NCBI GenBank assembly: GCA_028554795.2
Contig: CM068838.1
Span: forward strand, 131,511,428-131,575,427
Source of the DNA: Sinohyriopsis cumingii
Lineage: Eukaryota; Mollusca; Bivalvia; Unionida; Unionidae
Direction of reading: 5' to 3'
DNA length: 64,000 bases
The notes under the pieces were generated by a model. It had not been told where the DNA came from. It saw only the letters and a list, made by a program, of their open reading frames with translations, and searched no databases. The translations under genes were made by a program, and so were the position numbers. Shown here one piece after another: positions 1 to 64,000 of the stretch; positions within the stretch are counted from its first letter, which is position 1, and the number at the start of each line of letters is the position of its first letter.

Positions 1-240
1 AACGAATCTGTTTTGATCACATTATTCACTTTTTGATAGTCAGTACACATGAGAAACGTATTATCTGGTTTGGGTACAAGAACAGATGGTGAACTCCAAT
101 CACCTTTACTGGGTTCTATGAAATCATTCTCCAGCAAATACAGAATTTATTTTTTCAAACATTTCTATTTGAGAGAGTTTAACCTATATGGATGCTGTTT
201 CAAAGGTGTGGATTCTACAATTTCATCGTCATGGTAGATT
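1..240 (-). pseudogene. Reverse transcriptase fragment (N-terminal part)
   Basis: The minus strand encodes a recognisable gypsy RT start: the segment NDFIEPSKGDWSSPSVLVPK followed by PDNTF and a DYQKVNN motif, matching the conserved 'I.PS.SPW.SP.VLV.KKDG..R.CVDYR.LN' block. It continues off the left edge. The stretch upstream (412-215) reads as the linker after the integrase and contains the 'GLTNIRNSEIINYLNQK' segment. Frameshifts and stops interrupt it. Confidence 0.75.
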
Positions 241-609
241 TTATTTCTTCGTATAGGATCATCTGGAACAAGTGCTCAGATTCAAGGAATAGCTGTTTTT
301 TTACTTCATTATTTTCTTGCTGCTGAAAATAGGAACGTTTCTGGTTCAGATAATTAATAATTTCTGAATTCCTAATATTGGTTAGACCAAATACACTACA
401 GTCCGACTGCATTCCATCGCTTTAATCTTCACTGTTTGGGACAAGTGTAACTAAATTGACTCCATGATTAAAACGGCAATTTCTATCAACATACTCCATT
501 AGCATATTTATATGGCAAAGTTGTTTTTGTTGTCGCCCCTCCCCTCAAGAAGTATTAATAATATAATTTCAATCACTTACTTTCTTTTCAACTGTGTATG
601 ACCCGTAGT

Positions 610-1490
610 ACTTAAATTAAAGAGGATTTTGAGGTAAGGGGCAAGAGAGTAAGAACTCCATCACCAGGCTGAAAACTAATTTCCTCGGTGTTTTTGACAT
701 ATCTTAATTTCATTTCTGCCTAAGAAGTGTGCAGATTAATCCACAAGCCTTTCACGACTTCTATTTAAAACTAGAAATATATTCGAGAAGATTAATTTCA
801 GTATCTTCATTTGAAAGAAGTTTCTCTTTTAATAACTTCGGTGGTCCTCGGACAGTGTGTCCTAAAACTAGTTCAAAGGTAGTAAATCCTAAAACTTCTT
901 GTACTTATTCCCTAACAACAAATATCAGTAAATGAACATATTCGTCGCAATCTTTTTCGGTATCTAAACAATAAGACCGAATCATATTTTTCCAAATTTG
1001 ATGAAATATTTCTAAATCCCGCTGTTTTTCAGACAGAAGACTTAAATTGCTGAATGCCTAGTTCATACATAACTTGCTGGAAAATTCCAGACATAAAATT
1101 TGACTCCTGGTCTGATTGGACAGATTTCGATAGACCAAATCTGAGTATAAACTTTATCAAAGCTTTTATTATTATTGTAGTTTTAATATTTCTCAAAGGA
1201 AATGCCTCTGGGAATCTTGTTGGTTGACGTACAATTATAGTCAACAAGTGTTGGTTACCTGACTTGGTCTTAGGTAAGAGACCGAGAGTCTACAATTATT
1301 CTGGTCAATGGTTCGTCAAATGCAGGAATAGGTTGCAGATGAGCCTTAGGTATCTTCTGATTGGCTTTTCCTACCATTTGACAAGTATGACAAGATCTAC
1401 AGTATTTACAAACATCACTTTTGATTTTTGGTCAATAAAAGTGAGTCAAGATCTTGTGATAAGTCTTATCAATCCCTAAATGACAAGCCA
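610..1490 (-). pseudogene. Retrotransposon integrase fragment
   Basis: Minus-strand frames encode a zinc-binding region ending in CRSCHTCQMVGK, the first catalytic Asp region (VDSVGPLPKTKSGNQHLL), the longest open piece at 1247-1029 with the second Asp in VQSDQESNF, and a C-terminal part with the expected Glu in LEIFHQ. At least two frameshifts separate the parts. The sequence runs on towards the reverse transcriptase at lower coordinates, which defines the INT-before-RT order. A second fragment of the same family is at 17.1-17.8 kb. Confidence 0.8.
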
Positions 1491-1899
1491 ACGGAGTCTC
1501 TCGGGCTAAACAAAGAATATCCTGTCTATTCGACCTCACGTAGTCACTGTTTTCTCAAAGGACCTAATTTTAACAACAAAAAAAACAAACAGGTACGTAT
1601 GTGGCTTTAGATTTGCAAATAACCATCTGAAACGACCTCGGGATTTGTATCCTTTTCGTCGACAAGTGACTGTCGTTAGTCACCCTGATTAGAATAAAGA
1701 GAATGAGTAGTAAAAGGATGACCATTGTGATCAATTCTATTTGATCGATCCATACCAGAGCAAAAGTGACCTCATCAAAAACCTGACCAATACATGTGTC
1801 AGCTGGAGGAGTAATTTCTGATAAACATCATTCTCAAAAGCATTCTTGGCATATCTCTAGTAACTGCACATGCAGGGTATAAATCAGGGATTTCTTTTT

Positions 1900-2290
1900 C
1901 CATATGATCGACTTTCTGATCCAAGCAGGTTTTGTCAGTTACAAGTATTTTGACCACACTCTCCAGCTAGGTCACTGCCTAGTAATAAACGAATACCCTC
2001 GATGAGTAAAGACAATACGTTTCCGACTGTATCTGGTCCAAAGACTAAGTCTGATGACAAATTTACACAATGGGGAATAACATTTACAAACTGCACTTCC
2101 GAATAGGAACACTTTAATTAAAAGACAACTTCTCAGAAAAATGTAAAGTATCTGATAATAAAAGAATCTGAGAAGCTCCGTGTTCTTTAAAGTTTTAATA
2201 AGGATATGATTGGCAAAGTCAACCATGTTTGATATAGAACCTTTCGACATCAATGGTTCATATTTCTCCATAATAAAACCAAATGTATTG
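1900..2290 (-). pseudogene. Retrotransposon aspartic protease fragment
   Basis: In one minus-strand frame the segment GASQILLLSDTL is visible near 2130-2190, where retroviral-type proteases have D-[ST]-G-A. Here the two residues before Gly-Ala read Glu-His, so the catalytic Asp is lost. Downstream residues resemble the rest of a retropepsin but are broken by stops and a frame change. It lies between gag and integrase of the same decayed element. Confidence 0.55.
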
Positions 2291-2539
2291 CTCTCAATAC
2301 ATGACCGTGACCTTAACCTTTCAGAAATAAGAGCATTTGGAACATGTCTGTCTTAATTCTGTTGTGTCATTTTAAATCTATAGCAATCAAAATATCGTGT
2401 CCTTTCCTCTTGCAATAGTTGCAAGTTGGAAGAGATAAGGGTTTCAGAAACTTGATTCTTAAAAGTTGTGTCAGACTGAGATTTAAGAGAGCTCGTATTA
2501 GGCTAAAATACATTTTTTACCAGAAGACTCCTGAGTGGA

Positions 2540-2723
2540 AGACTTAATGACAAAATTAACTTTGTAGGTTAAGGAATAATCGTCAGCGTACGAGCAGCAT
2601 TTACTAATGTTTCGACCTTGTACTCATCAAGGTATGCCTCACAATGGACGCAGTTCTTGAACTCTTCAACTATCATGAGTTGTCTGGGGTTATCACAATA
2701 TTTATTAGCCTTTCTAGAAGAGC
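2540..2723 (-). pseudogene. gag fragment, C-terminal side
   Basis: The minus strand reads RQLMIVEEFKNC and YLDEYKVETLVNAARTL, matching the C-terminal capsid segment of gypsy-type gag proteins. It is the continuation of the gag frame at 3994-4868 and is separated from it only by the solo LTR at 2729-3988. Confidence 0.6.
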
Positions 2724-2728
2724 ACCAC

Positions 2729-3988
2729 TGTTATTTATATTTAATTGAATTGTTCGTTTGTTAGCTTTGAAGAAGAATTTTTTTTTTATTTCATTACATG
2801 CTATTGTAATGTAACTTTGTATGCTGGACCTGACCTTGTCCAAAGTTGAATTCATTTCTGCTTCACCTGTCTGACTTTTTATTTCATTTTATGTCAACAA
2901 CTAATACATAGCTAAATTATTCTCTCTTTTTACGGGCTTAACATGAGAAGTAAATATGATTTTTTGGTTAGGGTATTGGAACTTCCTAAGTGAATTTAAC
3001 AGGTTGTGGTTTTTGATTTTGTAAACATCAGGATCATTCTAGAAGTTTGTTTTTCATTAGGTAATGGTTTTTCTTTTTAGAAAATGCTAATTGTAAACTG
3101 AAGTCAAGTAGAGAACTATGTAATCTTGTAATTGTTAGGACTTGGTCATTCGTGCTTTAACGTCTAGCACTTTTAAGTTGTATTTATGTTGTGACCAGGA
3201 GTTTTGGGCCGGAATCTTTTTTTGTTCAAATTATTGAATTAAAGTGATTGTTTTCTCTGAAAATACAAAAGTGCTCTGATAAAATTCTTGGATAAAGACA
3301 TTCACTAGAATGTATAGCATATTCAAACCTGGAATTATATTACTGTGATTCAACAAAAGACTGATGATATATCAACACTTCAATAGCTACCGACCGCTCC
3401 GGTGGCCTAGTGGTTAGAGCGTCTGCCTCGGATGCGGGAGGTCGTGGGCTGGACCCCTGGCAGAGTCATATAAAAGACTTACAAAAAGGATACTAACAGC
3501 TGCCTCGCTTGGCGCTCAGTATTAAGAGGTTAGTGTTTGGACTGGTTGGCCTGGTGTCAGGATAATATCACTGGGTGGGACATCATGCTACATGTCTGCG
3601 GCATGATGCCCCAGTGCTAGGCATCACTATAAAATGTCACACTACAGACATCGTAGCGATATGACTGAAAAATTGTTAAAGTTACATTAAAAGTCCAAAT
3701 CACACACACACACACACTCAATAGCTGTCACAGACACGTAATCGACTTCAGTTTTTGGATATTTTCTTGACTTTTACTGAATTTTATTCAGGACTTTAAA
3801 TTACTTGGTCTTGTGTCTGTAATTCTTGGATTATTTTGGGATTTAATTCGCAATACCGTAAATTGTTTTCTTTTTCTTCTCATTTTCATTGTATACTAGT
3901 GAGAGAAAAAAATATTTGTTAAATTTAACAAATCTTGTTGTCTTTCACTTTTTTCTATTAGTTATTTTGAGAGCATAGACTCGTAACA
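2729..3988 (+). mobile_element. Solo LTR (contains a nested SINE), 5-bp target duplication
   Basis: The unit starts TGTTATTTATA and ends CGTAACA, giving TGTTA/TAACA ends. It is flanked on both sides by ACCAC (2724-2728 and 3989-3993), a perfect 5-bp target-site duplication. Related copies lie near 16.0-16.7, 22.2-23.15 and 27.1-27.97 kb, all in the same orientation, with an AATAAA-like signal in the 3' third of the better ones. The insertion point is inside the gag of the opposite-strand element. A SINE (3391-3718) sits inside the LTR, so three insertion events are stacked. Confidence 0.85.
3391..3718 (+). mobile_element. tRNA-derived SINE with (CA)n tail
   Basis: The 5' end has an A-box-like GTGGCCTAGTGGTTAGAGCG and a decayed B-box, followed by a body containing GTCAGGATAATATCACTGGG and GACATCGTAGCGATATGACTG, and ends in a short (CA)n. 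The same body occurs at 40330-40625 and, reversed, at 25627-25931. This SINE type is widespread in molluscan genomes; the exact family name is not assigned. Confidence 0.85.
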
Positions 3989-3993
3989 ACCAC

Positions 3994-4868
3994 CTATTAA
4001 ATAATTGCCCTTTTCTCTTGAAAATTCGAGATGGATTTATCTAGTTTCCTTATTATAGTTCCAAAAACTTTGTTTAGATGCAAAATGTACCAACACATAA
4101 CCCTATGAGATACATCCTTTAGGCAGATCATAATCAGCACTTTGTCGTACCGACAGGGAAATATAGATGTCACGAGCTTTGCCAATAAGTGTATGCTGAA
4201 AATTTGAAATGGCCGAGAGAGCATTGGCCATCTCAAGTTTTCAGCATTTATTTTTTTCAAAATGAGGAATTATTTCTCTACTTGTTTTTTTAAAAGGGTA
4301 CGAACATAATATGTTTAGTAATATCAAAACCCGAGGATTTGTGTAACGTTGGGGAGTGTTTTCCACTTGCCAGCTCTAATTCTTTAAATCTAAACTGAAA
4401 TTACTTTTCTTTCTTTACTAGTTTGTCTCTGTATTTCTCTAACTTCTTTTCACATTCATTTGCATTAGCCTGTCTTTTCTTTCTGTTTCGTCATTCTTCA
4501 ACTGCAATTGTATTCCTCTCCTCTTTTTTCTTTTTCCAGTTGCAATTGATTTTCTTCTTTCTGTAACTAATTACGCCTATCTCTTTCTTCTTTCTGAAGC
4601 TCAAGATTTCGTAACTCAAATTTATTCTTGTATTTCAATTTCATCTTCAATTCCATAAATTCCATATTAGAGGCAGATGAAGACTTACTAATCAGAACCT
4701 AAATCACTTTTATCCACCACCACCACCACCAGAAAAAATGTATACTGAACCAAAATAGTTTTTGTTACTTGCTTCGTAAAAGAAGCCTTCACCTCAGAAA
4801 GATCATACTGTCTGGCAAGCTGGAGCAATTCAGCCTTTAAAATAAAGTTCTCCACTTCAGATGACATT
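3994..4868 (-). pseudogene. gag fragment, N-terminal side
   Basis: The minus strand starts with MSSEVENFILKAELLQLARQ at 4868, followed by a Lys/Glu-rich coiled-coil segment (ELKMKLKYKNKFELRNLELQ) and then a capsid-like stretch including GKARDIYISLSV and HLEFSREKG. These match the layout of Ty3/gypsy gag proteins in which a short N-terminal helix and coiled coil precede capsid. Several stops and frameshifts are present. The frame resumes on the other side of the solo LTR at 2723. Confidence 0.65.
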
Positions 4869-6190
4869 GTTAAAGCTTGCTGGTTTCACAACAGAGTTCT
4901 CAAATATGAAATATACTGGAACTTAGACAATTCCAAAACAAAGTAAATTTAACTTTTAAAAGCAAAGTTTTCTTAAATATTTTAGAGAAAATAGTATCCC
5001 CTGCACAAGCCTTCGCTTTTCAATCGTGACTCTAGGGCCTTAAACAAAATAATAGAAAAGAGCCAAAACCAACACGTCTTTTTAACATTAAACAAATACT
5101 TTATTTCTCATGAATATAAAGCGAAAATATAAAACAAAAGAATTAAATCCCAAATAGTCATAGAATTACTGACACAATTCTTAATGAATAAAGTTCTGAA
5201 TAATCTTTAGCGGCATTCCGAATAATTCATACTGCTGAAGTGTTGTTGTGCCTGTAGGGGCCGATAGTCTCTTATGTACTAATGTTCTAATGGCCTGAGT
5301 TGTGATGAGGCGCCAACAATCTTTTGCTGAATCAAAATAATATAATCCAAGGTTCCTTATTTGAATTCACTATATTTCCCAGTTAATGTCTCTTTACAAG
5401 AATAGTATAGAGTACTTTGTACTTCCAGAGAAAAATAAATAATTTCACTCAAATCAAACTTTGAATAAACCAGTATAAGTGATTTCAGTCCAGATATAAT
5501 CGCAGGAATAAATAATTTTCCAGTAAACAAGATTGTAAAAAAAACTAAGACACAAAAGAAGAATCATGATGAGCGCCAAACGTTCATTTCTAGAAAATTC
5601 TTATAATTAGAAGGTCTGTTACTAAAATTGTAATAAAGAAAATGTAACCAAAATGCCCTAGACTCAGATCAAGATAAATATGTTTACTCCTATTAACAAT
5701 AATCCTAATATTAAATCCACACTGATAGAGAAATAATTAGCTATGTATTAGTTGTTTACAGCGTTAAAAATTCAATGATTCTGGTCAGGTGGACAATGAA
5801 CTTAATTTTGGTCAAGGTCGGTTAAAATCTACAATTTTACATAGCCCATAGCATATAATAAATTTAAAAACACCTAACAAACAACGCAAATAAAATATAA
5901 ATATGCATATAACAATTGATATAAATCACATTAGTGAAGACCTACAGCCAAAACAGCATGAAAAACTTGTAGCGTTTTACGAGCATTATTACAAACGAAT
6001 CCTATTGTTTCAAGCTTTCATACTTGCTTTATCGCCTCATGTTTGTTTTTTTTTGTTTTTTTGGGGGGGGAGATGCTGGTAGTAGTTCCCTTTGTACTGA
6101 AAATCACCGGGGCCACTTCTCTTGGCATCATGCTGTAACCGTTTTGGGTGAATATTTATGGCGTTGGAATTGCAACGCAAGCTTGTTTTT
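4869..6190. other. AT-rich host sequence, no gene recognised
   Basis: I see no convincing coding signature. The first few hundred bases could include the 5' end of the minus-strand retrotransposon, but no LTR pair was found. A short G-run lies at about 6062-6069. Confidence 0.4.
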
Positions 6191-7380
6191 TTTTTTAAAA
6201 AAAGAAGCTTAAACGAAAAATTCTGAAATAAAAGTCTAATACATTGATGAACTGCGCGTTGTAGATATTATCAAAGACCGACGTTGCTTTCCCGATATTA
6301 GAACATGTATGCTGCAAAATGTCAGAAGCACAAAGAAAAAAAAGGCAGCGGCGATTATTGTACGATGCCGCTCGTGTTAAAGTCTGAGCAACCATGTCTG
6401 TCGTATTCTTCTTCTAGAATATTAAGAGCTCGCTCTCATTCAATGGCTATTTTAGCGTAACAGTGAAAATGCTCTTTGGATGTGTTTGCTAGTTTCCAGG
6501 TGATCTTAATCGCTTCTCACGGAAATTCATCAAATCCATGTTGCACTCTTCAAGTCATCAAAATCTATGTTTTAGCGAAAAGACTAAGATGCCATCAAAG
6601 CTGGTTTTGACAAAATCGTAGATAGATTTATTGTGACCATGTTGGTTGTATTATTTTCCTAGCTTGCAGCAGCTAATTCTAGGGCAATATCGGCATAAAA
6701 TGTGCCCTGTGCTTTTCTTTTGGCAACTTATACATCATCTTGAGAGCGCTCTTGACAAACATGTCGGTGATATTAAAACTATTAATAGATGCTATGATTT
6801 CGAAGACGTCTTGGAGACACCATTTCTGTGCAAACTTTACTAGGACGGCATCTTTTGAGTACCAATTGTATGTAATTATACAGTATTCTTTTGTTGAAAT
6901 GTTGATACACGTTGTCTTAGTTTTGATTCGGCGATCGGAATTGTTTTGCCAAAACACGATTCACAAGCGACTAATTGAAAGTGATCTTGACTATTTTCCT
7001 AGGCAAAACGCCGAGCAGTTTTTGTCTGGACACTTTCTGGCAATAACGTCGATGGCGTCAGAAATATCTTGTGGCTGTGTTCTCATCCAGGTCTTTATTT
7101 AGAAATGCGATAAAATCTGCTTCGCTAGATTCGCCAAAGTCATAATCACTAAAGAAATCCAACGATGCCAATGACGACAGGATCATTTACATATCTGCCG
7201 TAATCTCCACCGTGAAAGATCGTGTCATTGTCATAGCCAAATCCATGTAGTTGTTCTAGCGAACACTTGCGAAAAACGATGTCACTCAGCAGGTCGTATG
7301 AAGCTACCAGCCCTGATAATATTTCCTATATATAATCTTCTAGCAACTTGCCTAAATCTCAATCCACGGGACGTTTCAAT
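6190..7380 (-). pseudogene. Unassigned decayed coding region
   Basis: Several minus-strand stretches look like coding sequence broken by stops and frame changes. From right to left they include SYDLLSDIVFRKCSLEQLHG and FGYDNDTIFHGGDYGRYVND (about 7330-7150), DFGESSEADFIAFLNKDL (about 7150-7080), a 92-codon open frame at 6957-6679 with FEIIASINSFNITDMFVKSA, and ITWKLANTSKEHFHCYAKIA then LNILEEEYDRHGCSDFNTSG (about 6520-6360). I recognise no family. The amino-acid mix and consistent strand favour a relic of one gene, host or mobile. Confidence 0.35.
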
Positions 7381-7599
7381 TTCAAACGAAGAATTCATTG
7401 CAGTAGACCACATTTCCAGTTAGAGATCTGAGTAATCGGATATATAGGTAACATAAATTCTCAACCTCTAAGTGGTAGTATGATATAATAGAGCTATTGG
7501 GTGCAAGGTACGTGATCCCCCTTGACCGACATAGCCTTTCGTTTAGCAAAATTCGTAGACCATTACCCATGGCCTGATCGCTGTGACCCAAGTCGGGCG

Positions 7600-8560
7600 A
7601 TCCTTACATACGCCTCAGATAAGGTATACGAAGGTTGTACATCGAAAAGCGAGGACGGGCAGGAATGATTATATAGCTTGTGCTCGAAGCCCACTTTACC
7701 ATACTACTGTCATTACTCGAACTTTTTATAAATTAGATTTCTTTAGTTAGCAACATATGAAAACAGAAATCTGCATAAATCAAAGGATACAAATATTGTA
7801 ATAAACCAGAATTTGTGCATTTTGGTATTTACGTACCCGTTTATAGTTTTGTTTGATTTGAGTAAGTATTTGTTGATTATGGGTAGTCGGTGTTTGAAAG
7901 ATATTTCTCAACCAGAGTAATTAGCCCATTTCTTGAAGCAGACGTTATAATTTACTGTATTTACGAGCCTTTATGATGAAATCAGTTTCGTAAAATAGAC
8001 CCTTCCTAATTTCTATACATAGGGAATTATCTGCGTATTTTTAGGTATAGGTGCTAAGTAATTTGATATAGGAATAAGTAATTCTTTGCATTGTGTGCTT
8101 TTATCGTATTTTGTATTTCATGTTAATATTCGGCTCGAAAAGGTTTACTGAAAATCATGCAACTGTGAACAAGAAAAATACCGTGCAAATGTGCATTGAG
8201 AGATTCGAGATGTCTGATCGTTAGGTGATTAGAAATAGATGAATACTATTTGCGCCTTTTAAGAATCTTTCATTCGACAACGACTGTTGGCTTTAGGTCT
8301 TTGGAATTAAGGGAAAACACGGACTATTAAACCACTTGCGCTCGATATGAGACCCATTACATGTAACAATATATACATGGAACAAGGTATACTTTTTTTA
8401 CTCATGTTACTATGCTCTTTTTTCCTTTCAAATACCCACATTTTATCCTCAATTAATTATGTTATGATGGTTTGTTCCTATCTATAGGACAGAAGTAAAT
8501 GACTGAAAAATGAGACCCAAATTCAAACTTTAATTTGGATAAATGCGGAATAATTGTGTC
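7600..8560. other. No gene recognised (possible intron of the HSPA12-like gene)
   Basis: AT-rich sequence without coding character. If the exon at 8568-8882 belongs to a working gene, this is its first coding intron, but no second exon was found to the left within the window. Confidence 0.35.
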
Positions 8561-8567
8561 CAGTTAC

Positions 8568-8882
8568 CTCTCTCTCATGTAATCTCATCTTAAATCTTCT
8601 GAAAAAGTACCAGTCAGTATGCTTCCCCTCCATGCACAGATCAGCATATTTGTCCTCCGCCTCATATCCGAAACTATTAAATTTCCCATCTTTATCCAGT
8701 AGAAGACACGTGGGTGTCTTGGAAGAAATCAGGTTCTGCTTGCCACCGTTCCATGTCTGAGGAGCGCTTATCTTTGTGGGGTCCTTTTCAAATTCGTGCT
8801 TAAATTGGAATGCGATTCCAGAGTAGGCTGTGCCAAAGTCTATAGCTGCTACGATCATAGGTGTGTCCTTTTTGAATGCCAT
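8568..8882 (-). CDS. HSPA12-like Hsp70 family protein, first coding exon
   Basis: The exon encodes about 105 residues starting MAFKKDTPMIVAAIDFGTAY. The AAIDFGTAYSGIAF segment is the first phosphate-binding loop of the actin/Hsp70 ATPase fold, and the following text (WNGGKQNLISSKTPTCLLLD, FNSFGYEAEDKY, WYFFRRFKMRL) is characteristic of the HSPA12A/B subfamily. A GT donor follows codon 105 (GAG|GTAACT on the minus strand) in phase 0, and an AG acceptor lies a few bases before the ATG, so this is an internal exon carrying the start codon. HSPA12 proteins are normally over 600 residues; no further exon was found downstream within 8.5 kb, so it may be a long-intron gene continuing off the window or an isolated duplicate. 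The frame is intact. Confidence 0.85.
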
Positions 8883-8889
8883 CTTTGTA

Positions 8890-9925
8890 CCTATGAAGAA
8901 CGAACAAAAATGATTTAGTCAATGTACGTTTTAGCCTTGTGTTTTAAGGAGGTGGGATAGGTTACTTATTAGCGTCATACTAAATGAAACCTTTGCACGA
9001 TGAAAGGAGATGGTATAGAAACTAAATAATGAACCTCGACTTTCATATAGGTTTACATTTAGTCCGAAATCAGCGAGCCGGATTAAGATTACATCTTTTA
9101 TAAACGTTTGGTTTTTTCGTCATGTTCTTGAGACAATGGTTGATATAAAAGTTGTGGAATAATCACAAGGAAGCTATACACTAAACGTAAAAGAGATAAG
9201 AAGATTTGGATGTCGAAAGGTGATCGTCAGGTAGTCTTCAAAACATAAATGTTATAATACAACTAAAACATTACAATCCCCCGGATGACGATAAAGAAAT
9301 GAGGATTACAAAGAGGAATACATAAAACTATAGAATATACAGGCGGTCTCAATTAGTAACGTAATAACAAACGGTACACAAAAGAATAATAAGCCAATAA
9401 AAGATTGTCGACTCCGAAAGATGTGTTAACTATCCTAGTACAAGCATTGCGGGTATGGATGAAATATATATGCTGGGACGCCGACTCAGTCGTGCTTCTT
9501 TTTGACATTTTTTAACCCTAAGCCAGCCAGCCATCCTCCCATTCAACAATTTTTTTGTTTGCTTGAAACATCGTACGCCACCACCCACCTATTGTTGTTT
9601 ATATACTTTTCATTGTTTCCCCAACCTTTCCCCCATACCGGCAACTGCAATGCACCAAAGTTATTTACAAACATCATAGGCCAAGAAAGCTGACAATTAA
9701 AAAGATAACCATAAATATTAATCGAAAAACGACAGACGTAAATATAGAGCATTTTGGTATATTTGCTGTTATATTTTATGTTCTTATACGTCATGTTTAC
9801 GTTCATTTGGAAGGGTTTATCTTCCTAATTCTTGCGCAATTCATTTTAAAATTGTTGAGTTTTACATGTAGCTGGCACCATTCAGTCACTATTTTGCTGA
9901 GGTGCTATGTAATGCTATACATAGC
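8890..9925. other. Upstream region of the HSPA12-like exon, nothing recognised
   Basis: AT-rich sequence with no persuasive open frame. It would contain the 5' intron and upstream exon or promoter of the minus-strand gene, but no specific site can be called. Confidence 0.3.

Positions 9926-9929
<4 letters not shown>

Positions 9930-9962
<33 letters not shown>
9930..9962 (+). repeat. (CA)n microsatellite
   Basis: About 16 CA units in uninterrupted array. Confidence 0.95.
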
Positions 9963-9963
<1 letters not shown>

Positions 9964-9966
<3 letters not shown>

Positions 9967-10100
9967 TAATACAAATAATACTATTATACTGGTTAGAGAA
10001 TTTTTAATTCGTACTCTACGGAGATTAGAACCCAGGTCCGCGGGTAAACGGCACCCATCGCCTTGCCTGCACACACGAGCCCATATTTCCTCACGACATA
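9964..10100 (-). mobile_element. tRNA-derived SINE fragment, copy 1
   Basis: On the minus strand the segment GGTTCTAATCTCCGTAGAG preceded by GGTGCCGTTTACCCGCGGAC resembles the B-box half of a tRNA. A close second copy lies at 10349-10480, where the B-box reads GGTTCGAATCTCC, and a short 5' piece recurs near 15955-15990. The unit is bounded on the left by an AATAATACTA-rich segment shared by both copies. Confidence 0.55.
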
Positions 10101-10348
10101 GCAAACATCACCAAGAAATGATATTACTCAGTCAGTGTTATATGCACTCGTGCGTAGCAGATACATTTGCATGACGACCTAGTAATTAATTCTCATGTAT
10201 TTACCTAGTTTTTCCGGATTCCTATGAAAGAAATCAAGGTAAAGAGAATTAATTATAGAGAATTATAAATATACACCAGACAGAACGGAAAGTGTTATCC
10301 CTGGATTCATATAGAAGAATGCTTGATAATAGTAGGCAGAATTAATAT

Positions 10349-10480
10349 TTTAATACAAATAATACTACAATAATACAGGTTATGAAAGGTTTTAATTCGT
10401 ACTCTACGGAGATTCGAACCCAGGTCCGCGGGTAAACGGCACCCATCGCCTTGCCTGTACACACGAGTGCATATAACACC
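10349..10480 (-). mobile_element. tRNA-derived SINE fragment, copy 2
   Basis: Repeats the 9964-10100 unit about 385 bp further on, with an intact B-box consensus (GGTTCGAATCTCC, minus strand). The pair may reflect two insertions or a local duplication. Confidence 0.55.
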
Positions 10481-11241
10481 GATTGAGTAACATCATTTAT
10501 GTGGGGATTTTTGTGTTGTTTTTTTTGCGGGGGGGGGGGGCACCAGACAGATGCCCCTCCTATTTCAATAAAAATATATAAAGTATTTTAAGTTTATGTG
10601 TTTCCCCCTCAGATATGTTGTATGTTCTATTTATAAAGAATTTTGTATCAAAAATTTTAATTTGAGTTTTTGATGGGGTATTTATTTTTCCCTAGTGTTA
10701 TCTAAAGAGTTGTTCGTCCGAGCCTGGTTTTATTCACCTTGCTCAATGTCCCTTCCCTTGTAATTTTTGTGACCTTTGCTAGAGGTCTCCTAAGTCTCAG
10801 TGTTTGCTATGTGTATTAATGCTATATTGTGTGTATGCTATATTTTCTGTATGTTTGAGACAGCAAGCATAAGTCAATTTTTTTTCTTTCCCAGTTGTCT
10901 TATTTCAATTCTTTGGATTTAAAATCCATTACAATATATTTTATGCTATTTTCCGTTAATTTATTTTCAATTTAAAATTTTGGCGATCGGAACGGTGTGA
11001 TATTTTAGGTTATGAAATTTTTTTAAAATAAAAATTCTATTGTTTTATTCGAGTGGTAATATGTGTCGTTCCTCTCAATACGTGCTAAAGAAGGAAACAG
11101 GTAGGCTGTGCTCGATTCAAGGTCCACACTTTTTTATTCCTTGTATTTCTCCCGAATCGAGTTAGGCCTCCTTTGATTATTTAAACTATTTCTTTAGAAA
11201 ATTCCAAAAATTGTATAATCACTACAAGATTGTAGGTTGGT

Positions 11242-11440
11242 CAACCATACAGTGCGGGAGCTGTATGGTTGGAGAAAGAGAGAAGAGTCAGTGGGGTTCT
11301 ACTGTATTTGTGTTTGTGTTTGGTCTGTTTATGTTCTATATGGGGTGTTTTTCCAAGACTCTTTCATAGGCCTGTCCACTTCGCGTAGCGCCCTGTGACA
11401 TAGATCCATGATGGCATCGCCTTGTACTTTCCCCATATAG
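11242..11440 (-). other. Conserved structured segment in LINE 3' region, copy 1
   Basis: Two stems are visible. The first pairs CAACCATACAG (11242-11252) with CTGTATGGTTG (11261-11271), 11 bp with an 8-nt loop. The second pairs CTATATGGGG (11336-11345) with CCCCATATAG (11431-11440). Both occur in copy 2; the second has changed on both sides so that pairing is kept. Confidence 0.65.
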
Positions 11441-12101
11441 ATTCACTGTGGATTCCCTCTAGTTTCGTATTTCAGGTAATAATATTTTGGAATTTTCCGA
11501 TGTGTAGCGTCATAGGATTCTTTAGAAAGTTCAAATGGTATTTGAAAGTAACAATAAGTAAGGATTCCTATATAAACCTTGTTATAATTTAGTAAATGTT
11601 TCCAATTATCTACATAGGTTTAATTTTGGGAAGAAAAAAATTTAATAAACAAATGTTAAAGTTTCAAAAACTCTGAACTCGGCTAAACTTCATACATAAT
11701 TTTTGAAATTTTCAAATTTTTCCCGATTATTAAAAATTTTACAATATAAATTTTATGTAATTTCTATTGGGTTGAGGTTCCTATTTAATTTATATTAAAT
11801 TTAGGATTTAAAATCAGTTGAAATTTTAAAATTTGAAATTGGATCCTAAGGTTTGGTGGGACTCATGTCTGGGTCGGGGGATGAGTTGGAGGCTCTGGCC
11901 TGCGCAATGACAGTATCACACCCAGCCGAAACTCTCCCTCCCACCCCCCTCCCCATTTTGCTCCTCCTCTCCTCAGGATTCCATTTCTTGACAAGTTATT
12001 TCGTAATTATCTCCCTATTACTATTATTTGCCCACAGGCCCTCATTATTCCAACAATGTAATCTGTAATTGTATAAAGTGTGTTTTTGTCAAATTTTCCA
12101 T

Positions 12102-13012
12102 CTAAAAATAAAATGTTATTTCTTTTATATTTGGTTTTTTTTTACATATTTCCCCTATTAATTTTAGTCTTTCGTCCTTTCTTTTTTCACATTGTGTCAC
12201 AGCATGATTTTTACTGAAAAGGGCGTTCTTACACAGTGGACATTTTGGCGATACTCTGATCATGTGCCGTCTCACTGCCACCTCTCCTGTCAACCATGTA
12301 TTGTGCATGTATTTGAAGCAGAGACTTTGAATTTTAAGTGATCCTAATTTGTTCCAGTGCCTTCAGGCCCTGTCCCAATTTACTCCTAAATTTTTTTGTT
12401 CTACTTTACTCCTACTTTTTTTGTTGTATCTTCTCTTATCCATTGGTATGTATCTTTTTCATCCTTTTCCCATAAATCTGTTTTATCGCGATATTTAATT
12501 AGTAATTCTTTAACAAGCCTGAACTTCCTAGGTATTTCTAATTTTTTTTTAAATTTATTATTTGGATATATTTCCCTCCTATTCCTCATAGTATAACCAT
12601 ACCAATATATATATATATTTTATAATCCCCTATGTAATTAATAATGTCATTATCTATTTTATTTAATATGGCATTTTCTATTTCTGTAGATTTTAAAATA
12701 TAGTTTATGTTAGAATACATGTATGTTTTGGCAACCTGGGCCCGTTCCATCATACATAATGGCGTTATTGCCCAGATATTCACATTTTCTTCTATTTTCT
12801 TTTCCATGTTTTTACAGTTTTCCTGTTTATCTCTTCTCCCGAAAAAGACTCCCAGTGCCTTAACTCGATCTTTGATTAGAGGGGTAATCCCGGGTGGTTG
12901 CCCCACCAGTTCCATATCTTTAATATTTCTGTTTTTCGTGGTTGATTTTAGATCCTGAAGCTTGACAAAATTTTTCAAATTCCTTTTCCAGGTGTTTGAA
13001 GAGTTTTTTTTG
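12102..13012 (-). pseudogene. LINE ORF2 C-terminal part, copy 1
   Basis: Minus-strand frames read DRVKALGVFFGRRDKQENCK, then WAITPLCMMERAQVAKTYMY and SNINYILKSTEIENAILNKI, which is the 'thumb' and post-RT region of L1-type reverse transcriptases (the S.IGR..VIK....P...Y pattern). Further along, 12589-12401 encodes RNRREIYPNNKFKKKLEIPR and 12308-12102 encodes a CPLCKNALFSKNHAVTQCEK zinc-knuckle-like end. Frame changes separate the three pieces. Confidence 0.7.
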
Positions 13013-13713
13013 GGGGGGGGGGGCACCAGACAGATGCCCCCCATTTTCAAAAAATAAAAGTATTTTATGTTTGTGTTTCCCCCTCAGATGTGTTGTATGT
13101 TTTATTTAAAACAAAATTTTATATCAAAAATGCAGTTTTTAGAATTTTTGATGGGGTATTTATGTTTCCTTAGTGTTATCTAAAGGGTTGTTCGTCCGAG
13201 CCTGGTTTCCCTTACCTTGCACGAAGTTCCTTCCTTTGAAATTTTTTAACCTTTGCTATAGGTCGCCTAGGTCTCGGTGTTTGCTATATGTAGTGGTGCT
13301 ATATTGCGTGTATGCTATATTTTCTGTATGTTTGAGACAGCAAGTATAAATCAAATATCTTTCCCAGTTGTATTTCTTCCTAATTTGGATTCAAGATCCG
13401 TTATGATATATTATATTTTATCTTTTAATTTGTTTTATGGTTTTCGAATTTTGACGATGGAACGGTGTACTATTTAGATTTGTTATTAAAAAAATTCCTA
13501 TTGTATTATTCGAGCGATAATATGTGTCGTTCCTCGTAATAGGTTTTAAAGATGTTGATAGGTAGGTTACGCTCGATCCAAGGTCCACACTTCTTTTATT
13601 CTCTATGTGTTTCTCCTGGGTCGAGTTAGGCCTCATTTATTTAGTTTATCTGATTATTCTTTATTGAAAGATCAAAAATTGTTTAATGAGACCACATTTT
13701 TGTATAGTGGTCA

Positions 13714-13926
13714 ACCATACAGTGCGGGAGCTGTATGGCTTTTAAGATATAGAAGAAGGTAGCACGGTTTTAAACTAAGTGTTATACAGTATGCATTTGT
13801 GTCTGTTTTGTCTGTTTATCTTCTACATGGGGTGATTTCAAAGACTCTTTCATGGGTCTGTCCACTTCGCGTAGCGCCATGTGGCTTACCTCCATGATGT
13901 CATCGCCTTTTACTTGCCCCATGTAG
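13714..13926 (-). other. Conserved structured segment in LINE 3' region, copy 2
   Basis: The first stem pairs CCATACAG with CTGTATGG around the same TGCGGGAG loop (13715-13738). The second pairs CTACATGGGG (13823-13832) with CCCCATGTAG (13917-13926). Against copy 1 one base differs in each arm and base pairing is preserved. Confidence 0.65.
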
Positions 13927-14299
13927 TTTCTCTGTATCCATTATTATATGTCTTTAGAATTTGTCTTTCAGCAAAAAAAAAATTAATAACAATATTTTAA
14001 ATATAATTTGAAATTTTCTTTGAAATATGACTGTTGTGGGGTGAGAGGATGGGGTATGGGTATGGCATCGGCTTGCATTTGTGCTACTCGACCCTTCGGT
14101 CTGTAATACCGATTCCTCCCTCCCCCTCTCTCCCCCAATTCCAACATAAATTGCGTTATATCAGCCTGACGGTAAGATCTGTTCGTCGTAAGACATATTG
14201 AGTTCTTACTGTGGTTAATATTCTTATTTGTACCACATATCTTATTTAAAAATCTTTATCACCTGTCCACAGGATTTCATCGTAGTTACTATATAGTCT

Positions 14300-15930
14300 A
14301 TAATTTTTAGAACGATTTTGTTTTCGTAGTCTACCTCTATGAATAAAATGTTATTTTTGTTATACTTATATTTTTTGCATATTTCCATTATTAACTTTGA
14401 CATTGGGCAATCGTATGTAGTTTGGTGAAGTTCGCTGTTTTACATAAAGGGCATTTCGGCACTATCCTGATCATACGACGTTTGATTGCTTCTTCGCCTG
14501 TTAGCCAGGCGTTGTGCAGGTATTTAAAAATTATACTTTATGTTTTGACAGATCTTATTTTTCCCCAATTTTTTCCAAGTTTTTGTCGAATTTACCCCCC
14601 AGTTGTCCTGCTCTACTCTACATTTTATATTTTTGGTTACCTCCTCCCTAATCCAAGCGTGACTTTTACTTATTTCTATTTTCCATAAATCTGTTTTGTC
14701 CCTATATTTTAAAATTAGTTCTCTTATTTGTTTAAATTTGCGTGGTACTTCGAATTTTTTCATTAATTTGTTATTTTTGTATATCTCTGGTCGGTTTCTC
14801 AAAGTGAAACCGAACCAGTAGATGTACAGTGCTTCCCACGCTGTAGCCGGGTCTGATTGTAATTGTTTTAATCTATTGATTATGTTAGTTAATTTTAGTA
14901 GCAGGGGGCTCGGCAACCCCAAGCCCCCTCTACTTTTGGCCCTATATAATGTCTCTTTTTTTCCATAATGCATTTTATGATTCCATATATAATCTATTAT
15001 TTCAATGTCTATTTTGTTTAAAAGTTTATTATCCATATCTATGGATTTAAATATATAGTTAATATTTGAGTATAAATAAGTCTTGGCCACTTGGGCCCGC
15101 TCCATGATACATAATGGCGCCATGGCCCAGATTTTCACATTTTCTCTTATTTTGTTGATAATATGTTTATAGTTTTCTACCGCTTCCTTTTTACCAAAGT
15201 AAACCCCTAGAACCTTTACCGTGTCTCTCAGCAGGTGGGGGGGGGGGGGTGAAATCCAGGGTGGTTGCCCCTCCAGTTACCTATTTTTAAGATTTCGGTC
15301 TTGTCGTGGTTTGTTTTGGAACCCGAGGCTTTACCAACTTTTTCAAATTCTTCTACTAGATGCTTATAGCATTTCCCCTCTCTTATAAAGTTGGTGCAAT
15401 CATCTGCATGTTGAAGCATTTTTAATTCTTTTTTTAGGTTTGAATTTCTATTGCCATTACGTATAATAGCATTGATAGTGGACATCCTTGTCTCAATGAT
15501 CGTTGTATTTCAAATTCTTTCGTGCATTTCCCGTTTACCTGTGCACATGAAGTTATCCCAGTGTATAGGATTTCGGTCCATTTCCGGAAGTTGGGTCCGA
15601 AACCAAATTTTTTTAAAACATTCTGTATATAGTTTTATTCTAATCGGTCGAAAGCTTTCTCCTGGTCGAAGAGTACCATAACACCCTTCGTACAGTTTCA
15701 TTTGTGTAGTCAATTATAGTTTTAATGTTTAAAATATTGTTTTGTATATCCCTCCCTTTTCCCCCACAAGTTTGATTTACATTAATTATTTTGATTATCC
15801 CACCTTTTACTCTATTTGTTAAAATCCTACTTAAAATCTTATAGTCCGTGTTTAAAAGTGATATGGGCCTCCAGTTTTTAATCTCGTCTCTGTCCCCTTT
15901 CCCTTTGTATATATCTGCATGTTGTAGTTT
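14300..15930 (-). pseudogene. LINE reverse transcriptase (ORF2), copy 2
   Basis: Minus-strand pieces include IKNWRPISLLNTDYKILSRI (RT block 2 of L1-like elements) near 15890-15840, the catalytic block LKMLQHADDC (Y/F-A-D-D family motif with His at the first position) near 15430, and a 204-codon open frame at 15138-14524 beginning MKIWAMAPLCIMERAQVAKT. A G-run at 15238-15250 coincides with one frame break. A retroelement CCHC/CCHH-like end lies near 14460-14430. The copy is inactive. Confidence 0.8.
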
Positions 15931-16019
15931 TTGATGTGTGATTAGTTGTGAGGAAATATGGGCTCGTGTGTGCAGGCAAGGCGATGGATGCCGCTTACAC
16001 CTAAATTTAGAACTTTGTA

Positions 16020-16736
16020 TCTTAATGCTGACCTAGTTCCTGACCTTGTTTCAACATTAATAACAGTTGAAGAAAACAACTTCTTTTGTTTTTATTCATT
16101 CCTAGTGAGGGGTTTTAGGGTAGAATCGAGACTGTACTGGGTGTACGTGACTTTACACATGTGAATAGCATCGATTTCGAAATTCTGGTTTTACCGGAAT
16201 TGTGCAGTAATCAGATTTAATAGTGAAGTACTGAGAAATAATTTAAGTTGGGATTTTTACTTTTGACACTGAAAGTTGTTTTATTGTGACCAGTTTCATT
16301 TGAGATTTTTATTTTATTCTTTTCCCTGGAAATATTTGAGTGCTCATACATAATTCTTGCACAAAGACATTTATTGAAATATTATTCGGAATTCAAACAC
16401 CGTAATAGTACTGATTGTGGATCAGTAAAGAACTGCTGACAGTTCAGTGCTATACTGACTACAGTATACGTCATCGCTTTCCATTTTGGATTTTCGTCAG
16501 GACTCGAACTCAGATTCATTAGAACATTTTACTACTAGGACTTCTAATTTTTAATTCTTTGACTATTCTTTGATTGGGGGGGGGTGATTATTAAAACCTC
16601 AAGTTCTTTTCCTCATTTTTACCTTGTTTTTCTAAGGAAATAAACTATTTGTTAAATTTTACAAAGCTTGTTTTCTTCACTTTTTCTTTGTTACTCTTTG
16701 TTACTGTTTATGAGAGCCTAAACACGTAACATTTAT
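16020..16736 (+). mobile_element. Diverged LTR of the TGTTA...TAACA family
   Basis: Shares with the LTRs at 2729-3988 and 22224-23150 the segments around TGTGACCAGTTT, AAAGACATTTATTG and GGAAATAAACTATTTGTTAA, and ends GAGAGCCTAAACACGTAACA at 16736. The 5' part is diverged and may be incomplete. It is followed on the same strand by an integrase fragment, so it may be the LTR of that broken element. Confidence 0.6.
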
Positions 16737-17129
16737 TTGCTAATTTGTTATTTCAGGTACTTTGACCTTCACAAAACTATTATATTTATGAACCTGAGAA
16801 AAATTTTTAAATTTAGCTTGTTATCCCTAATATATGTGCCTTGGATCAATGTTTAAGGTAAATTCTATAATCTAGATGACTTAGTCACTTAGCACAGACA
16901 GAGAGGAGATTCATCAGTTAGTTTCTTTACAGAATAATAGAAACCACTAGCCAATTTCTGACTGCAGTTGTAAGATATCTGAGCAGAAAATAGCAGCTAC
17001 TTTATAAGCATGCAAGACATTTTAATGTGAGTTATAGGCCCCCAAGTACTATTTCTCAGAGAGGACACAAGACTGGGTTACAGAAATTGAAGCCACACAA
17101 GTACCAGTTTGTTACTTTGTGAAAACTGG

Positions 17130-17800
17130 GGTCATTATGAAAAAATGGAGACACCTGATGTACCTGCTGGTGATGAGTGGTCAGTGAGCAATCAAATAGT
17201 TGTTCCTAAGTCATATAGACAGGAAATGCATCGTCTAGCCCATAAAACTCCTTAAGCTGGTCATTTTGGTGTTAGTAAGACTTATCACAAGATCCTGAAT
17301 CATTTTTATTTGCCGAAAATTAAAAGTGATGTTTATAAGTACCATAAATCTTGTCACACTTGTCAAATGGTAGGAAATCCCAATCAGAAGAGATATAAGG
17401 CACATCTGCAACCTATTCCTGCATTTGACCATTTGACAAGCCATTTAACAGAAAAATGGTAGACTGTCGGTTCCTTACCTAATACCAAGTCAAGCAACCA
17501 ATACTTGTTGACCATAATGCGTGCGTCCTCAAGATTTCCATAGGCTATTCTTTTGAAGAATATCAAAGCAAAAACTGTTCTAAAAGTTTAGGCAATGTTT
17601 ATTAACACTTGTTTGCCACCCAAAATCTGTACAGCAATTTTATGTTTGATTATTTCCAACAACTTATGCATGAATTACACATCCAATAGTTTAATTTTTT
17701 TGTCAGTTACCCTGAAAGTAATGGGGCTAGCACAAGACTGTCCGAAAACACTCTCACCTACCCAGGATACATGTATGCAATTATACTGAATCAATTCTTA
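17130..17800 (+). pseudogene. Retrotransposon integrase fragment, second copy
   Basis: The plus strand reads GHFGVSKTYHKILNHFYLPK, YHKSCHTCQMVGNPNQKRYK and HLQPIPAFDHL, then after a stop the core region NQYLLTIMRASSRFP. These match the zinc-binding and core domains of the integrase at 610-1490, so both derive from one retrotransposon family. Multiple stops and a frame change break it. Confidence 0.7.
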
Positions 17801-18165
17801 ACAAAGACATTGATCAGTAAAATTCTGCATTGTATAATTATCGAGTAAGATCAGAATTTTTTTTACCCATATTGGTATTCATCACCAAATGAAAGACCCC
17901 ATGACTACCCTAAAACAACAAAAGACTGTCCCAGCACCCTCAACTACCCAGGATACATGTAGGCAATTAAATAGAATAAAACCAAATAAAAAGGCAGTGA
18001 TCAGTAAAATTCTACCCTGTATAATTATCGAGTAAGATCAGTAGAATTTTTTCTCTTGTTGATACTTGCTGAACAAAAGACCCTAAGATTGTCCCAAAAC
18101 ATGCTCATCGACCCAGGATACATGAATACAATTATAATAACTTAATGAAATATGCAGTTTTGGTG

Positions 18166-18170
<5 letters not shown>
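17735..18170 (+). repeat. Tandem repeat, three units of about 160-190 bp
   Basis: Three units each contain CTACCCAGGATACATGTA (or CGACCCAGGATACATGAA) followed by an AAAATTCT/ATAATTATCGAGTAAGATC segment, beginning near 17735, 17922 and 18085. Similarity drops in the third unit. Confidence 0.7.

Positions 18171-18199
<29 letters not shown>
18171..18199 (+). repeat. (TC)n microsatellite
   Basis: Uninterrupted TC dinucleotides. Confidence 0.95.
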
Positions 18200-18202
<3 letters not shown>

Positions 18203-18789
18203 CGTAGATAATTCACTAAACTACTTTTATACTGCAAAGAGCAGCACACTTAATAAGTCGGAATCATGTGTCACTACATTAATATTTCAAACATTCTTTC
18301 AAGTTTTTTTTTAATCTTTAATGTGACAAAGAGCAGCTGAATAATTAGAACCTAAGAGTGCTATATTTATATTTTTAAAATGTAAGAATTACAATAAATA
18401 AAAGTAAAATCTCCTGTAACATTATGCATTTTGCGTATTAGTATTTCCACTTTTAGAGACAAAAGTTATTAAGGAAGCAAACCAGCTTTAATACATTCAA
18501 AGGTTGAGTTTCCGTACATTAGCAATGCAAATTAAGTATTGGAAAACAATCGTACACTAAATCTAATACTTCTAATCGCAAGTAAACATTTTGATCATGA
18601 TACGAACATGATTTTACACAACTTGATTATTTCGGCTTTTGCGACAAAATATCTTCCAAAATGATGATCGTGATAAGAATAAGAAAACCCTAAGGAATGC
18701 TTACTTTTTTGCAATGTCATGCCCATAATCTTTTTTTATGTGCTATTGACGTTACTCTGAAATATATTATATTTCGCCGTAGCTTATGT

Positions 18790-18985
18790 TCAATAGTATC
18801 ACAGGAAAATTCGGCAAATGTGGGTGTGTGAGAAAGCTTGCCAGTAGCTTCTCGTGGGTCGGTGGTTCTTTCCGGGGATTTCCCGGGTTCTTCCTCCACC
18901 ATTAATACTGGCCGCCATGTATAGCCTTCGTGGGCTGAAAATGGCGTTAAACCCTACAACAATTACAATAACAATCACAGGAAAA
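18790..18985 (+). mobile_element. SINE 3'-body fragment
   Basis: Contains CCGGGTTCTTCCTCCACCAT, ACTGGCCGCCATGTATAGCC and AAAATGGCGTTAAACCCTAC, a 3' body seen on many molluscan and other invertebrate SINEs, ending in an AACAATTACAATAACAAT tail. The tRNA-like head is not evident. Confidence 0.5.
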
Positions 18986-19844
18986 GAGACGTCAGTGAGG
19001 TGCGTCAAAATGAGTGACGTACAATACGATCCTTAAAACAAGGGAGCGTCTAATGAAAGCTTGTTAAGAAGAGTACGAAGGAATTTATCACTGTCATTTC
19101 TGATCCTTACTTTGCTAAAATAACTAATGTTTCCAAAGTAATGAGAGATATCACTAAGAAGTAGATGTCTTAAACAGTGAAAGTAAATACTTAAGTGCGT
19201 AAAAACTAGGGTTGAAGAAGATGGATCACCCTGCTGTAGTGTATGCGTTTTTGTTTTCTTAAGGTGCTATAAATCACTTAGATCTTCAAGAAAGCACATG
19301 GTTTAGGGGACGATTAAAACTTCGTTGCTAACGTACACCTTAAAAGAAGGTTCTGAAAGAGTTTCAATGTTTATCGACACAAAATGAATGCCTTAAAGCT
19401 CCGTGGGGAGCATTAATTATTTCTGGTAAAGGAAAACCTTTAGAAATTTAAAGCGCCGTCTGTTATCATAATACCATGATAATTTCTACTGTGCCATTAT
19501 GACAACAGATGGTGACACGAGTTGGACAACAAAGACGATGCTGATAAAACTTTACATTGTAGCAAGGCCAAATCTATACGAAAACAGCAGTCGGAATGAT
19601 GTAAATTTAAAGTAAAGAATATGGTTCGTTCTAACGATGTGTGCATTTTCCTTGGGATTTATCTACAGTGTTTATCAATGATACACATTTGCAAACCGTA
19701 TCGACATTATACGGCAAATTTCTCGGTTACTTGGTACCCATACTGTGATGTATTTAATGTTTTATTATTGTTAGTTGTTGTTTCTAAACATATTTAATGT
19801 TCTAAAAATCGATTAATATTAATTAAATATGAAAATGTGCAAAG

Positions 19845-19845
<1 letters not shown>

Positions 19846-19875
<30 letters not shown>

Positions 19876-20037
19876 GGACCACAATCGAATCAAGATACAT
19901 GCTAAAATCTATGAAATGACCAGCGTAGAGGATTTTCGTTTGTGTCATACCACCATGTCTCTGGACTTACGAATGATGGTAAACGTTAAGTCAAGCCCAG
20001 CAAAGGATGAGAGAGAGAGAGAAAAAGAGAGAGAGAG
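19846..20037 (+). repeat. (CT)n and (GA)n microsatellites flanking a short segment
   Basis: A (CT)n array at about 19852-19876 and a (GA)n-rich array at about 20008-20037 lie 130 bp apart on opposite sense, so they could pair. The open frame across them is repeat-driven and not called as a gene. Confidence 0.85.
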
Positions 20038-20673
20038 CTTTAAAGTCAAACTGACCACAAAGCGAGATTGAGTTTTATGGTTGGTGGTACTGTTACTAGG
20101 GCAGAATAATGACTTAGATCAACTGTAAATATATTAAAATATTTTAATTACCTCTTGCTTAGTTTCTATTCCACGTTAATTTCCATGCGCCTGTACTTGA
20201 ATGCCTAAGCGTCTATGTGAATGGCGCAGCTAACGAAGTATTTGGAGCGCTCTTTAAATTCATCATTAAAACCATCTTTCATGTTTACATCATAAGTGTG
20301 TGTTATATTGATTTAATCAATGTGAAGCAAAATAGAAACTAAAAATACAAAACAATCAACTTATCAATATGCAAAAGTGATTGTGAATAGCCACAAAAGG
20401 TATATTACTTTATTTTGTAGCAAACACACTTGCAGGAATGTGAAGACTTCATTCACTCGGTCAATATACAGCTGCCTGTAGTAAATCTTAACTCCATTCA
20501 AAGGGCAAATATATGTATTTGTATGTGATATAAATAAAATATATGTATAGCATGTAGGCTGTATGAATGATATACCACTCGCTGTATAAACTTTTTATTA
20601 AAAGGAAAATCGGCAAGCCTCGTTTCCTTATAATTACAAATTTATTCATCACGTGGTATATCATTGATACAGC

Positions 20674-20719
20674 GTACATACATACATACATACATACATA
20701 CATACATACATACATACAT
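20674..20719 (+). repeat. (CATA)n microsatellite
   Basis: About 11 CATA tetranucleotides. Confidence 0.95.
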
Positions 20720-21038
20720 TGCTCACCTAATGGCCAATATTTGTCTTTAATCGATTGTATTTTTGTATCCTCTTCAAGAATAAATCTCTGTCATCATATA
20801 CCTGTAAGAGCACAGTTGATTGTTCCTGACTAACTCCAGGGATCGATTTTTTCGCACTATACAGTTACAATCAACTGCAGGAAGGCTTCTAATATTTGCA
20901 TTTGGAGATGTTCAATATCGAAATCTGTTACGACTCTATAGACCATTCTCAGAATATATTCATGTATTCATGTGACCCTGGGTCAACGAATCCAAAACGA
21001 GGCTAAGCTAGGCACCAGCTTCATTTTACATAGCAACC

Positions 21039-21272
21039 ATGGCTGCTACAATTGATACTGGCAAGGGAAAAAATAGTGACGAATATTTTTATGTTCCGTT
21101 GTGCAATGGCAATGGTAGAATTCACATAGATTTAAGCTTCCACTATATTCCATCAGTGAAGAATATGGAGCGTCGTAAAAGATGGACTGTTGCAATGCGT
21201 CTTGATGAGGGACCGAATGTTAAGATAATAAACTGGATGAATGTTGGTGTGTTTGTTTTTTCTTCTGAATGA
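21039..21272 (+). pseudogene. THAP-domain-like remnant
   Basis: The 77-residue frame has the THAP skeleton: YVPLCNGNGR, then LSFHYIPSVKNMERRKRW and RLDEGPNVKIINW, matching the 'C..P.C......SFHRFP.....R..W...IRRDE' pattern of the zinc-dependent DNA-binding THAP fold. The first Cys of the CxxxC pair is replaced and the C-terminal CxxH is missing where the frame ends FSSE, so zinc binding is probably lost. THAP domains are the DNA-binding modules of P-element-type transposases and many domesticated proteins. It sits inside inverted repeats. Confidence 0.6.
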
Positions 21273-21592
21273 TGTAATAAAGAGAAATCAAAATCAAAAT
21301 AGGTTCTGTCGTTGAAGCAAATAAGTGTATGTATGTGTGTTATATAATGGTAGGTTTCTACAAATGTTACCCCATGTCCCATTCCACAAAACACGGTCAT
21401 CGAAATCTCTGCGTACCTCCACGCAGCACATTCATCTAAGCGATTATGAATTGATATACGAGTAGTAATTACAGAAAAAGTGAATTTTATTATCTAGTTG
21501 AAAAAATAAATAGAAATAGTAAAATGAAAATGACCACGATAGAAAAGAGATATAGCACCAGTAAAATAAAAACGATGAGAGGACAAGTTGAA

Positions 21593-21598
<6 letters not shown>

Positions 21599-21647
<49 letters not shown>
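21599..21647 (+). repeat. (GA)n microsatellite
   Basis: About 24 GA units inside the THAP-carrying transposon. Confidence 0.95.
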
Positions 21648-21648
<1 letters not shown>

Positions 21649-22223
21649 TGACTGGATACAAATTAATGAAACTGTTGATAAAACCTATTGATATGTGTAA
21701 ACATAAGGAAAAGTGTGCACTCTTATATCACAGGCCATTGAAATTCTATCATTGTAGTAAGTTAATGTCAGAGAAATCCCCCAAAAGGGGAGCAAATATA
21801 TATCTGGCAAACAGCTTAGATCGTTACTCGATGTACAGTAGGACGCCATATTTTTTCTCGATCTGGATAGCTTAGCCTCGTTTTCGTGATGCATTAATAT
21901 TCATGAGGATCTCATTAAGAATGGTCTATAGTATTACCCTAACAGAAAAGATCAACAAGTTTTGTAACATTCAAAATATAATTTATTCCCCTAAAATAGA
22001 AAATGAAAAATGAAAAATTATTTTACAATATGTTGCATCAGGTCCTAAATATACATATAAGTTCAATCACAAGTCCAAAAATATCGAATTTCCCAAATGA
22101 GTTTCTGTGGTAATCCAAAAATGAAGTTCAATCTTCTGTACTGATGTGCTAATAGTCTTGATGGATCACAATGATATAATAGAAAATATCTAATTGAATT
22201 CATAGTAATTCCAAAACATCAAC

Positions 22224-23150
22224 TGTTATTTATATTTAATGTAATTGTTTGCTTGTTATTTTTTTTCTTATAAATTCATTACATGTTATTGTAATGTAAC
22301 ATTGCATGCTGTATTTGACCTTGTCCAAAATTTATTCAACTTCTGCTTGACCTGATTGATTTATTTTTATTTTTTTTAATTTCATTTTATGTAAACAAGT
22401 AATAATAGCTTATTGTTCTCTAATGTAAACAAGTAATAATAGCTTATTGTTCTCTATGTGTATGAACTTAACATCAGGCTTTTTATTCAAGTAAACAAGA
22501 AGGAGTAAATATGTTGATTTGAGTCAGGGTATTGGAGTTTTCTAAGTGAATTTTACAGGTTATTGTGTCGCAAATAAACAAGGCTCATTAGATAATTCTA
22601 GACGGTTATTTTCCATTAGGTAATGTTTTTTTTTTAGAAAATGCTAATTGTGACCTATCAAGTAGAGAACTATGTAATTTTGTGATTGTGAAGATTTGGT
22701 CAGTCGTGCTTCAACATCTAGCAGCTTCAAGTTGTATTATGTTGTGACCAGTTTGGGCATATTTTTCTTTTCTTCAAATTATTGAATTCAAGTGACCATT
22801 CTCTCTGAAATACAAAAGTGCTCTGAGAAAATTCTTGGATAAAGACATTTACTGGAATTCGTAGTAAATTCAAACCTGGAATTATATTATTGTGATTAAA
22901 CAAAGGACTGTTGATACATCAACACTTCAATAACTATCACAGACACGTAATCAACTTCAGTTTGGGATATTTTCTGGACTTTTGCTCAATTTTATTCAGG
23001 ACTTTAAAGTACTAAGACTTTTGTCTGTAATTCTTGCATTATTTTGGGATTTAATTCGCAATCCCGTAAGTTCTTTTTTCTCATTTTCACTTTGTATTCT
23101 AGCGAAATAAATTATTTCTTAAATGTTAAAAAGCTTGTTGTCTTTCACTC
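22224..23150 (+). mobile_element. LTR of the TGTTA...TAACA family
   Basis: Begins TGTTATTTATATTTAAT like the solo LTR at 2729 and stays collinear with it through the GACCTTGTCC, TGTGACCAG, GATAAAGACATTTACTGG and GGGATTTAATTCGCAAT segments up to the GCTTGTTGTCTTTCACTC stretch. The last 30-40 bp including CGTAACA are missing. A local tandem duplication of about 34 bp (TAATGTAAACAAGTAATAAT...) is seen at about 22388-22456. It lacks the SINE present in the first copy. Confidence 0.75.
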
Positions 23151-24641
23151 TTTTTGAAGAAAAAAAAACTTCTCTCAAACGATCAAAACCATTTGTCTTT
23201 TCTAAGACTGGTGTTTATGTTGGGAATAACTAATCTTCAGTAAATTATGCATTATATAAGAAAAAATCAAACACAGTTTCAAAACCAGAATGAGGTTAAA
23301 CTAATCATTTCGAAATCACTAAGTTCTTTTAAAAAAAAGTTTCTACAGCTTCCACGGTCAAAAGGCCACACTAATAGGTTTAGTTCTATTAAAAGTATAT
23401 CACACTATCCTGAATCTATGTAAGGTGTTTAAAGATGACCTTTACAATCTGTATTCATACAAATTAACGCACATAATATAGATATGCATAGCAAATTAAT
23501 GAACAATTAAAATCGGTAAAACTACTTAAACTCATCATTGCAGATATATAATACGCTCTTGATATTGTTGGATTGTATTACGTGATTCAGTTGATAACAA
23601 TCTCCCAAAGAAAACCTTCCAGTTGCAACTAAAGCACTATTGGTATTTTCTTAACGTGACTGAACTGCATAAAGAGACCAGAAAAAAACGAGCTTTGTGG
23701 ATAAAAAATGAAGGTCCCTGTGGTATGCAACATGAGTCATATATAAAATTCAAGTTTGCAAAGAGAAAGTTCAGGAACCAATTAAACATGACGAAATAAA
23801 AGTATGAACACGAACAATTCAGATACATAATTCAGGAACCTAATTTGATTTGTGAGCATTTTGAAACACTAGGAACTAAAGCAATAGATGATCATTTCGA
23901 CAAGATTTTGCGGAAGAAATTAAGAATACCGTGGAATATAGTGTGGATTCAAGTAATGAATAAGGAACGGACAACAAATTGTATTGTAACATAGTGCAAA
24001 ATGACATTGCAGAGACTGTGTGAGAGATGAAGAAAAGTAAAGCATGTGATCATGATGACATATATGCAGAACATGTCATCTATGCTTATCAATCGATGAG
24101 TTAAATATTTATGCCATGTATACCATCGTATCGTCTCCTTGGTAACTAATCCCAACTATTTTCAATATGTAATCGTTATGCATACAATCAAAATGTGGAA
24201 CAAAGGTAGCCTTGACAGGAATAACAATAGAGACGTCTCAATCGTTCCAGTTTTGTCAAAAGGTATTTGAATAATACTGTTGGAGAGACTTACTCAATTA
24301 AGTGAAAGGATCATTTTTTTCAAGAAAAGAATCTTACAATAAAACTAGTTCATGATCGGAGATATGCAGATTCCTATTATTTTGTCAAAAATATATGTTG
24401 GGCTTACTCTCTCCTCAGACCTTTATAATTCTGCTACAGTGAAAAGTACTGGTGATACAGGAAGCTCAGTGTTTTATTCCGATGTAGGGATTGGTATGGG
24501 AGAGAATGGCATAAATACAATGAGCAGTGCTGGAGTTAAGCATGGTTAGTTAATTAATTAATTTGTTATATAGTTCAATTATTGACAGATTTAGTTACTT
24601 CAGCTAGTGAACCAGCTGCATATGCAAAATAACTAGACCAG

Positions 24642-24754
<113 letters not shown>

Positions 24755-25212
24755 GAAATAATCAACACAAACATCAATAGTTTTTTTCATTTTAAAAGTA
24801 GTGCAATGGAATAACTCTTGGGATGGACCAGTTACTTGAAATAGTTATTGTGTGTTAAAATCTAGAGATCTCAAGTCTTGCAGGTAGAGATCTAAAGATG
24901 GTTTGTATCATGTTTAATATTATACTTGATTCGTTCAAAGTATGTTTCATTAACCCCCATAAAGTTAACTTCATTTCTTGAAATGTAGGCAAGAGTTACC
25001 TGTACAAAATATATACTTTTATAATCAATAAGCTGGTGGCAAATGGGATTTAATTTGTCCATCTATGTGTGTGGGTTAAACTGTCTTCAATGTCCTTGGA
25101 GAAATTCTTATACAGCTTCACTTTCTAACATTACACTTTCACTAAAGATGAACTTGGTATTAGTATGTGTTTAGAATCTAAATAAACATATAGATGGCTA
25201 TTTTTTATTAAA

Positions 25213-25247
25213 GAGAGAGAGAGAGAGAGAGAGAGTGAGAGAGAGAT
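25213..25247 (+). repeat. (GA)n microsatellite
   Basis: GA array with one interruption. Confidence 0.9.
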
Positions 25248-25588
25248 GTGATAACGTAAATTTTCAATCCATAATACTTTGAGATGAACCCACGATACAA
25301 CTACATTATCCACTGTGTATGAAAGTACTTTAGTTCCAGGAGATTTCATTACGATGTATTTAAAGTCTTTTATCCCATGGGCGACAGCAGTAGATACTAT
25401 TGTATTATCAAATCAGTTAATGTGAAAGCATAAACATCTACTCGAGCCGAATAAACGGACCACCGAATAAGCCAATAATAACCCAAATATAATACTTAGT
25501 ACGCAAAAAGATGGAAGCGATTCATTAGGTTTGACAAAAGAATCCACATAATTAAAAAACTAGTAATACAACCTACATGGGATCAAAG

Positions 25589-25931
25589 TGTGTGTGTGTG
25601 TATGTGTGTGTGTGTGCGCGCGCGCGTTGGGTTTTTAACGTAGCTTTAACAATTTTTTAGTCATATCGCTACGATGTCTGCAGTGTGACAGATTATGGCG
25701 AGGACTAGCACTGGGGCATCATGCCACAGCCATGTAGCATGATGTCCCGCCCAGTCACATTATCCTGACACCAAGCCGACCAGTCCTAACACTAACCTCG
25801 CAATGCTAAGCACAGAGCGAGGCAGGTGCTAGTACCATTTTTATGAGTCTTTAGTACGACTCAGCTGGGGTTCGAACCAGCGACCTCCCGCATCCGAGGC
25901 GGGCGGTCTAACTACTAGGCCACCGGAACGG
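25589..25931 (-). mobile_element. tRNA-derived SINE with (CA)n tail
   Basis: Minus-strand copy of the SINE at 3391 and 40330. Its tRNA head reads GTGGCCTAGTAGTTAGACCG and the B-box GGTTCGAACC near 25870. It ends in (GT)n/(GC)n at 25589-25627 on the plus strand, equivalent to the (CA)n tail. Confidence 0.85.
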
Positions 25932-27080
25932 TTGAATCAAAGTAAAGATAATGAGTAATCAAATAACTATTATAATAAAGTTGTTTTCTTGGTATCAAAA
26001 GGGATCATAAAAAGGCTTCCAGGAAAGTAAAATATTTATTCAAGAAGTGAGTTATGCAGAACCTACAACTATAGACAAAATAAGAAATGTTTATTTGGTG
26101 TTTTTATATACTTATGTATATTAAATCACGATTTAAATTAGTTGCGCTTAAAAAGCCTTAATTGTAGGTACGGTCATCGTGATTATGTACCTTATTTTGT
26201 GACTGTAGGCACTGTCTTTGTGGTTGTATTTCTCAGCGATGTTTCTGTAGATTCTGTTGATGTGATTGTACGCACTGTTTCTTGTGATTGTAGGTTCGTT
26301 TGATTCTTCTATAAGTTTATGCAGATTTGAGTTTGTTTAGCCTAATCTTTTCTAAAGAGAAGGTATTGTTATCTTGTCCAGGTTAAAGAGATGGTGTTTG
26401 AAAGAAAACGAAAGAAACGTGTGATAAATATGAACGAGTTCAATAAAGACAAAGCAGACCGTTTAAAAAAAGCAAACACAAAACAAAAGCTTAACATCAT
26501 ATACAAAAAATAAAGATAACAACGGCCATGACTTCATTTTGTGTTGAAAACTGAATGGTAAAAACGGACTTTTAAATAAATCCAGGTACTGCGTATGTGA
26601 CTATTTAAGGATATGAACGTTTTAACGTGGGGAAACATTTATGCAGGAGTATAAATTTCAGGTGTTGCCTGCATGATTGAGAAAAAAATCTTTGAAAGCT
26701 GTAAAGCTAGTTAAAGGAATCTTTTGAGACAAACACACAGACACACACGCAGACAAACATACAGACACACATACATATATATACATCCATATAGACTTTG
26801 ATTCACATGTGCATTCTAATTTACGTCCCTACCTTCATACAATAATACATTCGGAAATTGACCACGAAAACTATAAGTAAGACTGATACAAACAGAACGG
26901 AAACTTATTGTTGAATATTGCTGCGTTTAAACTCGAGAGATAACGATGTTATAGCTTGTGTTTATCATTTGTGTCAACTACTTATTAAGGTCAAGTGCTT
27001 TAATTTTAGACGTAGGATCATTGGTATGAAAACAACTACGAATCCCAACAACAATCTACAAATACCAATGCCTTCGTCCA

Positions 27081-27972
27081 GCTGTAATTTTAACTCTGCA
27101 TTACGTCATGCGTATTTGATTTGCATTGTTTGTTAGTTTTTTTGTTTAACTCATTATATGCTATGGATAATTATATTTTAGACTTCGCCTTGTGCAAAAT
27201 CAAGTTATTGTTGTTCTGACTAGAGACACTGATGTTGTGTTTATTTTGTACACAAATAATACATAGTTAAAATTTTAAAGGAGTGTGTGTTAAATATTAG
27301 GATCTATTCCTTAGTCCGACCAAAGGACATGTTTACGATATTCTTCATTATAATTTTAGTAACGTACCTTGTCTATTTATAACTTAGATTGTTCTAGAAA
27401 TGAACTTTTGTCCTACATCTGGGCTCTTCTTTTGTGTTTTTCTTTCCCTATATAATCTTGTCAACTTGAAAATTTATTCCTTCCCGCAATAAGATCTGAA
27501 GCAAAAATTGTTAAATATTTGATTTAGATGAAAATATTTATTCCAATTATCATTCACTGGAAATACAAAGTACTCTTAAATATTATTGTTGGACAGAAAC
27601 ATTAATCTGGAATTATTGTGAATTCCGACAATGACATTCTGGATTATAGTATTGTGATTACTTGGAAGACTCTTAGTCCATAATCACACTTCAAGCTATT
27701 GGTATATTAGTAGATGCAAGACTTCGGGCACATCAACGCCTTCAGCGCTTGATCTTACTTCGAACACCACTGGAATTTAATTAGAACTTGTTTGATTAGG
27801 ACTGGTAATAGAAAGTTTGGGACTATTTGGGATTTATTTCGCAATACTGTGAGTTCTTTTTAAGTTTTCACTTTGTATTCAAGAAAAGTATATAAATTTT
27901 TGAATTTTACAAAAGTTGTAGGTTTCCGCTCTCTTATTAGTTTGAGACCATAGGTTCGTAATAACTGTTAAG
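27081..27972 (+). mobile_element. Diverged LTR of the TGTTA...TAACA family
   Basis: Shows the order of segments of the better copies (TCATTATATGC, AAATACAAAGTACTC, GGGATTTATTTCGCAATACT, TCACTTTGTATTC) and ends near GGTTCGTAATAAC. It is the oldest-looking of the four copies by visible divergence. Confidence 0.6.
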
Positions 27973-28559
27973 ACACCAACTCCTTGTCCAGAAGACCAAT
28001 CATCAGAAAACACCTGCCTCTCATTACAAAATCCCAGATCTTAATGACATCATCCTAAATTAACGTATCATGCTTTACCACAGACATTAAACACTGAGAC
28101 ATATGCAAAAGATAACAAAAACGAAGGTAAACACAATATTCCATTGACTTCTCTGAACCCCACCGGACACAATATCAAGACACATGACTTTTGCAGGACA
28201 GTAATAGGGTAAATTATTGAAATTCTTGCCATCCACTGTCACATGCAAAACAGAAAATGTTATCTAGGTCATGCAAATTCTGATCCGTCGACTATCTTGG
28301 AGAAAGAGAAAATTAGGCAAGGACAGGAACCTGACGCGCCAATAAGCTCGTAAAGAAAACAGCAGCAAAACATTTTTCATTCCCTATGCATACTGCTGCT
28401 GGTATTATTTTAAAAAGTAAATTCACAATTCAGACTGGTACCTTGCAGGAAAAGACACGTCAGGTAATGACACTCAAACCTATCGGCATGACTCGACACA
28501 ATAAATGTGAACAGCATAGGCAATTTAAAAATAAGTCATTTACTTATTTCCATTTCATA

Positions 28560-30524
28560 CGAAATTATTAATTTTTAAAGAGCCTCAAATTTAGCCAGTA
28601 TGAATAGAGCTACATCTACCCCTGACATATTCAGGAGTAATGGATTTGCGGTTCCGCCGGCTGATTCGATTTCTGATGTTGTTAGTATCATAGGAATGTA
28701 ATTCAGCGTGCTTGTTATTTTACTGTAATATTTCCTAGATTGTCTGACACATTTTAAAAAATGTTATGGTAATATATATAGTATTTGATGAGCTCATTCC
28801 TATCATTATCTGTTAGACCTGATGATATGTAGTTGAAGTCGACAGTATTTACTAATTATATCAAAGTCTCTGATCGCGTATCTCAGCTGAGGTCCTCTCA
28901 GTCCTAAAACTCTACCAAAGTTGACACTGTTGTCATTTAAACCAGATGAATCGAAAGTTAATTTTTTTCATTCGAGCAATTATATTTATCGCTCTTGCCT
29001 TCTCCACGCTGTCTTGGTCTAACTGATCAGCATCAACTCTTTCGATCTCCATTTTAGGGCTTAGTGTAGCGCTGTAAAACTCTTTTGCGACTCTGATCAA
29101 TGAGGATCATACACATATATTACCATTACATTAAATGACAACGTGCTAGCATGCCAGGTCTATACTATGTCTTTGAGTGTATATATCTGAAACATCGACA
29201 AACCTGGGTAATGAGCCATAGATCTGGTAACATAAATCCGGAAATGCTAGTACTTGTGTGCGTTTACTTCAGAATTAAGTGCAAATTACCAAGAAGAATA
29301 AACATCACCATGTAATATACTATACAGTGTAGTCCGTGCCGAATCATCATTCGAACCCGAACCATCTAATTTCCAGGTAATAATGTATCCAAAAATATAA
29401 TTTGGTCGACCTCGTAGTTGAAATTCCATATTGGTACGGCTGCGGGACACAGTATTTTGATCAAACAAATCACATGTCTTTCCGTCTTTGACCCACTCTC
29501 CAACTCGCCAGATAGAGGGCTGTTAAACGCAAACACACAGTCTGTCTTATTTTGAGAATAATAACTTGACATAGATACAACAAAACCCCAACGATTATTT
29601 ATGGCATCAGCGAGATGTGGAATGTGACCAACACTATTTTAGCTCGTTTTGTATTACCACCAATCGCTTGCGATTTGGTAACACTATCCACGTACTGTTT
29701 ATTGACAAAATCAAATGCAGAAACAGGCACATACGTAGAAGGTATTTTGTTGGCAGCCATATCGATCGCACCTGTAACTGTGCCTCTGGTTTTTTAAGAT
29801 AATTGGCATCTGCAGAGGCAATTTTACTAGGTGATGCTCCACTTATTTCAACGCCCATGTATTATTTACTTGCAAGATCAAATGGAGCGACTGGATTATA
29901 AGTCGTTGTTATTTTATTCGAGCATATGTTTAACGTACCTGTCATCGAATCACTGGATTTTGCTAGTCGTGATGCAATATTCACTGATATCCTATCGTCG
30001 ACGTAATTTTTATTTGTTAAATCTGATGTTGCTGAAGAAATAGCCGTAGTTGTTATCTTGTTCGATCCCATGTCCAGATTTCTCACCATAGTGTCGCCCG
30101 ATTTTATTATAAAGTTGTCCTTGACAACCTTGACATTTGTGACAGAATCTTTATTGGTCAAAGCTGTGTTATCAAGCTGAGTATTAAATATTAATTTCCC
30201 GCCCCTATCAACATTTCCAGCTATCGTCACACTAGCTAGTGGCAACTTGTTAATATGAACCGTGCTAAGTTGTGCATAACTTACCGTTTGTGAGTTCTTT
30301 ATGTTGACGGCGGTGGGTGTACTCATTATCAAGTTCTTTTTACTCATATTGATATTTCTGGCCATTTTTCCACGTGTCAATGATAACTTACTACTGCTAA
30401 CTTTGCTAAGATGGGCAAAACATATTGCCTGTAAGTTATCAAACTTTAGAGGTGGATATGTTGTTTTAAGGTCTAGCACTTCCTGACCTGACATACTTAA
30501 ATTACCTGTCTCTGTATCTCCCAT
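28560..30524 (-). pseudogene. Tail-fibre-like protein of the old Polinton
   Basis: The first 220 codons (30524-29862) are open and contain an imperfect repeat: segments of the form SGDTMVRNLDMGSNKITTT...DLTNKNYVDD and SSDSMTGTLNICSNKITTT...FDLASK. This G-D-M-x-G-x-L-x-M-x-x-x-K-I repeat is typical of trimeric phage-type fibre shafts and also occurs in some Polintons. Further minus-strand pieces continue it: 29572-29366 (YYSQNKTDCVFAFNSPLSGE), about 29080-28980 (AKEFYSATLSPKMEIERVDA), about 28970-28820 (VNFGRVLGLRGPQLRYAIRD) and about 28720-28570 (ITSTLNYIPMILTTSEIESA). Many stops and frame changes break it. A short frame upstream (30735-30502) overlaps its start and may be its N-terminal extension. 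Confidence 0.7.
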
Positions 30525-30697
30525 ATTTGTATAGATAGTTTGTTAAATCTGCGACAGCCGTAGTGGTGGTAGTTTCTTTATCTGTTGAGCTGTTGATTAG
30601 CGTACCAAATTTTGTGTAATAGCTCATTCTTATTCTTACTTCGAGATAAAATTTAACTTTGACCGCCTGATAAAATTTTGTGAATACCTCATATAGA

Positions 30698-30955
30698 ATG
30701 AGCATAATTAACTTTGATACCGAGCGATTAATCAAACATCAACACAACCACGACCTACCATATTGTCAGTATCTGATAGTTGGACGAAATGGATCGGGCA
30801 AAACTAACTTACTGATGAATCTTTTACTTAACGACCTCTTCAACAACAATCGAGTTTATATCTAAACGATCAATACACAGCATGATAAATATAAGCTGCT
30901 TTACGAATACAACGAAAAACTAACAAAAGAATTTGAGTTTTAGTTACTCGTTTAC
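30698..30955 (+). pseudogene. Packaging ATPase (FtsK/HerA-type) N-terminal remnant
   Basis: The frame begins MSIINFDTERLIKHQHNHDL and has an intact Walker A loop, VGRNGSGKTNLLMNLLLND. A TAA at 30863 interrupts it; the frame then continues as TINTQHDKYKLLYEYNEKLT to a second stop near 30953. Walker B and the rest are absent, so about two thirds is deleted. This ATPase class packages DNA into capsids of Polinton-like viruses and relatives. Confidence 0.8.
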
Positions 30956-30989
30956 TAATACTTTCTTCGCTTGGCAAAGATGACATTTT

Positions 30990-31300
30990 TTTTTTCGTAG
31001 TTTTTATCATCGCCGCAGTGGTTTCTGATATTGGTGATATTTTAGAAATCACTTGTCTTATATCCCTATCGCTTACAATAGGTGCACTCGGTGGTCGGCA
31101 TTATTTTTATCAATAGTCCAACAGCTATACCTGCTACAGATTAGGTTGCTGTGGCAAAATATTTTGATGCGTCTAACACAATAGGTGCTATTTTATTCGC
31201 ATTTCCAGGTACATTTTTAATACTTTTAGAGACTATATTTCCAATGTAACCTCCTACGATTTTTCTGCAATAAATGTTTCTTTGTTTCGTTTTCTTATAC
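30990..31300 (-). pseudogene. Small hydrophobic protein remnant of the old Polinton
   Basis: The minus strand reads CRKIVGGYIGNIVSKSIKNV, PGNANKIAPIVLDASKYFAT and SVAGIAVGLLIKI, a Gly/Ile/Val-rich sequence, with stops. Function not recognised; position between ATPase and core protein. Confidence 0.35.
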
Positions 31301-31379
31301 AAAACTGTCCGATAAAATTGACTGTGATTAGTTAACTCAGTGACCTCAAGTGCAGAAATTATGTTACAATTTAGTTATT

Positions 31380-31780
31380 AAGATTGAGCTGGCGGCCGGA
31401 TTGATCAGTCAGCGTCAAAATTACTGCCAATACTCTGGACATTAGTGATAGCTGCTGCGTTGGGTGCCATATACGGTGCCACAAAAAAGGCTGTGTCTCG
31501 TGACGGTATCAAACAGTTAGTACACATGCAAACCATTTTACTTTTATCTAACAACAGTAATAAAAAATGTCTGGAAAACGTAAAACAGCAATGAAACGTA
31601 AAACAACTGAAAAAAGAGAGCCGCAAAGACGACGAACAGCTCTGCAGTTCTCCAAGGTGGAATCATATGTCCATTGCTTACAGGAATAGCGAGAGGTCTA
31701 CTTCCCAATCTGATGGGGATACGACGTGAAAGTGGACTAATGCTACCTGGTACCAGACGCTGAAAGAATCAGCGTTGAGC
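31380..31780 (+). pseudogene. Basic and hydrophobic core-protein remnants
   Basis: Two short frames. The first has a Gly/Ala-rich hydrophobic segment, TLVIAAALGAIYGATKKAVS. The second starts at ATG 31568 with a very basic stretch, MSGKRKTAMKRKTTEKREPQ, and after a frame change continues as GGIICPLLTGIARGLLPNLM. A basic run followed by a G-G-[IF]-L-P-L-L hydrophobic block is the pattern of the small pX-like proteins of Polintons and adintoviruses (compare 57001-57407). Confidence 0.5.
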
Positions 31781-31949
31781 AACTTTGAGATTCTAGATAA
31801 ACTGAAAATTGTCAGCGGGTTTCAGGAGTAGTTTCTAAAGACGAGTTATCACATCGACCTGGACAGCGAAGCTCTCTACCAACAAATCAAACTTGTGTCA
31901 TAAATATTCAGAATTTCAACGATGGATCTGGCACGCATCGGGTAGCGCT

Positions 31950-32223
31950 TTATAAAACAATCTTTTTTTCATTCGTCTGGGCTGCCACCAAGTGATGTTA
32001 TCAAAACTACGTGATATCGTCCAAGTATAAAAAAAAAATCAAATTATTCGTCTAATCAAATTCAGCCAGTTGGACCTGCAGTTTGTGGATATCATTGTGC
32101 TATGTTCATCAAGCAAATGTCGCATAATGCAAAGCACTCTGACAGTGATTTTCTGAAATTTATATTACAACTTACACCTAAACCAAGCTTGGAAAACGAC
32201 AATATTGCAAATTGTATCTAACA
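31950..32223 (+). pseudogene. Adenain-like cysteine protease remnant
   Basis: The C-terminal half is readable: FFHSSGLPPSD, then QPVGPAVCGYHCAMFIKQ. The Gln-x6-Cys spacing with C-G-x-x-C matches adenovirus-type proteases. The residue that should be the acidic catalytic one, in the 'FDSxGLPP' motif, is His here. The N-terminal half with the catalytic His is unreadable. This protease class matures capsid proteins. Confidence 0.7.
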
Positions 32224-32236
32224 AGCAACTATAAAA

Positions 32237-32356
32237 ATGACCATTTATTGCCTGAAGTGCAGAAGTAAAAGGGAAAATACAAACGAAACCATGGAAACAA
32301 CTTTCAATAATAGACTAATGGTGAAAGGTATGTGTACTCAATGTAGCCGGAAATAG
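32237..32356 (+). CDS. DUF5679-like small zinc protein of the old Polinton
   Basis: An intact 39-codon frame starting MTIYCLKCRSKRENTNETME has CxxC pairs at both ends (CLKC and CTQC) and the VKGMC segment of the DUF5679-like 'YCxKCRxKT...G.C..C' family, common in Polintons and giant-virus relatives. The frame ends just after the second CxxC. A second cysteine-rich frame (about 32452-32576, KSCECKADYDLCFEQNKIVT then YCQCCNQRAV) follows. Confidence 0.6.
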   Translation: MTIYCLKCRSKRENTNETMETTFNNRLMVKGMCTQCSRK

Positions 32357-32578
32357 AGCTTGTTTCATAAACGTGACTAACTATTACATGGATATCAGGG
32401 AAAGCCAAACATTACTGATGCTATTTTAGTCGATGATTAAATTATAACAAAAATGCAAAGCCAATTTACAAGCAAATCGTGTGAATGTAAAGCTGACTAC
32501 GATCTGTGTTTCGAGCAAAATAAAATCGTAACTTATTGTCAGTGTTGTAATCAGCGAGCTGTAATCAGATCCGGCTAA

Positions 32579-32895
32579 GATATTCCCAAGTTAATTGGCA
32601 AATTACCTAAACCAAGCAAAGGATGGACCCTGCCACGCCATCCTTATCCAGGGCCTTGAAATCTGCTCGATAAACAACTTGATGAAAATGACAATCTAAT
32701 TCCGGGAGGAGAGTCGTACAATCAGGTCGATGAAATCGCAATGCATCATGACATATGTTACCATGAAAACGAAAATGATAAATCTAGTTGCGACCGTACT
32801 ATGCTTGATGAGCTAAGTGACATGAAACAGAAAGGAAAAAGAGAGCGAATTGATCGTAAGGTAGTTCAAGGTATCATTGGAGCGAAATAAAAACT
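32579..32895 (+). pseudogene. Phospholipase-A2-like domain
   Basis: The frame includes KPSKGWTLPRHPYPGP, then after a TGA NLLDKQLDENDNLIPGGESY and NQVDEIAMHHDICYHENEND. The 'D.[IA]...HD..Y' motif is the catalytic signature of viral-type PLA2 domains (as in parvovirus capsids and many Polintons). It ends FRERIDRK-like (KRERIDRKVVQGIIGAK) before a stop, just upstream of the integrase, an arrangement known in Polintons. Two stops break it. Confidence 0.7.
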
Positions 32896-32989
32896 TGGAC
32901 TTGGAAGTTCTTTAGGACAATGAAGTGCAGAGCGGTCTCGCACATGAACTAAAGAAAAGTTTCCTCGACGACGGGTTACCGTAAATGCA

Positions 32990-33780
32990 GTTGATGACAT
33001 ATGGGCAATAGATCTATATGATATGTTAAACATTGCTAAGTACAGTAACAACAATAGGCACCTAATGAATGTAGTGGATATTCTTAGTAAATACGCGTTT
33101 AGTGTGCCTGTCACGGACAAAACAGGAAAAACCATAACTGATGCGATGCGAGGTATTATTGTCAGCATAGAGAGAAAACCAAATAAGGTATGGACAGATC
33201 ACGGAGCAGAGTTTTTAATAAGCAATTCGAGCAGTTTCTGGAACAAAACAACATCAAAAAATACATCGGGAATGAAGGGAAAATTGTCAACGTCGAGAGC
33301 TTTAATCGTACACAAAAAGAAAAGATCTACAAAGAACTGACAGCCAAAACCACTCTACAAACCACCACATTCAAAAGCACTAACAGGTATGTAGACGATC
33401 TGCCAAAGATTGTATCGGATTACACCAACACTAAACATAAAACACTTGGAATGTCGCCAAACGAAGCTGTTAACAATCCAGTACTGGTGAATGAGAATAT
33501 GTACCGAAGACACAAGCTTAGCGTGGGTGATATAGTTATAATTTCACTAGTGAAAAACCATTCGAAAAAAGATTTACTCCGAATTGATTGGAGGAATTAT
33601 TCGTTGTGGATAAAATTTTTACAATCCCTGTGACGGATAAGCTGAACGATTCAGCAGAAGAAATTATTTAAAGTTTCTACGAACAGGTGCTACAGCGGAC
33701 AGATCAGGATATTTTTGTCATCGAGCGAATGATAGCAAGAAAATGTAAGCAAAGTTTGGCTACAATGAGAGTTACGGCGA
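32990..33780 (+). pseudogene. Retroviral-type integrase of the old Polinton
   Basis: The core is readable over two overlapping frames. Catalytic residues are present: Asp in IWAIDLYDM (about 33003), Asp in WTDHGAEF (about 33195) and Glu in VNVESFNRTQKEK (about 33293). The middle reads LMNVVDILSKYAFSVPVTDK. A frame change lies between 33195 and 33220. The end (KLSVGDIVIISLVKN) is an SH3-like C-terminal part; no chromodomain is visible. The integrase inserts the element with 6-bp target duplication in this class. Confidence 0.85.
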
Positions 33781-33993
33781 CGGTTTTAATTGCTAGATAC
33801 CAACTAGTGAAATAACAAATCTTTGATTAAATCGCGAGCGATCCAAACCAGTCACTATAAATCTTTTCGTATTTCAAAAGAACAGACTTGCATTTCACTG
33901 GCCTGAGCAATGATATAAAATATTGGCTTCGTGTTGTTGTTAGTGCACACTCTCCCATCAGGTTAAAAATCTTAGCAAACAGAAAATAAAATA

Positions 33994-34338
33994 TTATAAT
34001 TTTTTACAACCATAAACTTGCAGCTGTCCACGGTTCACAAACGACTTTAACAACTCCCAGAATATCTGATGCTCAGAGACAGTAAAATTAAACTTTTTAA
34101 TCTTTTTAGCAAGGTGATATTTTACATTGTAGCGTGATTTTTCTGCAACATAAACATGCTTGTCTTGAGGTAATATACCTCGTTCATTGGAAACTGTATC
34201 CTCGACGACAGGAAATAGATGCGTTTCTAGATCAAACTCTGGATTCGGGATTCTTCGAATCCTGATGCTTTGCACTCTGATTCTTTGAATCCTGATGTGA
34301 TTCATGTTTGCATTTTGCAGTATCACAATCAATATCAT
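33994..34338 (-). CDS. Unrecognised 114-codon ORF in the old Polinton
   Basis: An open minus-strand frame starting with a repetitive Ile/Arg segment (IRIQRIRVQSIRIRRI) and continuing FDLETHLFPVVEDTVSNERG and YNVKYHLAKKIKKFNFTVSE. The C-terminal two thirds look like real coding sequence; the first part is low complexity. No family recognised. It lies convergent to the integrase. Confidence 0.4.
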   Translation of the reverse strand: MILIVILQNANMNHIRIQRIRVQSIRIRRIPNPEFDLETHLFPVVEDTVSNERGILPQDKHVYVAEKSRYNVKYHLAKKIKKFNFTVSEHQIFWELLKSFVNRGQLQVYGCKKL

Positions 34339-34429
34339 AGTAAAGATCTGACAATCTTTTCGCGAAAAACAAGTTTGTTTGGGACATCTCTTATGTATAA
34401 CAATTTTAATTAATTTACTCTAATAAAAT

Positions 34430-34910
34430 GTCAGATGAAATAAGAAGTATCTTAAATATAAACCTATTATTCGAACTTGAGAAATACCAAACAATATTTG
34501 ATAGCTACGATAGGGATACTGTTATTAAGTAAGCTCACTGTTGTCTAACAAAGAAAGATCTTAGAAATATTCTGAAAATTGATCCGTGAAAAAAAAAACT
34601 GCAATTTTGTGTTAATTATAAAATATGGACATGTTGTAAATCCTTATCAGCTGGAGGTGGCTGTAAGAAATATGTTCCGCGGTGACAACAACGTGATAGC
34701 TCGCTTTGAAGTAGAACGAGAAAAAATAATTTGAATTTGTTAAGCAACATAGAGCTTGAATATATACTTCAACATGGAAAGATAATTGACGAATATGACA
34801 AAGAAACTCTAAACAGGTATGTCATTTCTTGCTTGACAACTACAGACATCGCGCAAATATTAAACGGCATGCGATTGATAATGAAGGAAGATTCTTTCAA
34901 ATGTTCTTGA
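34430..34910 (+). pseudogene. Two-repeat protein remnant
   Basis: Two related segments appear on the plus strand: LLFELEKYQTIFDSYDRDTV (about 34463) with KKDLRNILKI, and LEYILQHGKIIDEYDKETLN (about 34754) with TTDIAQILNG. The shared pattern 'L...L....I.D.YD..T......L...D....L' suggests a duplicated helical module. Function unknown. Stops separate the parts. Confidence 0.4.
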
Positions 34911-35459
34911 GTAGGTTGATTTTGTAGTGCCATCTGCGACACGCATGAATGAGGCTGAATTGATGTTAAAGTGTTTTGCTGATGAGTCAATTGATAAAAA
35001 TAATATTTCTTCGCCTGTATTAGAATTAGTTGCTATAATAGGTCTAAGATTTTTAAAATTATTAATTATTCAAGCATTACCTCGACAAAAAATTTCTTTC
35101 TGGGTAACAGTATCAAGATTCTGAAGTCGGTCGTCAATTCGAATACCGTTGATGTGGTCAATAACTAAACTGACTAGGGTAGGCACGTTAAAAACCTCAT
35201 AAACAAATCTATGTGAGCTGTAACAAACTTTATTTGTATTAGTTAATCGAATGACAACTTGTAAATATCCAACATTACCAACACGACCAATAATATTTTT
35301 CTTTTTGACATGTCTGACAACACCTCTTCTATTTGCCTCGTATAAGTTGTATATTGGATGTTGCTGAAATTTACCTTGTAAATTAAGATTTGCTATGTTA
35401 GTATCAATACTTGACCATTACCGTGATAAACGTGCATTCTCGTTGCAATGTCATCGTTA

Positions 35460-35700
35460 AATAACGTATAAATAAATGTTTACAAGAACACTTCAGTGTA
35501 CTTCGTATCATCTTCAGCTTGCACTCGAATTTTAAAAATCGCTGGAGTTAATATTCCGATCGAATGTTTCCTTTTTATATTTACCACAACTCCGAGTTCA
35601 TTGCCGGCGAACTAGGTATATCTAGGATGAACCCAGAACATTTCCTGACACCTTGCAAGATCGTTCAAGATTATGGTTCGTTGATATAAATTCTCCATAT
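35460..35700 (-). pseudogene. Unrecognised coding remnant
   Basis: Starting from ATG near 35700 the minus strand reads MENLYQRTIILNDLARCQEM, FWVHPRYT, a stop, then NELGVVVNIKRKHSIGILTP and FKIRVQAEDDTKYTEVFL. Only one stop in about 80 codons, so it was coding recently. No family recognised; it belongs to the Polinton cluster by position. Confidence 0.45.
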
Positions 35701-36299
35701 TATACTATGCGTTTTTCAAATCTTTAATTGATATTTTCGTATCTTACTATTAGATAAATATAAAACAGTAGATGTATGATGCTGAAACGTACAGATATCG
35801 CAAAGAGAAGTATGTTATCGACAATAATCTATCAATCCCAAAAAACTGCAACTACATTTGCTGGTTTTAATAATAGCTGGAGATTTGATAATAAACATTT
35901 GCTAGTAAATTTCTCTGCCACAAACCTATATCATCTGCTTCTGCCAACAAATAAATCCGAGCTTTCACGTACAAGGGTCTCAAGATTACAGTGCAGTTTG
36001 ATGATCAGTTTTCTAAGCTAAATATATCTGTGGAATCCCAGCAGCAAGGTGAGGATGGGCCTGCCAATCAGACGCCTACGGCAGGTCAGCTTGTTGCTTA
36101 GAAACGTGAAGGAATTTCCCGAATCTTATATTACGTCAAAATCTAGTCGAATTCTAACAGGGACAGACTTGATGTCATTGTAAGATAATATATTTCAGGA
36201 ATATCGAAGGAAATTGATGAATACGTATCATCTGGTTTGGGTTGGACATTTGATAAAATAACGGAAATACTATTTCACAATATAAAGTATAATCCACTG

Positions 36300-36808
36300 C
36301 GAGGTAGCTCGTATGTCGAGCTGAAAAAAAATTAAGAAACTCAAAATATTGTGTAAATATCCAGAACAGTGACAATACATGTTTTCAATAGGCCATGCTA
36401 TCGGCGTTATTTCCAGCATGAAATCACCCTTATCGAGTATCAAATTATATTTGTCATGTTAACCTAAACTTTAGCGGGATTAAGTTTCCAGTCGCTGAAA
36501 ATCAAAATTCGAAAAGTAAAATAAACAACAGTCACCTGGTGGGGTTAACGTGTTTGGTGTTGATAAAACATAGCAAAATAAAACTAGAACTGTTAACAGA
36601 CCCTAACATGTTCAACTTTATAGAATGTGGGATCAGAGGCGTAATAAATATCATAACAAAAGAAATATGACAGGGCCAATAATAAGCATTTGCACCACTA
36701 CGATAAGACAGCTCCATAAAGTTTTATAGCTTATCTTGATACTAATAAATTGTATGCATATTCAATGTCCGGGTATATGCCATATGGAGTAGTGGCTATA
36801 AACGGGCG
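36300..36808 (+). pseudogene. Protein-primed DNA polymerase B remnant, internally deleted
   Basis: Three recognisable blocks follow each other. NSKYCVNIQNSDNTCF and MLSALFPA with HPYRVSNY and NFSGIKFPV form the N-terminal domain of one Polinton/MELD-virus polymerase group. LELLTDPNMFNFIECGIRGV is the segment just before palm motif A. YLDTNKLYAYSMSGYMPYGV is motif A itself (D-x-x-[SN]-L-Y). The exonuclease domain that should separate blocks one and two is missing, so several hundred codons are deleted. The sequence then runs into a MITE-like palindrome. Confidence 0.75.
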
Positions 36809-37014
36809 TATCTCAGCCAAACCCTATTTTGACTGACGACGATGATGATTCAGTGACAGGTCCTCGAGTTATATAATCGATAATGAAATCGATGATGATG
36901 CCTCAACAAAGTTGTTTTCGTACGGTGTTTAGACTAACGTTGGGGGGGGGGGGTGTCTGACGGGGTAAGAATCTTGCTGTCGTCCAAGTTAAAAATAGGG
37001 TTTTGGCAGAGATA
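36808..37014. mobile_element. Short inverted-repeat element (MITE-like) in the polymerase remnant
   Basis: The left arm CGTATCTCAGCCAAACCCTA TTTTGACTGACGACGA (36808-36840) recurs inverted at 36975-37012 (TCGTCCAAGTTAAAAATAGGGTTTTGGCAGAGATAC). The unit is about 205 bp with a G-run at about 36942-36953. No polymerase sequence was recognised beyond it. Confidence 0.55.
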
Positions 37015-39290
37015 CCTCCTTTATATCCACTACTATGATTCACTATAAATCGAAAGATTATAAAATATCTTATAACACTTATAACACTTTTGCTACCACT
37101 GATCACTGATGTCCATCTATTCACCACCATGTTTAATCGATTGTAATTCTCTTATAGTTCGGGTAATAATTAAGGAAGCTGTTATCTCATTCTTGACTGT
37201 ATTCTCTTATTCGATTATCAGTAGGATATTATACTTGCACAGTTTTTGTAATCTTTGAATCTTGAATTAGGGAGTCCCGATTAATCAATATACCAGATAT
37301 CATAAGACAAACAACATAAAACTAATCTGATGTTTCACGATCAATTTATTTTTACATGACTAGTATGTTAAAATATTAACATTGATAAAAAAAATAGCAC
37401 CTACTTTAATTAGACAATATATTTGTTCGGCTCCGAACAATTAAAAGAGTCATCATATATTTTCCAGCTTAACAGTATAGTGTTTTTAAACGTCTCAAAA
37501 AAAAATTCTGAAATTGTGAAGACCTCATATTGCCTGTCGTATTGAGATAACTGCTGCCCCCGTAAAATATTCACTCAACATGCTCTCTTTTTAAGTCTTC
37601 TAATTATATACCACAGCGTCTCCTAAAAAGTACTTCTCAGATTATTAAAATCTCCTACGTGAAATTAGGAATATAACATTTAGCAAACATAAATCTAAAT
37701 ATTGAGACATTGACTTTCTCGCCTATTTTATGTTTTGGAGATGCATGTGATTATGTTGTAAGATAACCAAATAAATTAATAATCCATCCTTGCATCCTGT
37801 TGCTAGATTAACTGGTTTAAATTGACGAAATGTATTTAGCTTTGTGGTATGATCCATTGTAAACGTCGGTAAGGTATTGTAATTGATCTATCCATTTTCT
37901 GGTTTCATATTCAATAAAATACGGCACATTCTGTTTTTCAGAATTTCTTTGCTTGAAGCTATATGGATTTTCGCTACATACACCGTTTTGTTCAGTGTAC
38001 GGGCAAAACGCTGAATATCTTCTTTTCCAATTATTGCCTGGTCTTAAGACTGAACAATTCTTTGCATCATCACTCTGTACTTTTCTATCGGTTTATTCTC
38101 TTCATATATTTCCATAAAGACGTCATGCATGTCATCTTCTTTTACCGTGTTTACTTTCTAAGCCCAGACATTTTTTGACACAGACATCTAAAATTTCCAG
38201 CAATAACAATTCTTGCTTTTTATATGTATGCGTGCATATCAATGCAAAGTGTCTACAATTCCCGTCCGTAACTTCTAGGATACAAAGTACTATCTATTTG
38301 GTATAGTTAAGCTGCATACAGCCTTTGTTCCGATGTTGTCTTCTTCACGATAAGCAATACTGTAGATGCATGCAAGAATTCCACGTTCTCATTCTGTCAA
38401 CTGTACTTGATAGAAGAGTTGCTACATTAACTGTTTGGAAATATATTATAGACTTCCATTAGATCAGATAAAAAGGTAACAGTCCGTTTCATGTTTCATT
38501 AGTATTTTCATCGGAACTGAGAGTTTAAGTTGAAGTATGTATGCTGTAATTATTAAAGAGAGACATGTGTTCAAGTGAGATCACTCTTTTCATGAACTGG
38601 TTCATGTATGAACTTCTTAATCATGTAATTCTATGTAGGTTCGTAATGGCAAGCGTTTTCAATTTATAACAAGTTCTTATCTTGCGTACTAATAAATAAC
38701 ACGACTTTGATGGGACCATTGATGTTTGCTCGAATCAACGTTTGAAAAGTCAATGTTTTGTTTTCTAAGGTGTCTGCGAGGTTTAAAGGTTCCGTACGAG
38801 TTCTTCAGCAGCTAAGAAAGGAATGGGAAATATGGGATAATTCCTTATGTTCACCGAAATTGGGTGATTTTTGTATCATGTACTTGTACTGTGTATCAGC
38901 CTAATTTCATGTCAGCCATATGAATGATATTTGAATGTCATATACTTTGTTCGATGGTATATTATTACATCTTCGTATGTCTTAGAACAATTCAACTTCA
39001 CGCCCGTGTTGGACGGTATATTATCATGTACTCAGATATTCACCATTGTGAACATCACAAGTTGATTGATTCGTCCTTCATGAGTGAATTTCAAGGATTC
39101 ATGATTTAATGACTTCAGCATCCATGAAGGAATTATATTATGTTCTGTTAACATAATGGTATGACCATTCTTGTAATACGCACAAGGTTATTTGCATAGT
39201 TCACTGGTGAAATCTGTTTATTTATTCAATATTGTCAGAATAACCTTTGATCTATAAGAGTGACGGTTAAAGCTTTTTCGTTCCATCTCA
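37015..39290. other. No gene recognised
   Basis: AT-rich host sequence. Short open frames at 37963-38178 and 38924-39109 have no domain, promoter or neighbour support. Confidence 0.4.
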
Positions 39291-40189
39291 CTCAGTTGCG
39301 AATATTATCATTTCTAAGCTATATGAGGATTGATTCTCACCTGCCAGCTGTTGACTAGCTAACACAATTAACTTCTTTGAGCAAGTAATATCCAGGTACG
39401 TAAGTAGTATCATCTAAATGTCTATAAATATCTACAGTCAAACCCGGTCTAACATGTATCAGGTATGGTCCTGATAAACAAATAAGTGTTTAATGGGGGG
39501 GGGGGTCTGAGTTTCTCGTGGTATAAAATGTCAGCTGCAGAATCACACAGACAAAAATGCCCGATCGGCAACTGGCAGTTTATACTACGATAAGCTCACA
39601 AAGAAATAAAACATTAAACTCTTATAACTGCAAATCTTTATAATTTTATGTATTTTTATTGTTATTTTCTTTGCTTTTTTAAGATATTTTCTATCATTTT
39701 AGAGCTTTATTTTAGCGTATGAATTCTTGTTGAGGGCGACTACTACGTAGCTATTTATAGAACAGGGGATTCTCCATTTGCAACGTAAATGCTAAGACAA
39801 CATTAAAAAAATATATATTAATTCTAGCAATGATAGGCGATCTAAGGCTTTGAACATTCCACAACATGGTCTTAATCTTTTATCTAAACTGGCATGTGTG
39901 ATCTGAGTAGAAGTTCAATATAAAAAGCAAAGGATGTGTTGTTTTGTTTGACATACGAATGACTCTTGGATTTGATATTCTCATGAGTTCATTGTGACTT
40001 GGTCGAATCGTTATAGCCCAGACACGTGAGTAACCAATTTTCTTTTCTTTAAATCTATGTGTGTTTATTTACAGTTTAGGCTACCTACATGGTTACTAAC
40101 AAATAAAATTAAGACTATCGGTAAACGGTTATAGTGATAGGGGTCGAATAGTCAGACAGTGAAATACATCGAAACTGACCATAACGATG

Positions 40190-40329
40190 GGGGGAGTAGG
40201 CGGATATCGTAACTATCAAGGTTGCCGTCTTACATTGTTTGACTGAGAATCCAATTGCAATTGGATTCACAGTCAAACAATATAAGTCGCTCACGTTGAT
40301 AGTTAGTCTTTGAACCCGCCCACCCCCCT
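40190..40329. mobile_element. Palindromic MITE-like element
   Basis: A near-perfect palindrome is centred at about 40256: ATTGTTTGACTGAGAATCCA / TGGATTCACAGTCAAACAAT. Arms extend outward through AACTATCAA/TTGATAGTT to GGGGGG-rich ends, so the whole unit folds into a hairpin of about 70 bp per arm. Confidence 0.6.
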
Positions 40330-40625
40330 TGAACCGCCCAGTGGCCTAGTGGTTAGAGCGTCCGCCTCGGACGCGGGAGGTCGTGGGTTCGAACCCCGGC
40401 CGAGTCATACCAAAGACTAATTTTAAAAATGGTACTTGCAGCTGACTCGCTTGGTGCTCATCATAAAGGGGTTAGTGTTAGGACAGGTCGGCCTCGTGTC
40501 AGGATAATGTGACTGGGTTGGACATCACGCTGCATGTCTGCGGCATGTTGTTTCAGTACTAAACATCACTATGAATTGTCACACTGTAGACATCGTATCG
40601 ATGACTGAAACATTGTCTTAGCTAT
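40330..40625 (+). mobile_element. tRNA-derived SINE
   Basis: The cleanest of three copies: A-box-like GTGGCCTAGTGGTTAGAGCG and an intact B-box GGGTTCGAACCCC, then the body with GTCAGGATAATGTGACTGGG and a GACATCGTATCGATGACTG end. It abuts the palindromic element on its left. Confidence 0.85.
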
Positions 40626-41194
40626 GGTTATGTTCAGACCATCAGGAATCTTCCCTACATTTATCAAGCGATGCAACTGCACTTATTTAAAGGTCAAGTT
40701 TACCTACAACATGTGTTTTAATTTTATACATCTCATGTTTAGTATGCATAGACAGGATATACCAGTCTATAGCAGTGTTTGTGAATGTGTCAGATAGTGT
40801 TTTGTGGGTGTGTTAAGTTCGCCTGTCCTTTTGTGGTATTAATTGGCTCCAAATTAGCGTTTGTTTAGTTTGGATGAGATGAACACTTATGTCTTTTTGT
40901 TTATCAAACAAGATCAAATAGATATAAAAAGAATCTCTACTGATCGATAAAGTTAGCTTTATGAAGCTGTATATAACTTTATAATACTAGACCAACTGGA
41001 GATCTGCATTTTTTCTGGCGACGAGCTAGATTTGTATCCTCTGCAGTAACTTTTTGAGGTCTTGATTATATTTAGCATTGTCTTTTGAATTTATATAATC
41101 TGTGTTCACTGCATATTTAATTTTAAAAGAATAAAACTATGGATATTGGAGAAACGCTCGTCATCATTACACAGAGTTGTTGAAGTTCTCGTAG

Positions 41195-41246
41195 CTAGCT
41201 AGCAATTTGATTGCTACTTGCCAATTGGTAAATTGCTAGCTAGCAA
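41195..41246. repeat. Hairpin of GCTAGCTAGC arms
   Basis: TAGCTAGCTAGCAATTT ... AAATTGCTAGCTAGC forms a stem of about 14 bp; the same structure recurs in copy B at about 44951-45002. Confidence 0.6.
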
Positions 41247-42439
41247 AATCAAATAGAAGGTTCTTGCTAGTGATGTTTTGTATTAAAAGTTTAGTTCTTA
41301 TGCAATAGTGTTAGTTCAAAACAGCATGATGGTTTGCCAGTTCATTACAACTGTCAACATGCAGCTAGTACTCATGTTAATTTTCAAGCCCTTATAGAGT
41401 TTTACAATAACTCCTATTAAACTGTGCAAATTGTTTTTCACTACAGGAAGTTAAGATTGTTTCATGTTCATTTGCATTATTCAACTTGAAAGTTCACTAA
41501 CCCAAACTCAATGTTGATATTAATTATTTGACACATTCTAAAGTACATGCAAATTGATAAAGAGATCTGAGCTCTTTCGTTGTAATAGTAATATGGTTTC
41601 TGTGTAATTGAAATAAATATGCATACAATCAGTTTGTCAGGGTGGGAATTGTGTTACTTTTTCATTTTGATTTCTGACTTTAGAAGATAAACCACTTGTA
41701 ATATAATTGTTCTAAATGTAACTGACACATCTGAAATCTTCTACCTCTCTCAGTAACCTCTGGTCCTTCAATGTACATGGGCTCGTTACTAATGAAATTA
41801 ATTGTTAAATGTTTTGGACATACCCATCCCATTTAATTTAAGTCTTTGTCAAGCCATTTGTTAGGAGCCCGTGGTCACCCCTCCTATTTCTCAATCTCTA
41901 TTGCTAAGCGTTACACTCAGTAAAATAATGTCTGACAAAGCGTGATACTCACTGTATATGACGCGATTGATCGCTGGTGGCGTGAAATGAGAATAACCAA
42001 CAGTGTACCGCTTAGCGAGGTGAACACTGTTGAAAGGCATCTACTAAATGGATGTTGCATAGCGTCCAATTGTAATGGCTGGGCAGAAACCGGTGCTGTT
42101 AGCCGAGTCAAAAGAAGGAAATGTTGAGTTGATAATCATTTAGATCATTTCGGTCGTTGTTAACCCAGTACATGTTTAGAAATTTTAGTAAACATTGCAG
42201 CCTTATCAGTGTATCCATGGAAACAAGACATATCTCCTATTTCCCCCGTCAATAATGTGTTGAATTGCCGTTAGAAACCAGGCAAACAACCGCGTATCAT
42301 GATTTCCGCCTTCATCAATATAACAGAACATAATTTTGATCATCATTGATGATGATGATGATGATGACACAACTGAATTCAGGGCGAACGAATTCCAGTA
42401 ATGATTAAGAAAAAAACAATATAAAAAATGCAATATAAA

Positions 42440-43025
42440 AACTTCCAACTTACCGAATATTATCATAAAATTCAAAAATGCTTGAACTTTCTTCTTGTCT
42501 ACATTACCTTTTTCAGTTGCAAAGTCAATGTTGAAATTCCAGTGTCAATTCAGGGAAAAGGAAACGAAAGTCGGTTGCCGCGTTTTCAGTAAAGATCGTT
42601 ATATACTTAGTATGGATTCTAGTACAGTGGCTTGTGTCGCTGTTTACAATTTACCTATTAAATAATATACGCCCAGCAAGGGATCACGTGTACCAGTGAC
42701 TGATTAAGATAAATGCAACAAACTGACAATTGTCATGCAGTAAACTAACAGCGAAGAACAAAGGGATTCAATAATAATTATGAAACTTTATATAAGGAAT
42801 AAACAAATACAAAATTTCCAACTTACCGAAGATTATCACAAGATGAAATATACTCGCTTTTTCACTTTGTCTAAATTACCTTTGTCCGTAGCAAAATCTT
42901 TGTTGAAATTCCAAAGTCAATCAGGTGAAAATGAAACGGAAGTCGGTTACCACGTTTTCAGTAAAGATCATAATATACGTGGTATTCATTCGAACATAGT
43001 GGCTCGTATGGATGGTTACAATTAA
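42440..43025 (+). repeat. Tandem direct repeat, two units with 370-bp spacing
   Basis: CTTCCAACTTACCGAATATT at about 42442 and TTTCCAACTTACCGAAGATT at about 42816 begin two similar units of about 200 bp that both pass through GTCGGTTNCCNCGTTTTCAG and TAAAGATC. Unit two is an open frame (42780-43025, 81 codons, with SLLKFQSQSGENETEVGYHV); unit one is broken. No family recognised. Confidence 0.65.
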
Positions 43026-43026
43026 C

Positions 43027-43027
<1 letters not shown>

Positions 43028-43066
<39 letters not shown>
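43028..43066 (+). repeat. (CA)n microsatellite
   Basis: About 19 CA units directly after the tandem repeat. Confidence 0.95.
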
Positions 43067-43068
<2 letters not shown>

Positions 43069-43309
43069 CTTCTACAAAAAGTCTATTACACGACATTAGA
43101 ACATAATCCTAGCAAGGTCTTATTCCGCAGAAAATGTGACCCTCTTATATCAACGATAACTTTGGATGGTCTTTCATAAACAAATCTAATTGTTGTATCC
43201 GGTTCTTTTCTCTGAAATTACAGTAGTGTTACGATGTTGGTGACTAGTGAGTAATAATTAACCACCTTGGCATGGTGTCTGTACATGGTGTCAGGTTATG
43301 CATTCATAC

Positions 43310-43560
43310 ACCAGTGTCGGGAGTACAATATCGTTTAAGGCATTTAGTTTTATTTGGAGACTAAGGCCTCTGCGCTATCACATATTTGCGCGTGGTCTGC
43401 CGAACCCCATGCTTACTTTGGCAAGTCAGGCGTTGCTTTCGTCATCAATATGGACTGTTCTTGATAGTGTACCGCCGAGGTAGATGAACTTGTCGACGGC
43501 CTGGACTATTTGGCCATTCACTGCGATGGTTGGATCTAAGTAAGTCTATCTTCATTTATG
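43310..43560 (-). pseudogene. LINE reverse transcriptase fragment
   Basis: The minus strand reads TIAVNGQIVQAVDKFIYLGG then TLSRTVHIDDESNA, AKVSMGFGRPRANM. This is the segment after the catalytic RT motif in a widespread animal LINE group ('VDKFTYLGS.LSR...ID.EI..RI.KAS.AFG.L'). Stops break it. Its family differs from the 10-16 kb LINEs. Confidence 0.75.
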
Positions 43561-43749
43561 TTAGCGCATCAGAATTGCCTTTTTATGCTGTTTGTCAGAC
43601 CAAAGTTGTCACAAACTGAAAACAAATGGTCCCTACTCTGCTGCATGTCAGACTCAGACATGTTCTGTTGACAGTTTCGTGCAGCTATTATGCAATTTAT
43701 GCAAGGGATCAGTACCTTCCCAGGACCTTTACGGCTGATATTGGCTGCA

Positions 43750-43905
43750 TCATTTAGTTCTTGCTTGTTTGTGTTTAAAACAAGGTTCCCATTTTAGTCC
43801 TTGCTTGTTTGTGTTTGAAACATGGTTCCCATTTTAGTCCTTTCTTGTTTGTGTTTGAAACAAGGTTCCCATTTTAGTCCTTGCTTGTTTGTTTTTGAAA
43901 CGTGT
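43750..43905 (+). repeat. Minisatellite, unit about 41 bp, nearly four copies
   Basis: Units of CTTGCTTGTTTGTGTTTGAA ACAAGGTTCCCATTTTAGTC with few changes. Confidence 0.9.
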
Positions 43906-43914
43906 ACTTTGTAC

Positions 43915-44065
43915 AAGACCAATTTGATTGATTTAGAGTTACAATGGCAGGTTATATTATCTTGTTGTATTTATGTATCTCCTCCTCAACGCTATTTTGG
44001 CTGACCAATTTGATTGATTTAGAGCTATATGGCAATTTATACTATCTTGTTTTATTTATATATTT
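43915..44065 (+). repeat. Two-unit direct repeat, about 85 bp
   Basis: CCAATTTGATTGATTTAGAG starts both units (about 43919 and 44006), each running to TATNATCTTGTTNTATTTAT. Confidence 0.75.
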
Positions 44066-44189
44066 GTTATTTTAATACACAGTAGAGCTTTTATATCTGC
44101 TTTTCATTAGCATTATATACTAAGATGGTATTGAATTAAATATTAAGACTATTTGAGGAGGAAACCATTGATCAACAAGTCTGATGGCT

Positions 44190-45040
44190 TTAGAGACTTG
44201 TGCTGTCTCACTCAGTTGTTAATATTATAATTTCTAATCAATAGGTGACTGATTTTCAACTCCCATCTGTTCAATACCTGAACTTATTACCTGTCTTGAG
44301 TTAATAATATCCAGGTACGTAAGTACTATCATCAAAATATTTTATTTTCCTGTGTCATTAGATATCTACTGTCAAACCCGCACCGTACATGTATTAGGTA
44401 TGGTCCTGATAAACAGAATAAAGGTCAAGGTTACCTACAACAGGTGCTGTAATTTTATAGATCTCATGTTTATTATGCATAGACAGGATAGACCAGTCTA
44501 AAACAGTGTTTGTGAATGTTTCAGATAGTGTTTTGTGGATGTGTTAAGTTATCCTGTCCTTTTGTGGTATTAACTGGCTCTAAATTAGCGTTTGTTTTGT
44601 TTGGATGAGATCAATACTTATGTCTTTTTGTTTAACAAAAGAGATCAGTAGCAAACGTGTCTTAGATTTCCACCTCTGGGTAAGCTGAGAGATAAAACTA
44701 GGTTCATTATACCATATATAACTCCATAATACTAGATGTACTGATGAGTTCCAACTCCCTTTTGGCAACGCGCTGGATTTTTATCCCGTGTTTTAGTAAC
44801 TTTCTGAGATTTTTAGAGAACCTTGTTCTGTAGTTTGAATTTACATAATTTGTATTCACTGCATATTTAATTTGAAAAGAATAAAACTTGATACTAAAGA
44901 GATGCTTTTCATCATCATCGCCATCAACACTCATGACTTGAAGTTGTTGTAGCTAGCTAGCAACTTGCTTGGTACTTGTCAATTAGCAAATTGCTAGCTA
45001 ACAAAATAAAATAGAAGGTTCTTGCTAGTGATGTTTTGTA
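44190..45040 (+). repeat. Dispersed repeat, copy B
   Basis: Collinear with copy A at 39290-41290 but uninterrupted. Its similarity to copy A ends at ATGTTTTGTA (45040), four bases before the AG that starts the next element, indicating that the Polinton inserted in or at the edge of this repeat. Confidence 0.75.
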
Positions 45041-45043
45041 CGT

Positions 45044-45300
45044 AGTGAAAGGGGGCACATTAGGGACAAAGGGACTTACCATTAAAAACAGGGTCCAGGC
45101 ACTTTGGGGACTGTGTAAATTTAACATGGGGAAAACTGGCCCGGTACTTTGGGGACAATGGGAATTAACATGGGAATCTATTTTGGGTCAGTCTAGGGAC
45201 AAGGGAAATTTAACATGGGAGAAAAAAGCAATTCTAGGGACAAGGGGAATTGAACATGGGATTTTTTTTTTGTTGTTTTTTTTAAAAAAAATAAAAAAAT
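45044..45300 (+). repeat. Left terminal region with degenerate tandem repeats
   Basis: Begins AGTGAAAGGGGGCAC. About five degenerate units follow, built on AGGGACAAGGGAAATTTAAC ATGGGA, with CTTTGGGGAC variants, and then T- and A-runs (45261-45316). This is probably the left terminal inverted repeat; the right one would confirm it. Confidence 0.6.
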
Positions 45301-45339
45301 AAAAAAAATAAAAAAATGGGGTAGGCAATTGAAAGTCTA

Positions 45340-45377
45340 TCTCTTTTCGAGAACTATGAGTGACCCTGACAAGGGCC
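45340..45377 (-). terminator. Histone-type 3'-end signal, minus strand (stem-loop plus purine element)
   Basis: Reading the minus strand: CCCAAA, stem GGCCCT (45377-45372), loop TGTC, stem AGGGTC (45367-45362), then ACTCA, and 8 bases further the purine element GAAAAGAGA (45348-45340). The consensus of replication-dependent histone mRNAs is CCAAA-GGYYYU-loop-ARRRCC-ACCCA followed by a GAAAGAGA-like element bound by U7 snRNA. One G-U pair replaces G-C in the stem. It lies 12-23 nt after the stop codons of the minus-strand ORF. Confidence 0.75.
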
Positions 45378-45400
45378 TTTGGGTTTATGTTAATATGCCC

Positions 45401-45631
45401 TTAACATAAAGGGCATCTGCGGCATCTTCTTGTCCTCAAGCTGCGTCTTACTGAAGGGCCATAAATCAGAGTCCTCTTGAGGCATCCTTGTCTTTCCACA
45501 TACACTCTTCGTATCCACAGACTGGTGTCTGACTTGTGGACAACTGTCCACTTGGATCGGACATACATTAGCATGTCCGTCCTAAACATCATTGAAGAAA
45601 CAAGGGTGGAAGATTCAACGTCAGTCCACAT
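45401..45631 (-). CDS. Small ORF of the divergent pair (unrecognised)
   Basis: A 76-codon frame from ATG 45631, which is 45 nt after a TATA box (45683-45676, minus). It has a Val/Ser/Thr-rich start (MWTDVESSTLVSSMMFRTDM) and an Arg-rich C-terminus (RRSLRTRRCRRCPLC). A second minus-strand frame overlaps it and ends MPFMLRAY at 45390. A frameshift may therefore have altered the product. Neither frame matches a histone or other family I know. The histone-type 3' signal follows closely, so one or both frames define a short, probably unpolyadenylated mRNA. The strand is opposite to most genes of the element. Confidence 0.5.
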   Translation of the reverse strand: MWTDVESSTLVSSMMFRTDMLMYVRSKWTVVHKSDTSLWIRRVYVERQGCLKRTLIYGPSVRRSLRTRRCRRCPLC

Positions 45632-45675
45632 CTTGAGGCAACGAGAACAGATGAATCAATGCAGTGAACTGCGCT

Positions 45676-45802
45676 TATTTATAGGCAGAGGTAGGATTGA
45701 AACGGATTGAGTTTGTTGACCAATCCAAACACGCGTTACAAAATTCAGTCAGCTCGCATCCAATCCGAAGAGAGCAGTCTGTGACGTCACGTGGTCTATA
45801 TA
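45676..45802. promoter_or_regulatory. Divergent histone-gene-like promoter
   Basis: Within 130 bp: TATAAATA on the minus strand (45683-45676), two GGATTGA elements (about 45693-45708, CAATCC on the minus strand), two CCAATCC boxes on the plus strand (45720 and 45760), a CRE TGACGTCA (45782-45789), an overlapping E-box CACGTG (45788-45793) and TATATA on the plus strand (45797-45802). The four CAATCC elements are arranged two facing each way. Compact back-to-back TATA plus CCAAT promoters are typical of paired histone genes. Confidence 0.7.
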
Positions 45803-45850
45803 GATTCGCTAGCGCTTGTGTGCAGTTAAAATTTGCGACAGTGATTCAAC

Positions 45851-46415
45851 ATGACGGAAACTCAGAAAATGATCCATTGGGGTGCACCAGCAGTGGAGAC
45901 CACACAAGGGAACCCGGACTTACTTTCAGAAGAGGTAAATTGGGATTTTGTGGATTTTCTTACCTCGCAAGAATTTGTTCCGGAACCTTCGTCACCTTCT
46001 TCATTACCGCAAGTGGAGAATTTTAGACAGAGACAGAAAGAAGAATTGGAGAAATTTATACAACGACAAAAGGAAGCGGAACAAGCTTTTCTCCTACAGC
46101 AACAGCAGCAAGAAGAAGAGGTAAGAAAAAAACAACAAGAAGTAGCACAAAGAACAAGAGGGTGAAAATCAAACGGTCACGGTACTGTTGGACATTTTAG
46201 CGGAGTTAAGAAGTCTGAAACAAATGTATCAGACTTCTTTATTACGACCGAAGAGAATACGACCTTCCCGAGCTAAACACGCCAACCCTGTGACTAAGCC
46301 TATCGTACCACCCTTAGTGATTTCAACCAAATCATCATCATCATCAACAGTACGCAGTCCAGAAGTAGGCCTTGGCCGTGGCAAAGGCTTAAGGCAGTTA
46401 AAGTTGATTGCTTAA
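45851..46415 (+). pseudogene. Acidic/Gln-rich protein of the divergent pair, one frameshift
   Basis: Starts at ATG 45851, 49 nt after TATATA. The first frame (to 46165) gives an acidic, aromatic N-terminus (SEEVNWDFVDFLTSQEFVPE), then a long Gln/Glu/Lys-rich coiled-coil-like helix (FRQRQKEELEKFIQRQKEAE). The second frame (in use by 46188, stop at 46415) gives LDILAELRSLKQMYQTSLLR, a basic PKRIRPSRAKHA segment and a Ser-rich, basic end. A one-base gain between about 46120 and 46165, near an A-run, separates the frames. No family recognised; the layout (acidic, coiled coil, basic) resembles a nuclear regulatory or DNA-associated protein. The histone-type stem-loop starts 21 nt after the stop. 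Confidence 0.6.
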
Positions 46416-46436
46416 ACTCACCCCTACACCAAAAAA

Positions 46437-46474
46437 GGCCCTATTCAGGGCCACCCACGTCTCTCGAAAAGAGA
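46437..46474 (+). terminator. Histone-type 3'-end signal, plus strand (stem-loop plus purine element)
   Basis: CACCAAAAAA, stem GGCCCT (46437-46442), loop ATTC, stem AGGGCC (46447-46452), ACCCA (46453-46457), then GAAAAGAGA (46466-46474). The stem is perfect, the flanks match the histone consensus, and only the first loop base differs from the usual U. The purine element is at the distance used by the histone downstream element. The whole 3' segment through TTTCAATTGCC is shared with the minus-strand signal at 45340, forming an inverted repeat around the gene pair. Confidence 0.85.
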
Positions 46475-46693
46475 TCAACTTTCAATTGCCAATAACTCAA
46501 AAAAAAGACCCATTTTACCCCTATAGTACGTGTCTGTGTATGAGTGTGTGAGTGTAGGTTCTTATTTTAAAATCAAAACCAAAGACACTTACCTTTTTAT
46601 ACCTAATTTTTTCTTTTATCAATATTTACAATCCAATTCACAATTCACAACAGAGCACTTTAAAAAGTTCTTACACTCCTTCTGTCTCATTGT

Positions 46694-47140
46694 TTAGTCT
46701 CTCAGTTTTTTAAATTTCTTCACCGTCACATTCTTTTCCTCCTCTTCCTCTTCACTTTCTTCCCTTCTTCTTTTCTTCTCCTGTTTCTTTTTCTTTACCT
46801 GGCTGCTTTCTTCCTCTGAAGAATCCCTCTCTTCTTCTGAAGAATCCCTCTTTTCTTCTGACTCCTCTTGTTTCTTTTTTGGGCAATCTGGAGACCAATG
46901 TCCTTTTTCTTGACAATAATAACAGGTATCTTGACTTTTGTCTTTTCTAGCCCCTTTTTTTCTTTTCTGACGGTCTGGACACTCTGAAGACCAATGCCCT
47001 TTCTTCTGACAGATATAGCAAGTATCTTGACTTTTATCTCGAAAGGAAGGAGAGTAGTCCGTCGGCTGGTCTGAAGAGAATTTTCTAATGACCCCTCGCA
47101 AAGCTCTGATGAAACGTTCGATTTGGCTAGTCTCTTCCAT
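46694..47140 (-). CDS. Two-zinc-knuckle protein with acidic/basic tail
   Basis: 148 codons. Two CCHC knuckles, CYICQKKGHWSSEC (about residues 42-55) and CYYCQEKGHWSPDC (about 74-87), have the C-x2-C-x4-H-x4-C spacing used by retroviral nucleocapsid and CNBP proteins for single-stranded nucleic acid. The tail alternates EESEEKRDSSEEERDSSEEE with KKKKQEKKRRRE, a charged, probably disordered region. A TATATAAAAG box lies 54 nt upstream (47203-47194, minus). It is transcribed divergently from the polymerase gene. The knuckles are near duplicates (RDKSQDTCY is repeated before each). A role in nucleic-acid binding during replication or packaging is inferred. I know of no fixed Polinton counterpart. 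Confidence 0.8.
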   Translation of the reverse strand: MEETSQIERFIRALRGVIRKFSSDQPTDYSPSFRDKSQDTCYICQKKGHWSSECPDRQKRKKGARKDKSQDTCYYCQEKGHWSPDCPKKKQEESEEKRDSSEEERDSSEEESSQVKKKKQEKKRRREESEEEEEEKNVTVKKFKKLRD

Positions 47141-47193
47141 CGTTGTGCTCGGTTAAAGAGTGAAATGAATAGTGAAAGGACAAGACACACACC

Positions 47194-47274
47194 CTTTTAT
47201 ATACGCTGGTCTGTCAGGACTATAAATTAGTCCATGGTGTTTAAACTTGAGTCATTTGACGTTTTTTACTCAAG
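47194..47274. promoter_or_regulatory. Divergent promoter, zinc-knuckle gene and polymerase
   Basis: TATATAAAAG (minus, 47203-47194) and TATAAAT (plus, 47221-47227) stand back to back. The polymerase leader ends with a hairpin: CTTGAGT (47246-47252) pairs with ACTCAAG (47268-47274), which directly abuts the ATG at 47275. Confidence 0.65.
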
Positions 47275-50200
47275 ATGAAACGATCCTATTCATTCAAGAA
47301 GAAAGAAGAAGAAAGTAAGAGGCAGAAACGTGATCTATCGCCTCGTACCAGGGCTGAAGTCTTGGCACAAATTCATGCCAGTGATTTTGAAGAGGGCATG
47401 AGTGAACCAGAATCCAAACCCTCTAAACAAAGTTCGCCACACTTAGTCAACCCTGAAAAATACTATTCCATTCGAGAGACGGAAAAGCGCTCCTCTAGAA
47501 AATCTAGAACCACGGCTTACAAATACACGGTGAAGTTTAAAGATTTCAAGTCCGAAGTACCGTTAGAGAAAGCAGAAGGGTTCATCACTGGGGTGTGGGA
47601 TTCTTTGCTCACCACACTCAAGCGACAATGTCAACCCAAAGAAGACGATCGCGTGAGACTCTCCATACAACACGACGGTTTGAAATCCCCTGTTTGGATC
47701 GAGTTTAGCACCCCTACAGAATTGACCGCTTCCAAAGTCATGGACAAGATTCAACACGTGCAACAATCCAATGACCAGTTTGACATCACCGATAGAAAAG
47801 CCACACTGGACATGACCCACGTCTCTCCTCCTCAAGGGACCGGACAACGCAGTAAGGTGTTATTGGTGAAAGACCTTCGCAGCACCAAAAAGAGTCTCGT
47901 CCAAATTCACAATTCTCAAGACCAGATGTGTTTAGCCCGAGCCATCGTGGTGGGACGAACCTATGCCGACAAGAACGACACGGCAGAATGGAAAAGAGAC
48001 TGGGAGAACATTCGGAAATCGAACTGAGCCAAACAACGAAGTGAAGCAGAACTCCTGTTGCAACAAGCCGGCCTGTCCAAAGACACACCCTGCGGCATTC
48101 CTGAAATGCAAAAATTGCAAGATGTCCTAGCTCCATTCTACACCTTGAAAGTGCACCCTCAAGAAGTGCGCGGACCTCTGTTGTTTCGAGGGAAAGACTT
48201 TAAGGACGGAAAATACATTCATGTCTATTATCACGATGACCATTTCGATACCATTACCAGTATCACCGGATTCCTGGGATACAGTTATCACTGTGAGAAA
48301 TGTGACCATGGCCATAAAAATCGAGAGCAACACAAACATTGCGGATCGAAATGCTCAGGATGTTTGGCCTCTCTACCCTGTCTGAGCGAAGGGCAAAAAC
48401 CATTGCATTGTCCTGCTTGTCTGCGCACGTTTGTCAGCCCTTCCTGTTACCAACAACATCTGAAGACGCAAGGTTCACAGCAGAAATGTGCTTGTCAACT
48501 CCTGAGATTGTGCCCTACGTGTGGACAAGGCATACGTACCAATAATGCCAAGGCACACGTATGTTCAGGAAAGAAAAAATGTCACATTTGTCACCACATC
48601 GTGGACTTGGAACACCAATGCTACGTGCAAAAATACCAATCCCCACCAGAGAAAGAGGATGGACACAAGAAGAAAGGCAATTTCATCTTTCTCGATTTCG
48701 AATGCATGCAAGAGACCGGTATTCACATTCCTAATTTCTGCGTGGCTCATCGAGCGTGCGAGAAGTGCTTTCAAGAACCTATCTTCAGTCATTGCCCTCA
48801 CTGCAGCAAGATTCCCGGAGGGCGTGAAAAAATCTTTCGGGGACCGAACACGCTAGCCGATTTTGCTCAATGGGTCTTAGACCCCATCGACAAGACGTGG
48901 AGCCAAGAGGACATCGAACGTTACGGAGATTGTCATCGTCATGCCACGGTGATGGCTCACAATTTCTCCGGATACGATGGACAGTTTCTTTTGAGATACT
49001 ATACGGAACAAGGCACCGAACGTCCTAAAGTGACTTTGAACGGAGCCAAAATCATTTTCATGCAAGTGGGACAAGTGCAGTTTAAAGATTCGATGAGTTA
49101 CTTAGCCATGCCTTTGAGTCGAATGCCTAAAACATTTGGAATGACAGAAATGGATAAAGGGTACTTTCCACACTTTTTCAGTATGGAAGCCAATCAACAC
49201 GCCGTTCTACCCCATTTACCTGAGGCTCACTATTACGACCCTGACAACATGCGTACCGAACAACGAGAAGCTTTCTACGCTTGGTACCAGGCTCACGCCT
49301 CGGACCCTTTCGACTTTCAGGAAGAAATGCTGAAGTATTGTCGTTCCGACGTGGACATTTTACGACGTTGCTGTGGAAAATTTTTCGAGAACTGTTCATG
49401 GAACACGGAGGGGTCGATCCTTTGAAAGAAGCTTGCACCATTGCCAAAGCGTGTTCCTTAGTGTATCGACAACGATTCATGCCTGAAAACACCGTAGCTG
49501 TCATGAGTCCTCAAACAACCAATTTTTGTCAAACGTCAATACTCGGTCAAAGCCCTACGCTGGTTACATTACTTGTGCGACAAGGAAGACAAGTGGATTC
49601 AGCATGCCCGCAACGGAGGGGGCGAAAAGACCATCGGAACGCATTCGGTCGATGGCTGGGACTTAGAAAACCCCAAGATCGTGTACGAGTTTAACGGTTG
49701 CTTATTTCACGGATGTCCAGTCTGTTATCCTGACCGTGGCACTAAAAATCAGTTTTTACAACGAACCATGGAAGACTTGTACCAGGCCACTTGTCAGCGA
49801 CGCCTAAAGTTAGAACAGGAAGGATACCAAGTGGTGGAAATGTGGGAACACGAATACGATCACCGTTTGAAAACCGATCCCGAGTTTAAACGCCTTGTGG
49901 AAAGTTACCAGTTCATGGACCCCCTGAACCCGAGGGATAGTTTGTACGGAGGAGGGACCAATGCCACCGTTTGCTGTACCAAGCCGACGAAGAGAAAGGA
50001 GAACAAATCAAATACTTGGACGTGTGTTCGCTGTATCCCTACGTGTGCAAATATTGTCGCTTTCCTGTAGGGCACCCACAATTGTTGACGGAACACATCG
50101 ACCTGAAAAACATTCGACAATACGAAGGCTTGATCAAGTACAAAGTTTTGCCTCCCACGGACTTGTACCATCCCGTGTTACCTCACCATTGCCAAGGCAA

Positions 50201-51323
50201 ACTGATGTTTCCTTTGTGATGTACTTGTGCCGAAACGTGCAACCAAGATCAGCCTTGTCAGCACACCCAGGAAGAACGAGCCTTAACGGGGACGTGGGTT
50301 AGCGTGGAATTGTTCAAAGCTCTGGACATGGGACACCAACTGTTAGAAGTGTACGAAATTTGCCACTTTCCCAAGACACAACAATACCACAAGGGTGACC
50401 CCAGTCAGAAAGGCATTTTCGCCGACTACATGGATGCCTTTTTGAAACTGAAGCAAGAAGCCAGCGGCTATCCTTCCTGGTGTCACACTCCCGAAGACCA
50501 AAAGACATTCAAAGAGAAATACTGGGCACAAGAAGGCATTACTTTAGATCACATCGAGAAAAACGAAGGCAGGCGATCGTTTGCCAAAGTGATGTTAAAT
50601 TGCTTGTGCGGTAAAATGGCACAACGACCGTGTTTACCCAAGACGGAATATTTGACAGAACCTTCCCGCTACTTCCAGATGATTCACGACAAAACCAAAT
50701 ACATGAAACACGTGGACGTCGTTCGAGAGGATTTGATCTTGGTCAATTACGAAGAAGATCTGGACTTTGTACAAGACGACCCTTTTAGAAATGTCATCAT
50801 TGCGGCTTACGTGACAGCTCATGCTCGCTTAAAATTGTACGAAGCTCTAGAACTGTTACGGGAACGCGTCCTATACTTTGACACGGATAGTTGCATTTAC
50901 ATCCATCACCCGAGTCAACAGCACCCTGACATCGAAGGAGATCGTTTAGGAGCCTGGACAGACGAGCACCCCGACGACAAGATTCTAAGTTTCGTCAGTG
51001 GTGGTCCACAAAATTACGGCTACGAATACCCGGACCCACAAGAAGAAGTGCACACGACGTGTAAAGTGAAAGGATTGACTCTGAATTATCGTACCAGTCG
51101 AGTGGTCAACTTTGGGGCATTGAAAGAAGCCTTCCAGTCTGGAAAGGATGAACACTTTAAAGTGACCACCTATCAACCCAACAAGATTGTACGTTTACCC
51201 ACTCACCACATCGTCAGTCGACCCTTGGAAAAAGTCTATCAAATCGTGTACCAGAAGCGAGTGCGACTGCCCAACCACTTTACTTTGCCGTATGGACATG
51301 TTGGTATAAAACATTGGTTGTAA
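47275..51323 (+). pseudogene. Protein-primed family B DNA polymerase, nearly complete, broken
   Basis: About 1,340 codons replicate the linear element from a protein primer. Domains in order: a charged N-terminal domain (47275-48024); a cysteine/histidine-rich zinc region (about 48288-48630); exonuclease motifs FLDFECM (48688), HNFSGYDGQF (about 48958) and YCRSDVDIL (about 49336); a FNGCLFHGCPVCY segment (about 49690) typical of Polinton polymerases; palm motif A YLDVCSLYPYV (about 50012); motif B KVMLNCLCGK (about 50587); motif C YFDTDSCIYI (about 50875). Breaks: in-frame TGA at 48025 and 50217; single-base shifts near 49370-49385 (loss), 49520-49540 (gain) and 49960 (loss). All catalytic motifs survive, so the gene is either recently inactivated or affected by sequencing errors. 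TATA at 47221 is 54 nt before ATG. Confidence 0.93.
51305..51311 (+). promoter_or_regulatory. TATA box of first BIR gene
   Basis: TATAAAA 42 nt before ATG 51347, within the last codons of the polymerase gene. Confidence 0.5.
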
Positions 51324-51346
51324 GAGGATAGCCACCCACCAGAAGG

Positions 51347-51790
51347 ATGACTTCGCCACAGCAAGAATCGAGTGAGAAACCCGATGAGAACTCCAAGTTC
51401 AAACCCTACCATTTTCCGGTTTTCTTGCCTGACTATTGTGATTGTACCCGTCGATTGGACACGTTTCAAGCATGGCCTACGGATAGGAAAGGATTACCTT
51501 CATCGCATGTTTTAGCTAGAACAGGATTTGTCTACTTGGGACCTGAGTCAGGATTGGGATACGAAGTACAATGTTTCGCTTGCGGACTGAAGTTACGAAT
51601 GGATCTATGTATCTATAAAGATTCAGCTATTCTGGAACATACTCGATGGACTCCGCACTGCCCTTACCTTTCTATAGCCTTTCCACCCATGACATTACGG
51701 TACAATAATGACGGTACCTTAGAAACGGTACCTTCCAAAACAAGACATAAAAAAGGAACGATGTACAACCTTGAGACTGCATGCGACTAG
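51347..51790 (+). CDS. BIR-domain protein (IAP-like), first copy
   Basis: 147 codons with one BIR (baculoviral IAP repeat). Visible features: RRLDTFQAWP at the domain start, LARTGFVYLG, then the zinc ligands in VQCFACG and EHTRWTPHCPYL, giving C-x2-C-x17-H-x6-C. BIR proteins bind caspases or their activators and block apoptosis; IAP-type proteins are used this way by several DNA viruses. There is no RING domain, so ubiquitin-ligase activity is not expected. The short C-terminal tail is unlike known IAPs. It follows the polymerase by 23 nt and is followed by a second BIR gene. The frame is intact. Confidence 0.88.
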   Translation: MTSPQQESSEKPDENSKFKPYHFPVFLPDYCDCTRRLDTFQAWPTDRKGLPSSHVLARTGFVYLGPESGLGYEVQCFACGLKLRMDLCIYKDSAILEHTRWTPHCPYLSIAFPPMTLRYNNDGTLETVPSKTRHKKGTMYNLETACD

Positions 51791-51798
51791 TATAAAAA
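51791..51798 (+). promoter_or_regulatory. TATA box of second BIR gene
   Basis: TATAAAAA directly after the stop codon of the first BIR gene, 63 nt before ATG 51854. Confidence 0.6.
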
Positions 51799-51853
51799 GG
51801 GGCTATGGTCAAGATCGATAGTTCATTCTGACTACAAAGACCAAGCGAACAAG

Positions 51854-52488
51854 ATGAATACTTTCAGAGAAACACAAGACATGTTCAGACAGGTACACTT
51901 CAAGTGTGGGCTTCTGAAGTGGAATGCGATTGTGAGCCTTGCGATGGGAACGATGCTGTACGCTGTGACCTTAGCGATGCCGTAAAGCATCATCGGAACT
52001 TTGTTCTCACTACCCCTATCATGGAAAGTGATGCTGTGCGTGTCAAACCTGAGGGATGCGAAAGCGATGCCGCTCGTCCTCTTGGACATTTTACTGGGTT
52101 TCGTTTTAAAGGTGGATGTTCACCTTCACGTCTACCTCCCTACGGATGTCATCCAGCCCTGAGCAAACTCCTGTCCATGTCACCCAACCCTTATCGAAAC
52201 GAACCCGTGAAAGACGAATATTCGTTTCCTGTGCGTTTGTCGGAATACTGCGACTTTGAAAATCGTCTTCAATCGTTCAAAGGAAAATGGCCTAAGTATC
52301 TGGGAGGACCGACCCCCGAAGAATTAGCCAGAGCCGGATTGTTCTACTTGGGCGAAGGAGATAAAGGCAAGTGCTTCAGTTGCGGTGTGTCACTTCACCA
52401 CTGGGAACCGCAAGATTCGGCCTACGTAGAACATGCTCGATGGTCACCGAATTGTCATTACTTACCCTTAGTGGGACCGAGACATTGA
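51854..52488 (+). pseudogene. BIR-domain protein (IAP-like), second copy, probable frameshift
   Basis: The BIR lies in the C-terminal half: FENRLQSFKGKWP, LARAGLFYLG and the ligands KCFSCG with EHARWSPNCHYL (C-x2-C-x16-H-x6-C). The only ATG placed well after the TATA box (51854, MNTFRETQDM...) is in another frame from the BIR, which is open from 51832 but has no early ATG; the next in-frame ATG is at 52021. A one-base loss near 51900-51920 best explains this. Use of the internal ATG is the alternative. The region between has a repeated SDA-V/-A pattern (DAVRCDLSDAV, ESDAVRVK, ESDAARPL) of unknown meaning. No RING domain. Confidence 0.75.
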
Positions 52489-52510
52489 AGTAACTTACCA
52501 TAATCTGCTT

Positions 52511-52966
52511 ATGGATACTTTACAAGAGAACATTCGTGCTTTGCCTGTGGAGTTGAGAGAACGCATTTACCGAGAGCTGGTCAAAATGCAAGTCCAACGT
52601 AAAGAACAGTTGCATCCGTTACGTCACCGGTGTTTGAACCACTGGTACCTGAATGCTATACAAGGACTGATTGAGTTGAAAGTGTTCCATTGGAGAGACA
52701 TTGATCAACGACCCCCTGGTTATAAAAAGAATTGGTTTGGTATGGATGATTCTATCTACTACATTGTAAACGTACTGGATCCAATTCCAGAGGAAGAGTT
52801 AACGAATTACCAACATCTTTTACGCAATGTCAACTTAGTGAAAGAGGAAACTTCTGAACGAATTTTAATGTGTAGATTAGTGATGAAACGATTTAGATTC
52901 GACAATGAATTAAAACCATGTCTGTGCAAACGGTACATTTATTGTGTCAGACAAAAGAGGATTTAG
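52511..52966 (+). CDS. F-box-like protein, tandem copy 1
   Basis: 151 codons. Residues 9-24 (RALPVELRERIYREL) fit the F-box start 'LP.EL...I...L', which recruits target proteins to SCF ubiquitin ligases in hosts and in many large DNA viruses. The rest has aromatic and charged patches (HWYLNAIQGLIELKVFHW) and a basic end (KRYIYCVRQKRI) without a known substrate domain. The next gene is a paralogue: the first 120 bases of both genes are nearly identical, so duplication was recent or is maintained. F-box assignment rests on a short motif. Confidence 0.7.
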   Translation: MDTLQENIRALPVELRERIYRELVKMQVQRKEQLHPLRHRCLNHWYLNAIQGLIELKVFHWRDIDQRPPGYKKNWFGMDDSIYYIVNVLDPIPEEELTNYQHLLRNVNLVKEETSERILMCRLVMKRFRFDNELKPCLCKRYIYCVRQKRI

Positions 52967-52978
52967 TATGACCTATTC

Positions 52979-53470
52979 ATGGATACTTTACAAGAGAACA
53001 TTCGTGCTTTGCCTGTGGAGTTGAGAGAATGCATTTACCGAGAGCTGGTCAAAATACAAGTCAAACGTAAAGAACAGTTGCATCCGTTACGTCACCAGAT
53101 CTTTAACCACTGGTACCTGAATGATATAAGAGAACTGATTCGTCAGAAATTGTTTCAGTGGTCAGACACTGTTCAAAATTTTGAGGTCGCCAATGATCCA
53201 CGTGTTCATAATTTTGGTTACTTCGAGATTCACCTAGTGCAACGCATTGAGGAAGACAAGTTAAAGGATTACCAACATATTTTACGTGGAATCTACTTAG
53301 CGGAAGAGGAAGCTTCTAAACAAACTCTGACGTTTAGGTTACAGTATGCAAGATTTAGATTCCCTACTGGAGAACGAAGATCTCTGGCTAGAAAGTACGT
53401 GTATTGCATCCGAAAAAAAGAGAATATAAAAACAGGCTGCCATGCCACGACTTATGTCACATGTAATTGA
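52979..53470 (+). CDS. F-box-like protein, tandem copy 2
   Basis: 163 codons, starting 12 bases after copy 1. The N-terminal 35 residues differ from copy 1 at few positions; the middle has diverged strongly (QKLFQWSDTVQNFEVANDPR) while the pattern YQHILR(G/N)(I/V)(Y/N)LAEEEAS is kept. That contrast suggests a conserved docking end and a changing target-binding part. Its 3' end overlaps the next ORF, whose first ATG is at 53442. Confidence 0.7.
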   Translation: MDTLQENIRALPVELRECIYRELVKIQVKRKEQLHPLRHQIFNHWYLNDIRELIRQKLFQWSDTVQNFEVANDPRVHNFGYFEIHLVQRIEEDKLKDYQHILRGIYLAEEEASKQTLTFRLQYARFRFPTGERRSLARKYVYCIRKKENIKTGCHATTYVTCN

Positions 53471-53666
53471 ACAGATTCCGTGGAAGGAACTCAATGACCA
53501 TATACAAACCGTGGATCATTGCCATCAATTATTACAAGAACTGTATCCATCCAATTTGGGACGACGAATAGTGTGTGTCTTAGTGACTTGTTTTCTGGAA
53601 TTTCGTTTACCAGCCGATTCTTTGTGGACTCCTTACGAACAGTACTTACCACCCCATTCAACATGA
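53442..53666 (+). CDS. Small accessory ORF a (unrecognised)
   Basis: 74 codons (MPRLMSHVIEQIPWKELNDH ...), overlapping the end of F-box copy 2 by 29 bases. Contains CVLVTCFLEFRLP, a short hydrophobic stretch. Its stop TGA overlaps the start of the next ORF in ATGA, which suggests coupled expression. A TATAAAAA sequence lies just before it at 53433 but too close to the ATG for a normal TSS. Confidence 0.6.
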   Translation: MPRLMSHVIEQIPWKELNDHIQTVDHCHQLLQELYPSNLGRRIVCVLVTCFLEFRLPADSLWTPYEQYLPPHST

Positions 53667-53908
53667 AAGTGGTGCCTTTAAATGTTCACGAGAGACTCCT
53701 TTTGCTCAAAGCCTTACGTTTTCCTCTGGATAATTCTCGACCTCTACCGGAAAGAAAGATTCGTCAAATTTTAGCTACCCAAGACGTGTATGACGATGTG
53801 TGTGTAGCTTGTGACTTACACCCCCATTGGACAGATGTCCGTGACTGGAAGAAATGGGATTTTGAGGCTTGGACCCAAGAAGTGGCCCAGTATGCTCGAC
53901 AGTTGTGA
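53663..53908 (+). CDS. Small accessory ORF b (unrecognised)
   Basis: 81 codons from ATG 53663 (MKVVPLNVHERLLLLKALRF ...). Sequence is mixed helical with acidic and Trp-rich C-terminus (HPHWTDVRDWKKWDFEAWTQ). Starts in an ATGA overlap with the previous ORF and ends 17 bases into the next ORF. No domain recognised. Confidence 0.6.
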   Translation: MKVVPLNVHERLLLLKALRFPLDNSRPLPERKIRQILATQDVYDDVCVACDLHPHWTDVRDWKKWDFEAWTQEVAQYARQL

Positions 53909-54107
53909 TCCTTCCTTTCAACGTCCAAAGAAAAAAGTTACTTTTCAACCTGTGTTAGTGACGGTGCCAGAAGAACCCGTCACCCAGGACAGGACTGTCG
54001 TGGACATGTCTGAAAGACCCTTTCGGGAGGACACTTGTGTGACCTTACCCCCTATAGAACTGGTCAGAACATTACCCAAAACATGTTGTACACACACTTG
54101 TGTTTAG
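53892..54107 (+). CDS. Small accessory ORF c with a PP1-docking-like motif
   Basis: 71 codons from ATG 53892 (MLDSCDPSFQRPKKKVTFQP ...). KKVTF at residues 14-18 fits the RVxF consensus by which proteins dock to protein phosphatase 1; some large DNA viruses use such motifs to redirect PP1. The rest is Pro/Thr/Val-rich with a Cys-rich end (KTCCTHTCV), probably disordered. Short motifs occur by chance. A polyadenylation signal AATAAA follows at 54202. Confidence 0.6.
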   Translation: MLDSCDPSFQRPKKKVTFQPVLVTVPEEPVTQDRTVVDMSERPFREDTCVTLPPIELVRTLPKTCCTHTCV

Positions 54108-54201
54108 TCCACGTTAATGATTTTCATGTGCCTTTTATCGTTGTACTTAAGCCTTTGGCTTTTATGTATTTTTGTCCCTCGTATTCATGTTTAAAACATT
54201 C

Positions 54202-54207
54202 AATAAA
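54202..54207 (+). terminator. AATAAA polyadenylation signal, end of first gene block
   Basis: AATAAA 95 bases after the stop of accessory ORF c and before the ATPase promoter; separates replication/accessory genes from the packaging/virion block. Confidence 0.6.
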
Positions 54208-54223
54208 CGTGTCCTGAAAAAAG

Positions 54224-54231
54224 TATATAAA
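54224..54231 (+). promoter_or_regulatory. TATA box of ATPase gene
   Basis: TATATAAA 54 nt before ATG 54278. Confidence 0.65.
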
Positions 54232-54277
54232 CTCTCGTCTTGTTTGTTTCCGTGTCACAAGTGACATTCCTAACACT

Positions 54278-55932
54278 ATGGCTACTTCTGCTGTCTCTAC
54301 TCCCTCTTCCTCTACTGTCAAAGTCATCGACGAACACTTAGATCGTGCCAGTTGGGAGGCTTTGTATCTTCGCCATCCCTTTAACATGCTCATTGCTCGA
54401 CCTAGCGGTTCAGGCAAAACCGAATTCGTCAAACGTTTGATCGAACATAAACATCATTTGATCGATCGGCCACCTCAACGCATCGTGTGGTGTTACAAAG
54501 AGTGCCAATCGGCGTAAAGCCTCTTGCAAGAAAGTCAAGGCGATTCCATCGTGTTTGTGGAAGGCATTCCTAAAGAAGACGACGGCATCGTCTCTGACTC
54601 CCGTCAAACCCATTTGGTCATTTTCGACGACATGTTAGGAGAAGACGAAGAAATTAAACTGTGGTTCACGCGTAAAGGGCATCACCGTAATGCCAGTGTC
54701 GTTTACATCACCCAAAATTTGTTTCAACAAAGTAAAGCCCATCGCACCATCAGTCTCAATGCGCATTACGTGGTCTTGTTTAAAAGCCCTCGAGATAAAT
54801 CGCAAGTGCAAGTCTTAGCCAAACAGTTAGGAACGCCTTGGCTGACTCAGGCCTACGACGATGCCACTCAAACTCCACACGCCTATTTACTCGTCGATTT
54901 GAAACCTACGACCCCCGATGATTTGCGATTTCGTACCCACTTGTTTCACCACTGGTGCCAAGACGGAGGGCCTGTCCTGTACACGTCTCCGAGAAAGTCA
55001 AGGCGATTCCATCGTGTTTGTGGAAGGCATTCCTAAAGAAGACGACGGCATCGTCTCTGACTCCCGTCAAACCCATTTGGTCATTTTCGACGACATGTTA
55101 GGAGAAGACGAAGAAATTAAACTGTGGTTCACGCGTAAAGGGCATCACCGTAATGCCAGTGTCGTTTACATCACCCAAAATTTGTTTCAACAAAGTAAAG
55201 CCCATCGCACCATCAGTCTCAATGCGCATTACGTGGTCTTGTTTAAAAGCCCTCGAGATAAATCGCAAGTGCAAGTCTTAGCCAAACAGTTAGGAACGCC
55301 TTGGCTGACTCAGGCCTACGACGATGCCACTCAAACTCCACACGCCTATTTACTCGTCGATTTGAAACCTACGACCCCCGATGATTTGCGATTTCGTACC
55401 CACTTGTTTCACCACTGGTGCCAAGACGGAGGGCCTGTCCTGTACACGTCTCCGAGAAAGTCAAGGCGATTCCATCGTGTTTGTGGAAGGCATTCCTAAA
55501 GAAGACGACGGCATCGTCTCTGACTCCCGTCAAACCCATTTGGTCATTTTTGACGACATGTTAGGAGAAGACGAAGAAGAAATTAAACTGTGGTTCACGC
55601 GTAAAGGGCATCACCGTAATGTCAGTGTCGTTTACATCACCCAAAATTTGTTTCAACAAAGTAAAGCCCATCGCACCATCAGTCTCAATGCGCATTACGT
55701 GGTCTTGTTTAAAAGCCCTCGAGATAAATCGCAAGTGCAAGTCTTAGCCAAACAGTTAGGAACGCCTTGGCTGACTCAGGCCTACGACGATGCCACTCAA
55801 ACTCCACACGCCTATTTACTCGTCGATTTGAAACCTACGACCCCCGAGGATTTGCGATTTCGTACCCACTTGTTTCACCACTGGTGCCAAGACGGAGGGC
55901 CTGTCCTGTACACGTCTCCGTCCTCGACTTAA
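54278..55932 (+). pseudogene. DNA-packaging ATPase (FtsK/HerA-type) with tandem triplication
   Basis: The first 79 codons carry the Walker A loop (ARPSGSGKTEF, residues 40-50; the first Gly of GxxxxGKT is Arg here). An in-frame TAA at 54515 interrupts the gene; reading continues in the same frame with the Walker B segment HLVIFDDMLGE, a YITQNLF sensor-like segment and the C-terminus. From 54530 a 463-bp segment is present three times (54530, 54993, 55456). As 463 is not a multiple of three, each junction shifts the frame. Copies 1 and 2 look identical, copy 3 has a 3-bp insertion and a few substitutions and carries the natural stop at 55930. The ATPase drives DNA into the capsid in this virus group. 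Confidence 0.88.
54530..55921 (+). repeat. 463-bp tandem repeat, three units, inside the ATPase gene
   Basis: Units begin GAAAGTCAAGGCGATTCC at 54530, 54993 and 55456. Copy 3 differs by an extra GAA and single-base changes (for example AATGTCAGTG for AATGCCAGTG). The junction between units is CGTCTCC GAGAAAGTC. Confidence 0.95.
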
Positions 55933-55952
55933 CTTCACTTCACAAAAAAATC

Positions 55953-55960
55953 TATAAAAA
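55953..55960 (+). promoter_or_regulatory. TATA box of core-protein gene
   Basis: TATAAAAA 47 nt before ATG 56000. Confidence 0.6.
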
Positions 55961-55999
55961 CCTCAGACACTTTTCGTCTGTCTCACACACATTTTGAAC

Positions 56000-56944
56000 A
56001 TGACGTCCCTTCAGTCGCATCTTCCCGTCAAATTGATTCGTGCCTTGTACGACATCAGTCGAGAAAAAAATCCACAAACACGAGCTCGTGTCTTAGAAGC
56101 TAGTCTCAAAGAAGTCTTACGATGGTTCACGGTGACAGCACGTCAATTACTACAAGGAATCATTCAGATTCCTCATCAAAACAAACGCTTTTTTGATCGA
56201 AACAAAGTCGCTTTGACCCAACTGGCCGATCTCCGCATCGACACTCAAACCAAAAAACAAATCATTTTGAAACCTGGAGGGAGAGGTACTGTAGGAGGGG
56301 TCATCATTCGCTCTCTCTTAAGATGGGATCCTAATGCCCCCAAAGTTCTCCCCAAGAAAAAAGTCAAACGAAGCTCCAAGAAGAAGAAAAAGACCAGGTC
56401 CACAAGGAGAACTTCTCCAGTGGCGGTACCCTCCTCTTACCAGACACCACCCCGGAAAAAGAAAAGAAGCCCCCAGAAAAAGAAACAGAGAAAAAGTCCC
56501 CAGAAAAAGAAAAGTCCACAGAAGAAAGCTAGTCGCAAGAGAGGCACTTCGGCCAGGACGCAACCTTACACTCGCAATCCACGACCTGCCACGGCGGTGA
56601 CTGCGTCTCCGGCAGCCTCACGTTCATCCACTTCTCCGTTGATGACACCAAGAACTGAAGAGTACTTGGAGACCATGATCACACCAAGAACATCTCCGTT
56701 GATGACCCCAACAACTTCCCCAGTGGCAGGACCTTCCAATTTAGTGGCAGTGGCTGCTGCTCACAAAGTACCTTCTCCCAAAATCAAAGTCCAAGAAAGA
56801 TCGGGCATGTTACAAAGTTTACTGGATTTGTTCATGCAAGAACTGGCTCGATTTAGTCCGTTGCGTACCCCTGCACGACTTGTCATGCCTGTCCTGAAGT
56901 TGATACGACGTAAAGACAATCAGTGGCGACGCGTTCCAGTATAA
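56000..56944 (+). CDS. Large basic core/DNA-binding protein
   Basis: About 314 codons from ATG 56000 (MTSLQSHLPVKLIRALYDIS). The N-terminal 110 residues look folded and helical. The centre is a Lys/Arg/Ser/Pro array with repeated SPQKKK units (RKSPQKKKSPQKKASRKRGT), like histone H1 tails and other DNA-condensing proteins. Then come Thr/Pro repeats (SPLMTPRTEEYLETM, SPLMTPTTSPV) and a basic helical C-terminus. A role in neutralising or condensing packaged DNA is inferred from composition and from its place among virion genes. The frame is intact. Confidence 0.75.
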   Translation: MTSLQSHLPVKLIRALYDISREKNPQTRARVLEASLKEVLRWFTVTARQLLQGIIQIPHQNKRFFDRNKVALTQLADLRIDTQTKKQIILKPGGRGTVGGVIIRSLLRWDPNAPKVLPKKKVKRSSKKKKKTRSTRRTSPVAVPSSYQTPPRKKKRSPQKKKQRKSPQKKKSPQKKASRKRGTSARTQPYTRNPRPATAVTASPAASRSSTSPLMTPRTEEYLETMITPRTSPLMTPTTSPVAGPSNLVAVAAAHKVPSPKIKVQERSGMLQSLLDLFMQELARFSPLRTPARLVMPVLKLIRRKDNQWRRVPV

Positions 56945-56947
56945 AAA
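56940..56947 (+). promoter_or_regulatory. TATA box of pX-like gene
   Basis: TATAAAAA overlapping the stop codon of the core-protein gene, 61 nt before ATG 57001. Confidence 0.6.
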
Positions 56948-57000
56948 AAGGCCTGTGACCAAGTCGGGGTATCAGTGTTTTTGGTGCTGAAGACTCAAAG

Positions 57001-57407
57001 ATGTCACCCTCCAGAAAACATCCCTCTTCTAAACAGCCCCAAGGAAAAAAAAGAAAAGGACTGCCTCCTCGTTTAGTCAAACATGGGGACATGTTATCTG
57101 TCCTGTCCAAAGTTTCTCCACCTCTACGATATAAAAACTCATTCAATCACCCTCCAAAGAGGTCATCGATACCGTGTGCGAATGTTGTTTGAACGTCTTG
57201 AAAGGCACGATCCCTTTGTCCAAACACCAGAAACAATGCTTAGGCAAACATCGTCACGTTCTTCGCCAAATGGTTCAAAAGAAAATTCCCATTCGTCAAA
57301 AAAAGAAGATGTTAGTCCAACGTGGAGGCATTTTACCCCTCTTGTTCGGCCCCTTACTGAAATCAGTCTTGGGAACCATGTTGGGAGGACTGGTGGGAGC
57401 AAGATAA
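57001..57407 (+). pseudogene. Conserved small Polinton protein (pX-like), one frameshift
   Basis: The start (57001, MSPSRKHPSSKQPQGKKRKG) is basic. After a one-base loss near 57120-57135 the frame ending at 57407 gives VIDTVCECCLNVLKGTIPLS, a Lys/Arg-rich part and RGGILPLLFGPLLKSVLGTM. The 'CEC..N.LKG..PL......L..H...LR.......KKK.L.Q.GG.L..LL' pattern is one of the most conserved small proteins of Polintons and adintoviruses; the basic plus hydrophobic end resembles adenovirus pX/mu. It probably binds DNA or the inner capsid. The frame shift is next to a TATAAAAA string and an A-run. Confidence 0.75.
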
Positions 57408-57455
57408 AGAGGCATCGGAAGGCCCAAGATCTCAGAATCGACCCCTGACAACCCC

Positions 57456-58157
57456 ATGGAAGGACGAAAACTAGCTTTAGTGCCTTACAAACGATGGATG
57501 GAATACCATCGTTGGCAAGAACAACGCACCCCGCATTTACCTCCCAATCCCAATTTGAGCGAGATGTCCCAGTTACAACACGAATTGCAGTTCTTGATGG
57601 ATCGCCAAGATTTGTCCGAAACAGAGAAATCGCAAAAGTACGGTCAACTCTTGCAACGACTGCAACTCTTTCACCAGAAAGCTTTAGACGAAACAGCTCT
57701 ACCCACTCTGAAAGATTTTAAGACCTTGATGAAAAGTCCAGCACCATCATCACTACCACCACCACCACTACTACCATCAGCAGGGGTCACCAGAGATGCT
57801 ACCCCACGAAGACCTGAGGAAGAAGAGATGCGAGAAGTGTTTCAAACACCGTCAGCAGCTCCCATTTCGAGTAAGATTTCAGCATCCTTGTTGACCCCGT
57901 CCCCCACACCCCAACGAGAAGAAATGAAAGCTTGGGTTATAAAGATGATGTCCACTCCTCCTTCGACAGAAGTGAAAAAGAAAGAAGGGAAGCCAGAAGT
58001 GAAAAAAGAAAAGAAGACCAAAGCCATTTCATTGCCACCTCCACCACCACAACCATCGACTTCTACTCCCGTAGCCCATCGGACACGTAAATCCGTTTCT
58101 AAACCACCCTTTCGACCCACCCAAAGTAGCATCACCGAAGAATGGGTGACTTATTAA
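57456..58157 (+). CDS. Conserved Polinton protein with N-terminal 'LVPY' domain and Pro-rich tail
   Basis: 233 codons. Residues 1-90 (RKLALVPYKRWMEYHRWQEQ ... QFLMDRQDLSETEKSQKYGQ LLQRL) match a conserved Polinton/adintovirus protein that follows the pX-like gene and has 'LVPY..W', 'L...M..IL...DLSD.EK...Y.Q.LQR'. The rest is low-complexity Pro/Ser/Lys-rich (SLPPPPLLPSAGV, KKEGKPEVKKEKKTKAISLP) and probably disordered. Function not established; virion-associated role is inferred. Its last 16 bases overlap the start of the integrase gene. Confidence 0.7.
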   Translation: MEGRKLALVPYKRWMEYHRWQEQRTPHLPPNPNLSEMSQLQHELQFLMDRQDLSETEKSQKYGQLLQRLQLFHQKALDETALPTLKDFKTLMKSPAPSSLPPPPLLPSAGVTRDATPRRPEEEEMREVFQTPSAAPISSKISASLLTPSPTPQREEMKAWVIKMMSTPPSTEVKKKEGKPEVKKEKKTKAISLPPPPPQPSTSTPVAHRTRKSVSKPPFRPTQSSITEEWVTY

Positions 58158-59286
58158 CACACAAACAAACACAAAAAATGGAAAAAGTCTTAGCCAGCAT
58201 TTACTACGATCCCTCCCATCCTCCAGGTTACGCAGGAGTTCAAAAATTGTATCGTGCTGCCAAAACTCGACTGAAAAGTCTCCGTTTACCTCAAGTGCAA
58301 CGATGGTTACAAGAACAAGCTACCTACACTTTACGCAAACCCATTCGACGCAAGTTTGCCAGAAGTCGCACCCGAGTGGAAGGCATCGATCATCAATGGC
58401 AAGCCGATTTAGCCGATGTCTCTCATTTGGCCAGCTACAATCGTGGCTACAAATATTTGTTTTGTGTCATCGACGTCTTTTCCAAATTTGCCTGGGTCGT
58501 GCCCTTGACTTCCAAATCCAGCAACGAGTTAGTGCGAGCCCTGCAACGAGTGTTGAAACAAAGCGGTCGTCACCCTCTTCGATGGCAAACGGACAAAGGT
58601 ACCGAATTTCTGAACCAAGCTTTCCAAAAAGAATTAAAGAAACGTGACATTCATTTTTTTACCACCGAGAATCCCGAAACCGAAGCCAGCATCGTGGAAC
58701 GTTTTCAACGCACTTTGAAAGAACGCATGTGGAAATATTTTACGCATCACCACACTCTGAAGTACATCGACATCTTACCGCACCTGGTGCAAGCGTACAA
58801 CCAATCTTACCATCGAAGCATCGAACGTGCCCCGCAAGACGTGACTCCCGACAACGAAGTGTTGGTGTCTGAGGGCCTCTTTGGTACGTCCCCGACGAGG
58901 GCTGTCCCCAAGAAAAGTGGAGTGTTGGCCGTAGGAGATTGGGTGCGCATTGGCAAAACCAAACGCATTTCGACAAAGGTTACTTACCTAACTGGACGAC
59001 CGAATTGTTTCGTGTCACTGGACAAGTGCATGGCCGTCATCCTGCCGTCTATAAATTGGAAGACATGAACGGAGAAGTACTCAAAGGAACGTTTTATTTG
59101 CCCCAGTTACAACGTGTCACCAAAAAAGAAGACGACGTGTACAACATCGAAAGCATTCTCGAACGCAGAACCCGTAAAGTGGGCAAACGACGTGTTAAAG
59201 AAGTCAAAGTACGTTGGAAAGGATATCCACCCAGTTTTGATTCTTGGATCAACGCTTCGCAAGTCATCGACTATAAAAAGAAGTGA
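58142..59286 (+). pseudogene. Retroviral-type integrase with chromodomain, one frameshift
   Basis: The first frame (58142-59068) has the DDE core: Asp89 in WQADLADV, Asp151 in QTDKGTEF and Glu186 in SIVERFQRT, with the D,D-35-E spacing of retroviral integrases. A one-base loss near 58955-58970 moves reading to the frame that ends at 59286, which gives an SH3-like barrel (LPNWTTELFRVTGQVHGRHP) and a chromodomain (YNIESILERRTRKVGKRRVK ... WKGYPPSFDSWI, about 59140-59270). The chromodomain has the Trp and aromatic cage residues used to read methylated histone tails, so insertion may be steered to heterochromatin. The enzyme joins the ends of the element to host DNA. Confidence 0.92.
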
Positions 59287-59291
59287 CCATC

Positions 59292-59702
59292 ATGCCCTTT
59301 CACACAAACGCAGCTACGTCGACCACTCCTTCACCCAGTTCTTCTCTGCAAGATTTACAAAAACAACCCTTGTGGGTGTGGTGTGGAGAACGTGTGCCTA
59401 AAACGCAAATCGTCTTTTTCTGCCAAATCTTCGTGGTGTATTGTGTCATCGGGGCAGCCATCGCCAATTTGAGTTTGCAACAAGGAGACAAACAATTGTG
59501 GACCATTTTATTGAGCAGTTGCATCGGTTACCTGCTTTCCAATTCCTCCCTGAAATTCTCCTCGAACGGGAACCACGGGAACCTTGTGTCCAGTGCCAGT
59601 GCCAGTCACCACTCCAACAACAATAACAACCCCATTTTGAGCGGAGACACGCCTCTGACGTTCAGTAACCCCTCGGACAGCCACAGAACTCTGGAATTAT
59701 GA
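59292..59702 (+). CDS. Membrane protein with two transmembrane segments
   Basis: 136 codons from ATG 59292 (the stop of the integrase is 8 bases upstream). Two hydrophobic helices, IVFFCQIFVVYCVIGAAIAN (about residues 40-59) and LWTILLSSCIGYLLSN (about 67-82), are followed by a Ser/Asn-rich tail. The 'VFFCQI....I.....L....G...LW..LLSS.LGYLLPN' pattern occurs in the same position, just before the minor capsid gene, in other Polintons. Role unknown; a virion or host membrane protein is possible. It overlaps the next gene by 4 bases (ATGA). Confidence 0.75.
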   Translation: MPFHTNAATSTTPSPSSSLQDLQKQPLWVWCGERVPKTQIVFFCQIFVVYCVIGAAIANLSLQQGDKQLWTILLSSCIGYLLSNSSLKFSSNGNHGNLVSSASASHHSNNNNNPILSGDTPLTFSNPSDSHRTLEL

Positions 59703-60587
59703 GTCACCAAAACCATTTTTACTTAACCTTACCCAGTGACAGTTCCATGGAGGTGTTTCCCCACAACACGTTGTGCTGTTACACGGCCAAATTACCTCAG
59801 GTCATCCCATTAGATCAAGAAGCCCATTGGGAAGTGGCTTTGGTAGAAATGATTTACCCAACACAAATCAAAAACATCACTGAAACTCAAAACACTTTTG
59901 AGGTCGAAATTCTGGACCCAACAGTGCAGCAAACCATGATGACCACTCCTCAACTTTAAAATTAACCCAGGCCATTATTTTAGTGGTCAACATCTGGTGG
60001 AGGCCATCACTGACAAATTCTATGCAGCATTTGACAAAGTTCTGACCACACTAAAAAAACGTGTCACCATTGAGTACCACAAACTGTCTCTCCGTCTACT
60101 CATCAAATTTGAAAGTGAGGAAAAAAGTATACGTATTAAATTTTGCCCTGAATTGTATGACATTTTGGGTGGAGACCTCAATATGGTCACGGATAAGCAG
60201 ACCAAAAAGATTGAGAAAGCAGAGATTGACAACAACGGGCATTTTGCGAGGTATTTTCGTTTCCCGGTAGAACTGAACCAGGGACTGAATTTGATGTTTG
60301 TGTACTCCGATGTGGTGGAGTATAACGTGGTGGGACACACCTCCGTGCCGTTACTGCGTGTCATTCCTTTCAAAGTAAATTCTGCCACGAACACTGACGA
60401 GGAAGGTGGAAACACTTACCACGTCCACCGCGAACTTGTACATCCTCATTATTTGCCTGTCAGCAAGTCGTATTTGGACACGGTCAACATTGCTATAAAA
60501 GGAGATTTCGGACAAAATATTCCATTCACCAAAGGAAAAGTCACGGTGAAACTCCATTTTCGAAAACGGTTCTCTAGCGACTCGTAA
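59699..60587 (+). pseudogene. Minor capsid (penton) protein, one frameshift
   Basis: The first 86 codons (MSHQNHFYLTLPSDSSMEVF, NTLCCYTAKLPQVIPL, HWEVALVEMIYPTQI) are the signature N-terminus of the single-jelly-roll minor capsid protein of Polintons. A one-base gain near 59945-59960, at a T/A-run, changes frame; the rest (59960-60587) includes KFCPELYDILGG, LNLMFVYSDVVEYNVVGHTS, VPLLRVIPF and KVTVKLHFRKRF, matching the family to its end. The penton forms capsid vertices. It lies upstream of the core and major capsid genes. Confidence 0.9.
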
Positions 60588-60590
60588 GTC

Positions 60591-61016
60591 ATGTATCCAG
60601 TGTACCGAGGGGTTGCTCGACAGCGAGGACACGGTTTAGGAGATATGTTGAAATCGGCCTTTCGTTCGGTGGCTCCGGTGTTGAAACCGATGGTGACACG
60701 CGGATTGCACGCCTTGAAAGATGCGGCACTGACGCAAGGCAAAGAATTTCTCCAAAATGTCATCATCGACAAACAAAACCCTAAAGAAGCCTTCATGAGG
60801 GCAGGCAAAAATGTCTTGCTGCAAACGGGCAAAGACCTTTTGGGCCGACGAGAAACATCTATAAATGCCCTGCACGCTACCGAATCAGGCATTCAGCAAG
60901 GACAAGGCAGAAAGAGACGACGAAGAAAACACCCTTTTACCAGACTTCACACGTCTAAAGCTAGAAAGACAAAGAAAAGAAGAACCATTCGAGACTTAGA
61001 CGTTTTCGATTATTGA
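60591..61016 (+). CDS. Adenovirus-type core protein (pVI/pX-like)
   Basis: 141 codons. The N-terminus (MYPVYRGVARQRGHGLGDML then SAFRSVAPVLKPMV) has the 'G.G.GD.L....R.V.P......' pattern of adintovirus/Polinton core proteins placed between the two capsid genes. The middle is amphipathic helical, and the end is strongly basic (RKRRRRKHPFTRLHTSKARK). Functions suggested for this type are linking genome and capsid or membrane disruption on entry; here only composition and position are seen. The frame is intact. Confidence 0.75.
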   Translation: MYPVYRGVARQRGHGLGDMLKSAFRSVAPVLKPMVTRGLHALKDAALTQGKEFLQNVIIDKQNPKEAFMRAGKNVLLQTGKDLLGRRETSINALHATESGIQQGQGRKRRRRKHPFTRLHTSKARKTKKRRTIRDLDVFDY

Positions 61017-61029
61017 GACACAGAAAAAA

Positions 61030-62329
61030 ATGATGCACCGAGAGTCATGCGCTTGTTCCAAGTCGGAAATGGATATGTTTGCCCTGCCACCTACCATGAT
61101 GACAATGCAAGAATCCCAAAGGGTGGAATTTCACCCCGTCTCCTCATTGACAGATTCCGCTCCCATCGAGTTTGAAATCAAGGGACAGCCCGAAGATTAC
61201 ATCGATCTGAATAGCAGTTATTTGTACTTGAAAGTCAAAGTTCTAGATAAGGATGATGGTGGAGTAGAAGACACTGAGAATATAGCTCCCGTCAACAATT
61301 TCATGCATTCCTTGTTCAGCTCAGTGGACTTGTATTTGAATAACAAACTGGTCTGCAGCAGCATGGATACTTACCCTTACCGTGCCTACCTGGAAAATCT
61401 CTTGACGTACGGAATAGATGCCAAGAATACTCATCTCGATGCCTGTGTGCTATGGGAACCTGACGAATCGAAGGAGTTTAACACATTAAATAAAAGCAAT
61501 GACGGCTTTGTGGAAAGACGAAGCAAAATCTTAAATAGGAAGAGTTTAGAACTGATGGATCGTTTGCATTTGGACATGTGGTTGCAAGAGAAATATTTGC
61601 TGAACGGGGTAAATGTTCGCTTGAGACTGAATCGTAGCAGTGCCGCTTTCCATTTGTTGGCTGATAGTACTGCCAAAAGCAAAATCGAGGAGGCCAAACT
61701 CTACGTACGACGCATGGAAGTGTTACCTAAAGTGGGAAACTACATCAGTCAAACGTTGAGCAGAACGACCGCCAAGTATCCCATACGACGCGTAGAAGTG
61801 AAAACGTTCACCATTCCCCGTAACCATCATTCCATGATCGAAGATCATCTGTTTCAAGGACAGTTACCCAAGCATTTAATCCTTGGTATGGTCTTGAATT
61901 CAGCCTTCAACGGAGCCTTCGCTGAAAATCCTTTCTACTTTCAACACTTCGACATGAAGAAAATCGAAGTCAGTCGCGATGGCAAGACCTTGTGTACCCA
62001 TCCTTTCGAACCTGACTTTGGTGACGCAAAGATGAATTACTTGAGATCGTACTTGTCCCTGTACGAAGCCACAAGAAAAATTAGGGACCAACACCAGTCA
62101 CGGCATTACGTACGAGGATTACGCAGGAGGCTATGCTTTGTGGGCTTTCGATTTCACTCCAGACCAAGGCAGCGACGAGGGACATTTCCACCCTATAAAA
62201 TCTGGCCAGATTCGTGTGGAACTTCAGTTTGCAAAGCCACTGGACGAGACAGTGAACGTCATCCTGTATGCAGAATTCGATAATACCATAGAAATCAACA
62301 GTTTGAGAGAAGTCATTCTAGACTATTAG
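61030..62329 (+). pseudogene. Major capsid (hexon) protein, one frameshift
   Basis: About 430 codons. The start has the family signature APIEFEIKGQPEDYIDLNSS YLYLKVKV (residues about 44-70) of the double-jelly-roll capsid protein of Polintons (the F54H12.2-like group). Other landmarks: INNFMHSLFSSVDLYLNNK-like segment VNNFMHSLFSSVDLYLNNKL (about 92-112) and YPYRAYLENLLTYG. A one-base gain near 62080-62095 shifts frame; the C-terminus then ends NVILYAEFDNTIEINSLREV, the usual end for the family. The frame in use before the shift runs to 62283 with a false tail. Trimers of this protein form the capsid faces. Confidence 0.93.
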
Positions 62330-62334
62330 AAGCT

Positions 62335-62835
62335 ATGGAAGACTGTTATCCCTCTTTACCTAGTGGAGAAACTTTGGAGATGGAATGTGAGGAGACCGTG
62401 GAAAAAGAATCTCAAGACAAAGACGACGAAGTTATGATGAAGTCAAGATGGCCAGAACAAGAAGCGCATTTAGTCTCCTGTTTTGCCGAACACTTGGTCG
62501 AAAAAATGACGGAATTGATCAAAAAAGATTGCTATGGATGTCAAAACGATCATCCCTGACAAATTCAATACGATAAATGCCTGATGCTGAGTCAAGAAGA
62601 AAAAATGGACGAGTATTTGGACGAAGCTTGGAGTCTCATCTCAGACGAAGTCGTGTTGCATCAGTGGTATAAAGACTTGCGTGAACATTCTTGTCCACCA
62701 TTAACCACTCAAGAGATCCATCGTATCGAAGCTCTCCTGAATCAGACTGAGGAGACGAAACGAAGAAACTGTTATTTGTCAGAAATTTTCAAGCAAAAAG
62801 TCAGGATCGAATTGATGACTTATTATTACCTGTGA
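62335..62835 (+). pseudogene. Conserved Polinton protein with CYGCQ motif, in-frame TGA
   Basis: Two parts in one frame: 62335-62559 (MEDCYPSLPSGETLEMECEE ... DCYGCQNDHP) and, after TGA at 62557, about 62560-62835 (MLSQEEKMDEYLDEAWSLIS ... VVLHQWYKDL). In related Polinton proteins CYGCQ.DHPSQ..H.C runs on without a break, so the TGA replaces the conserved Ser codon. The second part has the helical 'D...DEA...V...V...W...L' pattern. Two Cys pairs may bind zinc. Function not known. It lies 5 bases after the capsid gene and overlaps the protease leader. Confidence 0.7.
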
Positions 62836-62852
62836 AGAAGAAAAAAAAAACC

Positions 62853-63413
62853 ATGGATACCTGGGAACTTTATTACCTTTTGAACCACAGTTCGTACACT
62901 GCTTCTTGGAATCCTGTCGTCTGTGCTAAAGATGAACTCCCTCATCGCAAACATCAAGACCATCAAGCTTATGTGATCAACACGGACGACAGTCATCTCC
63001 CAGGAACCCACTGGGTAGTCGTCTACTTTCCTCAAGAAGGATGTGTGGAATATTTCGATTCGTATGGATTGCCTCCTTTGGAAGACGATATCATTGACTT
63101 TATGAGAAGAAATGCTCAGACCACCCGATTCAATAATGTGAAATTACAAGGCACAGATTCCTTGGTGTGTGGACAATATTGTGTGTATTTTCTGCATCAT
63201 CGCAGCCTGGGCTATTCCTTAGAACATTTAGTGACTCATTTTGATCTTCGTTCTTCTTCTAGAAACGATGTGAAAGTAGATCGATGGTTTTGTGACCATT
63301 ATGCTTATCTTTTGTCTCAAGCTAGGAAACGTAGTGTCCATCAATGGCCTAATGACTTCCAACAGTGGAAATCACAATTTCATTCACAACGTTGTCAGCC
63401 CTGTTTAAAGTAG
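62853..63413 (+). CDS. Adenain-like cysteine protease
   Basis: 186 codons from ATG 62853. The catalytic set of adenovirus proteases is complete: His53 in GTHWVVVYF, Asp69 in EYFDSYGLPP, Gln99 and Cys106 in LQGTDSLVCGQYC, with the same Gln-x6-Cys spacing as adenain. Length is close to adenain (about 204). It would cut core and capsid precursors during virion maturation. An upstream GTG in the same frame follows a poly-A run, but the ATG fits the homologous N-terminus (MDTWELYYLLNHSS). The frame is intact, unlike most core genes here. Confidence 0.93.
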   Translation: MDTWELYYLLNHSSYTASWNPVVCAKDELPHRKHQDHQAYVINTDDSHLPGTHWVVVYFPQEGCVEYFDSYGLPPLEDDIIDFMRRNAQTTRFNNVKLQGTDSLVCGQYCVYFLHHRSLGYSLEHLVTHFDLRSSSRNDVKVDRWFCDHYAYLLSQARKRSVHQWPNDFQQWKSQFHSQRCQPCLK

Positions 63414-63502
63414 AGTGTTAATTGAAAAAATGTTTGATGTTATATTGTTGCATTATTGTTAAAAAAATGTTAGAGTTGTTGGTTAGTGTTAAGTGATTTT
63501 TG

Positions 63503-63508
63503 AATAAA
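63503..63508 (+). terminator. AATAAA polyadenylation signal after the protease
   Basis: AATAAA 90 bases after the protease stop, in an AT-rich gap; likely end of the virion gene block. Confidence 0.65.
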
Positions 63509-63598
63509 AAATGTTATGTTTTTGAAAGAAATGCCCTTGTCTTTTGTTTCGCTGTAAGAATGTTGATTCATGCTCTTTGACTTCTCTCTATCTCTCTC

Positions 63599-64000
63599 AT
63601 GACACTCATTGATCGTTCCAGCTCGAAAACCGTAGAGGATTGTTTTCCTTCACGTCCGCGCTTTGACTTTAAGAACCGGGGTAGTTTCCAGTCTAACCAT
63701 CCATTGTCGACTCATCCTCCTACGAAGATGTGCTCCAAACTAGCTAAGCTAAACGAAACCTACGTGAATTTGCATAGGGTCATACACAGTCTGATACCGA
63801 AACCTGAAGAGATAGAGAATGTGAGAATGCTAAAAGTCACTGAAGACCTGATAGAAGAGCTCTTCAGAGAAGAAATGAACAGGGAGAAAGAAGAATGGAC
63901 AGAGAAGTACGACTTCAGAGACAGCAGCAACAGCAACAACAACGGCAGCAGCAGCAGCAACCTGAACCTGACAGAGGCTTTGTCGATTGTCGTATCGGCA
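63599..64000 (+). CDS. ORF running off the right edge (unrecognised)
   Basis: Open from ATG 63599 to the last base (134 codons, no stop). Starts MTLIDRSSSKTVEDCFPSRP and has a helical charged part (EEIENVRMLKVTEDLIEELF REEMNREKEEWTEKYDF) followed by an Asn/Ser run (SSNSNNNGSSSSN). Codon use resembles the preceding genes. It lies past the polyadenylation signal, so it probably starts another transcript. No family recognised. Confidence 0.65.
   Translation, partial: MTLIDRSSSKTVEDCFPSRPRFDFKNRGSFQSNHPLSTHPPTKMCSKLAKLNETYVNLHRVIHSLIPKPEEIENVRMLKVTEDLIEELFREEMNREKEEWTEKYDFRDSSNSNNNGSSSSNLNLTEALSIVVSA

Follow-up and report, generated by a model that had tools for sequence, protein, structure and literature searches.

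Why do genes that do not encode histones, carried by a mobile virus-like element, end in the way that replication-dependent histone genes end? We address this question for a stretch of 64,000 nt of the Sinohyriopsis cumingii genome (GCA_028554795.2, CM068838.1:131,511,428-131,575,427, forward strand; hereafter the window), which holds a copy of a Polinton (Maverick-type) element, a worn member of a large family. The 3' ends in question resemble the replication-dependent histone mRNA 3' end (RF00032) in having a 6-bp stem, a 4-nt loop, an ACCCA-type tail and GAAAAGA 13-14 nt after the stem. The genes that they follow share with histone mRNAs a short 3' UTR, an intronless ORF and the histone dialect of the host; unlike histone mRNAs, they are non-histone genes inside a mobile virus-like element. 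PMC6303110 describes histone mRNAs as the sole animal mRNAs, among metazoan protein-coding mRNAs, that end in a stem-loop and lack poly(A). Within the available text of the open PMC literature (including PMC2646287; subscription journals lie mostly outside it), no histone-type 3' ends were reported for Polintons, transposons or DNA viruses, and in this feature the element appears to differ from the Polintons described there. PMC6827988 reportedly likens a viroid loop to the histone stem-loop and mentions SLBP; this, too, is an RNA foreign to its host, but it is a non-coding plant viroid and not an mRNA 3' end. The histone-like proteins ('Histoid') that PMC11071296 reports for a tailtomavirus and for adomaviruses, of which one has adintovirus-like virion genes, are a separate matter from histone-type 3' ends.

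The features of the window that the following analysis refers to are:

45042..45386, no strand: left terminal inverted repeat (TIR), identical to the inverted right end at 330/346 alignment positions (95%)
45324..45334, minus strand: motif TTTCAATTGCC downstream of the gene i downstream element, weak; in a similar position, host H2A and H2B carry CAATTTTG(CC)
45340..45348, minus strand: gene i histone downstream element (HDE) GAAAAGAGA, 13 nt after the stem; host histone genes place theirs alike
45361-45357, minus strand: ACTCA after the gene i stem
45362..45377, minus strand: gene i stem-loop, GGCCCT TGTC AGGGTC with one G-U pair, worn; RF00032 25.9 bits
45401..45631, minus strand: gene i, a 76-aa ORF whose outward reading direction leads into the TIR; it has two relatives, 82-83% identical
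45632..45850, no strand: divergent promoter region of genes i and ii, as judged by sequence matches
45851..46415, plus strand: gene ii, its frame broken in the window (45851-46165, remainder to 46415 in another frame)
46437..46452, plus strand: gene ii stem-loop, GGCCCT ATTC AGGGCC; RF00032 34.6 bits, above the cut-off
46453..46457, plus strand: ACCCA, the predicted end of the mature mRNA, following the rule in PMC7026596 that histone mRNAs are cleaved 4-5 nt after the stem
46466..46474, plus strand: gene ii HDE GAAAAGAGA, starting 13 nt after the stem
46480..46490, plus strand: motif TTTCAATTGCC, common to the element copies, weak
47275..63413, plus strand: core block with PolB, two BIR genes, an ATPase region, rve integrase, candidate capsid genes and an adenain-like protease, all without histone-type 3' ends
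63503..63508, plus strand: AATAAA, about 90 nt after the stop of the protease, the last core gene

The original prediction placed a stem-loop with HDE behind each of two oppositely directed genes, and both signals were recovered in that orientation by their coordinates, by RF00032 and by comparison with surrogates. Defined as six pairs, a 4-nt loop, an A after the stem and AAAAGA at the right distance, the full layout occurs twice in the window versus twice in total over 100 first-order Markov surrogates. When up to two mismatches were allowed, the pattern matched the window 4 times versus 0.81 expected, and 0/100 shuffles reached 4; one of the four matches is the antisense shadow of the plus-strand stem and one a chance match at 49 kb. 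Covariance-model scores were expected to exceed background. This held for the gene ii stem-loop (E 2.7e-6 over the whole window), but the gene i stem-loop (E 0.0017 over 21 kb) taken alone lies below the curated cut-off of 34. RNA folding gave -11.6 kcal/mol for the gene ii stem-loop, with 0/200 shuffles folding as well, and -8.7 kcal/mol for that of gene i, with 23/200 shuffles at least as stable. Inverted arms of 57 nt (82%) show that one 3' end is related to the other. Their loops, ATTC and TGTC, look like products of decay, because the loop reads TTTC in 65/70 distinct sequences of the signal from the element family. The prediction of two oppositely directed ORFs stood for the 76-aa gene i, but gene ii is frame-broken in this copy.

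The element resembles Polintons/Mavericks, including adintoviruses, in its PolB, rve integrase, A32-like ATPase, candidate adenain-like protease (a weak match) and long TIRs. Its assignment to the Polintons follows from the hallmark genes, and 'adintovirus-type' is a putative label. Pfam identified PolB (PF03175, E 3.9e-13) and the rve integrase (PF00665, E 3.5e-14), and the A32-like packaging ATPase scored over the cut-off in another copy, L046 (PF04665, E 1.3e-7). The protease matched Peptidase_C5 below the Pfam cut-off (E 0.036), and the candidate capsid protein had no Pfam match. TTTTGTA adjoins both ends of the element, consistent with long TIRs flanked by a target-site duplication in approximately this register. 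Two genes with BIR domains (inhibitor of apoptosis) lie inside the core block at 51347-52488, and the ATPase region at 54632-55932 has been triplicated locally, with three nearly identical ORF segments that overlap in tandem. Elsewhere in the window, integrase-like ORFs of another degraded element were noted by eye at 33023-33633, with no histone-type stem-loop there, and a tRNA-like match of 31.4 bits at 40335-40407 is perhaps a tRNA-derived repeat.

We found that both genes of the divergent pair carry the signal, as predicted, but that the element has five such 3' ends and not two: those of the left divergent pair (genes i and ii) and those of three tandem genes at the right end (R1, R2 and R3). 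The latter are small ORFs beyond the protease, each followed by a stem-loop and HDE. In the window copy they fall about 0.1, 0.9 and 1.7 kb beyond the end of the window, in the adjoining stretch L042, where their stem-loops score 31.0, 30.8 and 38.2 bits with RF00032, only R3 exceeding the cut-off of 34. The inner end of the left TIR contains the gene i histone-type 3' end; given the match between this TIR and the inverted right end, the terminal repeats enclose the outermost left and right signals alike. The five short terminal genes are intronless in the copies read. In one copy (L041, 5006-7394) the left-end pair is present twice, and 3/4 of its genes have the stem-loop; a truncated gene ii does not. 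ORFs resembling a second, different Polinton-like lineage adjoin copies of the element in L045 (4896-9333) and L048 (232-2422). By their appearance they include ATPase-like and integrase-like ORFs of their own, and the parts seen contain no histone-type stem-loop.

To see how widely the signal occurs, we turned to the rest of the genome. An RF00032 scan, in which 75 of 589,472 candidates were scored, gave 75/75 matches over the cut-off. All 36 of these that were read (the 30 best and the 6 weakest) sit in copies of the Polinton, and no host histone gene was among them. From 88 raw matches, 86 had an AAAAGA-like HDE, and one chance match was dropped; this left 85 distinct stem-loops, each with an HDE, over the five gene 3' ends: 25 at gene i, 23 at gene ii, 21 at R1/R2 and 16 at R3 (27, 23, 20 and 15 by another classifier). 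A GAAAAG-type HDE stands exactly 13 nt after the stem in 64/70 distinct sequences, and in the remaining 6/70 it is shifted by one, changed or lost; some copies lack the HDE, such as gene i of L002. An ORF of at least 60 aa ends no more than 60 nt before the stem-loop in 21/25 cases for gene i, 18/23 for gene ii, 11/21 for R1/R2 and 11/16 for R3. The distance from stop to stem-loop is mostly 15-40 nt (range 7-56), where single values may reflect another frame, as the script accepts any. Nearly all loci were found via a strong stem-loop nearby, and the copies are therefore a non-random sample. In a search anchored on the end of the gene ii ORF, in which the stem-loop was not used, 22/22 distinct copies had the stem-loop with at most 2 substitutions; 4 of these 22 are primary matches of the genome-wide RF00032 scan.

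The stem is paired in 96.9% of 420 cells (70 distinct sequences) versus 1.2-65.5% in slid controls. The first pair is G-C in 48, A-U in 16, G-U in 1 and unpaired in 5 of the 70 sequences. It is the only pair that changes on both sides (16/70), and its A-U form belongs to R1/R2. Three of five covariation measures exceed all 500 shuffles; the other two, the number of pairs with a both-sides change and the number of pair types, were not above the shuffles. The covariation thus amounts to one G-C/A-U change, mainly between gene groups, and perhaps to a single event. Substitutions in the stem-loop amount to 2.1-2.6% in non-primary copies (n=49), and those in the upstream 3' UTR to 20% for R1/R2, 10% for genes i and R3 and 1.2% for gene ii, the last value being low because the ORF end itself is conserved. 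Among 155 stretches of 16 nt, the stem-loop ranks 16th in conservation for R1/R2, 41st for gene ii, 9th for gene i and 2nd for R3. These ranks reject the stem-loop as the single most conserved stretch and place it among the better kept ones. The expectation that related elements would keep the stem-loops was thus borne out in the genome copies and, apparently, in two diverged relatives described below.

We compared the element with the histone genes of its host. A histone search, in which 150 of 662 candidates were scored, found many of the genes in tandem repeats of about 8.3 kb; one repeat, read for the most part in two pieces, contains H3, H4, H2B, H2A and H1, all in one direction. In this repeat GAAAAG follows the stem after 13 nt in H3, H4 and H2B and after 14 nt in H2A and H1 (5/5 genes), and the purine-rich HDE of the element stands at the same spacing. 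The comparison that the original prediction had called for thus came out in its favor, the layout and the spacing being the same at the histone 3' ends. A model built from the five host histone 3' ends alone, without any element sequence (R2 model), was applied to 267 kb: the window, 16 stretches with or next to element copies, 2 histone pieces and 4 viral contigs. Besides the histone genes it found 27 element sites at 32.4-60.3 bits, scores clearly over background in agreement with the prediction; the next best match had 21 bits (E 0.62). By their flanks, all 27 sites are at the ends of terminal genes, some of them decayed, and none follows a core gene. The reverse model, built from the element (R1 model), picks out, over 6.6 kb, the 5 host histone 3' ends and nothing else (33-54 bits). 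It also finds the same 27 sites, most of which were in its training set, and over 224 kb (the window and 16 other stretches) it found nothing else above 16.1 bits. Past the HDE, the element and the histone genes have a weak CAATTTTGCC-like motif in common (4/20 comparisons with p <= 0.016, uncorrected, against mononucleotide shuffles). Several histone genes in L060 and L061 (G000:C531:13200-19800) have a CAATTTTG(CC)-like motif downstream of the HDE, which is possibly a third element of the host histone 3' end. For the host U7 snRNA, no match exceeded the Rfam cut-off of 34 among the 65 of 801,960 candidates scored; three weak matches, the best at 29.3 bits, were not accepted. Histone genes with clear HDEs exist, and the host U7 may be diverged.

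Relatives elsewhere came from the protein database, which holds 19 homologous proteins of gene ii (56-91% identity, each from one contig of 0.9-2.3 kb) and 2 of gene i. One gene ii relative (P0009, 65% identity) runs past the usual stop and ends in WPISGPPTSLEKRYYVNCQFQ, and one gene i relative (P0021, 82%) runs past the usual end and contains TQKPFSGPLTLLENIYYVNCQ. In one frame, the stem-loop-HDE stretch of the window translates as RPYSGPPTSLEKRSTFNCQ. As both tails match this frame, the signal seems to be present in the diverged relatives, where, as far as the codons allow in a back-translation of two proteins, it seems to have a weakened outer or inner pair. Among viral contigs, PolB and gene ii had no relatives. 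The pattern RGCYCTTTTCAGRGCYACC had 4 matches there, which we attribute to chance, none having an HDE at the right place; on these 4 loci the histone-only model gave nothing up to E 5.

The core genes present a different picture. In the stretches read with both models, the histone-type signal was absent from them, and AATAAA stands about 90-115 nt after the protease in 4/4 copies seen (window/L042, L034, L038 and L047). AATAAA or ATTAAA stands no more than 400 nt from the stop in 1/15 core ORFs of the window (the protease), and in 3/24 when 9 ORFs of other copies are added (two proteases and, in L039, the zinc-knuckle gene). Around the stem-loops of the terminal genes (-40 to +160), AATAAA occurs at 13/85 ends and either hexamer at 15/85, and 8 of the 13 ends with AATAAA are A-rich gene ii ends. 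Fallback polyadenylation is thus possible for some terminal genes.

The terminal genes themselves are small. In other copies, gene i mostly has 76-77 aa and points outward, and gene ii has about 190 aa and points inward, ORFs of 183-195 aa preceding the stem-loop in 13/23 copies. Both are under coding constraint, with a dN/dS of 0.15 for gene i (20 copies with ORFs of at least 75 aa) and 0.50 for gene ii. Gene ii has an invariant NWDxVDFL stretch, a long helix and a basic C-terminal part; AlphaFold models one long helix in disorder (mean pLDDT 66.7, pTM 0.24), and the protein looks like a regulatory one. None of genes i, ii, R1, R2 and R3 received a function or a histone domain from Pfam; matches for ii and R3 (E 0.02-0.07) were below the cut-offs and were discarded.

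We propose, with a probability of roughly 0.8, that the mRNAs of the terminal accessory genes of the Polinton are completed by the replication-dependent histone 3'-end pathway of the host, a reading drawn from the DNA sequence. SLBP would bind the stem-loop, U7 snRNP would pair with GAAAAGA, and CPSF73 would cut after ACCCA, yielding short, non-polyadenylated mRNAs. The stability and translation of such terminal-gene mRNAs would be largely confined to S phase, in which the replication enzymes and nucleotides of the host are available. The type of signal is known already; what appears to be new is its use in a virus-like element, for genes other than those of histones.

Under a rival reading, the element took its 3' module from a host histone gene, or the module originated a single time and was then duplicated within the element, and it has since been a mere passenger, the mRNAs being polyadenylated from cryptic sites. 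The five 3' ends of the element are indeed like each other and like those of the host histone genes, partly even past the HDE, and AATAAA near some stem-loops would supply such sites. We nevertheless consider passive carriage unlikely: the stem has stayed paired in nearly all cells with one both-sides change, the signal is seemingly kept in relatives whose proteins are 65% and 82% identical, and it stays close behind the stop codons of different genes. Passive carriage would also leave its absence from the core genes unexplained. Capture as the origin of the signal is compatible with its use.

The transcripts could also be decoys that titrate SLBP or U7 snRNP and so disturb the histone supply of the host, with expression of the short ORFs secondary. 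The several occurrences of the signal in each element and the large number of copies in the genome fit this. Here the coding constraint on genes i and ii and the existence of relatives elsewhere point the other way, as does the consideration that one strong signal would be enough for a decoy, and we regard this reading as very improbable. Least credible to us is a role of the hairpin in the DNA itself, for example when the terminal repeats are processed or the element is replicated or packaged, its likeness to the histone signal being incidental. The location of the outermost copies inside the TIRs would suit such a role, but 3/5 of the 3' ends lie outside the repeats, the signal stands on the sense strand after a gene with an HDE at histone spacing, and a model made from host histones only finds the element sites.

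Returning to use of the host pathway, the arrangement of the element would amount to a plan with two classes of genes: regulatory genes of histone-like expression near the termini, and between them replication and virion genes whose mRNAs are polyadenylated. Adenovirus termini provide an analogy for 'early' genes, and by this analogy and by their position the terminal genes may be termed early. With odds that we place only slightly above even, the terminal regulatory genes would be made solely as SLBP-bound, non-polyadenylated S-phase mRNAs and the core genes as polyadenylated ones, the two 3'-end machineries serving as an early/late timer. If so, the terminal genes would be the first known case of non-histone genes that depend on the histone mRNA pathway. 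More generally, five non-histone genes with a histone ending would demonstrate that other genes, too, have access to the pathway, and would supply natural non-histone substrates for SLBP and U7 snRNP. A histone-type ending would give a DNA element a simple means of sensing S phase, and an RF00032 scan of Polinton termini is a sequence test that can be applied over animal genomes.

The left end also recalls a known gene arrangement. Divergent histone gene pairs of the H2A/H2B type have a divergent promoter with TATA and CCAAT and histone 3' ends on both genes. The region between genes i and ii is similar, with TATA-like sequences near 45678 (leftward) and 45797 (rightward), CCAAT at 45720 and 45760 and TGACGTCA at 45782, and with histone 3' ends on both genes. 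Unlike such pairs, the element proteins have no histone domain, and the five genes of the host repeat all lie in one direction. Upstream of the R genes (L034, L036, L038 and L042) we observed a common TTTTCC-TTCACGTCCGCGC-like block, which could be a common switch. It is followed by TATAA in 7/10 R-gene regions and by TTTAAG in the three R1 regions, and the block together with TATAA recalls, as a sequence resemblance, the promoters of histone genes.
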